A stretch of DNA of 64,000 nt from Oscillibacter sp. (lineage in GTDB: Bacteria > Bacillota > Clostridia > Oscillospirales > Oscillospiraceae), in the NCBI GenBank assembly GCA_014799925.1, contig JAAVHC010000042.1:12322-76321 (forward strand). The letters run 5' to 3'. Under the pieces are notes generated by a model. The model searched no databases. It was not told the origin of the DNA and saw only the letters and a list, made by a program, of their open reading frames with translations. Of this stretch, positions 1 through 64,000 are shown piece by piece. Positions within the stretch are counted from its first letter, which is position 1. Every line of letters begins with the position of its first letter. Position numbers and translations under genes: made by a program.

Positions 1-1
1 G

Positions 2-118
2 GCAAAACCTCCTGCCGATGGGAGCGAACGTGATTTTACCTCGTCTGACCACATTACAGACAGCATTCGGGACCTCATTCCGCAGGTGAGGCAGGAGGGA
101 TCAACCGATGGAGGATGA
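2..118 (+). CDS. 3' end of a gene that starts before the window
   Basis: An open frame runs from the first bases to a TGA at 116-118 and overlaps the ATG of the next gene by 11 bases. About 38 residues are visible, polar and without a recognisable motif. The overlap and shared strand suggest translational coupling with the element genes downstream. The product cannot be named. Confidence 0.5.
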   Translation, partial: AKPPADGSERDFTSSDHITDSIRDLIPQVRQEGSTDGG

Positions 119-749
119 GAAATGTTTGTTGCCAGAGGAAGATTCATCCGGCAATTTTTTAGATGCCGGTTATGAAGTTGTCCGCAGTCAGTTCTTTTCT
201 CAAAGCGCTGAACCGGCGGTTACTTTTGGTAGACAGAAAATGTGGGTCAACAGCGTATGCCTGACAAAACTTCCAGAGGCAAATCATATACAAATTCTGG
301 TCAATAGAGATACAAAGACGCTCACGCTGCGCCCCAGTCAGGAGAATGTTGCGGATGCCCTTCCATGGTGTTCTACCGGAAACAGGAAGCGAAAACCGCG
401 GAGGCTGTCCTGCCCCGTGTTCTTTGCAATGGTTTGCGCACTCATGAAATGGAACCCCGACTATCGGTATCGGATTATAGGAAAGCGTTTATGTGAAAAC
501 GAAGAGGAATTGCTGGCATTTGATCTGAGATTGGCGGAGGCCTATGCCTATGGAGATCATGCAGCGCAGCGATGTACGCCGCGTTTTCCATCCGATTGGC
601 GTGACAGATTTGGCATACCCGCAGCAGAGCATGGCATAGAACCGCTGATCCACATTTTTGATGAATATGCCGTTTTTGAATTGGACCCTCCCGCAGTCAG
701 GCCAGATACGCCAACTATTCAGAAATTGGAAGGAGAGAATGAAGTTTGA
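108..749 (+). CDS. Hypothetical mobile-element protein, 213 aa
   Basis: I do not recognise a family. It is soluble, with no signal peptide or membrane segment, a basic patch near residues 92-99 (NRKRKPRR) and an acidic tail. It starts inside the end of the preceding frame, and its stop overlaps the next start (ATGA-type overlap at 746-749), so it belongs to one operon with the ParB-like and DUF6551 genes. That context places it in the accessory load of a clostridial integrative element. Reality of the gene is likely; function is unknown. Confidence 0.6.
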   Translation: MEDEKCLLPEEDSSGNFLDAGYEVVRSQFFSQSAEPAVTFGRQKMWVNSVCLTKLPEANHIQILVNRDTKTLTLRPSQENVADALPWCSTGNRKRKPRRLSCPVFFAMVCALMKWNPDYRYRIIGKRLCENEEELLAFDLRLAEAYAYGDHAAQRCTPRFPSDWRDRFGIPAAEHGIEPLIHIFDEYAVFELDPPAVRPDTPTIQKLEGENEV

Positions 750-1705
750 TAGATTCCGGTGCCAGGAAGCTATACACCTTAAAAATCCGCGAAGAATACC
801 GTCAGATGGTACTGCCATCCGGTGGGGACGAAATCAAACGATTGGAGGAACATATCCGCCGTTTTGGCTGTGGAGAGCCAATATCCGTCTGGAGCGGACG
901 TTTGCTGGTGGATTATGACCGGTATGCGATATTTCACCGCCTGCGCGTCCCCTTCCGCATCATAAACAATTCAGCCAGAAACAGCGAGGAGGTGATCGAG
1001 TGGATCTGCCGCAGTCAGCTCCAACGGACAGATCTCACCGATGCCATGAGACGCTATCTTATTGGGCGGCAATTTCTTTCCTTAAAGCTGCTCGGCGCAC
1101 ACTATGCAGCTTCCGCACCGTCACCCGCGAGAAACCGCCGGGCGTCACCCGCCGGTGCGCCTAAGTATGAATCCACCCCGATCCGGATACGGGAGAGACT
1201 TGGAAAGTTGTATCATATCAGGCAGGAAACCATAGAGCGATACGCGGCATATGCGAAGGCAATAGACGTTGTGCGTACCGCCGCGCCGGATCTTGCCGAA
1301 GGACTGCTGTCCGGACGCCTGTGGCTGACTGTTGACCGGATTCTGGAATTGCCGCGTAAAGCTCCGGAGGAAATCCGAAAACTGAACACGGTTCTGAGCG
1401 GCGGCACGGAACTTACAGGCGAAGACGATTCGCTGAATGACTTTTTCCCCGCGAAGCAGAAAAGCCCTGACTCTCCATCGCTGCCGTCCGTTTCCGTCAA
1501 AGATATGCCAAGCTATGATCCGGACGCGGAAATCGCCAGCCTTACGCTGACAATCCCGACATGGGTCAGTTCCATGCGGCGGGTAAACAGCGATGTGGAT
1601 TTTGCCGCAGTTTCCGCCGACGCAAAGCACGCGGCGAGAAAAGAACTTGTCCTGCTGAAAAACGAAGTGGAGGCCGTCCTTCACCACATAAAAAGGGAGG
1701 GGTAG
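746..1705 (+). CDS. ParB-like protein of an integrative element
   Basis: 319 aa. The first 110 residues read like a ParB N-terminal (ParB/Srx) fold: a stretch of the type usually used to state where to search (EEHIRRFG), a substrate-pocket-like segment around LLVDYDRYAIFHRLRVPF, and a helical segment SEEVIEWICRSQLQR. The middle (about residues 150-215) looks helical and may bind DNA. The last third is linker and coiled helix. Start and stop overlap or abut its neighbours (4-base overlap upstream, 2-base gap downstream). Such proteins accompany DUF6551 proteins on clostridial mobile elements; partition or regulation is inferred, not shown. Confidence 0.6.
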   Translation: MIDSGARKLYTLKIREEYRQMVLPSGGDEIKRLEEHIRRFGCGEPISVWSGRLLVDYDRYAIFHRLRVPFRIINNSARNSEEVIEWICRSQLQRTDLTDAMRRYLIGRQFLSLKLLGAHYAASAPSPARNRRASPAGAPKYESTPIRIRERLGKLYHIRQETIERYAAYAKAIDVVRTAAPDLAEGLLSGRLWLTVDRILELPRKAPEEIRKLNTVLSGGTELTGEDDSLNDFFPAKQKSPDSPSLPSVSVKDMPSYDPDAEIASLTLTIPTWVSSMRRVNSDVDFAAVSADAKHAARKELVLLKNEVEAVLHHIKREG

Positions 1706-1707
1706 GG

Positions 1708-2580
1708 ATGGAAGATTACAGCGCCTTTGTTCCTGACGTACATTTTGAAAAAATACCCATCAGAAATTTAGTTTCCAACCAGACATATCAGCGCAACCTG
1801 TCCATCGCGCATATTCAGAAGACCGCCGAGAATTTTGACGTACATCAAATCAACCCTGTCAAGGTCAGCCGTCGCGGCGGAATCAACTATGTATTCAACG
1901 GACAGCATACCATTGAGATCGTGGCCGCTGTGTCCGGTTCACGGGACACCCCCGTCTGGTGCATGGTGTACGATGGTATGGGTTACACAGAGGAGGCGGA
2001 TACTTTTGCCAAACAGCAGAAATTCGTAAAACCGTTGATGCCCTATGAGATCTTCATGGCAAATATCGAGGCGGGCAATGACGATCAGATCCTGATCAAG
2101 AGCCTGGTAGAATCCTACCAGCTACGGATTTCCTCCAGCAAGGGACCAAATTGCGTATGCGCTATTTCCACGGTGGAATCCATTTACCACCGGTATGGTC
2201 TTAATACGCTGGATCGCGCTTTGCGGCTGTGTGTTGCGTCCTGGGAGGGGGACCCGGACTCGCTGACTGCCAATATGATCAAAGGAGCTGCACTTTTGAT
2301 CACGGCTTACGGTGACAGCCTGCGTGACGACCTGTTTCAGGAAAAAGTCGGAAAATTCTCATCAAGAGAGATCAGCCGCAGTGCGCGGGAGCGGAAAATG
2401 GGTTCCATGGGTTATGCGGAAGTCATGCTGGCCGCCTATAACAAAAAGACTCGCTACCCACTGCGCTGGTCGCAGCTGCACGAGCTGCAATCGCAGCGTA
2501 TTTGCGCTGCGGAAGCCGATGGGGGCGGCGATGATGCAGTTGGAGAGGAAGCCACGCCTATAAACGCAGGCAGTGATTGA
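1708..2580 (+). CDS. DUF6551 family ParB-like protein
   Basis: 290 aa from the ATG preceded by a GGGAGGGG ribosome site; a longer frame begins at 1561 but would overlap the upstream gene by 145 bases. Family hallmarks seen: NLVSNQTYQRNLS near residue 20, INPVKVSRRGGINYVFNGQH near residue 50 (the ParB-like core), DTPVWCMVYD near 80 and KKTRYPLRW near 250. DUF6551 proteins are common on clostridial integrative elements and carry a ParB-type fold; the biochemical role is not established. It ends the operon and is followed by a strong hairpin. Confidence 0.8.
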   Translation: MEDYSAFVPDVHFEKIPIRNLVSNQTYQRNLSIAHIQKTAENFDVHQINPVKVSRRGGINYVFNGQHTIEIVAAVSGSRDTPVWCMVYDGMGYTEEADTFAKQQKFVKPLMPYEIFMANIEAGNDDQILIKSLVESYQLRISSSKGPNCVCAISTVESIYHRYGLNTLDRALRLCVASWEGDPDSLTANMIKGAALLITAYGDSLRDDLFQEKVGKFSSREISRSARERKMGSMGYAEVMLAAYNKKTRYPLRWSQLHELQSQRICAAEADGGGDDAVGEEATPINAGSD

Positions 2581-2636
2581 TCCTGAAAATATGCCTTGGC
2601 TGCAATTTATAGACTTCCCTCTACATTCAAATAAAA

Positions 2637-2666
2637 AATGCCGGTTGGGTTTGCTCAACCGGCATT
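2637..2666 (+). terminator. Hairpin terminator after the DUF6551 gene
   Basis: Perfect 11-bp stem, AATGCCGGTTG pairing with CAACCGGCATT, around an 8-base loop, 56 bases after the stop. An A-run precedes it and only a weak T-tract follows, so it may act on either strand. Confidence 0.65.
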
Positions 2667-2708
2667 TGCTGTATAAAAACTTCATATAGTGAACCGAGGT
2701 GATGCAAG

Positions 2709-2903
2709 ATGGAAAGCCCACAGCGAGAATTGGTGAGCGTCCTGCTGGAGTGTGTTTTTTCCGCCGGGCTTATATCGAAAACCACCTATTCCGGCGCACT
2801 GGATTTGGTACATTCTTCAATAGACTTTCCGGACTTCTTCTGGTATCCTGTGTGCTTGACAGAGGAGGCGAATGTGCATGAATGTACACCGGATACGAAC
2901 TGA
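2709..2903 (+). CDS. Small element protein upstream of recombinase, 64 aa
   Basis: The start ATG has GAGGTGATG eight bases upstream, and the frame overlaps the recombinase start at 2872. It is helical at the N-terminus (ESPQRELVSVLLECVF) with no known domain. Short ORFs of this kind sit just before large serine recombinases on clostridial elements. I consider it a real small gene of unknown function, perhaps translationally coupled to the recombinase. Confidence 0.5.
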   Translation: MESPQRELVSVLLECVFSAGLISKTTYSGALDLVHSSIDFPDFFWYPVCLTEEANVHECTPDTN

Positions 2904-3110
2904 GATGCGGATGGGGAAGTCCATCTATGACCTTCCCCTCCGGGTGACCTTTTACGCCAGAGTTTCTACCGATAAGGACGAACAACTCAACAGCCTGGAG
3001 AACCAGGTGCAGTATTATACCGAATTTATCCAGAGCAAACCAAACTGGACATACTGTTCCGGATATATCGACGAGGGCATTTCCGGTACAAGCACAAAAA
3101 AGCGGGATAT

Positions 3111-3239
3111 CTCCTTCGTGATGATGAAGTCAAACCGCCCCGCTTTGGCGTCCCTTATCATCCGATTGAAGCTATCCCGCTTTTTGGTGCTTGTGCCGCT
3201 GATGCCTTCATCGATGTACCCTTCTATATAAGTCCAGTT
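3111..3239 (-). pseudogene. Inverted fragment of a second serine recombinase
   Basis: On the minus strand this encodes NWTYIEGYIDEGISGTSTKK followed by RDSFNRMIRDAKAGRFD and IITKE, the continuation of the recombinase catalytic domain. The matching plus-strand segment at about 3040-3110 encodes nearly the same residues with many synonymous differences, so this is a piece of a different recombinase gene rather than a fold-back copy. Confidence 0.75.
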
Positions 3240-3242
3240 GGC

Positions 3243-3344
3243 ACAGACTGATTGATGATAATTCGTCCAACCCAGTATCTGCTGATTCAGCTTTTCAATC
3301 AGGATTTTCTGTTTCCATGCCTTGCCGCGTCTTTCTCTCTGTGA
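3243..3344 (-). pseudogene. Group II intron reverse transcriptase remnant
   Basis: Minus-strand translation gives KAWKQKILIEKLNQQILGW then TNYHQSVC. This resembles the LNP...RGWxNYH segment at the maturase (X) domain of group II intron-encoded proteins. Only about 34 codons remain, directly abutting the inverted recombinase fragment. Identification rests on this motif alone. Confidence 0.55.
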
Positions 3345-3553
3345 CAGGATAAAAGTATTGTGCGAGAAATCCTCCCGCAAAGCTGACCCGCGAAATCCTT
3401 ATTGAGCTGGTAGACCACATCAAGGTTTACGAAAACGGCAATATCAGCGTCAAGTTCAAGTTTGCGGACGAGTTCCGCAAGACTGCCGAGTACATTGAAA
3501 TCAACACAAGCAACCCCGCCAAAGCATAAATCCCTTTGACAGTGTGTTTTCCT

Positions 3554-3572
3554 GATAGGATGCAATCCTATC
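3554..3572. terminator. Short hairpin after recombinase remnant
   Basis: Perfect 8-bp inverted repeat GATAGGAT / ATCCTATC with a 3-base loop, 24 bases after the recombinase C-terminal stop and followed by a pyrimidine-rich tract. It is probably the old terminator of the element. Confidence 0.4.
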
Positions 3573-3765
3573 CTCTGTTTGTCTGCTCTATGGGGAGCAT
3601 ATCAGTTCCTGATAAAAACAAAATTACTGTTCACATTTTTACTGGTCATCTGCGTGTCCGTATGGTATGATATGGATAGAGAGGCGCCGATTACCATATT
3701 GATTGAGGAGGTTGTGACCATGGACGATTTTGAAAACGCAAAGGTTCGCGTAGCGCAGGGGGTGG

Positions 3766-4055
3766 CTTCAGGGCTATACGGAGGACAGGCTGCCCGTGTT
3801 CATCTGGATCCACGGCGGCTGCGAGGTGGTGTGCGACGGCTCCGGCTTCTGCGCCTCCGGCGATCCCAACGGCGAGGACCGGCCCCAGTGGAAGAAATAC
3901 GCTGAAGCATTCGATATCTGCCGGCTGTGCAGCGACACCCGCATGATCCCACGGGAGCAGCTGGAGAAGTACCCTGCTACTTTTATGACAGGCTGACCAC
4001 CGACAACTATACGGTTTCTCTGTTCGGCCTGCCCCATTTCACATCGAAAGGATAA
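3766..4055 (+). pseudogene. Frameshifted, 5'-truncated gene of unknown family
   Basis: Two frames must be joined to give a protein-like product: one from about 3769 reading GYTEDRLPVFIWIHGGCEVV and on to EQLEKY, then, after a shift near 3973-3978, YFYDRLTTDNYTVSLFGLPH to a TAA at 4053-4055. It ends 8 bases before the kinase start, as an operon partner would. An ATG with a good ribosome site at 3720 (GAGGAGG upstream) leads into a third frame for only about 18 plausible codons. The gene may have been damaged when the adjacent element decayed, or the frameshifts may be sequence errors. I do not recognise the family. Confidence 0.5.
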
Positions 4056-4063
4056 AGACTGCT

Positions 4064-5014
4064 ATGGATAAGAACGCGATCAACCGGGCGGCCGAAGCGC
4101 TGCCCCAGTGGACCCCTCCGGCGGTGAGCGGCGGCATTCCCCACGGAGACATGCCGGGAGATAAGGTGGAGATCAACCAGGGGCACATTGACAAGGCAAA
4201 CACCATCTTCCCTCTGCTGGTCCCCCTGGCCGTCGAGGCGGCGGCGCAGACGGGCCGGGCGGTCGTCGCCGTGTGCGGCGGCTCCGGCGTGGGCAAGTCC
4301 GAGACCGCCAGCCTGCTCAGCCACTACTTCCGCAGCGCCGGGGTGGGCGCGTACACCCTCTCCGGCGACAACTATCCCCGCAGGATCCCCATGTACAACG
4401 ATGCCGAGCGGGTCCGGATCTTCCGGGTGGGCGGTATGCGCGGTATGCTGGAGGCCGGGGCCTACACCGCTGTCGCGAGCGTGGAGCTCCATGCGCTGTG
4501 GACGGCGGAGACCGATGCCGATCCCCATGAGGCTGCGGGCCGGGATTGGCTGCGGGTCTATCAGGCGGAGGGCCGGAAGGCCCTGGCCGAATACCTGGGC
4601 ACCCCCGCCGAGCAGGACTATGGCGAGCTGAGCGCCATCATCGCCAGATTCAAGGCGGGGGATGACACGCTGATGCTCAAGCGCATGGGCCGCACTGAGG
4701 ACGAGCGGTGGTACGAGGCGGTGGATGTCTCGCAGACCAGCGTGCTGGTCATCGAGTGGACCCACGGCAACAGCGATTTCCTCCAGGGCGTGGACATTCC
4801 CGTGCTGCTCAACAGCACCCCCGAAGAGACCCGCGCCCATCGCCGCTCCCGCGCCCGGGACGGCAAGACCGATTCCGCCTTCACCACCATGGTTCTGGAG
4901 ATCGAACAGGCGGAACTGGACAGCTGCGCCCACAAGGCGAAAATCATCATTTCCAAGAGCGGCGAGGTGCTGACCTATGACCAGTACCGCCGTCTCATGG
5001 GGCAGGAGGGCTGA
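4064..5014 (+). CDS. P-loop kinase (adenylylsulfate/uridine-kinase-like)
   Basis: 316 aa. A clear Walker A motif GGSGVGKS lies at residues 72-79 after a beta strand (AVVAVC), followed by a small-molecule-kinase-like stretch LSGDNYPRRIP near 100. The fold suggests a phosphotransferase acting on a nucleotide, sulfate or sugar-like substrate. No APS-kinase or glycerate-kinase signature lets me choose. It lies 3 bases upstream of a GH13 phosphorylase-like gene, so the two very likely form one operon and pathway, perhaps phosphorylating a substrate or product of that enzyme. Substrate is inferred only. Confidence 0.65.
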   Translation: MDKNAINRAAEALPQWTPPAVSGGIPHGDMPGDKVEINQGHIDKANTIFPLLVPLAVEAAAQTGRAVVAVCGGSGVGKSETASLLSHYFRSAGVGAYTLSGDNYPRRIPMYNDAERVRIFRVGGMRGMLEAGAYTAVASVELHALWTAETDADPHEAAGRDWLRVYQAEGRKALAEYLGTPAEQDYGELSAIIARFKAGDDTLMLKRMGRTEDERWYEAVDVSQTSVLVIEWTHGNSDFLQGVDIPVLLNSTPEETRAHRRSRARDGKTDSAFTTMVLEIEQAELDSCAHKAKIIISKSGEVLTYDQYRRLMGQEG

Positions 5015-5017
5015 CCG

Positions 5018-6556
5018 ATGACAAAACATGATCTGGGCGCCATGCTGAACGTCTACCCCGACAGCATCGGCAGCAATCTCAGCGGCGTTACCGCCATGCT
5101 GGAGCGGGAGGAGCTGAAAAACGCGTTTACTTCGCTCTACATACTGCCCAGCCTGTACCACTCTGACCTGGACCGGGGATTCTGCGTGGTGGACTACGAC
5201 CTGAACGAGGACCTGGCGGCGAAGAGCGACCTGGACGGCCTGCGGAAGCTGGGTATCGACCTGAAGCTGGACTTCGTGCTCAACCACGCCTCCGTCATGT
5301 CCCCTCAGTTCCAGGACCTGCTGGCGAAAGGGGAGCGGTCCGAGTATCTGGACTTTTTCATCGACTGGAATAAGTTCTGGGAGGGCTGCGGCGAGATGAC
5401 CGCGGAGGGATATATCCAGCCCGATCCCCGGTATATTGAGAAAATGTTCTTCCGCAAGCCGGGACTGCCCATCCTGATGGTGCGTTTCCCCGACGGCCGG
5501 GAGGTGCCTTACTGGAACACCTTCTATCAGAAGGTCTGGGAGGAAAACGGGGAGCGGAAGTACCTGGGCCAGATGGATCTGAACATCCGCTCGCCCAGGG
5601 TATGGGAATTCTATGAACAGACTCTGGCGAAGCTGGCCTCCTACGGCGCGCGGATCATCCGGCTGGACGCCTTCGCCTACGCGCCCAAGTCTCCCGGCAA
5701 GAAGAATTTCATGAACGAACCGGAGACCTGGGAGGTGCTGGAGCAGGTCCGCCGGCTGGCGGATCAGCACAGTCTGCGGCTGCTGCCGGAGATCCACGCC
5801 AGCTACGGCGAGGGCGTCTATAAAGTCATCGCCGCCAAGGGCTATACCACTTACGACTTCTTCCTGCCGGGCCTCATTATCGACGCCATGGAGCACCGCA
5901 CCGGCGAATATCTGGCCCGGTGGGCCAGGGAGCTGGTGGAGGAGAAGATTTCCACCGTGAACATGCTGGGCTGCCACGACGGCATCCCCATGCTGGACCT
6001 GAAGGGTCTGCTGTCCGACGAGCGGATCCAGGGTCTGATCGACGTTCTGGTGTCCCGGGGCGGCTATGTGAAGAACCTCCACGGCGCCAAGAACATGTAC
6101 TACCAGGTCAACGCCACCTACTACAGCGCCCTGGGGGAGGACGACCGGCGGATGCTGCTGGCCCGCGCGGTGCAGCTGTTCATGCCCGGAAAGCCCCAGG
6201 TGTGGTATCTCGATCTCTTCGCGGGCAGGAACGACTACGCCGCCATGGAGCGGGCCGGTAAGGACGGACACAAGGAGATCAACCGCTCCAACCTCACTTT
6301 CTCGGATATTGAGGAGCGGCTGGGGTTGGATGTGGTGCAGAAGCAGCTGGAGCTGCTCCGGATGCGGAACACCTTCGGCGCGTTCTCCCCGGAGGCCGCC
6401 GTCTCCGCCGAGGCGGAGGGCACGCATCTGGCGCTGAAATGGACCGCCGGGGGAGAGACCGCAATCCTCAATGCGGACTTCGCGGACTGCTCCTTCCGTA
6501 TCGCCATCCGGGATGACGATACGGGCGATGTAAAATTCGCGTTTGCGCAGGAATAG
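5018..6556 (+). CDS. GH13 sucrose-phosphorylase-like enzyme
   Basis: 512 aa, the usual length for GH13 subfamily 18 (sucrose, sucrose-6'-phosphate or glucosylglycerate phosphorylase). Catalytic residues are visible: nucleophile D217 in IIRLDAFAY, acid/base E258 in LLPEIH, transition-state stabiliser D321 in GCHDGIP. It would act in the cytoplasm, splitting a glucoside with phosphate to give glucose-1-phosphate. The subfamily contains several specificities that differ in the acceptor loop, so the aglycone is not assignable by eye. It is coupled to the P-loop kinase and followed by a strong terminator. Confidence 0.85.
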   Translation: MTKHDLGAMLNVYPDSIGSNLSGVTAMLEREELKNAFTSLYILPSLYHSDLDRGFCVVDYDLNEDLAAKSDLDGLRKLGIDLKLDFVLNHASVMSPQFQDLLAKGERSEYLDFFIDWNKFWEGCGEMTAEGYIQPDPRYIEKMFFRKPGLPILMVRFPDGREVPYWNTFYQKVWEENGERKYLGQMDLNIRSPRVWEFYEQTLAKLASYGARIIRLDAFAYAPKSPGKKNFMNEPETWEVLEQVRRLADQHSLRLLPEIHASYGEGVYKVIAAKGYTTYDFFLPGLIIDAMEHRTGEYLARWARELVEEKISTVNMLGCHDGIPMLDLKGLLSDERIQGLIDVLVSRGGYVKNLHGAKNMYYQVNATYYSALGEDDRRMLLARAVQLFMPGKPQVWYLDLFAGRNDYAAMERAGKDGHKEINRSNLTFSDIEERLGLDVVQKQLELLRMRNTFGAFSPEAAVSAEAEGTHLALKWTAGGETAILNADFADCSFRIAIRDDDTGDVKFAFAQE

Positions 6557-6618
6557 ACAAGTTGATTTGTGGACAGCTATTACTTCCGGCCTTAAAGCTC
6601 GGAAATAATATCGAGCAG

Positions 6619-6650
6619 GGTCAATGAGCATAGCAGTATGCTCATTGACC
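6619..6650 (+). terminator. Rho-independent terminator of kinase/GH13 operon
   Basis: Perfect 14-bp stem GGTCAATGAGCATA / TATGCTCATTGACC, 4-base loop GCAG, followed by TTTTA. It starts 63 bases after the GH13 stop. Confidence 0.9.
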
Positions 6651-6652
6651 TT

Positions 6653-6891
6653 TTATAGTCGAAGCAGTTGAAAAAGAGTATAGTGACCACAGTTCAGAAA
6701 CAGTAAGTTTAGGGCCGCCCTTTTCAAAGGGCGGTGGGTCCAGGCGTTAGGCGGCCAAAGGCCGCCCCAGCCCTAAGCCGCGCAAAGCGCGGCCCACGGG
6801 GCAAAGCCCTGGTGGGTTTGGGCGAAGCCCAACATTTACTTGTTCTCAACCGTTCTGACTATAAAGTTCGGCGGATCAAATGGGGCGGGGC
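6653..6891. repeat. Dispersed intergenic repeat interrupted by an insert
   Basis: The left half (about 6655-6680, TATAGTCGAAGCAGTTGAAA then AAGAGTA) and right half (about 6863-6891, AAGTTCGGCGGATCAAATGG then GGCGGGGC) match two contiguous blocks at 54697-54752. Here they are separated by about 180 bp that include a hairpin array. The 690-bp gap 6557-7246 holds no gene that I can support. Confidence 0.6.
6715..6832. repeat. Array of five GC-rich mini-hairpins
   Basis: Five consecutive stem-loops, most with an AAA or GAA apex: CCGCCCTTTTCAAAGGGCGG (6715-6734), GGCGGCCAAAGGCCGCC (6750-6766), GCCGCGCAAAGCGCGGC (6777-6793), GGGCAAAGCCC (6799-6809), TTGGGCGAAGCCCAA (6818-6832). There is no open frame of interest. 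It may be a REP-like or structured RNA element inserted in the flanking repeat. Confidence 0.7.
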
Positions 6892-7018
6892 GTTGCTGCC
6901 GTCCTGGACGGGCGCCGGCCCGCCTGTGCCCTTTGCCTTGCTTCGCTCCATTTTCCCTCGCCTCCTTTTTGCCCTTTCTCAACCGCGCCGGCTATATCGC
7001 CCGACAGATCAGAATGGA

Positions 7019-7071
7019 AAAAGCGTCCCCAGGGCAGCCATGAAATCACCGGCCGCTCTGGGGATGCTTTT
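7019..7071. terminator. Long imperfect hairpin, likely minus-strand terminator
   Basis: Arms AAAAGCGTCCCCAGGGC (7019-7035) and GCTCTGGGGATGCTTTT (7055-7071) pair over 17 bp with two mismatches. On the minus strand the stem is followed by a T-run, 176 bases after the GH43-like stop codon. It could work in both directions. Confidence 0.6.
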
Positions 7072-7246
7072 GGGTGAGAACGATTTTACTCTGTCCGCTG
7101 CAAGGGCGTTTTGTCATCTCTACTGCGTAAAATTTTTGAAACGGACAAACTTTTTCCTCTTTATATCCGTTATGTTCTGGCGCTTTATATCGCTGCTTGT
7201 GGCGCGAGTCTTTTTGCCTGCACAAGGTTCCGCGTTGGGGGTAAAA

Positions 7247-8098
7247 TCAAAAATCGGCGTATACCTGAATCTGTTCCTCCATTTTGATCAACTGAGGCCG
7301 CTCCAGAGGATGCTGATTTGGCTGATGGCAGATGAAGAAAAGCTGACCGTCAAAAGAGGAAAAAATCATCCCATGCCCGCCGTCACGGGAAATCAGCAGC
7401 TTAGGATGATGACGCCATTGTCCCAGCAGCAGGCCGTTAGAGGAGCAGGAAATTGCCTGGCAGTAAATTCCGTTTCTGCTGCTGGACCAGCACATCAGAA
7501 GCTTTCCTGATGGACCGCGGAATAGAAACGGGCCGTCCGTCACGTAATGCTCCGCGCCTTTGTCTGCCCAGTCTGGCTCGGACGCCCGAAACAGCACTAC
7601 AGGATCCCCCGCGGCGGCGCGCAGATCTTCCCGCAGCGGCATGGCGCACATTTCGCCGTCCTTCACTTGCAGCCATTCGTGACAGAATACCATATAAGGC
7701 GTTCCGTTTTCCACATACAGCGTTCCGTCCAGGCATTCCCAATCTCTGGGGGTCACAGGACCGTCGCTGTAGGGAAGGAACGGTCCGATGGGGGCGTCCG
7801 CCGCAAGAATCTGCGTGCCGCGGCACTGATCCCCGCTCTTGAAACTGGCAAACATGAAGTAACGCCCGCAATAGAGATGGACCTCCGGAGCCCAGAAATT
7901 CCGGTCCGCCCAGAAGCCGTCCGGCCTGGTAAAGGCCGGGAAGGGCCCGTTCCATTCCGTCAAATTCATACTGGTATATACGTCAAACCCATCGGCCCTG
8001 CCCCAGCAGGTCGCGCCTCTTGTTCCATAGAGGTAATAGATTCCCTTGTCCGGCAGGATAAACGGGTCGCGCAAATGAATTTCAGATAACCGCATCAT
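7247..8098 (-). CDS. GH43-like glycosidase
   Basis: 283 aa, no signal peptide. It has the five-blade beta-propeller hallmarks of GH43/GH32-type enzymes: an N-terminal RDPFILPDKGIYYLYGT with the likely catalytic base D11, FWAPEVHLYCGRYFMF near 65-85 and CLDGTLYVENG near 120. The likely acid is a glutamate in WAPEVH or a later TDGPF segment. It would cleave alpha-L-arabinofuranosides or beta-xylosides or similar in the cytoplasm. A GGGGAG site precedes the double ATG. It is the downstream partner of the GH38 mannosidase, with a 12-base gap. Confidence 0.75.
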   Translation of the reverse strand: MMRLSEIHLRDPFILPDKGIYYLYGTRGATCWGRADGFDVYTSMNLTEWNGPFPAFTRPDGFWADRNFWAPEVHLYCGRYFMFASFKSGDQCRGTQILAADAPIGPFLPYSDGPVTPRDWECLDGTLYVENGTPYMVFCHEWLQVKDGEMCAMPLREDLRAAAGDPVVLFRASEPDWADKGAEHYVTDGPFLFRGPSGKLLMCWSSSRNGIYCQAISCSSNGLLLGQWRHHPKLLISRDGGHGMIFSSFDGQLFFICHQPNQHPLERPQLIKMEEQIQVYADF

Positions 8099-8110
8099 AT
8101 TTCTCCCCGT

Positions 8111-11100
8111 TTACCGGCGAATGCGCAGGGTCACGATTTCGAAATTGCGGACCGGCAGCGTGATCTCCTGACCATTTACGGTGATTTCAGCGTCAGGTAC
8201 CGGATTCTCCATCAGATCACAGACCTCGGCGCCGGCGAAGGGGATGCCCAGAGTGAGTCTGGCCCGCACCCTCCGGTCGTATGCCTCATAGAAGCGCAGG
8301 ATCAGATCCCCGCCGTCCTCCGCCTGTTTCACGGTCTCCAGGATCACATTGGGCTGGTCACAGTGGACCAGACTGAATGTCTCCGGCAGGCCCGTACCGT
8401 TTCCGGACAGAGGCGCAGCCATGAGCGGCTGGTTCAGGCAGTAGCTCTCCTGGATTGTGCCGGACTCCCGGAAATCTCCCGTATGGGGCAGCAGGCTGTA
8501 GGTAAAGACATGGCGCCCCTGGTCCGCCTCGGGGTCGGGATAGGTGGCGGATTTCAGCAGGGACAGGGTCAGCGTACTGCCGTCAGCACTGTGACCGTAT
8601 TTGCAATCGTTCAGCAGGGACACACCGTAGCCGTTCTCCGACAGATCCGCCCACTTGTGCGCGCAGACCTCGAATTTCGCGGCGTCCCAGCTGGTATTGC
8701 TGTGGGTGGGACGGTAGACGTGGCCGAACTGGATCTCGTAAGATGCCTGGGTGGTGTGCAGGTCCATGGGGAAGACGGCCTTCAGAATCTGATGCCGCTG
8801 ATGCCACTCCACTTCGGTCTCAAAGTCGATGCGGGGGGAGTGGTCATACAGCCAGATGGTCTGGGTGATCTCTGACGCACCGTAGGTCTTGACCACCTTG
8901 ATTCCCCTGCGGGCGCAGTCATCCACGGTTTCGACAGATTTGACCTGATTTACGGGCCACATCTTGTCCTTATAGTACAGACTGAGTTCCCAGGCGTCGT
9001 AATCCCGTGGAAAATCCTCAAAAACCTGAAGCATGTTGAGTTTCTGGCCTGATCTGCACAGTTCCCGTCCAGCCCGCTTGTCAAACAGGGAGGAGATTTC
9101 TCCGGCATTGTCCAGTTCCAGCCGGCAGCAGTCGTTTTCCAGCGTATGGGCGGAAATCGTTACATCAGAGCCGGCCTCCCCGGGCCTGACCGCCTTCCAC
9201 CCCATGGCAGGGACGTCCTCCACCCAGCAGCTTTTCCCGCCGCAGTCCACCAGTCCGCTGCGCACAAAGCCCAGAGGGTTGTAGACCAGAAACCCCTCGC
9301 CAGGGACCTTGCCGGCAAGCGCCCGCAGAGCGGTCTCGGACATCTGACCGCCCTTGGTCTGGATGTCCGCATACTGCCGGTCGCTGACCTCGTAGACCTG
9401 ATGGATGGAGGAGCCAGGGATGATGTCGTGGAACTGGTTGAGCAGGATGGTCTCCCAGCCCGCGTACAGGCTGTCCTTCGGATAGGGGGTCTCACAGAAC
9501 AGATTGGAGAGGACGCTCAGGGTCTCTGCCTTCTGATAGAGAAATTCACTTTTGCGGTTGTTGCGCTTGTTCTTGGCGATGGAGGTATAGGTCCCCCGGT
9601 GAAACTCCAGATACAACTCGCCCACCCACCTGGGAACGCGGGAGGTCTCGGCCCGCTGCTGGAAATCTTCAGTTACCCGGGCAAAGTAGGCGTCCGTGGT
9701 GCTGATCTCCGTACGGGGCAGGCCGGGGATGCCTTTTGCCATGCGCCGCTGGACCTCCAGATGGTGGGGAGTGGGACCGCCGCCGCCGTCGCCAAAGCCG
9801 AATGTGAGGATGGTGTGGTCGGAGCACTCCTTCTGCTGGAAGCGCTCCCAGGTGCCCCGGATCTGCCTGGGCTCGGTGTTTCCCACGTAGGTGGTGCAGG
9901 TGTCGCTCTGGTCGGGGCGCGGGAGGTCCCGAGCCGTACCGAAGCAGGTGAAGATCTCTGTGCCGTCGATCCCCTGCCACATGAACACGTCATAGGGCAT
10001 TTTGTTGGTCTCGTTCCAGCTGATTTTGGTGGTGAAGAACCGGTCCACGCCGGACTTCCGTAAAATCTGCGGCAGCGCGGCGCTGTAGCCGAACACATCC
10101 GGCAGCCAAAGGGTCCGGCTGTCCACACCGAACTCCCTTTGCATGAACTGCTTGCCGTGGAGAATCTGGCGCACCAGGCTCTCGCCGGAGGTCAGGTTGC
10201 AATCCGCCTCCAGCCACATGGCGCCCTCCACCTCCCAGCGGCCCTCCCGGACCCGCTGCCTGATCTGCTCGTAAATCTCCGGCGCGGACTCCTTGACGTA
10301 CTGGTACAGCTGGGGCTGGGAGGACATGAAGATGTACTCCGGATACTGCTCCATCAGGCGCAGCACCGTGGCAAAGCTGCGCTGGGCCTTCTCCCGGGTC
10401 TGTGCCAGGGACCACAGCCAGGCCACGTCGATATGGGTATGCCCCACACAGTGAACCACCGGAGCCGCCCCGCCGCAGACCTTTTCGTAAAATTCAGTCC
10501 GCAGATATTCCCGGGCGGCGGTAACGCCGGCCCGGAAGCTCTCCCGGTCCAGTCCCCGCAGGTCCAGCAGACGGACCGCCCCGTCCAGCGCTTTCAGGAT
10601 CTGCCAGTACTCCCGTCCCTCATGGGCAACGTACTGGCTGGCGTCCAGGGGGACCTTCAGATCGTAGTACAGCGCCTCTGTTTCCGTGTCCACCCATACC
10701 AGGGATGCCTGGAATCTTCCCGCCTCAGGCATCCGGTCCGGGGGCATCATGCTGGTATACATATAAACATAGAGATCGTAATCTTTGCCCGGCTCCAGCA
10801 GGACCATCTGGTGGTTCACATCCAGACCCTGGATCATCTCTCCATTCAGGTAGACAAGCCCCTGGGGATTGACGCCGTCCCAGGTGCCCTCCCGACCGGT
10901 GGTCAGCTGGAAAAAGAGGTTCTGCCCATCCTCCGCCGCCGGAGCGGTAAAGGCGCGGTGGAACCAGTAGTGGGCATCCCACCCCTCAAGGGAGGCTGCC
11001 GGGTCCCAGGGAAGCCAGGGGCCCTCGGGCGGAGTATTGGAGGTCTTGTAGGGCGCGGCGCAGTATGTGAAGCCCTCCAGCGGCTCGCTTGCGGCGTGGC

Positions 11101-11155
11101 GCAGCGCATCCAGCTGCTCAACGATCACACGAATCTTATCCTGCATGTAATCCAT
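8111..11155 (-). CDS. GH38 alpha-mannosidase
   Basis: 1014 aa using the ATG at 11153-11155, which has AAAGGA eight bases upstream; a longer frame would run through the promoter. An N-terminal beta domain (residues 1-220) precedes the GH38 catalytic domain: VGHTHIDVAWLW at 237-248, with the zinc ligands H241 and D243, and the nucleophile D353 in LPDVFGY. C-terminal beta domains follow. It is cytoplasmic and removes alpha-mannose from imported mannosides or N-glycan fragments. It is divergent from the gene at 11271 and precedes the GH43-like gene in one operon. Confidence 0.9.
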   Translation of the reverse strand: MDYMQDKIRVIVEQLDALRHAASEPLEGFTYCAAPYKTSNTPPEGPWLPWDPAASLEGWDAHYWFHRAFTAPAAEDGQNLFFQLTTGREGTWDGVNPQGLVYLNGEMIQGLDVNHQMVLLEPGKDYDLYVYMYTSMMPPDRMPEAGRFQASLVWVDTETEALYYDLKVPLDASQYVAHEGREYWQILKALDGAVRLLDLRGLDRESFRAGVTAAREYLRTEFYEKVCGGAAPVVHCVGHTHIDVAWLWSLAQTREKAQRSFATVLRLMEQYPEYIFMSSQPQLYQYVKESAPEIYEQIRQRVREGRWEVEGAMWLEADCNLTSGESLVRQILHGKQFMQREFGVDSRTLWLPDVFGYSAALPQILRKSGVDRFFTTKISWNETNKMPYDVFMWQGIDGTEIFTCFGTARDLPRPDQSDTCTTYVGNTEPRQIRGTWERFQQKECSDHTILTFGFGDGGGGPTPHHLEVQRRMAKGIPGLPRTEISTTDAYFARVTEDFQQRAETSRVPRWVGELYLEFHRGTYTSIAKNKRNNRKSEFLYQKAETLSVLSNLFCETPYPKDSLYAGWETILLNQFHDIIPGSSIHQVYEVSDRQYADIQTKGGQMSETALRALAGKVPGEGFLVYNPLGFVRSGLVDCGGKSCWVEDVPAMGWKAVRPGEAGSDVTISAHTLENDCCRLELDNAGEISSLFDKRAGRELCRSGQKLNMLQVFEDFPRDYDAWELSLYYKDKMWPVNQVKSVETVDDCARRGIKVVKTYGASEITQTIWLYDHSPRIDFETEVEWHQRHQILKAVFPMDLHTTQASYEIQFGHVYRPTHSNTSWDAAKFEVCAHKWADLSENGYGVSLLNDCKYGHSADGSTLTLSLLKSATYPDPEADQGRHVFTYSLLPHTGDFRESGTIQESYCLNQPLMAAPLSGNGTGLPETFSLVHCDQPNVILETVKQAEDGGDLILRFYEAYDRRVRARLTLGIPFAGAEVCDLMENPVPDAEITVNGQEITLPVRNFEIVTLRIRR

Positions 11156-11186
11156 AGTTGAAATCCTTTCAAAAAGATTGTATTTT

Positions 11187-11215
11187 ACTATATATGGAAA
11201 AAGGCAAATTGTCCA
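11187..11215 (-). promoter_or_regulatory. Promoter of the GH38-GH43 operon
   Basis: On the minus strand -35 TGGACA (11210-11215), 17-bp spacer, -10 TATAGT (11187-11192), 32 bases upstream of the GH38 ATG. A 7-bp inverted repeat, ATATGGA / TCCATAT, at about 11192-11218 overlaps the spacer and -35 and could be an operator. Confidence 0.6.
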
Positions 11216-11270
11216 TATGCTTTTTTTGCAGCGACCCTCAGAATACATGGCAAAAAGGAGATATGTGCTT

Positions 11271-11942
11271 ATGGAAACAGAATATCAATTGGCGCTGACC
11301 TATCAGCCCCATATCTGGAAGGACCGGAAGGAACCGTTCCCCATCCGCTATTTCGGCTACACGGTCTTTCGGGAGAGGGGAGCTTCCCAAAGCTTTAAGG
11401 ATCTGACGCTGGACCCGGCGGAGCTGGGCGCCGCATACATCGTTGAATATGCGGTTTATTACGACTATGACATCCAGCACCTGTACGATCTGGAGCACGT
11501 ATGGGTGGCGGCGGACCCCGGCGGAGCCGTAACCGGGTGCTGGAACAGCTTTCACGGGATGCGCCTGCGGGCGCACCGGATCGCCGCCTTCCGCCTGGAG
11601 GGAACGCACCCTGTCCTCTACGCCCAGCCGGGCAAGCACGCTTTGATGCCGGACCCGGCGCTGTTCTGGCTGCACCAGGATTTCCCGGAGTCCTGCGGCC
11701 TGAAGGCCGGCGGCGGACTGCTGATTCCGCCCATGCTGGCGGACGCGATGGAGACCAGCGAGGACCAGGACCGGATGATCGAGCGGCATATCCGGACGCG
11801 CTACGCCTTTTCCCCTGCGCTGGAATATGAGCCGGAGACCGTGGGACCGGAGCAGGTGATTCCCTGGCCGCAGCTGCTGGCGAAGATTCCCGAACTGGTC
11901 GCGGAGGAGCTGCGCCGGATCAGGCAGGCCGGTGGATTCTGA
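11271..11942 (+). CDS. Uncharacterised protein near glycosidases, 223 aa
   Basis: The start at METEYQLALTY is chosen because AAGGAG lies 10 bases upstream; the frame is open back to 11178. It is soluble, without signal peptide. A notable segment around residue 60 reads AAYIVEYAVYYDYDIQHLYD followed by LEHVWVA, and is aromatic- and acid-rich. I do not recognise a family. It is divergent from the mannosidase and its stop directly abuts the stop of the convergent gene at 11943. The placement suggests a role with the glycan enzymes, but nothing in the sequence shows what. Confidence 0.65.
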   Translation: METEYQLALTYQPHIWKDRKEPFPIRYFGYTVFRERGASQSFKDLTLDPAELGAAYIVEYAVYYDYDIQHLYDLEHVWVAADPGGAVTGCWNSFHGMRLRAHRIAAFRLEGTHPVLYAQPGKHALMPDPALFWLHQDFPESCGLKAGGGLLIPPMLADAMETSEDQDRMIERHIRTRYAFSPALEYEPETVGPEQVIPWPQLLAKIPELVAEELRRIRQAGGF

Positions 11943-13220
11943 TTACCCTGCGGCGGACTCTGCCGTTTCGCCGTCCGCCACGCACATTCCCCGCCACCGA
12001 AGGGGCGCGCCGGTACAATTCCGAAGCCGGACGCTGCGATCCTGGTATGTGAGGTCAATGGTTCCTCCGAACAGAGGACAGTTCTCCAGACTCGCAGCCC
12101 CCACGGCGGCGGGCAGCTGCCCGCTGGTATACAGCGTCCGGGAAGCGGCGTCGCCGGAGATCCCCATGAGCCCCGTGACATAGGCGCCTACCGCGGCAAA
12201 CGACACCTCCGGGTACTCCCGGCGGGGCAGAGAGGGGTCCAGCAGCTGCTCCAGCCAGTAGAGGCCCCGGTCCGGCTGTCCGTGGCGGAAGAAAATCTCC
12301 GGGTAGTGGGACATCAGCTCCACGATGATGCCGGCCCGGCCGATCGCGTCGATCTGATCCAGCAGGGTCAGCCGCTGCTCCTCGTCCCGTACCGCGTCAA
12401 AATAGGCCAGCAGATGGGGACTGCCCAGAGCCGGGAACATTTTCCCGGCCCGGTCCATGGTTCCGTAGAACCGCCGCTCCGCCTTGTCGTACCATTTGGT
12501 GGCCAGCAGGCCGGCCAGCTGTTCCGCTTTTTCCTCCCACTCCGCGGCCCCCGCGCCGGTCAGGCCCCGCAGCTGCGCGTAGGAGCGGTACCCCCGGTAC
12601 TGCGCGGCGATCAGGTCTGCCGCCACGCTCATCTCTTCCATTCCCTTCCGCTCGTCGTAAGAGGGGATCCCCCGGCGGTGGATGCCCTGAAGATCCCGAT
12701 CAGGGACGCCGTCGCCGTCGTGGTCCCAGACCGCAGTATACTCCTTCACCGTGTGGTCATAGAAGGCCTGAAAGTCCGGATCGTCCCGATAATCTCCGTC
12801 CCCGGTGAGGCAGTACATCCGCCAGCAGGCGTCCAGAACGTCATAGTTTGCCGGAAGGTTGTACCAGAAATCCCGGTCGTCCACATAGTCCTCCGGCGCG
12901 GGACGGCCGTCTCCGGTGATTTCCCAGAAGCAGCAGTAGTCCCGGCTCTCCGCCATGCTCTGTGCGAAGCGGCGCAGCATATTCTTATTGTGCGCGTCCA
13001 GCCCCAGGAAGTGCGCCCCGGCAGCCTGATGGCTGACGTCCCGCATACAGCAGGCGTTCCGGCCCGGCAAAGCCGCTTCATACCAGGGGCCCGCCGCCCC
13101 CTGGTCGTGGACGTAATGGAGCGCCTGCTCCTTCGCCCACTGAAAACCGGCTTCCAGACGCGACTCTCCGCAGCGGAACATAATGGCGCCGGTCCGTCCT
13201 CCATTGGTTTTATGGTCCAT
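11943..13220 (-). CDS. (alpha/alpha)6 glycosidase-like protein
   Basis: 425 aa; GGAGGT sits six bases before the ATG. It reads as a six-hairpin glycosidase: MRDVSHQAAGAHFLGL near 60, WEITGDGRPAPEDYVDDRDF with FWYNLPANYDVLDACWRMY near 100-130, and an acidic cluster WDHDGDGVPD near 165 like those of glycogen-debranching or GH63-type enzymes. Likely general acid/base residues are among these Asp/Glu, but I cannot assign a GH family. It has no signal peptide. It lies convergent with the unknown gene at 11271 and upstream of the large glycan locus, facing away from it. Confidence 0.6.
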   Translation of the reverse strand: MDHKTNGGRTGAIMFRCGESRLEAGFQWAKEQALHYVHDQGAAGPWYEAALPGRNACCMRDVSHQAAGAHFLGLDAHNKNMLRRFAQSMAESRDYCCFWEITGDGRPAPEDYVDDRDFWYNLPANYDVLDACWRMYCLTGDGDYRDDPDFQAFYDHTVKEYTAVWDHDGDGVPDRDLQGIHRRGIPSYDERKGMEEMSVAADLIAAQYRGYRSYAQLRGLTGAGAAEWEEKAEQLAGLLATKWYDKAERRFYGTMDRAGKMFPALGSPHLLAYFDAVRDEEQRLTLLDQIDAIGRAGIIVELMSHYPEIFFRHGQPDRGLYWLEQLLDPSLPRREYPEVSFAAVGAYVTGLMGISGDAASRTLYTSGQLPAAVGAASLENCPLFGGTIDLTYQDRSVRLRNCTGAPLRWRGMCVADGETAESAAG

Positions 13221-13815
13221 TCATCCACCTCCAGACGTGATATGGCCAGTATATCGTCCGCGCGGAGGGAAGTCCATGTTTTTTTGCCGGAAAATATGGC
13301 GGAAAACGGGGGAAACGGGCGGGGGATGCCGCTGCCCGGCGGGTTGTGCTTTTGGGATTCCGGAATGGAGGACCGGCGAGCGTGTTTGCGTTTTTGTCGC
13401 GAAAAAAATGTGGCTTTGCAGAGCGTGTCCGACGGAAATATGCAATTTTGGGAAAAAATTTATCAAAATGTCCGCAAAAAATCTGTAGAAAAATCGGGAC
13501 AGGATTTTCGGCCGCAACGGCGTTTGTGGAAGATGTCAAAACAGAAACGAATGTTATTGTATCAAATCAACAAAAACCTGGGCCTGAAGCGGGCCTGTGC
13601 TTGAAAATTTGTGAAAATGAGCGGGTTCCGCCCGTGTTGTGCTCGTTTATCTTCATGAAAAGCAACATGAAACCGTGACAAATCACCATGGCTTTTGGGG
13701 AATTTGCGGTATAGAATAAAAACCAAGCTACGGAGGATCGAAACACAGATCAACGCACGAGACATGTTTATTTGTTCTGTGTCCGATGTAGAAAAAACGA
13801 TTTGGAGGTAGTTTC
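13221..13815. other. Gene-free leader of the glycan locus
   Basis: 595 bases between divergent genes. No coding frame looks real: the candidates are low-complexity, overlapping and lack ribosome sites. It is more AT-rich than its surroundings. The only clear signal is GGAGGT at 13804-13809 for the binding-protein gene. I see no convincing -35/-10 pair. A long 5' leader or regulatory region is likely. Confidence 0.5.
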
Positions 13816-15933
13816 ATGAAGAAGAGGATCACGTCATTGCTCCTCGCCGCCCTGATGGTGCTCGGCCTTCTGGCCGGCTGCGGCGGCAACAACAACGACA
13901 ATCCCCCCGCGAACAACAATACCACTACCCAGCAGCCCGCTAACAACAACACAGATGCCCAGCAGCCGTCTAATACATCCAGCGGCGATATTGCCAAGGA
14001 ATCCCCCATGCTGGCGGAAATGGTTGCCGCCGGCACCCTGCCCGCGCTGGCTGACCGTCTCCCCACCGACGCGGACGTCTATGTGGAAGCCGCTTACAGT
14101 CCCAAGGGAGAGACTCCGGTCTACGGCGGCACCATGCGTACCCCCAACGGCGGCATGTGGTACTGGGGACCCATCTGCGAGGAGCCTCTGTTCCGTATGC
14201 TGGACGACGGCTCCGTGGAGCCCAACGTGGCCAAGGGCTATGACCTGAGCGACGACGGCCTGGTGTATACCATCCATCTGCGCGAGGGGATGCGCTGGTC
14301 CGACGGCACTCCCTTTACCGCAGAAGACTGCGTGTATTACTACAACTACGTTCTGGTGACCGAGGTGGACAACGCCACCGGCGACGTCACCAGGTCCAAC
14401 ACCACCAAGTACTACAACTGGTACAAGAGCGAGGACCCCGCCGACGGCATCCTGAAGCCCGCCCAGGTCCGCTATGTGGACGACACCACCTTCACCATCA
14501 CCCTTTACAGTCCCAAGCCCACCCTGCTCCAGGCCATCTGCATCGACAACAAGTGGATGTTCTGCCCCAAGGAGTGGTATAAGGACATCATGGCCGTCAA
14601 CATGGACCAGCCCCACTGGTCCGGCGAGACCGACCTGAAGCTCATCGGCGGCGAGGGCCTGACCACCGTTACCGAGGAGCAGGCTCTGGCCAACGCCAAG
14701 GCCAAGAGCGCCCTCTACACCTTCGAGGACTACACCAAACTGGCCGACCAGCTGGGCTACCGCTACTGGCAGTACGCCGGCCGTCCCACCCTGCGTCCCT
14801 GGAACAACACCAGCTCTCTGACCGATCAGACCATGGTGTTCGAGCGCAACCCCTACTACTGGAAGGTGGACGATCAGGGCCGTCAGCTGCCCTACGTGGA
14901 CAAGATCGAGATCGTCACCATGGACGAGAGCCTGAACGCCCAGGAAATCATGGCGGGCAACCTGGACTTCTGCGGCTTCGGCACGGAAAACTTCCCCACC
15001 TATAAGGCCGGCGAGGCCGGAAGCTGCTACACCATCAAGACCATGGTCAGCCCCAACTGGACCTCCTCCGCCCTCCAGCTCAACCAGACCTACAAGGATG
15101 CCCAGTATGCCGAGCTGTTTGCTGAGATCGACTTCCGTCACGCCCTGTCCATTGCCGTGGACCGCAGCGAGATGAATGAGATCCTCTTCAACGGCATGCA
15201 CACGCCCCAGCAGTTCGCCGCTCCCGAGGGTACTGCTGAATACATTGCGGGCGCGACCACCAAGTGGATCGACATGGATGTGGACGAGGCCAACAGGCTG
15301 CTGGACGGCATTGACCTCATCAGCTCCGACCTGAACGCCGACGGCTACCGCACCTTCGTGGGCGGCGCCAACAATGGCAAGGCCATCGTCCTGGAGCTGG
15401 AGACCACCGGCGACGAAGCTTCCGCCCAGGCCGTGGCCCTGCTGAGCCAGTACTACAAGAAGATCGGCATCCAGGTGGTTGAGTCCGCCAACACCGACAA
15501 CAACATGCGCAACGAGAAGTACTACGCCGGCGACGTGGCTATGGCCTCCTACGAGGGCGGCACGGGCGTGTTCAACGTCATGCTGCGTCCTGACTATCTG
15601 GCTGCCAACCGCAACAACAACTGCTGGCTGGGCAAGTACGGCATGGAGCACAAGGACAACATCACGCCCGAGCCCGGCACGCCCATGGCTGAGCTGGTAG
15701 ACGCTACCCTGGGCCTGGTCAAGGCCGCCACCATGGACGAGCTGAAGGCCGCCGGCGACAAGATCCTCCAGCTTCACGCCGATAACACCTGGATCATCGG
15801 CTTCCTGGACAACAGCGACAACTTCTATGCCGTGAACAACCGCATCCACAACTGGAACGACGGCTTCGTGATGTGCGACGAGCTGCGCTTCCTGGGCTAC
15901 GGCAAGCCCTACACCTGGTTCATTCAGGACTAA
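13816..15933 (+). CDS. Extracellular solute-binding lipoprotein, family 5
   Basis: 705 aa. The signal peptide has KKR, a hydrophobic core and a lipobox LLAGC with Cys near residue 21, so it is a membrane-anchored lipoprotein. A long Asn/Gln/Pro-rich linker follows (residues 25-55), then the SBP_bac_5 (Opp/Dpp) fold: DGLVYTIHLREGMRWSDGTP near 145-165 is the family hallmark, and FRHALSIAVDR near 440. Larger than most family members. It delivers substrate to the permeases at 17135-19281; given the glycosidases around it, an oligosaccharide is more likely than a peptide. A hairpin after the gene would let it be expressed above the rest. Confidence 0.9.
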   Translation: MKKRITSLLLAALMVLGLLAGCGGNNNDNPPANNNTTTQQPANNNTDAQQPSNTSSGDIAKESPMLAEMVAAGTLPALADRLPTDADVYVEAAYSPKGETPVYGGTMRTPNGGMWYWGPICEEPLFRMLDDGSVEPNVAKGYDLSDDGLVYTIHLREGMRWSDGTPFTAEDCVYYYNYVLVTEVDNATGDVTRSNTTKYYNWYKSEDPADGILKPAQVRYVDDTTFTITLYSPKPTLLQAICIDNKWMFCPKEWYKDIMAVNMDQPHWSGETDLKLIGGEGLTTVTEEQALANAKAKSALYTFEDYTKLADQLGYRYWQYAGRPTLRPWNNTSSLTDQTMVFERNPYYWKVDDQGRQLPYVDKIEIVTMDESLNAQEIMAGNLDFCGFGTENFPTYKAGEAGSCYTIKTMVSPNWTSSALQLNQTYKDAQYAELFAEIDFRHALSIAVDRSEMNEILFNGMHTPQQFAAPEGTAEYIAGATTKWIDMDVDEANRLLDGIDLISSDLNADGYRTFVGGANNGKAIVLELETTGDEASAQAVALLSQYYKKIGIQVVESANTDNNMRNEKYYAGDVAMASYEGGTGVFNVMLRPDYLAANRNNNCWLGKYGMEHKDNITPEPGTPMAELVDATLGLVKAATMDELKAAGDKILQLHADNTWIIGFLDNSDNFYAVNNRIHNWNDGFVMCDELRFLGYGKPYTWFIQD

Positions 15934-15965
15934 TCAAATTGTAATCTGAGTACAAGCGCATACTT

Positions 15966-16002
15966 GACAGCCAGCAGTCAACCCCTTTGGCTGCTGGCTG
16001 TC
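15966..16002 (+). terminator. Attenuating terminator after binding-protein gene
   Basis: Perfect 12-bp stem GACAGCCAGCAG / CTGCTGGCTGTC, 13-base loop, followed by CCCTTT. It is typical of the partial terminators that separate a highly expressed binding protein from its transporter genes. Confidence 0.7.
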
Positions 16003-16008
16003 CCCTTT

Positions 16009-16052
16009 CATAGCGTATACGCTATGTTGTTTCCATGATACATGGAAACAAC
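16009..16052. promoter_or_regulatory. 18-bp palindrome plus 12-bp hairpin before GH29
   Basis: A perfect palindrome CATAGCGTATACGCTATG (16009-16026) is immediately followed by a perfect hairpin GTTGTTTCCATG-ATA-CATGGAAACAAC (16026-16052). They lie 48 bases before the fucosidase start, downstream of a terminator. The palindrome is a candidate operator and the hairpin a candidate RNA-processing or stabilising structure; neither is proven. Confidence 0.55.
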
Positions 16053-16099
16053 CGCTTTAATCAAATATATTATTTCCGCAGGAAAGCGAGAATCCGTCA

Positions 16100-17113
16100 A
16101 TGGAAAAGCAAATCATCCGACAGAAGCCTGGGACAGAGCCCGCGGAGGGCCAGATCCTTCAGATGAACCGGAAATTCGGGATGTTTCTGCATTTCGGGGT
16201 GAACACCTTCGGGAATGTGGAGTGGTCTGACGGCAGCATACCTGCTCTGTCCTATCAGCCCGCTGCGATTGATGCCGACCAGTGGGTCAGAGTGGCCTAT
16301 GAAGCCGGAATGAATTTTGTAGTGCTGGTGACAAAACACCATGATGGATTCTGCCTGTGGTCCACAAAGGAAACGGCATATTCGGTAGAGCGTTCCGGCA
16401 ACCGGACAGACGTGGTGGCGGAGGTGGCGAATGCCTGCCGCAAATATGGGCTGAAGCTGGGGCTGTACTATTCTCTCTGGGACCGCAGCTATCCCGGTTA
16501 TCAGAAGAATTTTAACGACGGCTACATCCCGTATATGCTTCGCCAGCTGACGGAACTGATGGACGGACGGTACGGCGAAATTGTGGAGCTGTGGCTGGAC
16601 GGGGCCTGGGACAAGGCCCGAAGCGAGTGGAGGCTGGATATGATCTATGATACGGTGAAGCGTCTCCAGCCCAATTGTCAGATCGGGGTCAATCATACGG
16701 TAGGCGTGGATGATTCCGCAGTCAAATTCCCGGGGGAACGATTTGCGCCGGAAAACTATCAGGAGTATGATCCTTTACGGATGTTTCCGTCGGACTTCCG
16801 GCTGTGGGATCCCCATCCGTGTCGGGCAGACGATCCAAAGCTCTATACCTTCGGCGGGCAGACCTACTATCTGCCGTTTGAGATGACTGTCTGTTCCCGA
16901 GAAGATTTCAGCTGGTTTTATTCCAATATCTATGAGCAAAAGCCTTTAACAGATGTAGAAAAGGTGGTGCGGGACTGCCGCACCGCATTTGCGGCAGACA
17001 ATATTGTCGTTATGAATCTGCCCCCCAATACGGAAGGAAAACTGGTGGCAGACGACATTGCGCACCTTATGGAAATCTCCGATAAACTGGGATGCCGTCG
17101 GAGATCATTATAA
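16100..17113 (+). CDS. GH29 alpha-L-fucosidase
   Basis: 337 aa, catalytic domain only, shorter than the usual 400-500 aa because the C-terminal beta domain is missing. FGMFLHFGVNTFGN near 26, VTKHHDGFCLW at 77-87 and the nucleophile D167 in ELWLDGAW are classic GH29 features. The acid/base is not obvious, as usual in this family. It is cytoplasmic, removes alpha-L-fucose from imported glycans, and sits between the binding protein and permease genes. Only a weak ribosome site (AGGAAAG) precedes the start. Confidence 0.85.
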   Translation: MEKQIIRQKPGTEPAEGQILQMNRKFGMFLHFGVNTFGNVEWSDGSIPALSYQPAAIDADQWVRVAYEAGMNFVVLVTKHHDGFCLWSTKETAYSVERSGNRTDVVAEVANACRKYGLKLGLYYSLWDRSYPGYQKNFNDGYIPYMLRQLTELMDGRYGEIVELWLDGAWDKARSEWRLDMIYDTVKRLQPNCQIGVNHTVGVDDSAVKFPGERFAPENYQEYDPLRMFPSDFRLWDPHPCRADDPKLYTFGGQTYYLPFEMTVCSREDFSWFYSNIYEQKPLTDVEKVVRDCRTAFAADNIVVMNLPPNTEGKLVADDIAHLMEISDKLGCRRRSL

Positions 17114-17134
17114 TAAAGACAGGGGGAAATTTAG

Positions 17135-18133
17135 ATGGCAAAATTCATTGTAAAAAAGCTGGGCATCATGTTCCTGACCGTGCTCCTGATCTCTTTCGCT
17201 GTATTCTTCATCATCACGCTTCCGCCAGGAGACTTTCTCACCAACTACATCGGCCGTCTGACCGCCGCCGGCGAATCCGTTGATCCGGTGATGATCGCGA
17301 ATCTGCGGGAACAGTACGGCCTGGACCAGCCCTTCGTGGTTCAATACTGGCGCTGGATCACCAATATCCTTTTCCATGGTGATTTCGGCTATTCCTTCTC
17401 CCTGGCCATGCCCGTGACGACCGTTATCAAGGCGTACATCGTACCGACCATGGCTCTGTCCCTGGTGACCATGCTGTTTACTTATCTGATCTCCATTCCG
17501 ATCGGTATCTACAGCGCCGTCCACCAGTACTCCGTGGGCGACTACGCTTTCACCACCATCGGCTTCCTGGGCCAGGCGGTGCCCAACTTCCTGATGGCCA
17601 TCCTGCTGATGTTTATGTCCTTCAAGCTGACGGGCGATACCATGCTGGGCCTGTTCTCTCCGGCCATGCAGAACGCGCCCTGGTCCTGGGCCAAGTTTGC
17701 GGATCTGTGCAAGCACTCCGTTATCCCCATCATTGTCATTGGACTGGGCAACACCTGCGGCCTCATGCGCACCATGCGCAGCCAGATGCTGGACGAGCTG
17801 AACAAGAACTATGTCATGACCGCCAAGGCCAAGGGCATGAAGGCCGCCATGATCCGCTACAAGTACTGTGTCCGGGCGGCTGTCAACCCCATTGTCTCCT
17901 CCATCGGCTGGTCCCTGGTGGGCATCTTCACCGGCTCCACCATCACCGCCATTGTGCTGAACCTGCCGAGCATGGGAGCGATTATGTATAACGCGCTGAT
18001 CGACCAGGATATGTACCTGGCGGGCAGCTGGCTGTTCCTGATGGCGATTGTTACGGTCATCGGTACGTTTATCTCCGATGTCCTGCTGGCCTGGCTCGAT
18101 CCGAGAGCCCGGAAAGAATATTTGAAAGGGTGA
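17135..18133 (+). CDS. ABC permease, DppB/OppB type
   Basis: 332 aa with about six membrane segments; the first is residues 8-28. Conserved features are LREQYGLDQP near 55, a segment for the BPD_transp_1 domain, and the EAA loop around YVMTAKAKGMKAAMIRYKY. It pairs with the next gene through a 4-base overlap (GTGA). With the binding protein at 13816 and the two ATPases it forms a complete Opp-type importer, probably for oligosaccharides. Confidence 0.9.
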   Translation: MAKFIVKKLGIMFLTVLLISFAVFFIITLPPGDFLTNYIGRLTAAGESVDPVMIANLREQYGLDQPFVVQYWRWITNILFHGDFGYSFSLAMPVTTVIKAYIVPTMALSLVTMLFTYLISIPIGIYSAVHQYSVGDYAFTTIGFLGQAVPNFLMAILLMFMSFKLTGDTMLGLFSPAMQNAPWSWAKFADLCKHSVIPIIVIGLGNTCGLMRTMRSQMLDELNKNYVMTAKAKGMKAAMIRYKYCVRAAVNPIVSSIGWSLVGIFTGSTITAIVLNLPSMGAIMYNALIDQDMYLAGSWLFLMAIVTVIGTFISDVLLAWLDPRARKEYLKG

Positions 18134-19281
18134 GCGCAGTGGAGAAAGTGAAAACAGCCCCCGCCGAGGCGCGGACAAAAGAGCAGAAGAAATCCGATAA
18201 ATACTATTACGCCTCCCAGTGGAGCCTGATGATGCGGAAATTCCGCAAGCACAAGCTGGCTATGGCCAGCACCATCATCCTGCTCTTCTTCTATATCGTG
18301 GCCATTTTCGGCAACTTCGTGGCTCCCCAGGGCACCGAGCAGTACGACGGCAAGTACGTCAACTGCGGCCCCACGCCGATCCATTGGTTCCACGACGGGA
18401 AATTCATAGGCCCCTTTGTCTACGGGCTCAAGACCGAGCGTGACCCGGAGACCTACATGCTGATGTTCGCCGAGGACCCGGAGGCGGTCTATAAAATCAA
18501 ATTCTTCCAGCAGGGCGCCGAAGGCGGCGAGTACAAGCTCTTCGGCCTGATCCCCTCCAACCTCCATCTCTTTGAGGCGGAGGGAGACGGCAGGGTGTTC
18601 CTGTTCGGCACCGACAGCATGGGCCGGGACCTGTTCTCCCGTGTGGTGCTGGGGGCTCAGATCTCCCTGTTCATCCCTGTTGTCGGTATGCTGCTGACGC
18701 TGGTGCTGGGACTGTTCATGGGTTCCCTGGCCGGCTACTTCGGCGGCTGGGTCGATACCGTGATCCAGCGTCTGGTGGAGGTGGTCCGCTCCTTCCCCCA
18801 GGTGCCGCTGTGGATGGCCCTTTCCGCCGCCATCCCCAAGACGCTGAAGCCCGCCCAGGTATTTATGCTCATGACCCTGATCCTGTCCCTGATCTCCTGG
18901 CCGGACCTGTCCCGGGTGGTTCGCTCCAAGTTCATTTCTGTCAAGAAAGAGGACTATATCATGGCGGCTCGGATCTCCGGCGCGCCGGTGAATAAGGTGA
19001 TTATCCGCCACATGATCCCCAGCTTTACCAGCTACATTATTGTCAACATGACCATGTCCATCCCCGGACTGATCATCGGCGAGACCACCCTGAGCTTCCT
19101 GGGCCTGGGCCTGCGTTCCCCCGCCACCAGCTGGGGCGTGCTGCTCCAGGAGACCAATAAGCTGGAGACCATCATGTTCTACGGCTGGAAGCTGATCCCC
19201 ATGCTGTTCGTGTTTTTGACCGTCCTGGCCTTCAACTTTATGGGTGATGGCCTGCGTGACGCAGCGGACCCCTACAAGTAA
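18130..19281 (+). CDS. ABC permease, DppC/OppC type
   Basis: 383 aa, GTG start overlapping the stop of the previous permease. An N-terminal OppC_N membrane segment lies near residues 40-60 (LAMASTIILLFFYIVAIFG), a large extracytoplasmic insert of about 110 residues follows, then FGTDSMGRDLFSRVVLGAQI and five further membrane segments with the EAA motif at DYIMAARISGAPVNKVIIRH. The long insert between the first and second membrane segments is characteristic of this transporter type. Confidence 0.9.
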   Translation: MSAVEKVKTAPAEARTKEQKKSDKYYYASQWSLMMRKFRKHKLAMASTIILLFFYIVAIFGNFVAPQGTEQYDGKYVNCGPTPIHWFHDGKFIGPFVYGLKTERDPETYMLMFAEDPEAVYKIKFFQQGAEGGEYKLFGLIPSNLHLFEAEGDGRVFLFGTDSMGRDLFSRVVLGAQISLFIPVVGMLLTLVLGLFMGSLAGYFGGWVDTVIQRLVEVVRSFPQVPLWMALSAAIPKTLKPAQVFMLMTLILSLISWPDLSRVVRSKFISVKKEDYIMAARISGAPVNKVIIRHMIPSFTSYIIVNMTMSIPGLIIGETTLSFLGLGLRSPATSWGVLLQETNKLETIMFYGWKLIPMLFVFLTVLAFNFMGDGLRDAADPYK

Positions 19282-19294
19282 GGAGGCGGGAAAT

Positions 19295-20341
19295 ATGAAG
19301 ATGAAAAAATCCAAAGAGGTGTTGAAGGAATACACCATCGCGCCCGAAAATATCCTTGAGGTCCGCGGGCTGAAAGTGGACATCAAAATGGATGACCACA
19401 TTCTCAACGCCGTGCGCGGCGTGGATTTCACCATGAAGAAGGGCCAGACCCTGGGCCTGGTGGGGGAGTCCGGCTGCGGTAAGAGCGTCACCAGCAAGGC
19501 GGTGCTGGGCATCAACCCCGACAACTGCACCGCCTGCGGCGAGGTCCTCTACCGCACCAAGTCCGGAAGGGTGCTGAATCTGGTGGAACTGGAGCATGAC
19601 GGGGCGCTGTACCGCTCCCTGCGGGGCGCGGAGATGGCCATGATTTTCCAGGAGCCCATGACCGCCTTTTCCCCTCTCTATACCATCGGCAATCAGCTCA
19701 TGGAGATCATTCAGCTCCATGAGCCGGACGTCAGCAAGCAGCAGGCCCGGGCGCGGGTGCTGGAGATGCTGAAAAAGGTGGGCATCGCCAACCCGGAGAA
19801 GCGGATCGACCAGTATCCCCACGAGTTCTCCGGCGGTATGCTGCAAAGGGCGCTCATCGCCATGATGCTCTGCTGCAGCCCGGATTTCCTCATTGCCGAC
19901 GAGCCCACCACCGCCCTGGACGTGACCATCCAGGCGCAGATTCTGGAGCTGATGCGGAGCCTGCAAAAGGAATTCGGCATGTCCATCCTGTTCATCACCC
20001 ACGACCTGGGCACCGTGGCCAACATGTGCGACCACGTGGCGGTCATGTATCTGGGACAGATCGTGGAGTACGGCACAGTACACCAGATCTTCCACAATCC
20101 GCGGCACCCGTATACCAGGGGCCTGCTGCGCTCGCTGCCGAGAATGGACCAGGATCGCGGCGAGAAACTGTATGTGATCGACGGCGTGGTCCCCCTGCCG
20201 GTGAAGCTCCCGCCCTCCTGCGGATTCCATGAACGCTGTGAGCAGTGCATCGACGGCAAATGCAACCGCCAGGATATCCAGGAGTACATCATAGAGCCCG
20301 GACACATGGTCCGCTGTGTCCGGATGGAAGAGGAGGGGTGA
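19295..20341 (+). CDS. ABC ATPase, DppD/OppD type
   Basis: 348 aa from the ATG preceded by AAGGAGG. Walker A GESGCGKS near residue 62, signature FSGGMLQRALIAMM near 180, Walker B FLIADEPT near 200, and H-loop ITHDLG. The oligopeptide-type C-terminal extension carries cysteines (CGFHERCEQCIDGKC), which in DppD/OppD homologues can bind an Fe-S cluster. It couples ATP hydrolysis to the importer. Confidence 0.92.
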   Translation: MKMKKSKEVLKEYTIAPENILEVRGLKVDIKMDDHILNAVRGVDFTMKKGQTLGLVGESGCGKSVTSKAVLGINPDNCTACGEVLYRTKSGRVLNLVELEHDGALYRSLRGAEMAMIFQEPMTAFSPLYTIGNQLMEIIQLHEPDVSKQQARARVLEMLKKVGIANPEKRIDQYPHEFSGGMLQRALIAMMLCCSPDFLIADEPTTALDVTIQAQILELMRSLQKEFGMSILFITHDLGTVANMCDHVAVMYLGQIVEYGTVHQIFHNPRHPYTRGLLRSLPRMDQDRGEKLYVIDGVVPLPVKLPPSCGFHERCEQCIDGKCNRQDIQEYIIEPGHMVRCVRMEEEG

Positions 20342-20344
20342 GCT

Positions 20345-21328
20345 ATGGAAGAAAAGAAAGTCGTTCTTGAAATCAAGAATCTGTCCAAAGTCTACGAAAG
20401 CAAGGGCGTCAACGTCAAGGCGCTGACAGACGTATCCCTGACGGTATATCAGGGGGAGACCATCGGCATCGTGGGCGAGTCCGGCTGCGGCAAGACCACT
20501 CTGGGACGCTGCGTGGTGCGGGGCATCGACGCCTCCAGCGGCCAGGTCCTGTTCCACACGGAGGAGGACGGCGTGATTGATTTTTTGAAAACCACCGCCG
20601 CCCAGATGAAAAAGTACCGCCGGGACATCCAGATGATCTTCCAGGACCCCTACGCCAGCCTGGATCCCCGCATGACGGTGTTCGACATTATCAGCGAGCC
20701 TCTGCGCTACAATTCCAACATGAGCAAGCGGGAGATCGAGGAGGCGGTCGATAAGATCGCCGAGCAGGTGGGACTGAACAAGGCGTTCCTGCGCCGGTAT
20801 CCCCACGCCTTCTCCGGCGGCCAGCGGCAGCGTATCGGCATCGCCCGGAGCCTGATTCTCCAGCCGAAGGTCATTGTCTGCGACGAGGCGGTGTCCGCCC
20901 TGGACGTGTCCATTCAGGCGCAGATTATTAACTTGCTTGAGGACCTGCAAAAGGAGTATAATCTGACATATCTGTTTATTTCCCACGCGCTGTCGGTGGT
21001 ACGGCATATCTCCGACCGGGTGATGGTGATGTATCTGGGCCGCATGGTGGAGTTCGGCGAGACGGAGGAGCTGTTCGCCAACCCCATGCACCCCTACACC
21101 AGGGCCCTGCTCAGCGCCGCGCCCCAGCCGGATCCGGACATCGCCGTTGACCGGATCATCCTGGAGGGCGAGGTGCCCAATCCTGCCGCGCCGCCCTCCG
21201 GGTGCCATTTCCATCCCCGCTGCGCCTACAGGACGGAGCGGTGCGAAAAGGAGTTCCCGCCCCTGACGGATCATGACGGCAGGCTGGTTGCGTGCTGGAA
21301 CTGCGGGGCCTGCGGCGAGGGAAATTGA
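20345..21328 (+). CDS. ABC ATPase, DppF/OppF type
   Basis: 327 aa, beginning 3 bases after the preceding stop. Walker A GESGCGKT near 48, Walker [13 protein letters not shown], signature [15 protein letters not shown], and a C-terminal extension with [19 protein letters not shown]. It forms the ATPase heterodimer with the previous gene. Confidence 0.92.
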
Positions 21329-21362
21329 CAACATCCCGAATGAGAGAGGAGCCGTAAAGAGA

Positions 21363-22295
21363 ATGGACATGGGCGATGGAGCTTTTTACCGGAATATCAG
21401 CATCCACATCAGCGACCGGTCCCACTGGAATCTGGCATTGAATGTATATAACTGCGGCAACCAGAATATTGAGATCGAGCATGTTACCAGACCGGATTAC
21501 TACATTTTTTACCTGGTCAAGGAAGGAAAAGGGTATGTGACGATCCGTCAGGCGACCCATAAGGTGGAGGCCGGACAGGGCTTTGTGCTTTTTCCAAACG
21601 AGGAGGCCCGCGTCAAATCAGAGCACAAGGGAGCAATGAACGTCACCTGGGTGGCTTTTTCCGGCCACCTGGTGGACCGGTATCTGAGCCGGGCCAAGCT
21701 GTCGGTCTACAAGCCGCTTTTCTCGGACAATGAGGCACATGAGGCGGAGGCGATGTTTGACCGCCTGCTGGCGGTCTCCACCACGCTGCCCAACCGGTAC
21801 TGCAAGATCATGGCACAGCTGTACAGCATTTTCGGATTCCTGCTGGACAATGTGCTGGAGGACGCCCCGTCGGAGACCGTGTCGCCGGAGTTCTATCTCA
21901 TCAAGGCGCTGGACTTCATTGACGCCAACTATCAGGACGACATCTCTGTGGAGGACATCGCGGCCAACGCCGGGGTCAACCGGAAGTCGCTCTATGCGGT
22001 GTTCAAGTCCCTCACCGGCTTCTCTCCCAAGGACTATCTGATTTATTACCGGATGTGCAAGGCGACCGCTCTGCTCAAGGACGAGAACCTCTCTATAGAA
22101 ACCGTCGCAATCTCTGTCGGATACAGCGATCAGTTCCACTTTTCCAAAGAGTTCAAAAAGAATGTAGGGCTGTCCCCCTCGGTATACAGGCGGAAGGTTG
22201 CGCAGGACCCGGAGGTGGAGTATAAATCCCCCATTGACGCCGTGCGCCAGCAATTCCCTGCGCCGCCTGTGCCGGAATTGCCCCCGGATTTTTAA
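21363..22295 (+). CDS. AraC-family transcriptional regulator
   Basis: 310 aa from MDMGDGAF; the open frame extends back into the ATPase gene, but a GAGAGAGGAG site lies before this ATG. The N-terminal cupin sensor domain (residues 10-110) contains GKGYVTIRQATHKVEAGQGF. The C-terminal double HTH (about 190-290) has ISVEDIAANAGVNRKSLYAV and VAISVGYSDQFHFSKEFKK. It likely senses an intracellular sugar and activates this locus. Its site is not known; the palindromes at 16009-16052 are candidates. Confidence 0.88.
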   Translation: MDMGDGAFYRNISIHISDRSHWNLALNVYNCGNQNIEIEHVTRPDYYIFYLVKEGKGYVTIRQATHKVEAGQGFVLFPNEEARVKSEHKGAMNVTWVAFSGHLVDRYLSRAKLSVYKPLFSDNEAHEAEAMFDRLLAVSTTLPNRYCKIMAQLYSIFGFLLDNVLEDAPSETVSPEFYLIKALDFIDANYQDDISVEDIAANAGVNRKSLYAVFKSLTGFSPKDYLIYYRMCKATALLKDENLSIETVAISVGYSDQFHFSKEFKKNVGLSPSVYRRKVAQDPEVEYKSPIDAVRQQFPAPPVPELPPDF

Positions 22296-22326
22296 GACCA
22301 ACGACTCCTAAACGTGAAGGAGCAAC

Positions 22327-22872
22327 ATGATGCAAACAAGAAACCTGATTATTTTTACAGATATCGGAGATACCGTAATCGACGAAGGGACGGAGGTGCG
22401 GGACTGCCCGGAGGGCGTGGTCCACCGGGCGGACTGCATTCCGGAAGCGAAGGAGACCATGCTGCGCATCTATGAGAAAGGCTACACAATCGCCATGGTG
22501 GCCGACGGCCTGGTGGAGTCCTTCCGCAACACCATGACGGAGAACGGCCTGGACCATATTTTCACCACCCGGGTCATCTCGGAAGCGGTAGGCGTGGAAA
22601 AGCCCGACCGGCTGATGTTTGAGACGGCTCTGTCAAATTTAGGCTTGACAGAAGCGGATAAGTCCCGCATTATTATGGTAGGAAACAATCTTTCCCGGGA
22701 CGTGCTGGGCGCAAACCGCTTCGGCATTACATCGGTGCATCTGTGCTGGTCTCCCCGCTATCCCCATCAGGCGGCGGAGCCGGAGGAGGAGCCGGATTAC
22801 CGCATTTACCACCCATCGGAGCTGCTGCCGCTGGTGGAAAAATTAGAAAACCGCCTGCAGGGAGTGAGATAA
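22327..22872 (+). CDS. HAD-superfamily hydrolase
   Basis: 181 aa. Motif I is FTDIGDTVID (D then D, the nucleophile pair), motif II around MVADG, motif III K near EKPDRLMF, and motif IV VGNNLSRDVLGA. This is a phosphatase of the phosphoglycolate-type class with a small cap. It sits in the glycan operon 32 bases after araC and 7 bases before the DUF5054 gene, so a sugar phosphate is a reasonable but unproven substrate. Confidence 0.8.
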   Translation: MMQTRNLIIFTDIGDTVIDEGTEVRDCPEGVVHRADCIPEAKETMLRIYEKGYTIAMVADGLVESFRNTMTENGLDHIFTTRVISEAVGVEKPDRLMFETALSNLGLTEADKSRIIMVGNNLSRDVLGANRFGITSVHLCWSPRYPHQAAEPEEEPDYRIYHPSELLPLVEKLENRLQGVR

Positions 22873-22879
22873 GGACGCT

Positions 22880-25195
22880 ATGGTGCAAAAAATCATCCTG
22901 GTATTCAAGACCCACTTTGACATCGGTTTCACCGACCTTGCGGAGCGGGTAGTGGAGCAGTATGCCGGCCCGATGCTTCGGAAGGTGATCGAGACGTGCC
23001 GGGCCACGGAAGAGCTGGGACCTCTGCGCTATGTCTGGACGATGCCCGCGTGGCCCCTGTGGTACATTTCGGAGCATTGTGAGCCTGAACTGCGGCCGGA
23101 GCTGGAGCGTTTTATTGAGAAAGGGCAGATCGTGTGGCATGGTCTGCCCTTTACCTCCCATACGGATTTCTGCGCGCCCGAGGAGTATGTCCAGGGCCTG
23201 CAGTACGCCCGGCGGCTGTCGGAGCGTTACGGCAGACCCTGTCCCATAACGGGGAAGATGACGGATGTGCCGGGCCACGGCCTGATGCTGCCGGATCTGC
23301 TGGATCAGGCGGGGATCCGGTTTCTGCACCTGGGCTGTAATGAGTTTGCCACACCGCCCCGGGTGCCGCCCCTGTTTTTCTGGAAGGGGCCGGGCGGCGG
23401 GCGCGTGCTGACCATGTACAGCAGGGGCGGCTATGGCACCGGCCTGCTGCCGCCGAAGGATTGGCCGTTTCCCGTGTGGATGGCGCTGATGCACACCCAT
23501 GACAACTGCGGCCCCCAGAGCGCGGAGATCATCCTTCAGCTGGCGGAAAGGGCCGGAGCCGCCTGTCCCCAGGCGGAGATCGTATGCGGGAGCATGGACG
23601 ATTTCTACCGGGAGCTGGAAAGCTGCGATTTGTCCGGCCTCCCGATAGTGGATAAGGATCTGGCGGACACCTGGATTCATGGAATCGGATCCTATCCGGC
23701 GGAAATATCGCAGATGCGGGAGAACCGGGAGCGGGCCCGCAGACTGCACTGCGGCTATTTTGCGCGGCTGCTGCGGGGCGGAGACCCGCTTCCCGGGCTT
23801 GCGCCGCTCTGGGAGCAGTATTACGAAGCGGTGAGTCTCTTTGCGGAGCACACCTGGGGCGCGGATGTGAAAACCTGGCTGGGACCGGAGCGGGTGTATG
23901 AAAAGCCGGATTTTCTGGCGGCGCGGGATACAGAAAAATATCGTTTCATGGAGCGGTCCTGGCAGGAACAGCGCCGGCGCACGTCGGAGAGCACCCGGCT
24001 GCTGGATCAGATTGCAGAGAAGCTTCCGCCGTGTCCACAGGAGACTCCGGTCCCGGGAGCGCTGGCGGTACGCCGGAACGGAAGCAGGATAACAGTGGAA
24101 AACCACCGCTACCGGATGGAGTTTGACAGCGCGTCCGGCCAGATTGATCTGGTATATGACAAGCACCTGTCCGCTCCATTGCTGCGCAGCCAGGATGGGC
24201 GGGGCGTGTTTTCTTACCAGTATGACCGTTATGGCCTGGAGGACATCACCGAGTTCCTGCGCGGCTACGGATACCACTTTACCACCTGGGGCATCCAGGA
24301 CTATGGACGGGAAAACTACCCGGACTGCGAGCACGAGACCTTCCTGCCGGTGTTTACCGGCTATGAAATCGACGGCAGCCGCGTTGTCATTCACTATCAG
24401 ACCGCGGACAGCCCGGACCGGTACGGAGACTGCCGCCGCTTGTCGCTGACCGTGACGCTTCCGCCGGAGGGCGATACCTTCGACGCAGAGCTTGCCCTGC
24501 ACGACAAGCAGGCGGCGCCCTTCGTGGAATCCGGCAGCCTGATTCTTCCCCTTGCGGACCAGCGGGCCTACCGCCTGGGCAAACCGGGAGCGGAGGTCGA
24601 TCCGGAGACGCAGATCATCTCCTGCGCCAATCACGCCCTTCTGAACATGGAGCACGAGATCACAGCGTTGGGCGATGATGTATGCCTGACGGTGTGCGCC
24701 AGGGATACGCCGCTGGTTTCCATCGGCGCGCCCGGGATATATGATTACCAGAAGGAATTTCCCAAGGGCAGGAAAAATCAGCTCTGGTTTAACCTGTTCA
24801 ATACTATGTGGGGAACGAATTTCCCGCAGTGGATCGAGGGGGATTTCCGCTTCCGCTTTACCCTCTGGGGCGGAACCGCGGAGCAGGCGGCCGATGCCCC
24901 GGTCCGCGCGGCTTCGGTCTGCCTGCGTGCGCCTGAGTCCCTGCCCGGAATACCGGAGGGCCTGTCCCTGGTCCACACGAAGCAGGAAAATGGCGCGCTG
25001 TATATCCTTCTCCGGAACTACAGCGCCGCTGCCGGCCGCCGACGGATACGGATACCGGGAGCGGTTCTGCGCGAAACCGATCTGCTGCACCGTCCGCGCG
25101 GGGAAGCCCGCCGGGATGAACTGGAAATCATGATGCGGCCCTACGGGCTGCACTGCGTTGCGCTGAAACGCGCACAGAAGGAGGAACAGGAATGA
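22880..25195 (+). CDS. DUF5054 protein, GH38-like
   Basis: 771 aa. The N-terminus VFKTHFDIGFTDLAERVVEQ is the DUF5054 signature and matches the H-x-D layout of GH38 metal-dependent mannosidases; GKMTDVPGHGLMLPDLLDQ near 135 and HTHDNCGPQ near 205 are further candidate metal or catalytic sites. A long C-terminal beta-rich half follows. Family activity is not established; an alpha-mannosidase-like or other retaining glycosidase is plausible. It overlaps the MBL gene by ATGA, so both are translated together. Confidence 0.75.
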   Translation: MVQKIILVFKTHFDIGFTDLAERVVEQYAGPMLRKVIETCRATEELGPLRYVWTMPAWPLWYISEHCEPELRPELERFIEKGQIVWHGLPFTSHTDFCAPEEYVQGLQYARRLSERYGRPCPITGKMTDVPGHGLMLPDLLDQAGIRFLHLGCNEFATPPRVPPLFFWKGPGGGRVLTMYSRGGYGTGLLPPKDWPFPVWMALMHTHDNCGPQSAEIILQLAERAGAACPQAEIVCGSMDDFYRELESCDLSGLPIVDKDLADTWIHGIGSYPAEISQMRENRERARRLHCGYFARLLRGGDPLPGLAPLWEQYYEAVSLFAEHTWGADVKTWLGPERVYEKPDFLAARDTEKYRFMERSWQEQRRRTSESTRLLDQIAEKLPPCPQETPVPGALAVRRNGSRITVENHRYRMEFDSASGQIDLVYDKHLSAPLLRSQDGRGVFSYQYDRYGLEDITEFLRGYGYHFTTWGIQDYGRENYPDCEHETFLPVFTGYEIDGSRVVIHYQTADSPDRYGDCRRLSLTVTLPPEGDTFDAELALHDKQAAPFVESGSLILPLADQRAYRLGKPGAEVDPETQIISCANHALLNMEHEITALGDDVCLTVCARDTPLVSIGAPGIYDYQKEFPKGRKNQLWFNLFNTMWGTNFPQWIEGDFRFRFTLWGGTAEQAADAPVRAASVCLRAPESLPGIPEGLSLVHTKQENGALYILLRNYSAAAGRRRIRIPGAVLRETDLLHRPRGEARRDELEIMMRPYGLHCVALKRAQKEEQE

Positions 25196-26016
25196 GAATA
25201 GCCTACTACGGCACCGCCGCCGGGGAGGGCTGGCCCGGCGTATTCTGCCAGTGCTCCCTGTGCCAGTCGGCCCGGAGAATGGGCGGAAAGAGCATCCGCA
25301 CCCGCTCCCAGGCGCTGATAAACGACGACCTTCTGCTGGACCTCCCGCCGGACAACCAGCTCCACAGTCTGTATTACGGCCTGGACCTGGGAAAAGTGCG
25401 CGCCCTGCTGATTACCCACAGCCACTCGGACCACTTCTATCCGGAGGACCTGGAGTTTCTGCGGGAGCCTTTTTCCCACACCTATCCCTGTCAGATGCAG
25501 ATTTTTGGCAATGACGCGGTGGGGCGGGGGATTGTCCGGGCCTGCGGCAATTACGGCGGCGAGAAGGAGCGGTTTCAATTCCGGGAAGCGGACGTGAATA
25601 CGTCGTTTTCCGTAATGGACTATAAAGTCACGCCCTTGCGGGCCACCCACGCCCGGGGGGAGCGGTGTCTCTTTTACCATATTGCCCAGGGGGACAAATC
25701 CCTCCTGTATGCCCACGATACGGGGGCCTTTACCCAGGAAAACCTGGACTGTCTGGCCGAACAGCCAGGAAAACTGGGGCTGGTCAGTCTGGACTGCACC
25801 AGTCAGATGCACCGGGACGGCAAGTACCACATGGGTCTGGCCGACGCGGCAGAGCAGAAGGAACGCCTGCTGGCCCTTGGCCTGGCGGACGCGGATACCG
25901 TTTGGGTTGTCAATCATTTTTCCCATAATGGCGGCTGGCTGCACGAGGAGATAACGGAGCAGGCACGGAAATACGGCATGATCGCCTCTTATGACGGGAT
26001 GTCCATCAATTTTTAG
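25192..26016 (+). CDS. PhnP-like MBL-fold metallohydrolase
   Basis: 274 aa. The N-terminal CQCSLCQSARRMGG is the zinc-binding Cys motif of PhnP-type phosphodiesterases. The metal core is seen in THSHSDHFYPEDL near 82 and the later Asp/His positions (YAHDTGAF, VNHFSHNGG). PhnP opens cyclic ribose phosphates; here it is embedded in a glycan locus, between DUF5054 and alpha-galactosidase genes, so it may open a cyclic sugar phosphate or hydrolyse a lactone or ester. This is an inference from fold and place. Confidence 0.75.
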   Translation: MRIAYYGTAAGEGWPGVFCQCSLCQSARRMGGKSIRTRSQALINDDLLLDLPPDNQLHSLYYGLDLGKVRALLITHSHSDHFYPEDLEFLREPFSHTYPCQMQIFGNDAVGRGIVRACGNYGGEKERFQFREADVNTSFSVMDYKVTPLRATHARGERCLFYHIAQGDKSLLYAHDTGAFTQENLDCLAEQPGKLGLVSLDCTSQMHRDGKYHMGLADAAEQKERLLALGLADADTVWVVNHFSHNGGWLHEEITEQARKYGMIASYDGMSINF

Positions 26017-26031
26017 CGGGGGGAGATAAGT

Positions 26032-28227
26032 ATGAGTGTTTCATATAACGAAAAAGAGAACGTCTTTCGGCTGGATACGCCCGGTTCCACCTATCTGATT
26101 GGGATTGTAGACGAGGAAGGCTTCCTGGGGCACATCTATTATGGCAAGCGGATACCGGACGACAACATGCAGTATCTGCTGCGGGTATGCTCCGGAAAGC
26201 ATCCGCCTTACCGGCAGAGGGGCGATCAGGTGTCTTTTCTGGGCGAGCTGCCGACGGAGTACTCCGGCTGCGATTTGGGAGATTTCCGGGAATCCTGCCT
26301 GCGGGTGGAGACCGGGAGCGGAGCGCATGCCTGCGGCCTGACTTATGTGAGCCACCGCATTCTGAGCGGCAAGCCGGCGCTGCCGGGACTTCCCGCCACA
26401 TATGGCGGAGAGGAGGACTGCCAGACGCTGGAGCTGACGGCCCGGGACGCGGTCCTGGGCCTGACGGCGCGGTTGTACTACACCGCCTTTGAGAAGCTGG
26501 ACGTCATCTGCCGCAGCGTACAGATAGAGAACAACGGCGGGGAGCGCGTGAAGCTCACCGCCGCCCTTTCCGCCTGCCTGGATATGGATAACCGCGACTT
26601 CGACGTCCTGACCCTGCATGGGAACTGGGCCTATGAGCGGATGATCAGTCGGGAGAAGCTGGGCTGGGGAAAATACCGGGTATCCTCCGGCAGAGGCATT
26701 TCCTCCGCTCAGGAGCACCCCTTCATGGCCCTGGCGGAGCACTCTGCCACACAGAGCCGCGGGCAGGTGTACGCCATGAACTTTGTCTACTCCGGCAACT
26801 TCCTGGCGCAGGCGGAAATGAGCCAGGAGGAGCGGGTGCGCATGGTCATGGGCATCCAGCCGGAGGGCTTTGGCTGGCAGCTGGCCCCCGGCGACACCTT
26901 CCAGACGCCGGAGGTGGTGATGGTCTATTCCTCCGCCGGCCTGGGCGGCATGACCCGCACGTTCCATGATCTTTACCGCCAGCACCTGATCCGCGGGCCC
27001 TATAAGGACAGGCCCCGTCCCTCCCTCATCAACAACTGGGAGGCCACCTATTTTGATTTCAATACGGAAAAGCTTCTGGACATCGCCAGGACCGCCGCCG
27101 AAAGCGGCATCGAAATGATGGTCCTGGACGACGGCTGGTTTGGCTGCCGGAACAACGACCGCAGCAGCCTGGGCGACTGGACCGTCAACGAAGAAAAGCT
27201 TCCCGGCGGTCTGAAATACCTGGCGGAGCAGATCAACGCCATGGGCATGAAATTTGGCCTCTGGTTTGAGCCGGAGATGATCTCGCCCGATTCTGACCTG
27301 TGCCGGGCTCATCCGGACTATGCTCTCCAGATCCCCGGACGGGAGGGGAGCCTGGGCCGCTGGCAGAAGGTGCTGGATATGTCCCGGCAGGATGTGCGGG
27401 ACTGTGTTTACGACCAGATCTATAAGATCCTCTCCTCTGCCAACGTTGAGTATGTGAAGTGGGACATGAACCGTCCGCTGACGGACGTGGCCAGCTTCGC
27501 GCTGGACGCGGACCATCAGGGAGAACTGCTCCACCGGTACGTGCTGGGCGTGTATGAGATCCAGGAGCGGCTTCTCCGTGATTTCCCCGGCCTGCTGCTG
27601 GAAAACTGCGCCAGCGGCGGCGGCCGGTTCGACCCGGGTATGCTCTACTACAGCCCCCAGATCTGGACTTCGGACAACACCGACGCCATCGACCGCCTGC
27701 TGATCCAGGAGGGAACGGCTCTGATCTACCCGCTGTCCACCATGGGCGCGCACGTAGCCGCCTGTCCCAGCCATACCAACAGCCGGTCCACGCCCTTTGC
27801 GACCCGCGCTCTTGTGTCTCTGCCGGGGTGCTTCGGCTATGAGCTGGACCTGACCCGGTTGACAGAGGAAGAGAAGGCCATGATTCCGGGACAGCTGGAC
27901 GATTACAGAAAGTACGGCTGGGTATTCCGCACCGGCGATTACTACCGTCTGGCCTCCTACAGCGAGAACAGGGAGTACGACGCCCTGATGGCCGTATCCA
28001 AGGATAAGAAGATTGCCGTGCTGGATTATATCCACGTCATGAGCCGGGAGCGGCGGAAAACCCTGTGCCTGCCTCTGGAGGGGCTGGACGAGGCGTTGCT
28101 CTACCGCTGCTCTGAGACCGGCGAGGTCCATTCCGGCGCGGCCTGGATGTACGGCGGGCTGATGCTGCCGAAGATGAAGGGTGATTTCCTTGGGAAGCTG
28201 ATTGTGCTGGAAGCGGTTGGGGTATGA
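26032..28227 (+). CDS. GH36 alpha-galactosidase
   Basis: 731 aa, the usual length. The DDGWF motif lies near residue 368, nucleophile D478 in YVKWDMNRP, and acid/base D548 in IWTSDNTDA, all in the positions known for GH36 enzymes such as Geobacillus AgaA. ENCASGGGRFDPGMLYYSPQ between them is also hallmark. It is cytoplasmic and acts on raffinose-type or galactosylated host glycans brought in by the importer. Confidence 0.93.
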   Translation: MSVSYNEKENVFRLDTPGSTYLIGIVDEEGFLGHIYYGKRIPDDNMQYLLRVCSGKHPPYRQRGDQVSFLGELPTEYSGCDLGDFRESCLRVETGSGAHACGLTYVSHRILSGKPALPGLPATYGGEEDCQTLELTARDAVLGLTARLYYTAFEKLDVICRSVQIENNGGERVKLTAALSACLDMDNRDFDVLTLHGNWAYERMISREKLGWGKYRVSSGRGISSAQEHPFMALAEHSATQSRGQVYAMNFVYSGNFLAQAEMSQEERVRMVMGIQPEGFGWQLAPGDTFQTPEVVMVYSSAGLGGMTRTFHDLYRQHLIRGPYKDRPRPSLINNWEATYFDFNTEKLLDIARTAAESGIEMMVLDDGWFGCRNNDRSSLGDWTVNEEKLPGGLKYLAEQINAMGMKFGLWFEPEMISPDSDLCRAHPDYALQIPGREGSLGRWQKVLDMSRQDVRDCVYDQIYKILSSANVEYVKWDMNRPLTDVASFALDADHQGELLHRYVLGVYEIQERLLRDFPGLLLENCASGGGRFDPGMLYYSPQIWTSDNTDAIDRLLIQEGTALIYPLSTMGAHVAACPSHTNSRSTPFATRALVSLPGCFGYELDLTRLTEEEKAMIPGQLDDYRKYGWVFRTGDYYRLASYSENREYDALMAVSKDKKIAVLDYIHVMSRERRKTLCLPLEGLDEALLYRCSETGEVHSGAAWMYGGLMLPKMKGDFLGKLIVLEAVGV

Positions 28228-28258
28228 TCCGGCTTGCTGCCACTGGAGATATCAGACT

Positions 28259-29989
28259 ATGAATTTCGACATTGAGCAGGTTCCATTCAGTATAAAGGGA
28301 TCCTATATTGCAGTTTCACGGTTCAAGGCTGATTTTTGTAATTTAGGGAACCCGGAGGGCGTGTTTCTTCGGAGCATCCACGGATTGACCTATATTCCCA
28401 ACAGTACCATGCTGAACCGCCCGCCCTTCTGCGCGAGAATTGTGCCGGCTGCCGGCGGGCATGAGCTTTCTTATGCGTTATATGCCGATGAGGCGGAGGT
28501 CCGCATGGTAACAGAGCATGGGGAAGTCCATATGTGCTTCGCGGATGAAGACACTCTGCTGCTGGGCGGCAGCGGCAGCGGCGTGGACCTTGAGCTGATT
28601 GACGGAAACTATGCTTATACGGTCGGAGCGTGTGGGCAGCGCCATATCATGATGAACTGCGGGCCGAACGGCAGACGGTTTCTGATCCGGTGCGAGGAAG
28701 GAGCCGTCACGCTTGTCCGGCAGAGGGCAGAGCCCTGCTGCAGAACCATCCGCTTTCGCGCAGACGAGGGGGGCACGTTCCTCGCGGCGATTGAAGATGT
28801 AGCGGAAGAGTGGAAACCCGCCGCAAGGACATTTTGCTATGAGGAGAGCCGCGCGGCGCGCCGCAGGGATTTTGACAACTTTTTGGAAACCGTCCCAATG
28901 ACTCCTCCGGAATATGAAGAAGCCAGAAGGCTTGCGGCTTACGTCAACTGGTCATGTATCGTGAAAAAGGCGGGGCTGCTGAAGAGAGACGGTATGCTGA
29001 TGGCAAAAAACTGGATGTGCAACATCTGGAGCTGGGATCACTGCTTCAATGCGCTGGCGCTTTCCAGGCGCAATCCGGCGCTGGCCTGGGATCAGTTCAT
29101 GCTGCCGTTCGATTTTCAGGGAGAGAGCGGCAGAATCCCGGATTGTGTCAGCGATACATATGCGATCTGGACCTTCTGCAAGCCGCCTGTCCACGGCTGG
29201 ACGCTTTCCAAAATGATGAAGGTTATGGAACTGACCGTTCCGCAGCTTTCGGAGGCCTATGAAAAATTGTCGAAATGGACCGACTGGTGGCTGATCTGGC
29301 GGGACGGGGATGGCGACGGCATATGTGAATACCATCATGGATGTGATTCGGGATGGGATAATTCCACAGCGTTCAGAAAGCATCCGGTAATGGAGACTCC
29401 TGATTTGGCGGCTTTTCTGATTTTACAGATGGAGACTCTGCACCAGCTGGCGCTGAAGCTGGGACTTCCTGACGAGTCCGCCGGGTGGAAGGACAAGGCC
29501 GATCATATGCTGGAGGCCATGCTGCGGCACTGTTTTGACGGCGTACGGCCCAGAGCGCTGGTCAGCGGAACCCATGAAGAGGTGGCGTGCGACAGCCTGC
29601 TGCTGTATCTTCCGCTTCTGCTGGGAGAAAAATTACCTGCCGGCATCCGGAAAAGCATGGTCGCCGCGCTGAAAGATAAGTTTCTGACACCCTATGGCCT
29701 GGCGACGGAGGCCATTGAGAGTATATATTATGAACCGGACGGCTACTGGAGAGGCCCGGTCTGGGCGCCCAGCACGCTGCTTCTGGTGGAGGGGCTTGAT
29801 CGCTGCGGAGAGCATGCCCTTGCAGCCGAGATCGCGAAAAGATACTGCAATATGGCCGCGGACAGTGGATTTGCGGAGAATTTCGACGCGCTGACTGGAG
29901 AAGGGCTGAGGGACAAAGCGTATACATGGACCTCCAGCGTTTTCCTGATATTGGCGGAAGAATATCTTATTACGTTGGCAGATGAATGA
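28259..29989 (+). CDS. GH63/MGH1-like (alpha/alpha)6 glycosidase
   Basis: 576 aa from the ATG preceded by GGAG; the frame opens at 28202 inside the GH36 gene. It has the GH63/GH37 hallmark WMCNIWSWDHCFNALAL, then DFQGESGRIPDCVSDTY, the acidic DGDGICEYHHGCDSGWDNS (a probable Ca- or substrate-binding site), and GPVWAPSTLLLVEGL near the end. A mannosylglycerate-hydrolase-like or alpha-glucosidase activity fits. The last ten residues and the stop lie in the left arm of the dispersed repeat at 29966, so the C-terminus was probably supplied by the repeat. Confidence 0.7.
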   Translation: MNFDIEQVPFSIKGSYIAVSRFKADFCNLGNPEGVFLRSIHGLTYIPNSTMLNRPPFCARIVPAAGGHELSYALYADEAEVRMVTEHGEVHMCFADEDTLLLGGSGSGVDLELIDGNYAYTVGACGQRHIMMNCGPNGRRFLIRCEEGAVTLVRQRAEPCCRTIRFRADEGGTFLAAIEDVAEEWKPAARTFCYEESRAARRRDFDNFLETVPMTPPEYEEARRLAAYVNWSCIVKKAGLLKRDGMLMAKNWMCNIWSWDHCFNALALSRRNPALAWDQFMLPFDFQGESGRIPDCVSDTYAIWTFCKPPVHGWTLSKMMKVMELTVPQLSEAYEKLSKWTDWWLIWRDGDGDGICEYHHGCDSGWDNSTAFRKHPVMETPDLAAFLILQMETLHQLALKLGLPDESAGWKDKADHMLEAMLRHCFDGVRPRALVSGTHEEVACDSLLLYLPLLLGEKLPAGIRKSMVAALKDKFLTPYGLATEAIESIYYEPDGYWRGPVWAPSTLLLVEGLDRCGEHALAAEIAKRYCNMAADSGFAENFDALTGEGLRDKAYTWTSSVFLILAEEYLITLADE

Positions 29990-30118
29990 TCGCCAACGTA
30001 ATAAGATTAAATTTAATGCCGTTTTGCTCGCCCCTCGCGGGGCAGCCGCAAAACATGGCAATGATTCCTTCGGCAATCTACAGACGCAGCGAACTTTTAA
30101 ATTATTTAATTGCCGAAG
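29966..30118. repeat. Dispersed structured intergenic repeat, copy A
   Basis: It begins with a perfect 14-bp hairpin, CTTATTACGTTGGC / GCCAACGTAATAAG (loop 12), continues with GCCCCTCGCGGGGCAGC and ATGATTCCTTCGGCAATCTA, and ends with ATTATTTAATTGCCGAAG. The same order and roughly 85% similar sequence occur at 37135-37293. The left arm overlaps the end of the upstream gene. It spans the gap before the GH2 gene. Confidence 0.85.
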
Positions 30119-30149
30119 TAATAACAAAAATATTGGAGGCTGTTGAGAC

Positions 30150-31874
30150 ATGAATATCCCCAGACCGGAATATCCCCGTCCCCAGTTTGTCCGGGAGAAC
30201 TGGCTGAACCTGAACGGAAGCTGGCAGTTTTCCTTTGACGAACCCAGCTTTGACCGGGAGATTGCAGTTCCCTTTGCTTACCAGTCCAAGCTGTCCGGAT
30301 TAGGCGTCACAGAACGCCATGACGTGGTGTGGTACCGGCGCGGCTTCCTGCTGCCGGAGGATTGGCGGGGCAGGGTCGTGCTGCTCCATTTCGGCGCGGT
30401 AGACTATAGCTGCGACGTCTGGGTGAACGATATCCACGCAGGCGGCCACGAGGGCGGTCATGTGGACTTCACTTTCGATATCACCAATGCGCTGCGTCCT
30501 GGTGAGAACACGATTTCCCTTCGGGCAGCGGACATACTGTCCGATTTGCAGATGCCTCGCGGAAAACAGTACTGGCAGGCGGAGCCCAGGGGCATCTTTT
30601 ATACGCCCACCACGGGTATCTGGCAGACCGTGTGGATGGAGTGCGTGGAACAGGATCATATCCTCCGCGTGGACATCACGCCGGACCTTGACCGGCGGGA
30701 AGCCGCTTTTGACTACACCCTATCGGGAGAAGGGCTGGAGCTGGAGATCGAGCTGGCCTTCCAGGGAAAGCCGGTGGCGAAGGAGCGGACGGCGTCCCTC
30801 CGCGCCGGCGGCAGAGCCGTGCTGGCGCTGGACAAGGAGCGCCTGGGGGAGGACAATTTCATTTCCGCCTGTGCCTGGAGCCCGGAAAAGCCCCGGCTGT
30901 TTGACGTAACCTACCGGCTCTATAGAGGACAGACTCTGGTGGATACGGCGTCCAGCTATTTCGGATTGCGGAAAATTTCCATAGAGGACGGAGTCATTTT
31001 ACTTAACAATTATCCCTATTACCAGAAGCTGTTGCTGGATCAGGGGTACTGGCCGGATTCTCTCATGACCGCGCCGACGGATGAGGCCTTTGTCACAGAC
31101 ATCCGGTGCGCCAGGGCCATGGGCTTCAACGGCGTCCGCAAGCACCAGAAGGCGGAAGACCCACGGTTCCTGTATCACGCGGACCGCCTGGGACTGCTGG
31201 TCTGGGGCGAAGCGCCCAACGCCTATGAGTACTCTCCGGAGTATGCCCGCCGCTTTACCGGAGAGTGGATGGAATTGATCCGGCGGGACTACAACCACCC
31301 CTGCATTGTCGCCTGGACGCCCCTGAACGAATCCTGGGGCGTGGAGGGCGTCAATACCGACGCTCGCCAGGCCCATCACAGCCGGGCCATGGTGGAACTG
31401 ACAAAATCGTTGGACGCCACCCGCCTGGTGATGTCCAACGATGGCTGGGAGCAGACCGCAACCGATGTTCTGGGGATTCACGACTATGAGGCCAAGAAAC
31501 CCCTGCTGGAAAAGCGGTATGCCTCTCTGGAGAGCGTCCTCCGGTTCCGCCCCGCGGGACGCCGCCTTTTTGCGGAGGGCTCCGGCTATGCCGGACAGCC
31601 CGTCATGGTGACGGAGTGCGGCGGGATTGCCTACCGTGCGGACCAGGCCGGATGGGGCTATACCGCCGCCGGCAGTGAGCAGGAGTTTCTGAACGCCTAC
31701 TATCAGGTGGTTTCCGCCTTTCTGGAGTCGCCGGTGGTGCAGGGCTTCTGCTATACTCAGCTGAGCGATGTCCAGCAGGAGCAGAACGGTCTGCTGACCT
31801 TTGACCGGAAGCCCAAGGCGGACTGCGAAACAATTCGGGCCATCAACGAGGGCCGCTGGCATCCGGAGACATAG
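30150..31874 (+). CDS. GH2 beta-glycosidase
   Basis: 574 aa. The N-terminal jelly-roll sugar-binding domain (1-170, with [11 protein letters not shown]), an Ig-like domain (170-275) and the TIM barrel follow in order. Acid/base E394 in WTPLNESWG and nucleophile E489 in VMVTECGG are clear. At 574 aa it is the size of beta-glucuronidase- or short beta-galactosidase-like members, lacking the C-terminal domains of LacZ. Specificity among beta-galactoside, glucuronide or mannoside is open. It is cytoplasmic and lies in the glycan locus after repeat copy A. Confidence 0.85.
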
Positions 31875-31891
31875 GAAAAGAGGGAGGAACC

Positions 31892-34225
31892 ATGGAACTT
31901 TGGTATCGTGCGCCGGCGGAGAACTGGACGCAGGCTCTACCGCTGGGAAATGGCCGGATAGGCGCTATGGTATTTGGCGGGGCGGAGGAGGAGACCATCT
32001 GCCTTAACGAGGACACGTTCTGGTCCGGCTGTCCCAGGCCGCTCGACTGTGAAAGTAAAGAGGATTCATTTCGCGAGATCCGTCGGCTGACCATGGCGGG
32101 GCGCTTCGTTGAAGCGCAGCGCTTATTTGAACAGGATATGAGCTTTCCTCCCGGCGAGTCCTACCAGCCCGTGGGCAGTCTGAAGCTGACCTTCCATCAT
32201 CCGGAAGCAGTCAGGGATTACCGGCGGAGCCTATGCCTGGACGACGCGGCTGTGCGGATATCCTACCAGTCGGGAGAGACCCGGTTTAAGCGGGAAATGC
32301 TGGTATCGCAGCCGCATCAATTACTCGCCGTCCGGCTGGAGGCGGATTCTCCCGGCGCACTGTCCTTTTCCGTTGGCTTTGGGAGCCCCCTGCGCCATCG
32401 CACATGGGCGGAGGATGGTATGCTGTGGCTCCTCACCAGAGCGCCGTCTTCGGTGGAACCGGATTACAGCAATGTGCGCCCGGAGCCCGTGCTGTACAGC
32501 GACATACCGGAGGAACAGGGGATGCAAGCCCTGACGGGCCTGCGCATCGCGCTGACCGGCGGGCGGCTTCAGAGTGACGGCACATGTTTGTCCGTTTTGG
32601 ATGCGGACAGCGCTACGCTTTATCTGGCGATTCGGACGGGATACCGCGGATTTGACCGGCTGCCGGACACGCCTGCGGCAGAACTGCGCCGACGGTGTCT
32701 GCGGGATCTGTGCTCTGCACCGGACTATGCCGCTCTGCGGCAGGTCCACCAGGAGGACTATCGGTCGTATTACGAACGCATGGAGTTTCATCTGGACGGG
32801 GCGAGCCGTGAGGAGCTGCCCACAGACGAACGGCTGCGGCGATTTGACCCGGACCATCCCGATATGGGACTCTATCCGCTGCTTTTCCAGTATGGGCGGT
32901 ATCTGATGATCTCCGGGTCCCGGCCTGGCACCCAGGCTATGAACCTCCAGGGGATATGGAACGCTCAGGTCCGACCGCCCTGGAGCAGTAATTATACCCT
33001 TAATATCAACACGCAGATGAACTACTGGCCCGCTCTGTCATGTAATCTGGAAGAATGCCAGGAGCCCCTGGAGCGGCTGGTACAGGAGCTGTCCGTCACC
33101 GGGGCTGACGCGGCCCGCAGGCTGTACGGCGCCGGAGGCTATGTCTGTCACCACAATACCGATCTGTGGCGTTTTGCCTGGCCGGTGGGCGATCATACGC
33201 AGGGATGTACCGGCTACGCTTTCTGGTACATGTCGGCTGCATGGCTGTGCCGGCATTTATTTGACCGGTACGCCTACAGCCTGGATCGAGAGTATCTCCG
33301 CGACACGGCTTATCCGCTGATGAAAGGGGCCGTAAGCTTTCTGCTGGATCTTCTGGTGCCCTGGGAAGACGGCAGGCTGATTTTAGCGCCGTCCACGTCC
33401 CCGGAAAATAATTTTCGGTACGAGGGAAACCGCTGCAGCTTGGACCGCACTGCCACAATGTCCATGGCAATCATGCGGGAACTGCTCTGCGACTGTATCA
33501 GGGCGTGTACGATCCTGGAGACGGATGCGGACTTTGCCCGCTGCCTGCGGGAGACGCTGAACGCTTTGGCGCCCTATAAGACCGGCAGCCAGGGGCAGCT
33601 GCTGGAATGGTCTCAGGACTACCAGGAGGACGACCCGCATCACCGGCACTTGTCTCTTCTCTACGGCGTATATCCGGGAGATGAAATAAACCGGGAGGAT
33701 ACGCCGGAACTGATGGCGGCCTGCAGGCGGTCTCTGGAACTGCGGGGAGAGGAAGGGACCGGCTGGAGTCTGGCATGGAAGCTCTGCCAGTGGAGCAGGC
33801 AGCACGAGGGGGACCGGGCCATTCGGGCGCTGAATATGCAGCTTCGGCTGGTGGAGGGCGGCGATATCCGTATGCGGGGCGGCGGCAGCTACGCGAATCT
33901 GTTTTGCGCCCATCCTCCGTTTCAGATCGACGGAAACCTGGGCGCGTCTGCCGGAATGGCGGAAATGCTGCTGCAAAGCCGGGAGAAGCAGCTGGATCTG
34001 CTGCCCGCGCTGCCGTCGGTGTGGAGCGGGGGACACGTCACCGGGCTGCGGGCGAAAGGAACGCTGCGTGTAGATATTGCCTGGAGAGATCAGGCGTGTG
34101 AGGCCGTACTGGTTTCGCAGGTGGAGCAAACGATTTCTGTTTCCGCATTCGGCGGTGAAAGAAGGAGCGTCCGGCTCCAGGCCGGCGTGCCTTGCCGCCT
34201 GCAATGGCATTGGCCGGAGAGATGA
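31892..34225 (+). CDS. GH95 alpha-L-fucosidase
   Basis: 777 aa, the usual length. An N-terminal beta domain, [16 protein letters not shown], is followed by the (alpha/alpha)6 catalytic domain: [19 protein letters not shown] and [12 protein letters not shown] near 350-370, APSTSPEN with the catalytic Glu near 500, and [17 protein letters not shown] with the Asp near 680. This is an inverting alpha-1,2-L-fucosidase. It complements GH29 at 16100, so both fucosidase mechanisms are encoded in one locus. No signal peptide. Confidence 0.92.
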
Positions 34226-34332
34226 TTTCTGTCAAATGCCAATAATCGGGGGGCATGGGAAACGATGAAATGTCCGGCATTCAAAATTTTTTCATGCGGG
34301 GCGATCAGGCCGCACTGTATGAGAATACCGAT

Positions 34333-34974
34333 TTATTTTTGAGGTAAGTTCTTAATGCCGGCGCTTTCAAATTTCTCTTTGCAGATCCTGTAGTCCTGCT
34401 GGGTGTCCAAATCGACCCACACACCCGTGTCGTCTACCGGTATAGTACGAATCCAATCCTCATGCCGCTGCCAGAGTCCCCGGAGACCGTCTCCGCCATC
34501 GTAGGCCAGCAGCTCCGGAATCAGACGAAAGTCGATGAGGGGAGGATGCTTCCGATATCCATCCAGCGTGGGAAACACCACGCCAGGGACCTCCGCAGAC
34601 CACGCCGCTGTCAGCCGCTGGAAGGTCTCCCGCCGCACCACCGGCATATCGCCCGGAAGAAGAAAGAATCCGTCGCAGGCCGGCAGCGCCTGGCAGCCGA
34701 TCCGGATGGAGTGCAGCATATCCGTATTCGCGTAGTCCGGATTCCAGGCAACGCGGACACGCTCGCCATACCGGGCGCTCAGCAGCGAGGCCACCTCCTC
34801 GCCCCGGTATCCGGCTACCACAGTTACGGACGCCGCGCCCCCGGAGAGAACGCTGTCCACAGTGTTCTCAATCACCGTTTTCCCCAGCAGCGGCAGCAGG
34901 GGCTTGAACTCCCCCATGCGTGAGGACAATCCTGCCGCTAAAATGAGCCCGCGGATCCGCGGCGTTCTTTTCAT
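34333..34974 (-). CDS. MocA-like NTP transferase (DVU_1551-type)
   Basis: 213 aa from MKRTPRIRGL; an upstream TTG (34983) with GGAGATAA before it could be the true start. The nucleotidyltransferase signature LILAAGLSSRMGEFKPLLP is intact, then LLPGDMPVVRR (metal Asp). It resembles MocA, which converts molybdopterin cofactor to the cytosine-dinucleotide form used by Mop-type enzymes, and the DVU_1551 group found beside Mop in Desulfovibrio. A Mop-type enzyme lies at 45506, so maturing its cofactor is a reasonable role. Confidence 0.75.
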   Translation of the reverse strand: MKRTPRIRGLILAAGLSSRMGEFKPLLPLLGKTVIENTVDSVLSGGAASVTVVAGYRGEEVASLLSARYGERVRVAWNPDYANTDMLHSIRIGCQALPACDGFFLLPGDMPVVRRETFQRLTAAWSAEVPGVVFPTLDGYRKHPPLIDFRLIPELLAYDGGDGLRGLWQRHEDWIRTIPVDDTGVWVDLDTQQDYRICKEKFESAGIKNLPQK

Positions 34975-35063
34975 AGACTGCAAAACAGTTATCTCCTCTC
35001 TCAAAGCAGATAAGGCTTGATAATAACCTGTCAGCTGCTTCACAAGAAAAATTATCGGCCGCC

Positions 35064-35714
35064 TCACAGCCGCAGCTGGGACTGCGGCAGGGTGGCGCCG
35101 GGCGGAACAACTACGAAGGCCTCTGGCTCCCATGGACCGCTCAGAAGCCTTTCCAGATAGGCAATCGTCCCCTCAATGCTGCAAAACTCCAGCCCCAGCG
35201 CCTGTGCAATCCTCCGCACCTCTTTTTCGGCGGGCTCTATTGGAAAGCATCCCGTATCCAGCAGCGCACAATGGCGGTAATTGCGCAGCATGGACTGAAA
35301 GATCCGCTTGGCCCGCTCCTCACCGTATCTGGCGGCGGCGTGTGAGAACTCGTGCCAGATCGTGCGCTCGCCGCTGAGCCAGCCTTCTGTGAAAAAATAC
35401 GTCTCCCGGAAACCGACCCGCCGCTCCACGGAACCGCACAACAGAGAGATGCAGTCGTCAACCCTGGGCAGAACAAGTTCCGCCGTATCGCTGTGCAGAC
35501 CGGCTGCGGCATTGCCGCAAAAGCCGAAAGCAAGCAGTACACGCTCACATCCGGCGCAGTCATCCAAAGCCTTCTGCAATGTATCATGGAGCATGGCGGG
35601 GACGTTGTGCAGACCGGATTCGATCCAGTGGATGGGATACGTACACCCCAGATTGCCGGCCGCTGCCAGCAGCTCCCGCCGGATGGTCTGGCAGGCAATG
35701 ATCTCAGTTTTCAT
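35064..35714 (-). CDS. DUF1638 protein
   Basis: 216 aa from MKTEIIACQT; the frame opens further up but overlaps GntR. DUF1638 features are LLAFGFCGNAAAGL near 80, DDCISLLCGS near 108 and HCALLDTGCF near 170. In other bacteria DUF1638 proteins sit next to corrinoid methyltransferase systems, as here, where a corrinoid protein is three genes upstream. Function is unknown. The start overlaps the GntR stop by 11 bases. Confidence 0.75.
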   Translation of the reverse strand: MKTEIIACQTIRRELLAAAGNLGCTYPIHWIESGLHNVPAMLHDTLQKALDDCAGCERVLLAFGFCGNAAAGLHSDTAELVLPRVDDCISLLCGSVERRVGFRETYFFTEGWLSGERTIWHEFSHAAARYGEERAKRIFQSMLRNYRHCALLDTGCFPIEPAEKEVRRIAQALGLEFCSIEGTIAYLERLLSGPWEPEAFVVVPPGATLPQSQLRL

Positions 35715-36480
35715 CTTCTCTGTCTGTCTCCCACTTCTTCCCTGGCGTCTGCTGCGGCGCCTGCACCTGGACATAGCCGGAGATGCCGGACAACTGCCCA
35801 TAAGACGGAGAGAGAAACCGCAGCGCATATCCGATCTTGTCCCCGTTATGCTGGATGAAAACTCTTTCCAGAAGAAGCAGCGGAGCGCCTGCGCCGCACT
35901 CCAGGATATCCGCCAGCTCCTCTGTCGCAGCGATGGCCCGCATGGAAAGCTCCGTGTAGTAGGCGTGGGGCGAGACCTTGGGAAAAGTAATGTCCGGAAA
36001 TACGGCAAAGCGCAGCTCGCTCTCAACAGAGGGATAGGCCCTCTCGTAAGGGATATATTTGATGTCATAGGCGACCGGCTTGCTGTCCGCGTTTTTGGTG
36101 ATCTGGGTGAATTCGATCACCTTTCTGGTCGGCGGGATCTCCAGCGCGGCCTGTACCCTCTCGCTGGGCATGACGCCATGGATATCGCGGTAGCCTGTCG
36201 TACACCCCGGAAGCTGTTCGACAAAGGTCATGGAAAAGTCCTCGTGCCTGGGCGTATCCACAAAATAGCCGATCTTGGGACGTGAAAAAATCAATCCGTC
36301 ATACTCCAGCTTCAAAAGCCCCTTCCGCGCCGTATCGCGGCTGACGCCGTGGGTCTCGCAGATACTGCTCTCCGAGGGCAGGATGTCTCCCGGATTCAAT
36401 TCCCCACGGATGATCTGGCCTCGAAGGATGTCCGCGATCTTCATGTAAGCGGGGACTCTCTTTTCCCGGTCCTCACGCAT
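35704..36480 (-). CDS. GntR/HutC-family regulator with UTRA domain
   Basis: 258 aa from MREDREKRVPAYMKIADILR. The winged HTH (residues 10-75) carries LNPGDILPSESSICETHG and DTARKGLLKLEYDG. A UTRA ligand-binding domain follows from about 90. It overlaps the corrinoid-protein gene by 8 bases, so it is co-expressed with it. A perfect 12-bp palindrome TTGTACGTACAA at the transcription start of the methyltransferase operon (54355-54366) matches HutC-type operators, so this protein is the likely repressor, with the effector perhaps a methylated substrate. Confidence 0.85.
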   Translation of the reverse strand: MREDREKRVPAYMKIADILRGQIIRGELNPGDILPSESSICETHGVSRDTARKGLLKLEYDGLIFSRPKIGYFVDTPRHEDFSMTFVEQLPGCTTGYRDIHGVMPSERVQAALEIPPTRKVIEFTQITKNADSKPVAYDIKYIPYERAYPSVESELRFAVFPDITFPKVSPHAYYTELSMRAIAATEELADILECGAGAPLLLLERVFIQHNGDKIGYALRFLSPSYGQLSGISGYVQVQAPQQTPGKKWETDREDEN

Positions 36481-37114
36481 CGTTTTCACCCGCCCTCGCA
36501 ACTGCGTTCTTACAGAATTCCAGCGTGAGCAAGGGGTCCTTGCTGACTGCGTCCGCTCCGACATATTCCAGGGTGGAGTCGCTGACGACGCTCCCGCCCA
36601 CAAGGATGGCGACGTCCCTGCGCATACCGCACTCCACCAACATGTCCACCACCCGGCGCATACAGTTGACCGTATACCCCATCAGGCCGCTCATCAGCAG
36701 GACATCAGGGCGGTATGTCTCCACCGCGTGGACAAAGCGCTCCGGCTTCACATCCACCCCCAGGTCGATCACATCAAACCCCTCGGCCCGCAGCATAGTG
36801 ACGATGATATCCTTCCCGATATCGTGGATATCATCCTGCGCCACGCCGATGACGATCCGGCCAAGCACCTGCATGTTTCTGTTTTTTGCCGGGAAAAGAT
36901 CAATAACCGAGCGGTAGAGCATCCCTGAAACAATGAGGTCGCCGATAAAGAACTCACCGGAGGCAAACGAATCCCCTACCCGCTTGACGCCCTCGTTGAG
37001 CAGGGACAGGATCTCCTGCGTTGTACAGCCCTGATCCAGCAGCTCTCTGGTAATTTCAAGACTCCGCACTTCATTCAGCGACGCAATGGCCTCAATCAGT
37101 TCTTCCTGTTTCAT
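36473..37114 (-). CDS. Corrinoid protein, MtbC/MtaC type
   Basis: 213 aa. The N-terminal helical cap (residues 1-80) is followed by the B12-binding domain with the base-off motif D95-x-H97-x-x-G100 (QDDIHDIGKD); H97 is the lower Co ligand. SGLMGY and VGGSVV are the later B12-domain motifs. It shuttles a methyl group between a substrate methyltransferase and tetrahydrofolate. The only dedicated methyltransferases are in the 51.6-54.3 kb operon, so it may share them or serve a partner outside the window. It is transcribed from the consensus promoter at 37310 through repeat copy B. Confidence 0.9.
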   Translation of the reverse strand: MKQEELIEAIASLNEVRSLEITRELLDQGCTTQEILSLLNEGVKRVGDSFASGEFFIGDLIVSGMLYRSVIDLFPAKNRNMQVLGRIVIGVAQDDIHDIGKDIIVTMLRAEGFDVIDLGVDVKPERFVHAVETYRPDVLLMSGLMGYTVNCMRRVVDMLVECGMRRDVAILVGGSVVSDSTLEYVGADAVSKDPLLTLEFCKNAVARAGENDA

Positions 37115-37134
37115 GGCAGATTCCTCCAGTTACG

Positions 37135-37293
37135 ATTACGTTGGCAATTAAATAATCGCCAACGTAATAAAATTATATTGAATACCGTTTTGCCCGCCCC
37201 TTGCGGGGCAGCCGCGAAACATGGCTATGATTCCTTCGGCAATCTATAGACGCAGCAAGCTTTTGGATTATTTAATTGCCGAAGGAATCATAG
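37135..37293. repeat. Dispersed structured intergenic repeat, copy B
   Basis: The left hairpin is ATTACGTTGGC / GCCAACGTAAT (37135-37168), followed by a central GCCCCTTGCGGGGC hairpin and a right hairpin with a perfect 19-bp stem, CTATGATTCCTTCGGCAAT (37225-37243) / ATTGCCGAAGGAATCATAG (37275-37293). TTGGCAATTAAATAAT (37141) also pairs imperfectly with ATTATTTAATTGCCGAA (37267), like terminal inverted repeats. It lies in the 5' leader of the corrinoid-protein operon, in the opposite orientation to transcription compared with copy A. Confidence 0.85.
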
Positions 37294-37309
37294 CAAACGA
37301 CATGTAAAA

Positions 37310-37338
37310 ATTATATTAGATATGGGAAAAAATGTCAA
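37310..37338 (-). promoter_or_regulatory. Perfect sigma-70 promoter for corrinoid/GntR operon
   Basis: On the minus strand TTGACA (37333-37338), 17-bp spacer, TATAAT (37310-37315). The transcript would start near 37303 and read through the whole of repeat copy B before the corrinoid-protein ATG at 37114. Confidence 0.85.
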
Positions 37339-37382
37339 GGTTGGCAATTTTTGCCCTCGCGCAGGTCGGGCGGCGGGGAGAT

Positions 37383-38858
37383 TCAGACCGCAAAGCCCAT
37401 ATTTTTCGCGAAAACCCGGCGGAAGGCGGGCAGCTCTGCCAGTTCGAGAAATTCGATCTCATCCGCCAGTCTCTGCGCCAGAGACAGATCCGGCTGCCCG
37501 CAGGCCAGGAGCTTTGCGCCTTCACCCGCCGCGTTTCCGGCTGCCGTGATTTTTCCCAGCAGAGCGGCGGGCAGCAGCCCGATCCGGCAAGCGCTTTCCG
37601 GGCGCATGAAGCTGCCGAACGCCCCTGCCAGCATGACGCGGTCGATCTGCTCCAGTGTCAGATCCATCTGAGCCGCCATCAGCTCGATGCCGGCGGCAAT
37701 GGCGCCCTTGGCCAGCTGAAGCTGCCGGATGTCCTCCTGGGTCAGATACACATTGCCGGACAGGCGGATGACCCGCTCTCCATCCGCTTCCTCCCCGCCC
37801 AGGATCTTGCCGCGCCGGTTAAGCAGCCCGGCGTCCAGCGCCGCTGCCGCTGCGTCGATCAGGCCAGAGCCGCAGATGCCGGCGGCGTCTCCGCCGCCAA
37901 TGACGCTGTACCGCAGCGCCCCGTCTTCCAGCCACACGTGGTCGATCGCTCCCGCCGCGCCCCGCATTCCGAACCGGATGCCGGCGCCTTCCAGAGCGGG
38001 TCCGGCGGCAGTGGCACAGGCAACCATCCCCTTTTTCCCGCCCAGCACCATCTCGCCGTTTGTCCCAATATCCACCATCAGGACCGTCTCCTCCGCATCA
38101 TACATCTCCGTGGACAGTACGCAGCCGATGGTATCCGCTCCGACATAGCCGGAAATATCCGGCACTACCAGCAGCGAAGCGTTCTTGCAGATGGGCAGAT
38201 ACTCCCTGGCAGGCCTGATCTCCCCCCTGGTCAGTACCGGCTTAAAGGGAATCTCTGCAAGATTCTGCGGTAAAATGCCCAGGAACAGCTGCTGCATACA
38301 GGGGTTTCCCACAATAGAGACCACGGAGATTTCCTCCGCCTGAATGCCCGCGCTGCCGCAAACCTCCTGAATCTGGCGGGACATTCCCTCGCGCAGAACG
38401 GAACACAGGGCATCCATCCCGCCGTGCATTGCCGCCTGAATGCGGGTGACCACGTCCGCGCCATAGGAGGCTTGGGGGTTAAGCATGTTGGAGACCGCCA
38501 GCTCCCTGCCCGTCTTCCCATCCAGGAGATAGCAGACCAGCGTTGTCGTGCCTGCGTCAAATGCCAGCAAAAATCCTTCTTGTCCCGGTGCGGTCCGCTG
38601 CACCGGGACGTTGCTTTTTGTCAGGATCTCCGGCCGGGACGCCTCCGCCAGCGCAACAGCCATCCCCTCCCGGACTTTCGTCTGACATGCCAGGACCTCT
38701 TTCCCGTCCACTAGGACCCTGCATTTTCCGCAGGTCCCCCGGCCTCCGCAGGGTGCGTCCGGCGCTGATCCGGCCCTGCGCAGAGCCGTGAGGAGGTCCT
38801 CGCCGATTTCTGCTTCTATGGTTTGAGAGCTGTGCGTTACCTGAATGGATGTTTTCAT
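37383..38858 (-). CDS. Corrinoid-activating protein (RACo-like, ASKHA)
   Basis: 491 aa from MKTSIQVTHS, with AGGGGGT upstream. The N-terminal 2Fe-2S ferredoxin domain has Cys 37, 43, 46 and 58 (CGGRGTCGKC ... VLAC). The ASKHA ATPase domain follows: LAFDAGTTTLVCYLL near 118 and MVDIGTNGEMVLG near 260. RACo-type proteins use ATP and low-potential electrons to re-reduce inactive Co(II) corrinoids of O-demethylases. This is the only activator in the window and would serve both corrinoid proteins. Confidence 0.9.
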   Translation of the reverse strand: MKTSIQVTHSSQTIEAEIGEDLLTALRRAGSAPDAPCGGRGTCGKCRVLVDGKEVLACQTKVREGMAVALAEASRPEILTKSNVPVQRTAPGQEGFLLAFDAGTTTLVCYLLDGKTGRELAVSNMLNPQASYGADVVTRIQAAMHGGMDALCSVLREGMSRQIQEVCGSAGIQAEEISVVSIVGNPCMQQLFLGILPQNLAEIPFKPVLTRGEIRPAREYLPICKNASLLVVPDISGYVGADTIGCVLSTEMYDAEETVLMVDIGTNGEMVLGGKKGMVACATAAGPALEGAGIRFGMRGAAGAIDHVWLEDGALRYSVIGGGDAAGICGSGLIDAAAAALDAGLLNRRGKILGGEEADGERVIRLSGNVYLTQEDIRQLQLAKGAIAAGIELMAAQMDLTLEQIDRVMLAGAFGSFMRPESACRIGLLPAALLGKITAAGNAAGEGAKLLACGQPDLSLAQRLADEIEFLELAELPAFRRVFAKNMGFAV

Positions 38859-38887
38859 AAAATACCCCCTGGTTACCGGCATAGTCC

Positions 38888-38917
38888 TTGACAGGAATAC
38901 GGCCGCAATGTTATAAT
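38888..38917 (+). promoter_or_regulatory. Promoter of the DVU_1557-TrsS operon
   Basis: TTGACA (38888-38893), 18-bp spacer, TATAAT (38912-38917), giving a start near 38925 and a 45-base leader to the ATG at 38969. It is nearly perfect consensus in the divergent gap with the RACo gene. Confidence 0.85.
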
Positions 38918-38968
38918 AAATATACAAAATTCGCCATGAAAGCGCAATTTATGGGAGGATCTGAAGAC

Positions 38969-39154
38969 ATGGAGCATTTGATCTGCGCAAAATGCGGCGT
39001 CCCTCTGGAAAAGAAAAAAACCGCGTTTCAGTACCTGGGATATGAGATATACGAGGATCTTCCCCGCTGCCCCCAATGCGGCCAGGTTTACCTGGACGAG
39101 CAGCTGGTCCGGGGGCGGATGCACGAGGTAGAGGTAGAAGTGGAGGACAAGTGA
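38969..39154 (+). CDS. DVU_1557-type small redox protein
   Basis: 61 aa; GGGAGGA lies about ten bases before the ATG. Two CxxC pairs, ICAKCGVP near residue 5 and CPQCGQVY near 33, form a zinc-ribbon or rubredoxin-like site. It matches the pattern of the DVU_1557 family, which occurs beside C-GCAxxG-C-C proteins and Mop-type enzymes. It is the first gene of the plus-strand operon, which suggests an electron or metal carrier for the set. Confidence 0.75.
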   Translation: MEHLICAKCGVPLEKKKTAFQYLGYEIYEDLPRCPQCGQVYLDEQLVRGRMHEVEVEVEDK

Positions 39155-39235
39155 CCTCCGCCCGACGATAGCATCATCAATACGGGAATGCAGTTGTCCG
39201 GCTGTGAGACATTCCCGGAGGGGAGCGTTTATTGA

Positions 39236-39652
39236 ATGGATTATCAAGAGCAAATGGAACTGATCTTCATGCGGGGCGCCTGCTGCGCCGAGGCGCTGGT
39301 GCGTCTGGGGCTGGCGCTGCGCGGGGAGGAAAATGAGCAGTTTGCCCTGGCTGCGGCGGGACTGTGCGACGGGATGCACAGCGGCTGTCTCTGCGGGGCG
39401 CTGATGGGCGGCGCGCTGCTGCTGTCCATGTTTGACAGGAATTTTGCAGCAGGGACGATGATCCCGGAGCTCACCGAGTGGTTCGATGATGTCTATGGTA
39501 TGGAGTACGGCTCGATGAACTGCGAGGATATCACGGAGGGAAACATTCATTGTAAGGCCGAGCGCTGCCGCCCGCTGATGCGCGCGACGGGCAGTAAGTG
39601 CATCGAGCTGCTGGAAACATACGGATACCTGAAAAAGGAGAAGCAGATATGA
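39236..39652 (+). CDS. C-GCAxxG-C-C protein (DVU_1555-type)
   Basis: 138 aa. It has cysteines in the pattern of the C_GCAxxG_C_C family: GACCAEAL near 14, GLCDGMHSGCLCGALMGG near 45, and C...C in NCEDITEGNIHCKAERC near 98. The family is redox- or metal-linked with no proven function. The stop overlaps the next start by ATGA. Confidence 0.75.
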   Translation: MDYQEQMELIFMRGACCAEALVRLGLALRGEENEQFALAAAGLCDGMHSGCLCGALMGGALLLSMFDRNFAAGTMIPELTEWFDDVYGMEYGSMNCEDITEGNIHCKAERCRPLMRATGSKCIELLETYGYLKKEKQI

Positions 39653-40056
39653 AAATCGCCGCTATGACAGAGAGCCCGGGCCTGGAGGGAAAAATTGCGA
39701 AGGATTTTTCTTCCGCCGGATATCTTATGATTCTGGAGACAGAACCGGTGGAGGTTGACGCCGTCTATCCACGGGGAGAGCTGTCGGACTGCGATCTGGC
39801 CGGAAAGGTCGTCGAACACGACTGTGAGGCCGTTCTGTGCGGTCCTATTGAGGAAGCGCCCTTTGTTATTCTGGCAGACGAGGGCTGCGTCACCCGCTAT
39901 CAGGCCAGCGGACTGACTGCCGGCACCGCGCTGCGTGAGATGGAGGCCTACCGCCTGTCCATGATCCCCGATTTCATCGGCGGGACCGGCTGCGGCTCGG
40001 GCGGCGAAGGGGCCTGCGCGGGACACCATGATCATGGAGGAGCTGAAGATGAGTGA
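39649..40056 (+). CDS. NifX/NifB-like protein with metal-binding tail
   Basis: 135 aa. The fold resembles the dinitrogenase iron-molybdenum cofactor family (KIAAMTESPGLEGKIAKDFS, CDLAGKVVEHDC, FVILADEGCVTRY). The C-terminus is Gly/Cys/His-rich (GTGCGSGGEGACAGHHDHGG), a likely metal-binding tail. It is joined to its neighbours by a 4-base overlap before and an 8-base overlap after. It may carry an Fe-S or Mo-type cluster for the TrsS/Mop system. Confidence 0.7.
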   Translation: MKIAAMTESPGLEGKIAKDFSSAGYLMILETEPVEVDAVYPRGELSDCDLAGKVVEHDCEAVLCGPIEEAPFVILADEGCVTRYQASGLTAGTALREMEAYRLSMIPDFIGGTGCGSGGEGACAGHHDHGGAEDE

Positions 40057-41548
40057 ACCATTCCGCCGTACCCGGTCCGTCTGCCCCATTTGCCTGGAAC
40101 CGGCAGCGGCGCAGCTTTGCCGCGATGATAAAACAGGCGCGGTATTTCTGCAAAAAGCCTGCCCGACGCATGGCGCGTTTACCGTGCCCGTGTGGCGCGG
40201 GCGGCTTGATTTCGAAAAATGGACTGCCGGCGCGCAGCGCCTTGGCCCAGAGGAAGGACTGCGCTGTCCCTCCAACTGCGGCATCTGCGCGGAGCATGGA
40301 CGCGGCACATGCTGCGCCCTGCTGGAGGTCACAAAGCGCTGCAATCTTTACTGCCGCTACTGCTTTGCCCATGGCGGAGAGACGGACGGCGAACCGTCTT
40401 TGCAGCAGCTGAAGCAGGCGGTGGAAGATATCCTGCGCCAGTGCGGGACGCCGCTTTTGCAGCTTTCCGGCGGCGAGCCGTCCCTGCGGGATGACCTGCC
40501 GGAGCTGGTGGCCTACGCCAGGGAGCGGGGCTGTCCGGCGGTTCAGCTGAATACCAACGGCCTCCGGCTGGCGGAAGAGCCGGAATACGTACGCCGCCTG
40601 GCCCGGGCAGGGCTGACCATCGTCTTCCTGCAATTTGACGGCGTGACGGACGAGGTCTATCGGACCTTGCGTGGCCGGGACCTCCTGGAAACCAAACTCC
40701 GCGCCATCGAAAACTGCGGCCGTGAGCGGATCGGCGTGACGCTGGTCCCCACCGTAGTGCGCGGTGTGAACGATGGAATGCTGGGGGACATCATCCGCCT
40801 GGGCGCGTCCCTGTCGCCCGCCGTGCGGGGCGTTCATTTCCAACCGGTCTCCCACTTTGGCCGCTATCCGGTCACCCCCCAGGATGATATGCGCTATACC
40901 CTCGATGAACTGATGGATGACATTTGCCGGCAGACGGGGCTCTCTGCGGATATCTTCCAGCCCTCCTGCTGCGATCACCCGCTCTGCGGTTTCCACGTCA
41001 GCGCTTTGGCTAACCCCTGCTGCGGCGACGCACAACCTGTTCAGACGGAATCCTGCTGCTGCGGCGATACACAGCCAACTCAGACGGAATCCTGCTGCTG
41101 CGGTGATACACAGCCAGCTCAGACGGAATCCTGCTGCTGCGGCGATGCACAGCCGACTCAGACGGAATCCTGCTGCTGCGGTGATGCACAGCCAACTCAG
41201 GCGGAATCCTGCTGCGGTATAACCCCGCTGCCTCCGGCCGCTCCCGCTCCCCGCAAGCAGCAGTCCCCCGCGGATGAAAACCGGAATTATGTTATCCGGC
41301 ACTGGCGGCGCAGTCTCTCGCCCGAGGAGGAAGCGCCCCCCTCTCTGGATGCTTCGGGCGCAAAGGATCTGGATACCTTCCTCCGTCTGCTCAAAACCAG
41401 GAGCTTTACCCTTACTGCCATGGCTTTCCAGGATGCCTGGAACCTGGATATCGAGCGGCTGCACAGCTGCAGCCTGCATGTATACAGCGAAGGGAAGGTG
41501 AAACCTTTTTGTGCCAACTACCTGACTGCTGCCCAGACGGAAAGCTGA
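40049..41548 (+). CDS. trsS: Radical SAM protein TrsS-like with Cys-rich repeats
   Basis: 499 aa from MSEPFRRTRS (GGAGGAG before it; 8-base overlap with the previous gene). N-terminal Cys pairs VCPICLEP and the region CPSNCGICAEHG precede the radical SAM cluster site C98-x3-C102-x2-C105 in KRCNLYCRYCFAHGG, then LSGGEPSLRDDL. Residues about 323-390 are a tandem 13-residue repeat, SCCCGD(T/A)QPTQTE, with two or three cysteines per unit. A C-terminal SPASM-like tail carries SCSLHVYSEGKVKPFCANY. The TrsS family is named for such repeats, which in some members contain selenocysteine; here all are Cys. The substrate is unknown. Confidence 0.8.
   Translation: MSEPFRRTRSVCPICLEPAAAQLCRDDKTGAVFLQKACPTHGAFTVPVWRGRLDFEKWTAGAQRLGPEEGLRCPSNCGICAEHGRGTCCALLEVTKRCNLYCRYCFAHGGETDGEPSLQQLKQAVEDILRQCGTPLLQLSGGEPSLRDDLPELVAYARERGCPAVQLNTNGLRLAEEPEYVRRLARAGLTIVFLQFDGVTDEVYRTLRGRDLLETKLRAIENCGRERIGVTLVPTVVRGVNDGMLGDIIRLGASLSPAVRGVHFQPVSHFGRYPVTPQDDMRYTLDELMDDICRQTGLSADIFQPSCCDHPLCGFHVSALANPCCGDAQPVQTESCCCGDTQPTQTESCCCGDTQPAQTESCCCGDAQPTQTESCCCGDAQPTQAESCCGITPLPPAAPAPRKQQSPADENRNYVIRHWRRSLSPEEEAPPSLDASGAKDLDTFLRLLKTRSFTLTAMAFQDAWNLDIERLHSCSLHVYSEGKVKPFCANYLTAAQTES
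41017..41216 (+). repeat. 39-bp tandem repeat coding Cys-rich linker of TrsS
   Basis: GACGGAATCC recurs exactly every 39 bases at 41044, 41083, 41122 and 41161, with a diverged unit at 41200. Units are highly similar and in frame (13 codons each). The repeats are likely to vary in number between strains by slippage. Confidence 0.9.
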
Positions 41549-42123
41549 GTCCCTGTGTGCCCGCCATCATTGCGGGCAAGCTTCCTCCCGGCGGACGGAT
41601 CGTGGAAATCGGTTCCGGCAATGGCATCCTGCTATCCTATCTGGCTGCCTCCGGCTTTCAGAGTGTGATGGGCGTAGAGCCGTCTCCGCCGCCCCAGGGG
41701 AACGGCCCCACCGTCCTGGCAGGACGGGCGGAGGCCCTGCCCCTGCCGGACGCCTGCTGTGACGCGGCCGTGATGGAATGCGTATTCTCACTGTGCGAGG
41801 CGGAGCCTTCCGTGCGGGAGCTTTCCAGAGTGCTGGTCCCCGGGGGGATCGCCGTCATTGCCGATCTTTTTTCCGGCAGCGGAGGTACCGTTCTGCACCG
41901 CAGTCCCATGGTCCGCCGGGTCCTTCCCCCCGATGAATTATGCGTCTGTTTCCACAGGTATTTCGACCTGCAGTCCTTTGAGGACCACACGGCGGAGCTG
42001 CGAAATCTGTTTCTGCAAACGCTTTTCCAGGGAAACGCCCAAAGATTTTGGGACCCCTCAGAAATGGAAGAACTGAAAAAAGCAAAAGCTGGATATGGAA
42101 TATGGATTTGGAAAAAACACTGA
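41509..42123 (+). CDS. trsM: TrsM-like SAM-dependent methyltransferase
   Basis: 204 aa, probably from the TTG at 41509 (GGAAGGTG about nine bases before), overlapping TrsS by 40 bases. Motif I is IVEIGSGNG near residue 30, then a post-I acidic VMGVEPS and LSRVLVPGGIAV, typical class I methyltransferase. The N-terminus is short and the start uncertain. Close linkage with TrsS matches the TrsS/TrsM pair. Its methyl acceptor is unknown; a TrsS-made product is the simplest guess. Confidence 0.7.
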   Translation: MCQLPDCCPDGKLSPCVPAIIAGKLPPGGRIVEIGSGNGILLSYLAASGFQSVMGVEPSPPPQGNGPTVLAGRAEALPLPDACCDAAVMECVFSLCEAEPSVRELSRVLVPGGIAVIADLFSGSGGTVLHRSPMVRRVLPPDELCVCFHRYFDLQSFEDHTAELRNLFLQTLFQGNAQRFWDPSEMEELKKAKAGYGIWIWKKH

Positions 42124-43205
42124 GCCTTTTGAATCAGCAGATCGCCTACGCCCGCGGGCACAGTCCATTTTATGCCAGGCTGCCGGAGCACCCTCTTACG
42201 GACCTCCGGCAGCTTTCTGCGCTGCCAATGGTGACGGCGGCGGATCTTTCACTGCATGGGGAGGAAATGCTCTGCTGTTCCCCGGCAAAGGTGCGGCGTA
42301 TGGTGACGCTGACCACCTCCGGGACCGCCGGACCTTATAAGCGTCTGGCCTTTACGGAGGCGGACCTGGAGCACACAATGGACTTCTTTCATCACGGTAT
42401 GAACGCTCTGTGCGGACCCGGGTCAGCTGTTGGGATCTTTATGCCGGGGACCCATGCTGATGGTCTCTGCCAGCTGCTGTCGGAGGGACTGCGGCGTTTC
42501 GGTGCGATCCCCCACATCTATGGACCGGTCTCTGACCCGGAGGACGCGGCACGGTTCTGCCGGGAGTTCCGCATCCAGGTCATGGTGGGCATTCCCGCGC
42601 AGCTGCGCCGGTTATCCCTGGCGGCTCCCGATCTCCGCCCGGAGCTGGTCCTGCTGTCTGCGGATTATACGGCGGAATCTCTGATGGAGACGATTGCGCG
42701 GCAATGGAATTGCCGTGTCTACGTCCACTATGGATCGACGGAGAGCGGTCTGGGCTGCGCCGTGGAGACGCCCCGCCGTGCCGGGATGGAACTGAGGCCG
42801 GATGTTCTTCTTGAGACGCTGCCGGACGGCGAGCTTGTGTTGACCACGCTGTGCCGCGAGGCCATGCCGCTGATCCGCTACCGGACCGGAGATCTGGGGA
42901 AACTGCGTCCGGATGGCGCTCTGGAAGTTGTGTTCGGACGGAAAACAGAGCTTGAGAAGCCCGTCCCCATTTACCGGCTGGACGAGCTGCTCTTTGGCCT
43001 GGATGAAGTGCTGGATTTTGCCGCATGGTTCGGGGACGGCGTGCTGCGGCTGGAAATACTGGGAGACGCCGCACGCGCGAAGCAGCGGCTGTACGGCGCC
43101 TTCCCCGCATATGAGATACAGATCGTAACCGTTTCCGCCCTGGAGCGGAATTCCACCGCAAAGCGCGGCACGGGCCGGTTCACTCCGCCCCATACTCCGC
43201 TTTGA
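42102..43205 (+). CDS. AMP-dependent CoA-ligase-like protein (DVU_1553-type)
   Basis: 367 aa from MDLEKTLSLL; it overlaps TrsM by 22 bases and lacks a strong ribosome site, consistent with coupled translation. Adenylate-forming motifs: TLTTSGTAGPYKR near 70 (A3), YVHYGSTESGLG near 210 (A5), MPLIRYRTGDLG near 260 (A7/A8). It is shorter than acyl-CoA ligases and resembles phenylacetate-CoA-ligase-type enzymes. In Desulfovibrio this type occurs in the same gene group as TrsS and Mop. The acid it activates is unknown. Confidence 0.75.
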   Translation: MDLEKTLSLLNQQIAYARGHSPFYARLPEHPLTDLRQLSALPMVTAADLSLHGEEMLCCSPAKVRRMVTLTTSGTAGPYKRLAFTEADLEHTMDFFHHGMNALCGPGSAVGIFMPGTHADGLCQLLSEGLRRFGAIPHIYGPVSDPEDAARFCREFRIQVMVGIPAQLRRLSLAAPDLRPELVLLSADYTAESLMETIARQWNCRVYVHYGSTESGLGCAVETPRRAGMELRPDVLLETLPDGELVLTTLCREAMPLIRYRTGDLGKLRPDGALEVVFGRKTELEKPVPIYRLDELLFGLDEVLDFAAWFGDGVLRLEILGDAARAKQRLYGAFPAYEIQIVTVSALERNSTAKRGTGRFTPPHTPL

Positions 43206-45342
43206 TCGTCATGCGGTGGGAATAGGCATTATATACGGTGCGGACATCCTCTCCGGAGGGAGCATACTCCACCCAGTAGGTGACGTAGCCGATTTTCAGA
43301 TGGCAGATCCGGTGGCCGCTCTCCAGATCCACCAGATACCTGCTCTCTTTTTCGCAGGTCTCAATGGCCTGGGCCAGATCCTCTTCCAGAATCAGGTCGC
43401 CGCTCATTCTGGCCGCTACCCGCTCCTCCATTTCCAGCTTCAGCATCGTATGTTCCTCCCGTTCCTGTGTTTCTCCCGTTGGATACGCCGTCAGGAGCGC
43501 TCTTTTGAGCGCCCGGCGGTTATTTCTGCGCTCTGTCGCTGTAGGCGGACGGCGGAGGCCGTCGTTGATGCCGCAGATCAGGTCCAGTATATGGCGGCAG
43601 CTCTTGCCCCGGGAGGAAAAAATATCCCGGCAGTTTGTGCAGTAGGTGATATACGGCAGATCGCTCTGTTCCGCCTGCTCAGCCGCCTGCGTCTTGACGA
43701 CCACCGGATTCACCGCGTAGCCGTGGCCGCCCCAGCTGCAGCACTGCGCCATACCCTTTGCGTATTTCAATTCCTCCAGAGGGATGCCGCTGCGGGACAC
43801 AAGGGAGCGGACTACGCTCTGGATTTCAGGAAAGTCCCGGCTGGAACAGGGATCGAACACTGCCGCTGTCAGCGCGTCAGACTTCGGTTCAATTTCCAAC
43901 AGCTCATAGACAATCTTTACTGGAATATCCGGCATGTACTCCCGGAAGACCCGGTAGCAGGACGGGCAGGAGACCAGCACAACAGGCTTTCCGGCCCGCT
44001 CCCAGAAGCCGCGGATCATCTCATGCTCCCGGGCGAAAGCCTCCGCCTCTCCGGCCCACAGGGCCGGCGCGCCGCAGCAGCGCAGGAGCAGGGCGGTCTC
44101 CGGATACTTGGACAGCAGCTTTTCGTAGGTCATGGTCACATACCGGGGATCGGACCCGCCAGACTGGCAGCCAGGGAAAAAGAGGTAGCTGCACACCGCC
44201 TGCGGCTGATAAAAGTATGCAGCCTGGGGGCCGTTGGAAAAGGCCATGTCCCGCAGCCAGTATTCATGGTGCGCCGGCGGCAGCAGCCCCTTGGAGCACA
44301 GCTCCGTCCTGGAGCGCAGTAAAAACGCGCCGATGTCAATCTGAGAAGGGCAGACCGTTTTGCACAGCCCACAGAAATTGCAGGCCCCGATCTCCCGCAT
44401 CCCGGCCCGGCCCTGGGTTTCCGGAAATACGTTCAGCGCAAGCCCTACGTCCTTGGACAGATCTCTGGGCGTCTGCCCATACTGCCGCAGCAGTACGCAC
44501 TCCTGCATACACGCGGAGCAGTCGCACCGGGTACACCGGGCGGCCTCCTGCCGGGCCTCGCCCTTGGAGAGAGGCTCCCGCCTCCTCTTCAGAGGAGCCG
44601 CCTCCTCTCCGGAGGAGCGCTCCATTTGCAGGGGCTTCTTCCGCCCTGTTTTCAGGAACCACTCGATGGCGTCCGCGGCCCGCGTCCCTTCCGCCAGCGC
44701 CTCCACCGGGGAGAGTCCCTCCGGGGCCCGGAACACGCGGGGGTCCTCCTCCCGCAGGCTTACGCCGGACGAAAGGTATACCGCGTCAAATTCCAATTCT
44801 GACAGGTGCTCTACCGGATGGCCGGTATGAAACTGACAGGAGGTAAACTGGAATTCCTGTAAAACAGCCGGCTCGAACTTCTCCCGGGGCAGCGTCTCCT
44901 CCAGCTCCGAACAGATCCGGTCCTTCTTCTCAAAAACTGAGACGCTGTAATTGAGCACAGCCAGCCGCCGGGCGCAGGAAAGCCCGGACAGCCCCGCGCC
45001 CACAATGGCAATGCGCTCCTTTTTTTCCGGAAGGTTGTACTGGACCGGAGCGGTGGAGCGCGCATAGGCCATGGATGCCTGCTCCAGGGCCGGCATGTCC
45101 ACCGCCTGTTCCAATACCGTCCGGCAGGCGTTCCCGCAGGGAGCGGGGCAGATCTGCCACACAAGCGCCGGGAATCCCACCGCCTCCCGGTACAGGTTGA
45201 ACGCCCCGTGAAAGCTCCCCTTTTTAAGTTTTCCCAGAAAGTCCCGGATATTCAGCGAAAACGGGCAGGCGCTGCTGCACGGGGGTTCCTTTCCGTGGAG
45301 ACACCGCAGTTCAATTTCGTTGCTCGCTACATCGTGTTCCAT
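43180..45342 (-). CDS. Flavin/dicluster Fe-S oxidoreductase with CCG domains
   Basis: 720 aa from MEHDVASNEI. Order: GltD-type N-terminal Cys cluster (PPCSSACPF, CPAPCGNAC), FAD-binding IAIVGAGLSGLSCARRLA near 140, two 4Fe-4S motifs (CTRCDCSACMQEC near 310; CNFCGLCKTVCPSQ near 355), then HdrB-like CCG motifs (FFPGCQSGG ... LLRCCGAP, and QCCSWGGHGYA), and a 90-residue C-terminal piece. It probably moves electrons between NAD(P)H or a flavin and a low-potential partner for Mop or TrsS. The stop overlaps the convergent CoA-ligase gene by 26 bases. Family: pyridine nucleotide-disulfide oxidoreductase/dicluster-binding protein. Confidence 0.8.
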   Translation of the reverse strand: MEHDVASNEIELRCLHGKEPPCSSACPFSLNIRDFLGKLKKGSFHGAFNLYREAVGFPALVWQICPAPCGNACRTVLEQAVDMPALEQASMAYARSTAPVQYNLPEKKERIAIVGAGLSGLSCARRLAVLNYSVSVFEKKDRICSELEETLPREKFEPAVLQEFQFTSCQFHTGHPVEHLSELEFDAVYLSSGVSLREEDPRVFRAPEGLSPVEALAEGTRAADAIEWFLKTGRKKPLQMERSSGEEAAPLKRRREPLSKGEARQEAARCTRCDCSACMQECVLLRQYGQTPRDLSKDVGLALNVFPETQGRAGMREIGACNFCGLCKTVCPSQIDIGAFLLRSRTELCSKGLLPPAHHEYWLRDMAFSNGPQAAYFYQPQAVCSYLFFPGCQSGGSDPRYVTMTYEKLLSKYPETALLLRCCGAPALWAGEAEAFAREHEMIRGFWERAGKPVVLVSCPSCYRVFREYMPDIPVKIVYELLEIEPKSDALTAAVFDPCSSRDFPEIQSVVRSLVSRSGIPLEELKYAKGMAQCCSWGGHGYAVNPVVVKTQAAEQAEQSDLPYITYCTNCRDIFSSRGKSCRHILDLICGINDGLRRPPTATERRNNRRALKRALLTAYPTGETQEREEHTMLKLEMEERVAARMSGDLILEEDLAQAIETCEKESRYLVDLESGHRICHLKIGYVTYWVEYAPSGEDVRTVYNAYSHRMTIKAEYGAE

Positions 45343-45413
45343 AGTTGACAGCCTTTCTGTTGCAAATCTCCTGCATGGCTCACTTCCGGGCTTATAGCCC
45401 GAAAATAATATTG

Positions 45414-45453
45414 GCGCCGCCCTGCCGCTCAAGCTGAGCCAGCAGGGCGGCGC
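45414..45453 (-). terminator. Terminator after the Mop gene
   Basis: Perfect 12-bp stem GCGCCGCCCTGC / GCAGGGCGGCGC with an inner GCTCA/TGAGC hairpin, followed on the minus strand by CAATATTATTTT. It ends the methyltransferase-transporter-Mop transcript before the oxidoreductase gene. Confidence 0.85.
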
Positions 45454-45505
45454 GCTGCATAGGGAAAGAGGAGTATAGAATCCTGATACCTTTTAAGAAA
45501 AAACG

Positions 45506-48466
45506 TTACAGCTCAACAATGCCCTTGGCTTCGCCGGCCTCGTCCTTTTTCTCCTCCTGAGCGGGCTTGGCGGGTTCCGCAGCGGTCATGGAGGCGATCA
45601 GCCGGGCTACCCAGTCCGCCGGGACCGGGGTATCCATCAGCTCCTCCAGCTCATCGTAGAAGTCAGAACCCAGGAAGTAGGGCGCGGGCGGCTCTGTCGT
45701 CTGACCGGCCGCTACCTGGTCCAGGCCCCTCTTCACCGTCTCGGGACGGGCGGGAATGTTATAGACCCGCACGCCGGTCGCGTCATGGATGCCGTTCAGG
45801 AATGCGTTGTGCTCACCGGAGAAGAAGCACTCAGACAGGCCGTTGGACCCGAAGGGACCGGCCGGACAGGGATCGTCCTCGATCCAGACGACTTCCATGT
45901 GGTCCGGAACCTCCTCAATGGAGGGCAGGCCCGCGCCGATGATGTTGCCGTGGCGCTTGACATCGTCATAGTCTTCCGTGAGGGCATACCCGATATTCTG
46001 GGCGTAGCCGCCGTAGACCTGGCCCTCCGCCGAGAGCCGGTTGGCGATCTTGCCGCAGTCCGCCCAGGTCTTGACGCTCAGGACCCTGGTCTTGCCGGTG
46101 GCGGTGTCCACGCCCACCTCGGCTACGCAGAAGCCGATCATCGGTTTGGGCTGCCAGCCGCCCAGGCCGGTGCTGTAGTCAATCTTCACATAATTCTGGG
46201 GCGTGATAGTGAAGTGGCCCAGGAAGGAGGTCTGGAGGCCCTCCGCCTTCAGTTCCTCATAAGTACGGTAGGTCCCGTCCGGCTTTTTCAGCTCTTCCAG
46301 CATCAGCCTGGCGGCCTCACGGATTGCGCCGCCGTTCATGAAGTGGGAGCGGCTGCCGGCGGAAATGCCGCTGTTGGGGCAATCCTGGGAGTCGTTGATG
46401 TCCAGTACGATGTCCTCCGGGTTCACGCCCATGGGCTTGAGGGCCTCCAGTGCGCTGGAGAGGCTGCCGATGTCGCCGCCCTGTCCCATCTCGTGGTAGG
46501 TGTTGTAGACGTAGATCTTGTTGTCCTCTTTGATCTCCAGACGTGCCTCCGCCTTGTCCTTGTTGCTCCCCAGGGGGATGAAGAACATGGGCGCGATTCC
46601 CACGCCGCGCCTGAACTCCGGCGTGGTCTCCCTGGCGGCGCGCTCCTTGCACTCGTGGTAGTAGGGCCGCGCCATATCCATGATCCGCTGGTACTGGGTG
46701 CAGTCAAAGGTCTCGTTGCAGACGGAGACGTCGCCATCCTTGAGGATGTTCTGATAACGGAACTCAAAGGGATCCATTCCCAGTTTCTCCGCCATCATAT
46801 CCATCATGCCCTCCATGGCGGTGCTGACCTGAGGAATGCCATATCCGCGCCATGCCGTGGTGTGGTTGTGGTTGGTCGTCACCATGCGCACCACGCCGCG
46901 CACGTTGGGGATCCGGTAGGGTACGCCGAAGTGCATGTACTTGGTCATAATGGAGTCCGCGCCCTCCACATAGGCGCCGTGATCGACCGCCAGGTCATAC
47001 TCCAGAGCCGTCAGCTTACCGTTCTCGTCGCAGCCCAGCCGGCAGTTGGTGTACATGGAGGACCGTTTGCCGGCGTAGTGCTGATGCTCCTCCCAGGTCA
47101 TGACCAGAGAGACGGGATGGCCGGTGATCACGCAGGCCGCGCCGGCCAGCGCAAAGGAAGCGGGGTCAATGGACCAGCCGAAGCTGGCGCCCACCGCGCC
47201 GTGCTGCATCACACGCAGGCCCTTTTCCTCCACGCCGATGCCCTTTCCGATGGTCATCAGGTTGGGGTATACCGCCTGGGTCTTGCAGGAGATGGCCAGC
47301 TTGCCCTCCTCATCCCGGTAGGCGATAACGATATCGCCCTCCATGCTCAGATGGGGCTGGCGGGAGGTCTTGAAACGTCCGGAGACCTCGTGGGCAGAGG
47401 CACGGATGATCTCGTCCGCGTCCTCGCCCATAGCGGTGTGCTGGGTGATGAACATATTGGGATATCCGGGATGGATCTCCACCGCGCCGGGCGCAACCGC
47501 CTCCAGCGGATTCATGTACTCAGGCAGCTGCTCGTACTCCATCCTGACCTTTTTGGCCGCTTCCCGCGCGTGGTCCACGCTGTCCGCCACCACCAGGCCG
47601 ATGACGTCGCCCCAGCGAAGGATTTTCTTCTCACTGAGGACCGGGCGCGTAGGCGCTGTGATCTTGGAGCGGGGATGGGCCACATACTGGTTGATCAGGT
47701 TGTTTCCTCCGGCGGCATAGATGTCCTTCGCGGTGATCACCTTCACCACGCCGGGCATCTTTTCCGCCTCGGAGGTATCAATGCTCAGAATGTTGGCATG
47801 ATGGGTCACCCTGGGCTGCACCAGGGCCACGTGCAGCAGATCAGAGGGCAGCTTCAGGCTCATGTCCTCGCCGTAATCCACCGTACCGGTCACCTTGCCG
47901 AGGGCGCTGGGCCGGGGCAGGGTGGAGCCGTAATACTCGCCCTTGCAGTCCTCATTGCGGAAGGTGATGTCCTCCATGGAGGCCTCGCCCCGCATGACCT
48001 TCGCCGCGGCCATCACCGCGTCCACGATCTGCTTGTAACCCGTGCAGCGGCAGTAGTTCCGGTTCTTCTTGAACCAGGCGCGCACCTCTTCCCGGGTGGG
48101 ATCGGGGTTCTCCTGGAGCAGCTGATACGCGGACACAATAAAGCCCGGGGTACAGAAGCCGCACTGTACGCCGCCGTAGTACATGAACGCCTGCTGCAGC
48201 GGGTGGAGGTGCATCGGCGTACCTACGCCCTCAATGGTGATGATCTTTGCAAACTCCGGAATGGTTTTCATTTTCCTGGTGCAGCTGCGCACCACCTTCC
48301 CGTCCACCAGGACGGAGCAGACGCCGCACACACCGATGCCGCATCCGATCTTCACACCGGTCAGTCCGATCCGGCGCAGGACGTCCGCCAGAGTGTCCTT
48401 TTCCAGATCAAATACCACCATTCTGTTGGCGCCGTTGATGTTCAGCCACAGCTTTTTATATGCCAT
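45506..48466 (-). CDS. mop: Molybdenum aldehyde oxidoreductase, Mop type
   Basis: 986 aa in one chain. First [2Fe-2S]: C42, C47, C50, C62 in KIGCGIGVCGVCSVLVDGK. Second: C102, C105, C139, C141 (QCGFCTPG, NYCRCTG). The long Mo-binding region follows, ending with PAGPFGSNGLSECFFS, where the Glu matches the catalytic Glu of Desulfovibrio Mop in GVGE. It oxidises an aldehyde to an acid. No separate FAD subunit is present. It shares a transcript with two GPH transporters and corrinoid methyltransferases. An acidic C-terminal tail (EEKKDEAGE) is extra. It is unlike the three-subunit xanthine dehydrogenases usual in Clostridia. Confidence 0.9.
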   Translation of the reverse strand: MAYKKLWLNINGANRMVVFDLEKDTLADVLRRIGLTGVKIGCGIGVCGVCSVLVDGKVVRSCTRKMKTIPEFAKIITIEGVGTPMHLHPLQQAFMYYGGVQCGFCTPGFIVSAYQLLQENPDPTREEVRAWFKKNRNYCRCTGYKQIVDAVMAAAKVMRGEASMEDITFRNEDCKGEYYGSTLPRPSALGKVTGTVDYGEDMSLKLPSDLLHVALVQPRVTHHANILSIDTSEAEKMPGVVKVITAKDIYAAGGNNLINQYVAHPRSKITAPTRPVLSEKKILRWGDVIGLVVADSVDHAREAAKKVRMEYEQLPEYMNPLEAVAPGAVEIHPGYPNMFITQHTAMGEDADEIIRASAHEVSGRFKTSRQPHLSMEGDIVIAYRDEEGKLAISCKTQAVYPNLMTIGKGIGVEEKGLRVMQHGAVGASFGWSIDPASFALAGAACVITGHPVSLVMTWEEHQHYAGKRSSMYTNCRLGCDENGKLTALEYDLAVDHGAYVEGADSIMTKYMHFGVPYRIPNVRGVVRMVTTNHNHTTAWRGYGIPQVSTAMEGMMDMMAEKLGMDPFEFRYQNILKDGDVSVCNETFDCTQYQRIMDMARPYYHECKERAARETTPEFRRGVGIAPMFFIPLGSNKDKAEARLEIKEDNKIYVYNTYHEMGQGGDIGSLSSALEALKPMGVNPEDIVLDINDSQDCPNSGISAGSRSHFMNGGAIREAARLMLEELKKPDGTYRTYEELKAEGLQTSFLGHFTITPQNYVKIDYSTGLGGWQPKPMIGFCVAEVGVDTATGKTRVLSVKTWADCGKIANRLSAEGQVYGGYAQNIGYALTEDYDDVKRHGNIIGAGLPSIEEVPDHMEVVWIEDDPCPAGPFGSNGLSECFFSGEHNAFLNGIHDATGVRVYNIPARPETVKRGLDQVAAGQTTEPPAPYFLGSDFYDELEELMDTPVPADWVARLIASMTAAEPAKPAQEEKKDEAGEAKGIVEL

Positions 48467-48531
48467 CGTTGTTTCTCCTTTCAGCGGGCGTGTGCCCGCT
48501 ATACATCAGATGTCTCTGTTTTTCGTTCCTG

Positions 48532-49929
48532 TCAGCCGGATACTTCACCCTTTTCCAGGCGGCGTGTCCGCTGCTCATAAATCTTTTGCATAATCTCCGG
48601 ATCCACCTTGTAAAACAACATGACCACCACACTGGCCAGGATGATCGCCGTGCTGCCATAGATCATCAGATCGGAGATGCCCTGGACGATCTCCGGCGTT
48701 ATCGGCGCGCTGCTGGAATAGCCGATCGCCACCAGTCCGAAGGACGCGATCGCGCCTCCCAAAATCTGGGAAAAGCGCAGCGCGGTCCCGCCAATCGAGG
48801 AGGTAAACGCCCGGGCATGAACGCCCGCAACATACTCGTTGTAGTCTGCGATCTCCATCATGAACGCGGGGATAAAAGCGCCGGAGAAAATCTCAAAAAA
48901 CCCCTTCACTGCTACCAGAACCAGAAAGGCCGCCGGCGCGTTTGCGGTAAAGCGCATGGAGAGGATGCAAACGCACGCCGCCAGAGAGCCGACAATGAAC
49001 ATCGGCTTCTTCCCGTAGGTGTTCGCCAGCCTCCGTCCGAAGAAGTGGCTGATCAGGCCGGAGAAGGTGACCACGGACAGATAGACGGACATCAATCCCG
49101 GATCGTTCATCACATAGGTGAAATAGTACACCAACAGGGACGGCAGCACTGTGGAAGCCGCCTCCCGCAGTGAAACCACCAGGAAGAAAACGCACATGGG
49201 CCGCGAAAATACCTTCCGCATATCCGCCAGCCCCATGGGCTTCTGCGGTTCCTCCTTCGCGCGGAGCCGCTCGTTATCGAAAGGCCTGGTGATACGGCTG
49301 ACCACCAGCATACAGATTACGATGATGCCGCCATAAACCAGCGCGGACATCGTGTAGCCCATGGCCGGCGTGGAAAATCCGTTGAGCAGGCGCACGCAGA
49401 CGAAGCTGAAGCACAGTCCCGCCACAGAGCCCATCTGGGCGGAAGCGCTGTTGAGCATGATCGTATCCTGTGGATTCCGGCCCAGAGGCCCCAGCAGGGA
49501 GCGGTAGGCTACCCACATCAGGTTATAGCCCCAATACGCCGTCAGGTACGCGGCGACAAACAGCACCGCTTTCCACACGACCGGCAGGTCAAAGGCCGTA
49601 TAAAACAGCACCGTACCGATCAGCAGGATGATGCTGCCGATCACGATCCATGGGCGGAACTGCCCGCTTTTCCGGGGCCGCCGGTCAATGTAGATCCCGG
49701 CGTAGATCATTGTAACGGCCTCCAGCCATTGCACACCGCTGTAGAGCACAGCCGCCAGCGTCATGGGGAGCCGCAGGATGTCGGTCAAAAAGACCATGAG
49801 ATAATAGGAGACGAAAAACAGAAAAAAAGTAAACCCAAACTCCCCCAACGCGTACCCATAGGCAAAAAGAACGCTGTGTGTCGGCTTGTTTGCGGAGACC
49901 TTCACGTCAATACCTGCCCTTCCCTTCAT
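48532..49929 (-). CDS. GPH-family sugar/substrate symporter 2
   Basis: About 465 aa from the ATG at 49929; the start is uncertain because no good ribosome site is seen, and a GTG or TTG 20-25 bases further in is possible. About 12 membrane segments; the family motif is seen in AYWGYNLMWVAYRSLLGPLG and IADYNEYVAGVHARAF, which is the GPH (glycoside-pentoside-hexuronide:cation symporter) pattern. It may bring in a glycoside or methoxylated aromatic. It lies between the second GPH gene and Mop in one transcript. Confidence 0.8.
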   Translation of the reverse strand: MKGRAGIDVKVSANKPTHSVLFAYGYALGEFGFTFFLFFVSYYLMVFLTDILRLPMTLAAVLYSGVQWLEAVTMIYAGIYIDRRPRKSGQFRPWIVIGSIILLIGTVLFYTAFDLPVVWKAVLFVAAYLTAYWGYNLMWVAYRSLLGPLGRNPQDTIMLNSASAQMGSVAGLCFSFVCVRLLNGFSTPAMGYTMSALVYGGIIVICMLVVSRITRPFDNERLRAKEEPQKPMGLADMRKVFSRPMCVFFLVVSLREAASTVLPSLLVYYFTYVMNDPGLMSVYLSVVTFSGLISHFFGRRLANTYGKKPMFIVGSLAACVCILSMRFTANAPAAFLVLVAVKGFFEIFSGAFIPAFMMEIADYNEYVAGVHARAFTSSIGGTALRFSQILGGAIASFGLVAIGYSSSAPITPEIVQGISDLMIYGSTAIILASVVVMLFYKVDPEIMQKIYEQRTRRLEKGEVSG

Positions 49930-49935
49930 ACCGTC

Positions 49936-49966
49936 GTACGGTGCAGCCGGAAGGACTGCACCGTAC
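49936..49966 (-). promoter_or_regulatory. Hairpin between the two GPH transporter genes
   Basis: Perfect 11-bp stem GTACGGTGCAG / CTGCACCGTAC with a 9-base loop, just upstream of the second transporter start at 49929. There is no T-tract, so it may control translation or mRNA stability rather than termination. Confidence 0.5.
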
Positions 49967-49995
49967 AAATTGTTCCCTCGAAATCCTGTTTACTT

Positions 49996-51369
49996 TTACT
50001 TTTGCGCAGCGTGCAGCCTGGCAGCCTTCTCCGCGCGGAACGCGTCAACTTCCTTCTCGTCGATCCTATAGAAGATGAAGCACAGAGCGGAAAGGATGCA
50101 GACCGCGGCGGGCGCAAAGGCCATCAGATAGGTAATGCTGTTGATGATAGTGGGAGTCACCTCGGCGGTGGCGCTGAAGCCGACAGCCGCCAGGGAGAAG
50201 GAGGCGATGGTGGCGGACAGGGCCGAACCGAAACGGATGGTGGTGCCGGCAATGGACTGGATCACCGCGCGGGCGTCCGTCTCACCCTTCATCTCCTTGT
50301 AGTCCGCGATATCGTTGGCGAACACGGGGATCAGCATACCGCCCACCACGCTGAAGCAGCCGATGGCCACGCGGATGATCAGGAAGGGGATGGAGGTCTT
50401 GCCGATAAAGGCAATGAGCATATAGAGCACGCCGGTAAGGATGGAGAAGTAGATGAACGCCTTCTTCTTGCCCATGTTGTTGCAGATGATCTTGCTCAGC
50501 CACGCGCCGATCAGACCGGCCACGGAGCCGGCGGTCACGGAGATGCTCAGAATGACGGGGTCATTGAGGACATACTGGGTGAAGTAGGCCAGCAGGGTCA
50601 TAAAGAAGCCCAGGTGGCAGTTGTTGAGAATCATCGCAAAGAAGAAGGGGATGGTGGGACCGGTCATGGCCTTCAGGAAGCTGCCCTTGGGCTGCTTGGG
50701 CGCATTGGCCGCCTTGGGCGCCGCCTCCTGGGGCAGATCATACTTACGGGTAAGGAAGAACATGCCGATGGTGCCGCCCAGGATGAACAGGCCGTACAGC
50801 AGGGCCGTCATGGTGTAGCTGCCGCCCAGGAAGTTCATGATGGGGGTGTTGACCACGCCGAAGATCAGGCCGCCCAGGGTGCTGCCCTGCTGGGCCATCA
50901 TGGCCAGGGAGTTGGCGTCCGCCGCGTTGCCGCTGAGGGGACCCACCAGGGAGCGCTCGGCAACCCACAGGCAGTTGTAGGAGATGGACTGCACCACGAA
51001 CAGAATCACGAACACCGCGCCTGCGGCGCTCTGGCTCAGACCCAGATTGCTGAACAGCAGCGGGAAGGAGATGGACATCCCGATGCCGCCGATCACGGCC
51101 CAGCTGCAGAATTTCCCGCACTTCTTAAAAGTGACGCGGTCCACGATCCCGCCGGCCAGCATCATGGTCACCACGTTGCCCCAGACGGACAGCGTATTCA
51201 CCAGCGCGGACACGCCTGTGCTCAGCTGAAGCACGTTGGTCAGATAGAACAGGCGGAAGTACGCCAGGAACATCAGATAGAAGGTGTTCAGGAACATGCC
51301 AAAGAAACCGTACAGCAGCAGCTGGCTCTGCTTCAGAGTCGGTTTTTGCGCTTGAATCTTGTTTTCCAT
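49996..51369 (-). CDS. GPH-family sugar/substrate symporter 1
   Basis: 457 aa from MENKIQAQKP, with AAGGAGG nine bases before the ATG. About 12 membrane segments; conserved NCLWVAERSLVGPLSGN and FANDIADYKEMKGETDARA mark the GPH family. It is a close relative of the next transporter, suggesting duplication for two substrates or a pair. It is co-transcribed with the corrinoid methyltransferase genes. Confidence 0.85.
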   Translation of the reverse strand: MENKIQAQKPTLKQSQLLLYGFFGMFLNTFYLMFLAYFRLFYLTNVLQLSTGVSALVNTLSVWGNVVTMMLAGGIVDRVTFKKCGKFCSWAVIGGIGMSISFPLLFSNLGLSQSAAGAVFVILFVVQSISYNCLWVAERSLVGPLSGNAADANSLAMMAQQGSTLGGLIFGVVNTPIMNFLGGSYTMTALLYGLFILGGTIGMFFLTRKYDLPQEAAPKAANAPKQPKGSFLKAMTGPTIPFFFAMILNNCHLGFFMTLLAYFTQYVLNDPVILSISVTAGSVAGLIGAWLSKIICNNMGKKKAFIYFSILTGVLYMLIAFIGKTSIPFLIIRVAIGCFSVVGGMLIPVFANDIADYKEMKGETDARAVIQSIAGTTIRFGSALSATIASFSLAAVGFSATAEVTPTIINSITYLMAFAPAAVCILSALCFIFYRIDEKEVDAFRAEKAARLHAAQK

Positions 51370-51448
51370 ACTTGGACCCTCCTTGTGATCCACACATTTT
51401 ATTATTTTTCTATGTTACTGCCGGGGACACCCATGCGGCCCGCCCGCC

Positions 51449-51610
51449 TCACTGGCGGACAAGCGTGCCGATCAGGTTAAAGACAAAGTTCTTCCGCGCC
51501 TCCATGTTGTCCGCCAGAGCCGGCGGGAGGGGAAGCCGCAGGTGCTCCGCCAGATATTCCAGTCCCTCGGGGTAGCTGGTGATCACAGCGTCCTTGTTCT
51601 TTTCTTCCAT
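51449..51610 (-). CDS. Small protein in methyltransferase operon, 53 aa
   Basis: The start at MEEKNKDAV has AAGGAGG upstream. It is hydrophilic and helical: ITSYPEGLEYLAEHLRLPLP then ALADNMEARKNFVFNLI. I do not recognise it. It lies 19 bases after the UroD-like gene and upstream of the first transporter, so it is likely a real small operon member, perhaps an accessory or regulatory peptide of the methyl-transfer system. Confidence 0.55.
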   Translation of the reverse strand: MEEKNKDAVITSYPEGLEYLAEHLRLPLPPALADNMEARKNFVFNLIGTLVRQ

Positions 51611-51629
51611 AGCGTCGTCCTCCTTCCGG

Positions 51630-52805
51630 TCAGCCGTTATATTCCCGCACAAAGTCGCAGACCGCTTTCACGTTCTCCGGGTTTGCGTCGTTGCGGAACG
51701 AAACCATCTTGTCCTGGGTCAGCATGAAGCCGCCGTCCTTGCCCAGCTCCTCGAACAACTGCTTGACCCGGTCCACGCACTGTTCCTTGGTACCCGTCCC
51801 CAGCAGGGAGACCGGCATACCGCCCAGGATCGCCACATTGGGCAGCTCTCTGCGCAGCTCGAAAACGTCGTCCTGTTCCGGATGCATGACAATCACGCCC
51901 TTGGGCACATCCTTGAAGTACTCCCAGAAGCGCTTGCAGCTGCCTTCCATGAACAGGCGGACCGTCATCTTCTTCTCCGCCAGCACGTCCAGCGTCTCCT
52001 TCATATAGGGCCAGAGATATTCGGCGAACTGCTTGTTGTTCAGAATCGTGTGGCACAGCAGCGTCAGATCGTAGTCAAAGGCCGCGTGCATCGCCGGACC
52101 CACCGGAGCTGCCCGCAGGGCCTCGATTCCCGGCTTATAGTAGATCTCGTTGAGCGCCGCGCAGGCCTCCTGCAGCGCGCCCTTGTCCTTGCGCATGTCG
52201 ATAGACAGGCCGCGGATGCCGCGCACGGTGTTGAACATGAAGTCCAGGCCGATATAGCCGTAGCCCTTCGGGGCCGCATACGGCGGCAGAGCATATTCAT
52301 CCTGCATGATCTGGGTGATCTTGCCCATGTACTGCATGAAAGCGGTCTGCTCGTCCACTACCCGCTGCATGTCCTCCAGCGTCACTGTGCCGTTGGCCCA
52401 CTTGTCGTACTTGCGGGCCATGCCCTTTTCCCAGAAGAACTTCTTCACATCCGCGGCCAGCTCCCGCAGCTCGCCGTGCTCGCAGATGGACTTGTCAACA
52501 TAGTTGACCGTGCCGGCCTCGTCGTTGACATAGTAGGAACAGTTGCCCAGCGCCATGGGGATGCGGATGGCATTGCGGGCGCCCATCTCCAGGATGCAGT
52601 CAAAGCCGTACTCCTCCTGGTGCCGGCGCACCACCTTCTCCATAATGTCGTAGTCGTTCATCGCTTCGCTGAGCTTGTACCCGGCATCCAGGATCTTCCA
52701 CGTGACGAAAAAGGACATGTGGGGGATCTTTTCCGGCTTCTGCTCCAAAGAAGAGGCATCCCGGAACAGCTTTGCCCGGTACAAGCGCAGTTCTTCATTG
52801 GTCAT
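51630..52805 (-). CDS. UroD-family methyltransferase (substrate MT I)
   Basis: 391 aa from MTNEELRLYR, GGGAGG upstream. It has the uroporphyrinogen-decarboxylase-like (MtaA/MtbA/CmuA) TIM barrel. The usual HxCG zinc motif of MtaA is not seen; FMEGSCKRFWEYF lies in its place near residue 283, with C337 in KEQCVDRV as a possible second ligand. In O-demethylases, UroD-fold proteins can be substrate methyltransferases. Next to a corrinoid protein and a methyl-THF methyltransferase it is the likely first enzyme, moving a methyl group from a substrate to Co(I). Substrate unknown. Confidence 0.75.
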   Translation of the reverse strand: MTNEELRLYRAKLFRDASSLEQKPEKIPHMSFFVTWKILDAGYKLSEAMNDYDIMEKVVRRHQEEYGFDCILEMGARNAIRIPMALGNCSYYVNDEAGTVNYVDKSICEHGELRELAADVKKFFWEKGMARKYDKWANGTVTLEDMQRVVDEQTAFMQYMGKITQIMQDEYALPPYAAPKGYGYIGLDFMFNTVRGIRGLSIDMRKDKGALQEACAALNEIYYKPGIEALRAAPVGPAMHAAFDYDLTLLCHTILNNKQFAEYLWPYMKETLDVLAEKKMTVRLFMEGSCKRFWEYFKDVPKGVIVMHPEQDDVFELRRELPNVAILGGMPVSLLGTGTKEQCVDRVKQLFEELGKDGGFMLTQDKMVSFRNDANPENVKAVCDFVREYNG

Positions 52806-52846
52806 TGTCTGTTTTCCTCCCTTCAAATTACGGTGCTGCCGGCATC

Positions 52847-53491
52847 TTACACCGCCGCCGCCCAGTCGCTGCAGATACGGACCGTATCCTGGGGATTGAT
52901 GGCCCACGCGTCCGCTCCTACGTGGGCGCAGGCGCTTTCGTTGATGGGAGCGCCGCCGATGATGATTTTCGTATTCTCCCGCATCCCGGCAGCTTCGAAC
53001 GCCTCCACGGTGCTCTTCATGGAGTCGATCGCCAGGGTCAGCACGCCGGAGAGTCCCACGATGCTGATGTTGTTTTCCCTGGCCGCGCTGACGATCTTCT
53101 CGGGGGGAACGTCGATTCCCAGATCCATCACCTCAAAGCCGCCTGCCTCCAGCATGGACCGGACAATGTTCTTTCCGATGTCGTGCAAATCGTCCTTCAC
53201 GGTGCAGAGGATCATCTTCGCCTTGGGACCCGAACCGCCGTCACCGCTGACCAGCGCATCCTTGAGAATGCCTACGGCGTCGGTCATCAGTTCGCCGGCA
53301 AAGATCAGGTCGCCCACGAAGTACTCTCCGCTCTCAAACTGACTGCCCACGATGTCCATGCCCTTCTGGCAGGCCTCCATGGCCTGGGCGGCCTGAGAGC
53401 CTCCGTCGGCCATGACCTCCTCCAGCATCTCCTTGACGGTATCCTCGTCCAGTTCGCCCATTGCCTGGGCCAGTTCTTCAAAGTTAACCAT
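52847..53491 (-). CDS. Corrinoid protein of methyltransferase operon
   Basis: 214 aa from MVNFEELAQA (AAGGAGG upstream). An N-terminal helical cap is followed by the B12-binding domain with D101-x-H103-x-x-G106 (KDDLHDIGKNI), then VGLSGV and IIGGAP. It is the methyl carrier between the UroD-like and MtrH-like enzymes on either side. It resembles the protein at 36473 in domain order but is clearly a different sequence. Confidence 0.92.
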   Translation of the reverse strand: MVNFEELAQAMGELDEDTVKEMLEEVMADGGSQAAQAMEACQKGMDIVGSQFESGEYFVGDLIFAGELMTDAVGILKDALVSGDGGSGPKAKMILCTVKDDLHDIGKNIVRSMLEAGGFEVMDLGIDVPPEKIVSAARENNISIVGLSGVLTLAIDSMKSTVEAFEAAGMRENTKIIIGGAPINESACAHVGADAWAINPQDTVRICSDWAAAV

Positions 53492-53505
53492 TCTTGCCCT
53501 CCTTA

Positions 53506-54315
53506 TCACTTCTTCACGCCGATTTTCCCGGCGCGGTATGCACGATTGTATTTTCTGCCGCCCTTGTCCAACATACACAGGGCTTCACATGCGTAGATGG
53601 TGCTCATCATATCCACGTTGCAGGGGTCCATGATGGCCGAATCCAGACCGGCCCGGATGGCATAAGCCATGCAGTTGGCGTTGACATACTTGCGGGCGGG
53701 CATCTCAAAACTGATGTTGGAGATCGCGCCGGTCACCTTCACCTTGGGCGCGTATTCATGGATGCCCTGGATGCAGCGGATAAAGTCGTCCATCGCGCCG
53801 GGCATGGTTGCCAGCGCCATGACGCAGGGGTCGATATGCAGGTTTTCCAGCTTCACACCGTAGTGGTCCGCCTTGTCGATGATCCGCTTGGCAATATCGA
53901 TCTTTTTTTCCGGATCCGTGGGAATGCCGCCCTTGTCGCAGGTCAGGCCGATCACATTCCAGTCCGTGCCGGCAATGATGGGGAAGATGGTCTCGCACTT
54001 ATCGCCCTCCTCATTGACTGAATTGACCATGCCGGGCTTGGCCACGTGGCCCTCCTCCAGAATGCGCGCCAGCAGCCTGGCGTTAGGGCTGTCAATGCAG
54101 ATGGGTTTCTGGCTGGCCTCCTGAATCAGGCCGATCATCCACACCATCGCGTCATATTCCAGCTCTGTCGTTGTGCTGGGCGCACAGTCCAGGTAATGCG
54201 CGCCCGCCTGATCCTGCGCCGCGGCGCGCTGGCGGACCAGATCGGCATCCCGTGCCGCAATCGCCGCTTTTACCAGCGGGATCGCACCATTCAGCTTTTC
54301 ACCAATGATAATCAA
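53506..54315 (-). CDS. Methyl-THF:corrinoid methyltransferase (MT II)
   Basis: 269 aa, starting at a TTG (54315) with GGGAGAGG upstream; a longer start at 54366 is ruled out because it lies at the operator and transcription start. Pterin-binding TIM barrel: IIIGEKLNGAIP at the N-terminus, THYLDCAP-type core (HYLDCAPST), and GAISNISFEMPARKYVN near 200, typical of AcsE/MtrH-like enzymes. It moves the methyl group from methyl-corrinoid to tetrahydrofolate, feeding the one-carbon pool. Confidence 0.85.
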   Translation of the reverse strand: MIIIGEKLNGAIPLVKAAIAARDADLVRQRAAAQDQAGAHYLDCAPSTTTELEYDAMVWMIGLIQEASQKPICIDSPNARLLARILEEGHVAKPGMVNSVNEEGDKCETIFPIIAGTDWNVIGLTCDKGGIPTDPEKKIDIAKRIIDKADHYGVKLENLHIDPCVMALATMPGAMDDFIRCIQGIHEYAPKVKVTGAISNISFEMPARKYVNANCMAYAIRAGLDSAIMDPCNVDMMSTIYACEALCMLDKGGRKYNRAYRAGKIGVKK

Positions 54316-54354
54316 TATGTTCCTCTCCCTTGCAGCAGATTTTGTTTGCACTTC

Positions 54355-54366
54355 TTGTACGTACAA
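54355..54366. promoter_or_regulatory. GntR/HutC-type operator at the start site
   Basis: Perfect 12-bp palindrome TTGTACGTACAA, immediately downstream of the -10 box and covering the expected start. The GTAC core fits HutC-subfamily GntR sites; the regulator at 35704 is the best candidate. Confidence 0.65.
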
Positions 54367-54395
54367 ATTATACTCTCAGAATTCGCGGCTGTCAA
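54367..54395 (-). promoter_or_regulatory. Perfect promoter of methyltransferase-Mop operon
   Basis: Minus strand TTGACA (54390-54395), 17-bp spacer, TATAAT (54367-54372). The start site falls near 54360, within the palindromic operator. Confidence 0.9.
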
Positions 54396-54560
54396 CTACC
54401 CTTGCGGAGATCAACAAGATTTCTATGACTTCTACAATTCTCTCCGGTTTGATTTAGCAATTTCGCCAATTTTGTCCGGATTCAGACCTTCAGCTGCAAA
54501 CCGGCGCCGGGGGTGAACCCTTTCCGGAAAACGGACACAAAAGACAATGGAAAATCAGAA

Positions 54561-54578
54561 TTGCCAACGTAATAAAAT
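54561..54578. repeat. Fragment of the dispersed structured repeat
   Basis: TTGCCAACGTAATAAAAT matches the left hairpin arm of copies A and B almost exactly. The rest of the element is absent. The 606-bp gap 54316-54921 otherwise holds the promoter, operator, a terminator and a second repeat but no supported gene. Confidence 0.6.
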
Positions 54579-54616
54579 ACGACAAGCGCGGCAGGGTCAC
54601 ATCATGGGAATCTCCT

Positions 54617-54662
54617 AAAAAATGAGGACGGAAATTACAATGTGATTGTGATTTCCGTCCTC
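54617..54662 (-). terminator. Minus-strand terminator downstream of UvrA paralogue
   Basis: Perfect 12-bp stem GAGGACGGAAAT / ATTTCCGTCCTC (54624-54635 / 54651-54662), loop 15, then on the minus strand ATTTTTTAGG. It is the first strong terminator after the uvrA-like stop, 260 bases away. Confidence 0.8.
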
Positions 54663-54696
54663 TCGCCCGTAATATATCCAATTTTCTGACAGGGTT

Positions 54697-54752
54697 ATAT
54701 AGTCGAAGCACTTGAAAAAGAGTAAGGTTCGGCGTGTAAAATGGGGCGCGGC
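54697..54752. repeat. Dispersed 55-bp intergenic repeat, intact copy
   Basis: TATAGTCGAAGCACTTGAAA followed by AAGAGTAAGGTTCGGCGTG and AAATGGGGCGCGGC matches, in two blocks, the sequence at 6655-6680 and 6863-6891. Here the blocks are contiguous. Confidence 0.65.
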
Positions 54753-54921
54753 TTCCGACGTCAGATGAATACAGCCATCATCGCTCCGGTCCGCCCGATG
54801 ACCCTTCCCAACGATATGCTCCTGGCCCGCTGCCCCCGCAGGCGTCTGCGGGCGCATTCCCGCCGCGAGAAGGGCCGGCCTCTCCTTTTTCTTCCATATA
54901 TTCGAATAGATCCATGCTGTT

Positions 54922-57450
54922 TCAGTTCCGCTCGCTGTTCGGCAGATATCGCCGCAAGTATTTCCCCGTCAGGCTTTCCCCGCTTACGCAGATATCCTCC
55001 GGCGTCCCCGCCGCAACGATCCGGCCTCCGCGGACGCCGCCGCCGGGACCCATGTCAATTACATAGTCCGCATTGCGAATCACATCCAGGTCATGCTCAA
55101 TGACAATGACAGTCGCGCCGTTTTTAATCAGCCGCCGGAACACCAGCAGAAGCGTCCGCACGTCCAGCGGATGCAGGCCGATGGTTGGTTCATCAAAAAC
55201 AAAAACGGAATCGGACTGTCCGCGTCCCATCTCGCTGGCCAGCTTGAGGCGCTGTGCCTCGCCGCCGGAGAGGCTGGGCGTTTCCTCTCCCAGCGTCAGG
55301 TAGCCAAGTCCCAGATCGTGCAGTACCTGCAGACGCTTTGCCACCAGCGGCAGATCCCCGCAGGCGGTCAGGGCCTCATCAATGCTCATGTCCATCAGGC
55401 CGGGAAGGGAAAAGGCATGCCCGGCCTTTTTCGGGATACGCCTGATGAGGCTTGCATCCTTGGCGTACCTGGAACCATGGCAATCGGGACACGGAATTTC
55501 CACATCCGGCAAAAACTGTACATCAAGGCTGATCGAACCGGTCCCGTCACAGACGGGACAACGCAGTTTGCCCGTATTGTAGGAAAAATCTCCGGCTTTG
55601 TAACCTTTTTCCTTTGCGTCCGGGGTTCTGGCGTACACTTTCCGCAGTTCGTCATGTACGTCGGCGTAGGTCGCCACCGTGGAGCGCACGTTGATACCGA
55701 TAGGCGTTGCATCGATCAGCTTGACCTGGGCAATCCCCTCCGCGGAAACGCTGCGGACGTGCTTCGGCGGCTTTTCGTTTTTGATGGATGCGTTCAGAGC
55801 GGGAATCAGGCTTTCCAGGATCATGGTCGTCTTGCCGGAACCGGAAACGCCGGTGACGGCAATCAGCCGTCCTTTGGGGAAGTCGGCCTCCAGCGGCTGC
55901 ACGGTGTGAATCTGCGCGGTGGACAGATGGATTGTCCCCATCGCAAACATTTCGTCTGCCGTGAGCCGCGGCCGCAGATCAATGGAAGTCTTTCCGGAGA
56001 GAAAACCGCCGATGCGGGAGTCCGGATTAGCTGCTACAGCTTGAATATCGCCCTGCGCAATGATAGTTCCGCCGCCCGCGCCTGCCTCCGGGCCAAGTTC
56101 GATCAGCCAGTCCGCCTGAGACAGGATGTTGGTATCGTGGTCAACCAGAATGATTGAATTTCCGTCGGCCAGCAGATCGTGCATCACGCCTGTCAGGCCC
56201 TCTATGTTGGACGGATGCAGGCCGATGGACGGTTCATCCAGCACATACATCACGCCGGTAGTGCGGTTGCGGACCGCCCGCGCCAGCTGCATCCGCTGCC
56301 GCTCTCCTGTGGAGAGGGTAGACGCGGCTCGATCCAGAGTCAGATAATCCAGCCCCAGTTCCATCAGCCGCTTTGCGGCGGTCTGGAAGGACTCGCAGAT
56401 GCTCTCTGCCATAGGACGCATTTCTTCCGGAAGTGACGCCGGAACGCCCGACACCCACTCCACCAGGTCCGCCAGCGTCATGGAGCATGCTTCCGAAAGG
56501 GAGATCCCGCGCAGCAGCGGCGCTCGGGCGGCATCACTGAGCCGGGTGCCGCCGCAGTCGGGGCATACGTCCTGCTTCAGGAATTTTTCTACCCGTTTCA
56601 TGCCCTTTTCGTCCTTCACCTTGGATAAGGCGTTTTCAACGGTGTACGTAGCGTTGAAGTAGGTAAAATCCATATCGCCCATCGCGCCGCTGGTTTTGTT
56701 CTGGTAGATGATGTTTTTCTTGACGGCGGGGCCGTGGAACACGATGTCCCGTTCCCTCTCGGTCAGCTCACGGAACGGCACGCCGGTCCGCACACCCATT
56801 TCACGGGCAATATCCTTCATGAGCGACCACATGAGCGTCTGCCATGGCGCGACCGCGCCTTCGTCAATGCTGAGGGATTCGTCCGGCACCAGCGTCGATT
56901 CATCCACAGTGCGGACGATGCCCGTGCCGTCACAGCGCTTGCAGGCACCCTGGCTGTTGAAAGCCAGTTCCTCTGCGCCGGGGGCAAAAAAGCGTGCGCC
57001 GCACACCGGGCAGAGCAGATCCTGCCCCGCCGCCACACGGAGAGACGGTTCCACATGATGTCCATTGGGGCAGCGGTGGCTGGCCAGACGGGAAAACATG
57101 AGCCGCAGACTGTTCAGCAGCTCTGAGCCTGTGCCGAACGTACTCCGTATTCCAGGCACTCCCGGACGCTGGCGCAGCGCCAGCGCGGCGGGGACGTACA
57201 GAACGTCGTCCACCCGTGCTTTTTCCGCCTGGGTCATGCGCCGCCGCGTATAGGTGGACAGCGATTCCAGATAGCGTCGGGAACCCTCGGCATATACGAT
57301 ACCCAGGGCCAGCGACGATTTTCCCGAACCGGAGACGCCTGCGATGCCTACGATCTTATGGAGCGGAATATCCACGTCGATATTTTTTAAATTGTGTACC
57401 CGCGCGCCTCGAACCTCGATATGGGTTGGCGGGTATTTTTCCATACTCAT
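54922..57450 (-). CDS. UvrA paralogue (short class)
   Basis: 842 aa, about 100 residues shorter than housekeeping UvrA. Two ABC modules: GVSGSGKSSLALGIV near 38 and GVSGSGKTTMILESL near 535; a UvrA zinc motif CPVCGARF ... CKRCDGTG near 135-155; signature LSGGEAQRLKLASEMG near 720. Paralogues of this size often follow HxlR or MarR regulators and have been tied to DNA-binding drug resistance. The start overlaps the HxlR stop by ATGA, so the pair is coupled. DNA damage or drug response is inferred. Confidence 0.88.
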   Translation of the reverse strand: MSMEKYPPTHIEVRGARVHNLKNIDVDIPLHKIVGIAGVSGSGKSSLALGIVYAEGSRRYLESLSTYTRRRMTQAEKARVDDVLYVPAALALRQRPGVPGIRSTFGTGSELLNSLRLMFSRLASHRCPNGHHVEPSLRVAAGQDLLCPVCGARFFAPGAEELAFNSQGACKRCDGTGIVRTVDESTLVPDESLSIDEGAVAPWQTLMWSLMKDIAREMGVRTGVPFRELTERERDIVFHGPAVKKNIIYQNKTSGAMGDMDFTYFNATYTVENALSKVKDEKGMKRVEKFLKQDVCPDCGGTRLSDAARAPLLRGISLSEACSMTLADLVEWVSGVPASLPEEMRPMAESICESFQTAAKRLMELGLDYLTLDRAASTLSTGERQRMQLARAVRNRTTGVMYVLDEPSIGLHPSNIEGLTGVMHDLLADGNSIILVDHDTNILSQADWLIELGPEAGAGGGTIIAQGDIQAVAANPDSRIGGFLSGKTSIDLRPRLTADEMFAMGTIHLSTAQIHTVQPLEADFPKGRLIAVTGVSGSGKTTMILESLIPALNASIKNEKPPKHVRSVSAEGIAQVKLIDATPIGINVRSTVATYADVHDELRKVYARTPDAKEKGYKAGDFSYNTGKLRCPVCDGTGSISLDVQFLPDVEIPCPDCHGSRYAKDASLIRRIPKKAGHAFSLPGLMDMSIDEALTACGDLPLVAKRLQVLHDLGLGYLTLGEETPSLSGGEAQRLKLASEMGRGQSDSVFVFDEPTIGLHPLDVRTLLLVFRRLIKNGATVIVIEHDLDVIRNADYVIDMGPGGGVRGGRIVAAGTPEDICVSGESLTGKYLRRYLPNSERN

Positions 57451-57848
57451 TTTGCTGACTCCTCTGCCAGAAGGGCTTCATTCTCATCCTCATATTTGAA
57501 GCCCCAATTCATCATAGCATAAAAAATGGGCATCAGATCCCGTCCTTTTGCCGTAAGGGAATATTCCACATGGGGCGGGATTTCGTTGAATTGTTCCCGT
57601 TGGATGAGCCTGTCCCGTTCCAGATCCCGAAGCGTCGAGGTAAGCATCGTATTGGTAATCCCCGCCAGGTTCTTTTTCAGCTCACCAAAGCGGATTGGCT
57701 CTTTGATGCACAGCTCGTAGAGCACCTGATTCTTCCATTTCCCCTGCAGCATCATCAGCAGAGGTGTAATGGGGCAATTCCCCCTGGCCGTCACGATACC
57801 CACTTTGACCTGCTTCAGGAATTCTTCATAGCTCATAACCTCATTCAT
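57447..57848 (-). CDS. HxlR-family transcriptional regulator
   Basis: 133 aa from MNEVMSYEEF, with AGGAGG nine bases before. The winged-helix HxlR core is seen in CPITPLLMMLQGKWKNQVLY, IRFGELKKNLAGITNTMLT and LRDLERDRLIQREQ. The conserved N-terminal Cys (C37) could sense redox or electrophiles. It is co-transcribed with the UvrA paralogue and probably controls it. Confidence 0.88.
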   Translation of the reverse strand: MNEVMSYEEFLKQVKVGIVTARGNCPITPLLMMLQGKWKNQVLYELCIKEPIRFGELKKNLAGITNTMLTSTLRDLERDRLIQREQFNEIPPHVEYSLTAKGRDLMPIFYAMMNWGFKYEDENEALLAEESAK

Positions 57849-57942
57849 ACTGTACCTCCTGCGCGGCGGCATCATATTTTGCATATAGATTATACCATTT
57901 TGGTTGCCCCGTCAGGGGCGAGAAAAAGGGCCTGAATAAAAT

Positions 57943-57967
57943 AGAATAGCCGCTCTGTGGCTATTCT
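57943..57967 (-). terminator. Terminator overlapping the OpuCA stop
   Basis: Perfect 9-bp stem AGAATAGCC / GGCTATTCT, loop 7, followed on the minus strand by ATTTTATTC. The first arm overlaps the stop codon of the ATPase. Confidence 0.75.
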
Positions 57968-58836
57968 ACCACAGAGTGCTGGTCAGGAGAAGCATTTTTT
58001 GAAGTCGTAATGCTGCCGTACAAAGAAGTCCTGTTTTCCCGCGGCAAGGCTCCCGCGCCGCTGTATTCACATTCGCAGAGCGCGTCTTCCGGCATCCTGC
58101 AATAACGCCGCTCTTTCTCTGCCAGATGGTACACAAAATCCGTTGCGGGATTCTTCAACAATTCTTCCGGCGCAGCATACTGCTCGATCCTGCCGCCATC
58201 CATAACCAGGACCTTCGTGCCCAGCTTCAGCGCCTCTGAAATATCATGGGTAATGAACAGAACCGTGATCGACGTTTTTCTGTAGATCTCCTTCAGCTCA
58301 TTCTGAAGCTGTTCCCGGGTGATCTCATCTACCGCGCCAAACGGTTCGTCCATCAGCAGCAGTTCCGGTGAAGCCGCCAGTGCCCGCGCGATGCCGACGC
58401 GCTGCTGCTGCCCGCCGGACAACTCTGCGGGATAACGGGTACGGATATCTGAATCCAGCCCAACAATTTTCATCCATTTCTCAACTGCGTTTTCCGTCCG
58501 CTTTTTGTCCCTTTTGTTCAGCAGATTCGGCACATAGGAGATATTCTGCTCTACGGTAAGATGGGGAAACAGCACGCTGCCCTGGATGGCGTAGCCGATG
58601 TTCCGCCGCAGGAGGACCTGATCTTCATAGCGGATGTTTTTCCCCATCACAAGGATATCTCCGGCATCCGGCGTGACCAGGCCGTTGACCATCTTCAGGA
58701 GCGTTGTCTTTCCGCAGCCGGAGGAGCCGATGATTGTGACAAATTCGCCCTTTTCTATCTGCAAGTTTAAATTCGCGATGATTGTTTTGCCGCCATAGGC
58801 CTTGCGGATATTCCGAAATTCAACCTCTATGCTCAT
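57961..58836 (-). CDS. Quaternary-amine ABC transporter ATPase (OpuCA-like)
   Basis: 291 aa. Walker [18 protein letters not shown] near 37, Q-loop region YAIQGSVLFPHLTVEQ, signature LSGGQQQRVGIARALA near 145, Walker B LLLMDEPFGAVD, H-loop FITHD. Residues beyond 235 do not show a full CBS pair, so it is shorter than many OpuCA proteins. The start overlaps the permease-binding fusion by 4 bases. It powers uptake of betaine, choline, carnitine or similar. Confidence 0.88.
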   Translation of the reverse strand: MSIEVEFRNIRKAYGGKTIIANLNLQIEKGEFVTIIGSSGCGKTTLLKMVNGLVTPDAGDILVMGKNIRYEDQVLLRRNIGYAIQGSVLFPHLTVEQNISYVPNLLNKRDKKRTENAVEKWMKIVGLDSDIRTRYPAELSGGQQQRVGIARALAASPELLLMDEPFGAVDEITREQLQNELKEIYRKTSITVLFITHDISEALKLGTKVLVMDGGRIEQYAAPEELLKNPATDFVYHLAEKERRYCRMPEDALCECEYSGAGALPRENRTSLYGSITTSKNASPDQHSVVE

Positions 58837-60371
58837 TTCAGCGCCCCCTTCTCCCTCAAAAACCGTTCTGCTACATCCGCCGGTTCCTGCCCTTCGCTTT
58901 CCACAGCGTAATTCATTGCCGCCATGTCAGCGTCCGTGATGATTCCTGTCAGTCTGTCAAACGCGTCCTGGAGCTCGGGATGTTCTTCCAATACCGCATT
59001 TCGCACCACATTGCCGCAGAGATACGAGGGATAGAAGCCCAGATCGTCCTCCAGAACAACTGCATCCGCCTGACTGAGCTGCCCGTCGGTCGTAAAGATC
59101 ACCATAACGTCGATCTTTTCCTGGTTAAGCGCCTGATATTTCAGGCCAATATCCAGATCCATCGTTTTGCCAAAGGACATGTGATAGGCCGCGCAGAGCG
59201 CGTCGTAGCCATCCTCGCGCTCGAAGAAGTCGTATTCGGCGCCGAAAATCAGGCCGTCCGCCACAGCGGCAAGATCAGAATAGCTCCGCAATCCATATTG
59301 CTCTGCAATTTCCCTCCGAACGGCAAGACCATACGTGTCATTGAATCCATACATACCGGTCCATGTCATGTCCAGAGAATCGTGATAACTGTCCTGGAGC
59401 TCATCAAACAGTGCCTCCGAATAGAGCCCCTCCCGCTTTAGCACCTGGTTCCAACCGGTGCCGGTGTATTCCGGATAGAGATCAAACTCCCCGTTTTCCA
59501 TGGCAGGCTGAATGTTGGAGGTCCCGCCGCCAATGCCCTGGGTCAGTTCCACGGTCAGATCGGTGTCCTGCTCAATCACATCCTTCAGCATTTCGCCGAG
59601 TATGTACTGCTCCGTCATGGGCTTCGTGGCAATACGGACAGAACCCGCGTTTCCGGTGCTGGCAGCAGCATGGACAACAACGGCCGCAATCACCAGAAAA
59701 ACAAGGGGGAGTGCCGTTTTGAGTCCGCCTTTTGCAATGGAGCTTCGTTTTGCGATTCGCTTCTCCACAGCTCCCAGCAGAAAATCCGTAAGCAGAGCCA
59801 GGAGCGCAATCAGCAGAGAACCATCCATAGTCATAGCGGTGTTGTTGGTTGTAATGCCGCGGTAAATGGCGACGCCCAGCCCGCCTGCGCCGATGAAAGA
59901 GGCAATGCCTGCCAAGGCGATCGTCATTGTCACCATGCTGCGGATACCGGACATGACCACCGGCATGGCGAGGGGCAGTTTGATCTTGATCAGAACCTGC
60001 CGCTGTGTGCTGCCCATGCCTTTTGCCGCCTCCAGGATACCCGCGTCTACGTTGGTGAGGCCGGTGTGGGTATTTTTTACCATAGGCAGCAGAGCATAAA
60101 CTGTCAGCGCGATGATTGCGGTTGCGTTTCCGATACCGGAAAAAGGGATCAGGAATCCCAGCATGGAAATGGAGGGAATCGTATACAGAAAATTGATGAT
60201 GCCCAACGCCGGTTTTGCCGCCCTGTCATATTCGCTGATAAAAATGCCCATGATTCCGCCAAACACAATTGCCAGCACAATGGCGGCTAACGAAATTTCT
60301 ATGTGTTCCAGGAGCAGCCGCAAAAAGAAATCCCTGCGTTCCAGGAACAGATTCCACATTTCCAAAAGCAT
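58833..60371 (-). CDS. Fused permease and binding protein (OpuCB-OpuCC-like)
   Basis: 512 aa. Permease domain about 15-210 with six membrane segments and the EAA-like GILEAAKGMGSTQRQVLIKI. A further membrane segment near 225 anchors an OpuAC-type binding domain (about 245-512): GSVRIATKPMTEQYILGEM, ELTQGIGGGTSNIQPAMENG and YPEYTGTGWNQVL. Permease and receptor are one protein, as known in some osmoprotectant or bile-efflux-type systems. With the ATPase it is a complete transporter. Candidate ligands are quaternary amines. Confidence 0.9.
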   Translation of the reverse strand: MLLEMWNLFLERRDFFLRLLLEHIEISLAAIVLAIVFGGIMGIFISEYDRAAKPALGIINFLYTIPSISMLGFLIPFSGIGNATAIIALTVYALLPMVKNTHTGLTNVDAGILEAAKGMGSTQRQVLIKIKLPLAMPVVMSGIRSMVTMTIALAGIASFIGAGGLGVAIYRGITTNNTAMTMDGSLLIALLALLTDFLLGAVEKRIAKRSSIAKGGLKTALPLVFLVIAAVVVHAAASTGNAGSVRIATKPMTEQYILGEMLKDVIEQDTDLTVELTQGIGGGTSNIQPAMENGEFDLYPEYTGTGWNQVLKREGLYSEALFDELQDSYHDSLDMTWTGMYGFNDTYGLAVRREIAEQYGLRSYSDLAAVADGLIFGAEYDFFEREDGYDALCAAYHMSFGKTMDLDIGLKYQALNQEKIDVMVIFTTDGQLSQADAVVLEDDLGFYPSYLCGNVVRNAVLEEHPELQDAFDRLTGIITDADMAAMNYAVESEGQEPADVAERFLREKGALK

Positions 60372-60386
60372 ATTTTTCTCCGCCTC

Positions 60387-60935
60387 TTAGAAGTTCCGGC
60401 CCATTTCTCCGGCCTGAATTAGTGCGTCGGTGCTTTCAATGCCGGCCTGACCAAAACCGCCTGCCGCCACGACGCCATGATCTTTCCAGCCTTCAAACTC
60501 CGCAATCTGGCGGTAAGCGTCCTTCAACGGTTCGTACTCTCTGTTTTCCGGCTCCAGTTCGCCGCAGACGATCAGGCAGCTTTCCTTAATGGTCAAGGGC
60601 CTTGTGCCGCCCGCGCCGCCGTAGGCGTAGAGCTTGTCGATGGGCGCTTTCAGCTGCGCCGGGAAGCCCAGCCAGTAAAGCGGGGTAATGAACGCCACCG
60701 CGTCACAGCTCTCCAGAAGCGGCTCCAGCTCCCGGAAATCGTCCTTCCGGCAGCAGGCGTGGCCGCTACTCCAGCAGTTATTGCAGCCGTGGCATCCGCC
60801 GATTACTTTTTTCCCTGCGTCAAAGCGGACCACTTCATGGCCTGCCTCTTTTGCGCCTGTTTCAAAGGCCGCGGCTAATTTGTCCGTGTTCCCATCCTTT
60901 CGCGGACTGCCTGTCAATACCAGAATCTTTTTCAT
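60387..60935 (-). CDS. Flavodoxin-like NAD(P)H-dependent oxidoreductase
   Basis: 182 aa. FMN loop GSPRKDGNTDKLA at residues 8-20 and ITPLYWLGFPAQLKAPIDK near 80 mark the FMN_red family. Cys-rich GGCHGCNNCWSSGHACC near 48 resembles iron-sulfur flavoprotein or reductase types. It is the first gene of the quaternary-amine transporter operon, 15 bases upstream of the permease; the link between them is unclear. Confidence 0.85.
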   Translation of the reverse strand: MKKILVLTGSPRKDGNTDKLAAAFETGAKEAGHEVVRFDAGKKVIGGCHGCNNCWSSGHACCRKDDFRELEPLLESCDAVAFITPLYWLGFPAQLKAPIDKLYAYGGAGGTRPLTIKESCLIVCGELEPENREYEPLKDAYRQIAEFEGWKDHGVVAAGGFGQAGIESTDALIQAGEMGRNF

Positions 60936-60980
60936 GTCGGTTTCCCCTTTTATGAATGACTCGATAATGATGTGCTTACA

Positions 60981-61211
60981 TTACCGGTTGACATTAATTA
61001 TACATGGTATAGATTCGGTATCAAGTACGCAGTTTTTTCTGTCATAGTATGCTTTTTCGTACCATGCGGCATAAGAAACGGTTATGGGTTCCGGTGAAGG
61101 GGCAGACTCCTTTGCTTCAACTTTTCCGAGGTCCTGATCGATTTTGGCGGCGGCCTGCTTCCGCGTATCGCCCGTGATGTGAGCGCAGATGTTCAGCGTG
61201 GCGGAGGTAAA
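60981..61211 (-). pseudogene. C-terminal remnant of a tyrosine integrase
   Basis: Minus-strand translation SATLNICAHITGDTRKQAAA then KIDQDLGK matches the TLNxYAHVTxDxRxxAAxKI end of phage/ICE tyrosine recombinases. The catalytic Tyr position is Cys (LNICAH), and the rest of the gene is gone. A run of about 45 unrelated codons follows. No ribosome site precedes any start. It is a decayed integrase edge. Confidence 0.5.
60997..61024 (-). promoter_or_regulatory. Promoter of the flavodoxin-like/OpuC operon
   Basis: Minus strand -35 TTGATA (61019-61024), 16-bp spacer, -10 TATAAT (60997-61002), 62 bases before the ATG of the reductase. It lies within the integrase remnant. Confidence 0.7.
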
Positions 61212-61314
61212 GAAACCGGAGAAAGAATAGGGCCGGCGGAACATGCTGTACGCGGCCAGACGGCCGGAGCGGGAACGCTGATTTTTGCCGGCGCCGATTT
61301 TTACCGGGAAAAAC

Positions 61315-61343
61315 TTGACAGAACGGGCCGGGGGAAGTATAGT
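61315..61343 (+). promoter_or_regulatory. Promoter of pfkA
   Basis: TTGACA (61315-61320), 17-bp spacer, TATAGT (61338-61343), giving a leader of about 65 bases to the pfkA ATG at 61416. Confidence 0.85.
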
Positions 61344-61415
61344 AAAGCAAAGAGGCGTTTCGCCTCTGGCGATACCGGTAGTTCCACTTATTCTAAGGAA
61401 TTCGGAGGGTATATC

Positions 61416-62423
61416 ATGGAAAAACAGATAAAACGAATCGGTGTTCTGACCAGCGGCGGCGACGCGCCGGGCATGAACGCCGCCCTGCGGGCGGTGGTGC
61501 GCGCCGCCACGAGCTGGGGCATCGACTGCGTGGGCATCCGCCGGGGCTGGAACGGGCTGATCAACAGTGATTTTATCCGCATGGATACCTCCAGCGTCAG
61601 CCATATCATCAACAAGGGCGGCACCCTGCTCTATACCGCCCGCAGCGAGGAGTTCCGCACTGTCGACGGACAGGACAAGGCCCTGGGCACCTGCAAGCTG
61701 CTGGGCCTGGACGCCATTGTGGCCATCGGCGGCGACGGTACGTTCCGGGGTGCGCTGGACCTCTCCCGCCGGGCGGCGGAGAAGGGCAGCTCCCTCCGCG
61801 TTGCGGGTATCCCGGCCACGATTGACAACGATATCGGCTGCTCCCATTACACCATCGGCTTCGACACGGCCTGCAACACCGCCATTGAGTGCATCGACAA
61901 GCTGCGGGACACCATGCAGTCCCACGAGCGCTGCTCTGTGGTGGAGGTCATGGGCCGCCACGCCGGCTACCTGGCGCTGAACGTGGGCCTCTCCGTGGGC
62001 GCGTCGGCCGTTCTGATCCCTGAGCGGGAGCTGGATTTCGAAAAGGACGTGGTGGAGAAGATCCGCCGGGCCCGCCTGGCCGGAACCACCCACTATATGG
62101 TGGTGGTGGCCGAGGGCGCGGGCAGCGCCATGGAAATCAGCGAGCGCATCCGGGAGGAGGTCGGACTGGATCCCCGTGTGACCGTGCTGGGTCATGTCCA
62201 GCGGGGCGGCGCACCCTCCGCCCAGGACCGCGTGACCGCCAGCCGTATGGGCTATACGGCGGTCAAGGCTCTTGCGGAGGGCAACGGCAACTGCATCATT
62301 GCCACCAAGGCGGGCCAGCTGGTTACGTTGGAGATGGAGGAAGCCCTGCAGATGAAGAAGGAATTTGACATGTCCGCTTACCGGATTCTGGAGGCGCTGA
62401 CCAATAACTGCGGCCCGCTGTGA
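61416..62423 (+). CDS. pfkA: 6-phosphofructokinase (ATP-type)
   Basis: 335 aa from MEKQIKRIGV, with GGAGGGT upstream. ATP-binding LTSGGDAPGMNAALR at residues 10-24 and AIGGDGTFRGA near 103 (the Gly-Thr pair of ATP-dependent enzymes, not the Asp of PPi-dependent ones). The catalytic PATIDNDIGCSHYTIGFDTA near 130, EVMGRHAGYLAL near 180 and HVQRGGAPSAQDR near 265 are complete. It phosphorylates fructose-6-phosphate, the committed step of glycolysis, and is monocistronic. Confidence 0.95.
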   Translation: MEKQIKRIGVLTSGGDAPGMNAALRAVVRAATSWGIDCVGIRRGWNGLINSDFIRMDTSSVSHIINKGGTLLYTARSEEFRTVDGQDKALGTCKLLGLDAIVAIGGDGTFRGALDLSRRAAEKGSSLRVAGIPATIDNDIGCSHYTIGFDTACNTAIECIDKLRDTMQSHERCSVVEVMGRHAGYLALNVGLSVGASAVLIPERELDFEKDVVEKIRRARLAGTTHYMVVVAEGAGSAMEISERIREEVGLDPRVTVLGHVQRGGAPSAQDRVTASRMGYTAVKALAEGNGNCIIATKAGQLVTLEMEEALQMKKEFDMSAYRILEALTNNCGPL

Positions 62424-62456
62424 CCTTTCGGAGCATCTGGAGGAATTGCTGAAAAC

Positions 62457-62483
62457 CGGGGGAGCACGGCTCCCCCGATTTTT
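62457..62483 (+). terminator. Terminator of pfkA
   Basis: Perfect 9-bp stem CGGGGGAGC / GCTCCCCCG with loop ACG, followed by ATTTTT, 34 bases after the pfkA stop. Confidence 0.9.
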
Positions 62484-62485
62484 GG

Positions 62486-62514
62486 TTGACACGCCCCCAT
62501 ATATGTTATATTAT
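62486..62514 (+). promoter_or_regulatory. Promoter of tldD
   Basis: TTGACA (62486-62491) begins three bases after the T-run of the pfkA terminator; 17-bp spacer to TATTAT (62509-62514), with TATATT two bases earlier as an alternative. Confidence 0.65.
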
Positions 62515-62549
62515 ATCTGATGAAATATTCTTCCAAAGGAGGTCCTGTT

Positions 62550-63962
62550 GTGTTCAATGTGATCGACCGGGTGAAACCCGGTCTGAAAAAGCTGATTGCC
62601 GCTCTGCGGGAGACGTACCCCTACGCCTCCGTGCTGGCGGTGGCGGACGACGGCCGCTCCTGGAATATCAGCCGCGGCGGCGTCAGCATTGCCGCCTCCC
62701 GCATGGGCGGCGGTACGGGCTATGTGGTCCGCGTGTTCGACGGCGTGGGCTGCGCTGAGTATTCCTTTAACGAGTTCTCGGAGGAGAAGATCCCGGAGCT
62801 CCAATCCATTCTGGCCCGGCGGCTGGCGGAGCAGAACAAGGCCCTGGAGGGCTTTGATCCGCTGCCCACGCCCATTCCGGCGGACGAACCGGCGGTCCTG
62901 AAGAAGGAGACTGCTTATAAGATCCATCCCCGGGAGCTTGGCGATGAGGCCATTGTGGAGCGGATTACCGCTCTGCGGAAAAAAGCGCTGGCCTATGATG
63001 AGCGCATTCTGGACGCGCAGGCAGGCGTATCCTACCGGGCCTATCGGAAGCTGTTCCTGTCGGAGAACCGGGACCTGGACCAGACGGTGCTGTGGACTAC
63101 CGCCGTCGTGGCGGCCATGGCCTCCAGAGGCCAGGAGATCAAGATGGGCTATCATCCCTTCTCCGTCCTGGGCGGGGCCGAGGTGCTGGAAGATGTGGAC
63201 AACGGTGTGGAGAAGGTCTGTGCCGACGCCCTGGCGCTGCTGGACAGCCAGCCCATCACGCCCGGCGAGTACGAGTGCGTCTGCAACCCGGAGACCACCG
63301 GCATGATTGTCCACGAGGCCTTCGGCCACGGCGTGGAGATGGATATGTTCGTCAAGGACCGGGCCCTGGCGAAGAGCTGCATTGGCGAGTATGTAGCCAG
63401 CCCCCTGGTGACCATGCACGATGGGAACGCCGTGGACGAGACCGCCACCATGTTCTTTGACGACGAGGGCACCCTCACCGGGGATACGGTGATTATCGAC
63501 CGGGGCGTGCTGAAAACCGGCATGTGCGACGCCCTCAGCGCCGCGCGGCTGGGCGTGAAGCCCACCGGCAACGGCCGCCGGGAGAGCTATGAGCGCAAGG
63601 CCTATACCCGCATGACCAATACCTATTTCCAGGGCGGCGACGCCACGGTGGAGGAGATGATCGCCTCCGTGAAGGACGGATTCCTGCTGGAAGCGCCCCA
63701 AAGCGGCATGGAGGACCCCAAGAACTGGGGCATCCAGTGCATGGTGAACACAGCGAAGGAGATCAAGGACGGCAAGCTGACGGGAAAAATCTTTTCCCCC
63801 ATCGTGCTCACCGGCTACGTGCCGGATCTGCTGAAATCCGTGACCATGATGAGCAAAGAGCCGGTGCTGTCCGGCAGCGGCATGTGCGGCAAGGGCTACA
63901 AGGAGTGGGTCAAGGTCTCCGACGGCGGACCCTACATGAAGGCCCGCATCCGGCTGGGCTGA
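62550..63962 (+). CDS. tldD: TldD-family metalloprotease
   Basis: 470 aa from the GTG at 62550, preceded by AAAGGAGGT at seven bases; an ATG at 62520 lies at the expected transcription start and has no ribosome site. The zinc motif HExxxH is seen in IVHEAFGHGVEMD near residue 255. The C-terminal SGMCGKGYKEWVKVSDGGP is typical. TldD forms a complex with a partner of the TldE/PmbA type, cleaving unfolded or small modified peptides. The next gene, starting at 63981, probably encodes the partner. Confidence 0.9.
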   Translation: MFNVIDRVKPGLKKLIAALRETYPYASVLAVADDGRSWNISRGGVSIAASRMGGGTGYVVRVFDGVGCAEYSFNEFSEEKIPELQSILARRLAEQNKALEGFDPLPTPIPADEPAVLKKETAYKIHPRELGDEAIVERITALRKKALAYDERILDAQAGVSYRAYRKLFLSENRDLDQTVLWTTAVVAAMASRGQEIKMGYHPFSVLGGAEVLEDVDNGVEKVCADALALLDSQPITPGEYECVCNPETTGMIVHEAFGHGVEMDMFVKDRALAKSCIGEYVASPLVTMHDGNAVDETATMFFDDEGTLTGDTVIIDRGVLKTGMCDALSAARLGVKPTGNGRRESYERKAYTRMTNTYFQGGDATVEEMIASVKDGFLLEAPQSGMEDPKNWGIQCMVNTAKEIKDGKLTGKIFSPIVLTGYVPDLLKSVTMMSKEPVLSGSGMCGKGYKEWVKVSDGGPYMKARIRLG

Positions 63963-63980
63963 CGGGGAGGTGCAGGAACA

Positions 63981-64000
63981 ATGATTACAAGAATTCAGAA
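63981..64000 (+). CDS. Start of a gene, probably TldE/PmbA
   Basis: ATG at 63981 with GGGGAGGTG upstream, 18 bases after the tldD stop; only MITRIQ can be read. TldD and PmbA/TldE are usually adjacent, so a partner protein is expected. Confidence 0.45.

Follow-up and report, generated by a model that had tools for sequence, protein, structure and literature searches.

A block of six genes around the radical SAM protein TrsS, carried by a window of 64,000 nucleotides from Oscillibacter sp., may make a thiol/disulfide-type redox cofactor and fix it to the Glu-Asp-Lys tail of its own small protein R1557, so that electrons pass from the molybdopterin-dependent aldehyde oxidoreductase MOP through R1557 to the dicluster protein DICL. 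This reading is tentative, and our confidence in it is rather less than even. What was observed directly is the conserved set of genes and its link to MOP, the invariance of the tail, the CCG motifs of DICL, the Tes-like cluster ligands of TrsS, and the modules without an adjacent MOP.

The block begins on the plus strand with R1557 (38969..39154), a DVU_1557-type protein of 61 aa (DUF7479) with two CxxC pairs. It was identified by NF045645 (74.7 bits, curated cut-off 60) and PF24292 (82.4 bits), and its C-terminus is Val-Glu-Asp-Lys. The genes that follow on the same strand encode CGA1555, a C-GCAxxG-C-C type protein of the DVU_1555 type (39236..39652; PF09719, 55.8 bits; NF045669, 90.3 bits), a NifX-like accessory protein (39643..40056; PF02579, 26.8 bits, cut-off 26.3) with no NCBIfam match at E 0.001, the Tes-like radical SAM protein TrsS (40028..41548; NF045646), the DVU_1556-type SAM methyltransferase TrsM (41509..42123; NF045667, 99.4 bits; PF08241, 49.8 bits), and LIG, a PaaK-like adenylate-forming ligase of the DVU_1553 type (42102, the start Met, to 43205; NF045666, 285.9 bits). 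The initial annotation had described six plus-strand genes with overlapping ends. All six open reading frames were present, and neighboring genes share 10, 29, 40, and about 22 nt at the last four junctions, but R1557 and CGA1555 are separated by 81 nt.

Convergent with this block, on the minus strand between 43180 and 48466, lie DICL, an NAD(P)/flavin and dicluster protein (43180..45432; NF045663, 635.1 bits, cut-off 530; PF02754 CCG, 35.3 bits), and MOP (45506..48466; NF045668, 1128.5 bits, cut-off 1100), so that the dicluster protein and the Mop named in the initial annotation, like R1557, scored above their curated cut-offs. The remaining family names given there, those of DVU_1555, TrsS, TrsM, and DVU_1553, also agreed with the best NCBIfam matches, each of them under its cut-off (103 for DVU_1555, 155 for DVU_1556, 300 for DVU_1553, and 490 for TrsS). 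The transferase at 34333..35133 on the minus strand, annotated as of the DVU_1551 type, indeed had DVU_1551 as its best match (NF045665, 194 bits; PF12804, 117 bits). However, the cut-off is 315, and the second, HD half of this MocA-like NTP transferase is missing, as the match covers only profile positions 2-199 of 359. It is probably a gene for the MOP cofactor.

At 81 loci with TrsS, the window and 80 others, the same families recurred (open reading frames were picked without a gene caller and clustered), and the grouping is therefore not due to chance. LIG was found in 71 loci, DICL in 66, TrsM in 66, CGA in 64, MOP in 58, and R1557 in 50. The Desulfovibrio-like gene set described in the initial annotation is confirmed. 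LIG was absent nearby in 10 of the 81 loci. In one counted set of 30 loci, 24 were linked to MOP, and the operon order in relatives was MoeA, MOP, DICL, R1557, TrsM, CGA, TrsS, LIG, XdhC, NTP, HisP. The NifX-like family clustered in just six of the 81 loci, and a NifX-based metal cofactor was set aside. A cobalamin link was likewise set aside, with CobT, CobS, or CobU adjoining TrsS in only three of these loci (L003, L026, and L078).

Phylogenetic profiling, as the initial annotation had proposed, excluded a scattering of these genes with no link to Mop and showed a co-occurrence of TrsS and Mop stronger than had been claimed. Among 243 genomes of the class, a MOP above the cut-off and a strong TrsS were found in the same 12. 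Among 199 Desulfovibrionaceae genomes, where MOP was counted with a 278-residue D. gigas fragment as the query (E <= 1e-60) and not with the family model, 129 had both, six had MOP only, and two had TrsS only; the Fisher test applied to this co-occurrence treats the genomes as independent, which is not the case. Exactly one TrsS match was present in 13 of the 15 Desulfovibrionaceae genomes with at least two MOP matches, and a MOP-specific catabolic pathway was set aside on this account. The pattern of one TrsS for several MOPs is not general: of five genomes in the class sample with at least two MOPs above the cut-off, two (G101 and G194) had one strong TrsS each, and in the other three (G118, G139, and G159) the TrsS copies were at least as many as those of MOP.

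Nineteen extra copies of MOP (L101-L118 and L122, of which L108 and L110 are cut by contig ends) had no TrsS nearby because they were chosen for lying away from it. TrsM adjoined none of them, DICL and R1557 adjoined five, and the other 14 had no R1557 nearby. One genome (G110) kept MOP, DICL, R1557 with its EDK end, TrsM, CGA, and LIG, and TrsS was not found in it. The genome with an exact match to the D. gigas MOP carries nearly the whole operon, and a MOP-DICL-R1557 unit surrounds that MOP.

The C-terminus of the R1557 family is invariant, a new observation that the initial annotation did not contain, and unlike that of any neighbor. Among 112 distinct complete open reading frames, 107 ended in EDK and one each in EAK, EGK, and EEK; the other two were artefactual, one from a frameshift in a fragment of L005 and one from a run of N in L037, and thus all 110 sound copies ended in Glu-x-Lys. 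The most frequent C-terminal tripeptide in any of nine further families at these loci was shared by at most 6 of 46 sequences (XdhC), and that of MOP by 9 of 100. The codons of the tail differed among the 110 copies (GAG 61 and GAA 49; GAT 61 and GAC 46; AAA 73 and AAG 37), and all three stop codons were used, so the constraint lies on the protein. Gene overlap as its cause was ruled out by this variation and by the gap that follows R1557 in the window. Database homologues gave the same picture, with EDK in 130 and EEK in one of 131 sequences, made up of 11 of the 12 from one search (the near-identical one of the window being excluded) and the best 120 of 1137. DVU_1557 proteins are 60-75 residues long. 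R1557 has four invariant Cys and the NCBI name "redox protein," and even unmodified it could be active in redox reactions or carry electrons. Its predicted structure consists of two strands and a C-terminal helix that runs almost to the C-terminus (pLDDT 78).

TrsS combines a rubredoxin-like part, an N-terminal [4Fe4S] site, a radical SAM domain, and C-terminal cluster motifs, and the gene neighborhood expected of it was found at the window locus. Its match to NF045646 (487.7 bits) is split in two by the insertion of a Cys-rich 39-nt repeat (41017..41215, plus strand; 5.1 copies coding for CCCGDTQPTQTES-like units), which enlarges a CC motif that most relatives of TrsS possess. In an alignment of 31 rows, one of them given twice, the Cys, His, and Met residues of all four cluster motifs were present in the window copy, as was Cys320. 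Residue percentages from the cluster of 87 TrsS sequences are slightly low because four members look like MoaA (two from L023 and one each from L040 and L069). The closest characterized relative of TrsS is Tes (MJ0619, GDGT-MAS), whose structure 7tol was matched by sequence at 1.3e-66 and by Foldseek of the model with TM 0.68/0.70. The two share the domain plan and cluster motifs, and TrsS retains Met439 as well as the cluster ligands of the rubredoxin-like, N-terminal, and radical SAM sites. In contrast to Tes, TrsS scored only 289.6 bits on NF045702 (cut-off 450), has Val in place of Tyr459, carries the invariant Cys320 and the CC motif, which have no counterpart in Tes, and sits in the operon of a redox enzyme rather than of lipids.

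No in-frame TGA precedes the stop of the window TrsS, and no selenocysteine site was found among the few TrsS genes looked at. In L123 and L124, a candidate TGA was discarded, as it lies past the conserved C-terminal PFC motif and is probably a normal stop. In the literature searched, TrsS together with "radical SAM" occurred only as a table row in PMC13188914, which was also the only source with NF045646; DUF7479, NF045645, and DUF5714 were not found, nor was any mention of DVU1551, DVU1553, DVU1555, DVU1556, or DVU1557. DVU1559 is named in the literature, whereas no DVU155x name appears in the text of PMC10102598, a source of public fitness data.

DICL carried two full HdrB-type Cys motifs (CCG) in 93-94% of 69 sequences, and is proposed from its sequence to be the electron partner of MOP. 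R1557 lay within 700 nt of 103 of the 121 DICL open reading frames with room downstream; it mostly follows DICL. LIG matched the PaaK structure at 2.3e-08, and its C-terminal Lys column was conserved in 89%. The window MOP (PF00111, PF01799, PF02738, and PF20256) has two [2Fe2S] and two molybdopterin domains and matched the D. gigas MOP 1sij at 1.8e-248. The D. gigas and D. desulfuricans enzymes (1sij and 1dgj) are its closest known relatives, but its 1128 bits place it in a lower-scoring subgroup, the main subgroup reaching about 1330-1640. The D. gigas MOP gave the first crystal structure of the xanthine-oxidase family, and it passes electrons through flavodoxin in vitro, a physiological partner termed putative (PMC10223205).

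TrsS, TrsM, LIG, and R1557 also occurred in genomes in which no MOP of usual strength was found (L072, L075, and L079). For example, L075 encodes an HdrA2-like protein, an HdrCB-like protein, R1557, TrsM, two TrsS, and LIG, and no MOP-family match was found in its 1.3 Mb genome. L072 encodes a flavoprotein with TfrA as its best match, together with DICL and R1557. The HdrA2, HdrCB, and TfrA matches of these modules were all under the curated cut-offs. In L098, a dihydrolipoyl dehydrogenase (475.6 bits, cut-off 408.8) lies between TrsM and TrsS, and MOP is found elsewhere in the same genome (G118). In L127, such an enzyme is followed by TrsS-TrsS-LIG; more loci with tandem TrsS were sought by a scan at the phylum level. 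The two dehydrogenases are 79% identical and thus perhaps reflect one event. Since GcvH is present in G118, the enzyme may serve lipoyl-protein of the ordinary kind. A search of G118 and G811 for LipA gave no match.

In the mechanism that we propose, LIG would adenylate an organic acid and attach it to the R1557 tail, with the terminal lysine as the simplest site. TrsS would form a new bond on the tail-borne group with the 5'-deoxyadenosyl radical, perhaps inserting sulfur from its own C-terminal iron-sulfur cluster; the reaction of Tes passes via a bond between a substrate carbon and a cluster sulfur, as described in PMC9433317. TrsM may methylate this group, while CGA1555 may aid redox or cluster repair, as may the CC motif in TrsS. 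MOP would oxidize aldehydes, DICL would re-oxidize reduced R1557 at its pair of HdrB-type CCG motifs, and the electrons would go on from DICL to NAD(P) or flavin. The molybdenum cofactor of MOP itself would be made by XdhC, the MocA-like transferase, and MoeA, which belong to the wider operon in relatives. In favor of this model are the fixed tail, the adjacency of R1557 and DICL, the two HdrB-type motifs of DICL, the single TrsS shared by several MOPs in most such Desulfovibrionaceae, the modules with no adjacent MOP, and the chemistry of Tes. On the other side, the tail contains no Cys, and the model therefore needs a group that was not seen. The failure to find TrsS in G110, the 14 extra MOP copies with no R1557 nearby, the loci with no LIG nearby, the class genomes with at least as many TrsS as MOP, and the electron transfer to flavodoxin by the D. 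gigas MOP also count against it.

The initial annotation had suggested maturation of Mop, in which TrsS, TrsM, LIG, and CGA would act on the molybdenum cofactor or the apoprotein as XdhC, MocA, and MoeA do. The near-perfect co-occurrence with MOP in two groups, the shared operon order, and the single TrsS for several MOPs in most multi-MOP Desulfovibrionaceae agree with this idea. However, the native D. gigas MOP is active with an ordinary pyranopterin cytosine dinucleotide and no extra group (PMC3877041), modules with R1557 and DICL-like proteins exist in genomes where no MOP was found, TrsS, TrsM, LIG, and R1557 occur where no MOP of usual strength was found, and the R1557 tail is left unexplained. 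The idea is thus supported only in part, and maturation is unlikely, though by no means negligible. A modified pterin on MOP was set aside on the same source. Since the native D. gigas enzyme has only ordinary cofactors although the matching genome carries almost the full operon, a permanent change of MOP by TrsS is improbable, and the evidence points to the partners R1557 and DICL more than to MOP itself.

Three further readings appear less probable. The module could make a free small thiol/disulfide, comparable to coenzyme M and B in methanogens, to be oxidized by DICL or an Hdr-type enzyme while the R1557 tail merely docks. This is suggested by the HdrB-type motifs of DICL and by the TfrA-like and HdrA-like neighbors at loci without MOP, but the position of R1557 beside DICL and its fixed last residues go unexplained, and we consider it quite unlikely. 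A slightly lower probability is given to R1557 as a carrier of the zinc-ribbon or rubredoxin-like kind that bears no modification and docks by its tail in DICL or MOP, with TrsS and its partners making something unrelated: the four invariant Cys, the NCBI name, and the predicted helix fit such a carrier, while the persistence of TrsM, TrsS, and LIG in modules lacking MOP does not. Finally, the operon could serve biosynthesis or catabolism, with MOP oxidizing a pathway aldehyde, LIG activating the resulting acid, and TrsS, like Tes, coupling or altering a lipid-like substrate. Despite the kinship with Tes and the acyl-adenylating type of LIG, there is little chance of this, since Desulfovibrionaceae with several MOP copies mostly have just one TrsS, and since both TrsS and LIG are kept in genomes where the search gave no MOP.

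The conserved MOP-DICL-R1557 unit names concrete partners for MOP. If the model of a cofactor on the R1557 tail is true, R1557 would be the natural electron partner of MOP, and the new cofactor would at the same time explain what TrsS, TrsM, and the DVU_1553 ligase do.

Among known systems, the NCBIfam models NF045645, NF045646, NF045663, and NF045665-NF045669 describe the same families and gene set, and the window proteins match these best. They give names without a function, and their one-line descriptions, on which the comparison was based, mention neither the tail nor the double CCG of DICL nor the modules that lack an adjacent MOP. The lipoate-binding protein LbpA with sHdr, LipS1/LipS2, and sLpl(AB), as described in PMC6067878 and PMC10332631, likewise places in one cluster a small carrier, an HdrB-type partner, a dedicated adenylating ligase, and radical SAM enzymes, of which the TrsS block sometimes has two. 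The likeness comes without demonstrated shared homology: R1557 is a zinc ribbon that matches only PF24292 and not a lipoyl domain, LIG is PaaK-like and not a lipoate ligase, TrsS is Tes-like and not LipA or LipS1/S2, and the partner of the block is an aldehyde oxidoreductase. Of the features of lipoyl carriers, a lipoyl-domain carrier and an LplA/LipB-type ligase with LipA or LipS1/S2 were not found in the block, while a disulfide-handling partner (HdrB-type or dihydrolipoyl dehydrogenase) was recognized, by its sequence. It is conceivable, though rather doubtful, that the lipoyl arm was invented a second time without relation to the first, as a zinc-ribbon R1557 with a new sulfur redox group on its last lysine. 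A Tes-like radical SAM (seleno)enzyme would build this group on site together with a ligase of the PaaK-like type, and the arm would serve MOP-type aldehyde oxidation and, in other lineages across many anaerobes, Hdr-type and fumarate-reductase-like enzymes.

The window forms part of contig C17 in a 2.97 Mb genome of 84 contigs (completeness 97.9%). From ORFs and family matches, the six-gene block was placed on the plus strand at 38969-43205, and the NAD(P)/flavin dicluster protein (DICL) and the molybdopterin-dependent aldehyde oxidoreductase (MOP) convergent to it on the minus strand at 43180-48466. The family names of the initial annotation were each the best NCBIfam match, but curated cut-offs were passed only by the small DVU_1557-type protein (R1557), DICL, and MOP. 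The Tes-like radical SAM protein TrsS fell 2.3 bits short, its match being split by a 39-nt repeat of 5.1 copies (41017-41215). Most TrsS relatives have a CC or CCC motif at this position, so the repeat is a family feature that has expanded locally. The NTP transferase and the block are separated by genes for a DUF1638 protein, a GntR/UTRA regulator, a B12-binding corrinoid protein, and a RACo-type activator (minus strand, 34333-38927); RACo also adjoins the block in L001, and the corrinoid protein and RACo are nearby in L072, L077, and L079. MOP is followed by two long, similar minus-strand ORFs (48532-51393), which cluster together and by eye resemble MFS sugar transporters.

The best 80 of 180 TrsS relatives from a scan of the species-genome collection, together with the window, gave 81 loci, in which neighbors were counted by home-made ORF picking and clustering. 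Found near TrsS were the DVU_1553-type adenylate-forming ligase (LIG; 71 loci), DICL (66), the DVU_1556-type methyltransferase TrsM (66), the DVU_1555-type C-GCAxxG-C-C protein (CGA; 64), MOP (58), R1557 (50), the NTP transferase (46), XdhC (39), a histidine phosphatase (HisP; 39), and MoeA (15). The commonest order was MoeA MOP DICL R1557 TrsM CGA TrsS LIG XdhC NTP(-HD) HisP. A nearby MOP was missing at 23 loci, several of them simply truncated by contig ends. Among their 22 searchable genomes, 13 encoded a MOP of at least 1079 bits elsewhere, three had fragments only (G004, G015, G021), and six had no match of that score (best 799, 563, 454, 421, and 256 bits; none in G019). CobT, CobS, and CobU were near TrsS in L003, L026, and L078, with a xylose-isomerase-like protein (PF01261) in L003 and L078. 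A tandem TrsS-TrsS-LIG with DUF5714 occurred in L094, L099, and L127, accompanied in the first two by 2-hydroxyglutaryl-CoA dehydratase D-like genes. The weaker TrsS-like gene of L089 (about 340 bits) adjoins ICMT/PEMT-type and Lgt-type membrane enzymes (Pfam), and that of L090 (about 340 bits) adjoins ORFs that by eye look similar; the two belong to a Tes-related branch, possibly one acting on lipids.

In the class sample of 243 genomes, MOP above its cut-off and strong TrsS occupied an identical set of 12; TrsS passed its own cut-off in 11 of them and scored 487.7 bits for the whole protein in the window. LIG of at least 285 bits was found in these 12 and in G110. The class exceptions were G110, which has a half MOP gene and an operon lacking only TrsS, and two weaker TrsS-like genes with MOP absent (G025, G215). 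In 199 Desulfovibrionaceae, both genes were present in 129, MOP alone in six, TrsS alone in two, and neither in 62. Locus inspection covered all MOP-only genomes but G319: contigs ended inside the operon in four (L091, L092, L096, L097), and G448 had two MOP loci (L093, L119), one of which lies on a contig that stops shortly past DICL. For the TrsS-only genomes, one contig begins inside DICL (L095) and the other locus is a tandem paralogue (L094). Across the phylum, a TrsS query of the tandem type (E <= 1e-55) was matched by 28 of 398 genomes (window included), and MOP was present in 24 of the 30 loci fetched from that scan. MOP scores formed two groups, one at about 1130-1180 bits and one at about 1330-1640, with 1256 for a partial gene in G118; examples are the window gene (45506-48466), G057, G071, G118:C44, G159:C203, and G194:C199, and one MOP of each group is apparently present in G118, G159, and G194.

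The length of R1557 is 60-75 residues in most cases. The protein has two CxxC pairs, and the structure model closes with a helix of which the terminal part has low confidence. All 110 sound, distinct copies ended in Glu-x-Lys, 107 of them in Glu-Asp-Lys; the deviants were EAK (L075), EGK (L098), and EEK (L148), none with MOP beside it. Synonymous codons of the tail varied freely, and comparable C-terminal constancy was absent from the nine other operon families. Similarly fixed free C-termini are known in carriers or precursors such as MoaD/ThiS, DsrC, and the mycofactocin precursor, and on this ground the tail was treated as a place where chemistry occurs, not as one needed merely for folding.

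DICL has a GltD-like part for NAD(P)/flavin, clusters of the ferredoxin type, and two CCG motifs like those of HdrB. Of 121 DICL ORFs, 103 had R1557 at most 700 nt downstream. Among the remaining 18 were the window and L001 (convergent), L072, L077, and L079 (R1557 upstream), and some low-scoring pieces. Two DICL-like genes in L150 had one R1557 apiece. In modules without an adjacent MOP, R1557, TrsM, TrsS, and LIG were accompanied by HdrA2-like and HdrCB-like proteins (L075), by DICL and a flavoprotein best matching TfrA (L072), or by a dihydrolipoyl dehydrogenase (L098, with MOP elsewhere in the genome). The L098-type dehydrogenase also precedes the tandem TrsS-TrsS-LIG of L127, a locus with no MOP beside it, and R1557 and TrsM were not found on its short upstream stretch. 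Only the dihydrolipoyl dehydrogenase passed a curated cut-off among non-DICL partners. Judged from sequence, the element shared by these modules is an enzyme of the disulfide-handling kind.

Three groups can be told apart among these genes: those for the MOP cofactor (MoeA, NTP transferase, XdhC), a working unit of MOP, DICL, and R1557, and a further set made up of TrsS, TrsM, and mostly LIG and CGA. The working unit duplicates at times, and the further set tends to remain single. For example, a single TrsS match was found in 13 of 15 Desulfovibrionaceae genomes with at least two MOP matches. DICL and R1557 came along with five of 19 outlying MOP copies, one of which (L117) also has LIG and CGA; TrsM was beside none of the 19. 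The class sample was mixed, with strong TrsS fewer than MOP in G101 and G194 but not in G118, G139, and G159. Carrier-modifying enzymes would be expected to form such a shared set, serving a small fixed-tail protein that duplicates, and the R1557 tail might carry a predicted modification, a thiol/disulfide cofactor loaded by LIG, TrsS, and TrsM for electrons passing from MOP to DICL; we hold this reading tentatively. Counting against it, R1557 was not found beside 14 of the 19 outlying MOPs, and G110 has the R1557 tail in an operon MOP-DICL-R1557-TrsM-CGA-LIG-HisP (L088, G110:C146; MOP a half gene cut by the contig end), but TrsS was found neither there nor elsewhere in this genome (completeness 99%). 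In addition, the dihydrolipoyl dehydrogenase pair (L098, L127) possibly reflects a single event, and G118 also encodes GcvH.

The TrsS set could instead act in maturing MOP, which we regard as rather unlikely. The MOP of G282 matches the crystallized D. gigas protein exactly over 278 residues, and the genes there run contiguously as MoeA MOP DICL R1557 TrsM CGA TrsS LIG XdhC HisP, with no NTP transferase seen in the 19 kb stretch. D. gigas MOP is described in PMC3877041 and PMC10223205 as purified from native cells and active without a sulfido ligand, its cofactors being pyranopterin cytosine dinucleotide along with two [2Fe-2S] centres. Such an ordinary native enzyme speaks against any durable change made by TrsS on MOP, although one that is minor or labile could have escaped detection.

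For a modified R1557 tail, the radical chemistry would fall to TrsS, whose closest solved relative is Tes. The residues that in Tes hold the N-terminal and radical SAM clusters and the rubredoxin-like iron are retained in TrsS, along with the labile Met439; Tyr459 is not. The Tes reaction passes through a bond joining substrate carbon to cluster sulfur (PMC9433317); by analogy, TrsS could leave sulfur in its product through such a step, as lipoyl synthase does. The nearest functional parallel to R1557 as a carrier is LbpA with sHdr, where a small carrier is lipoylated by two radical SAM proteins together with a ligase dedicated to it (PMC6067878, PMC10332631); as far as compared, no homologous parts are shared.
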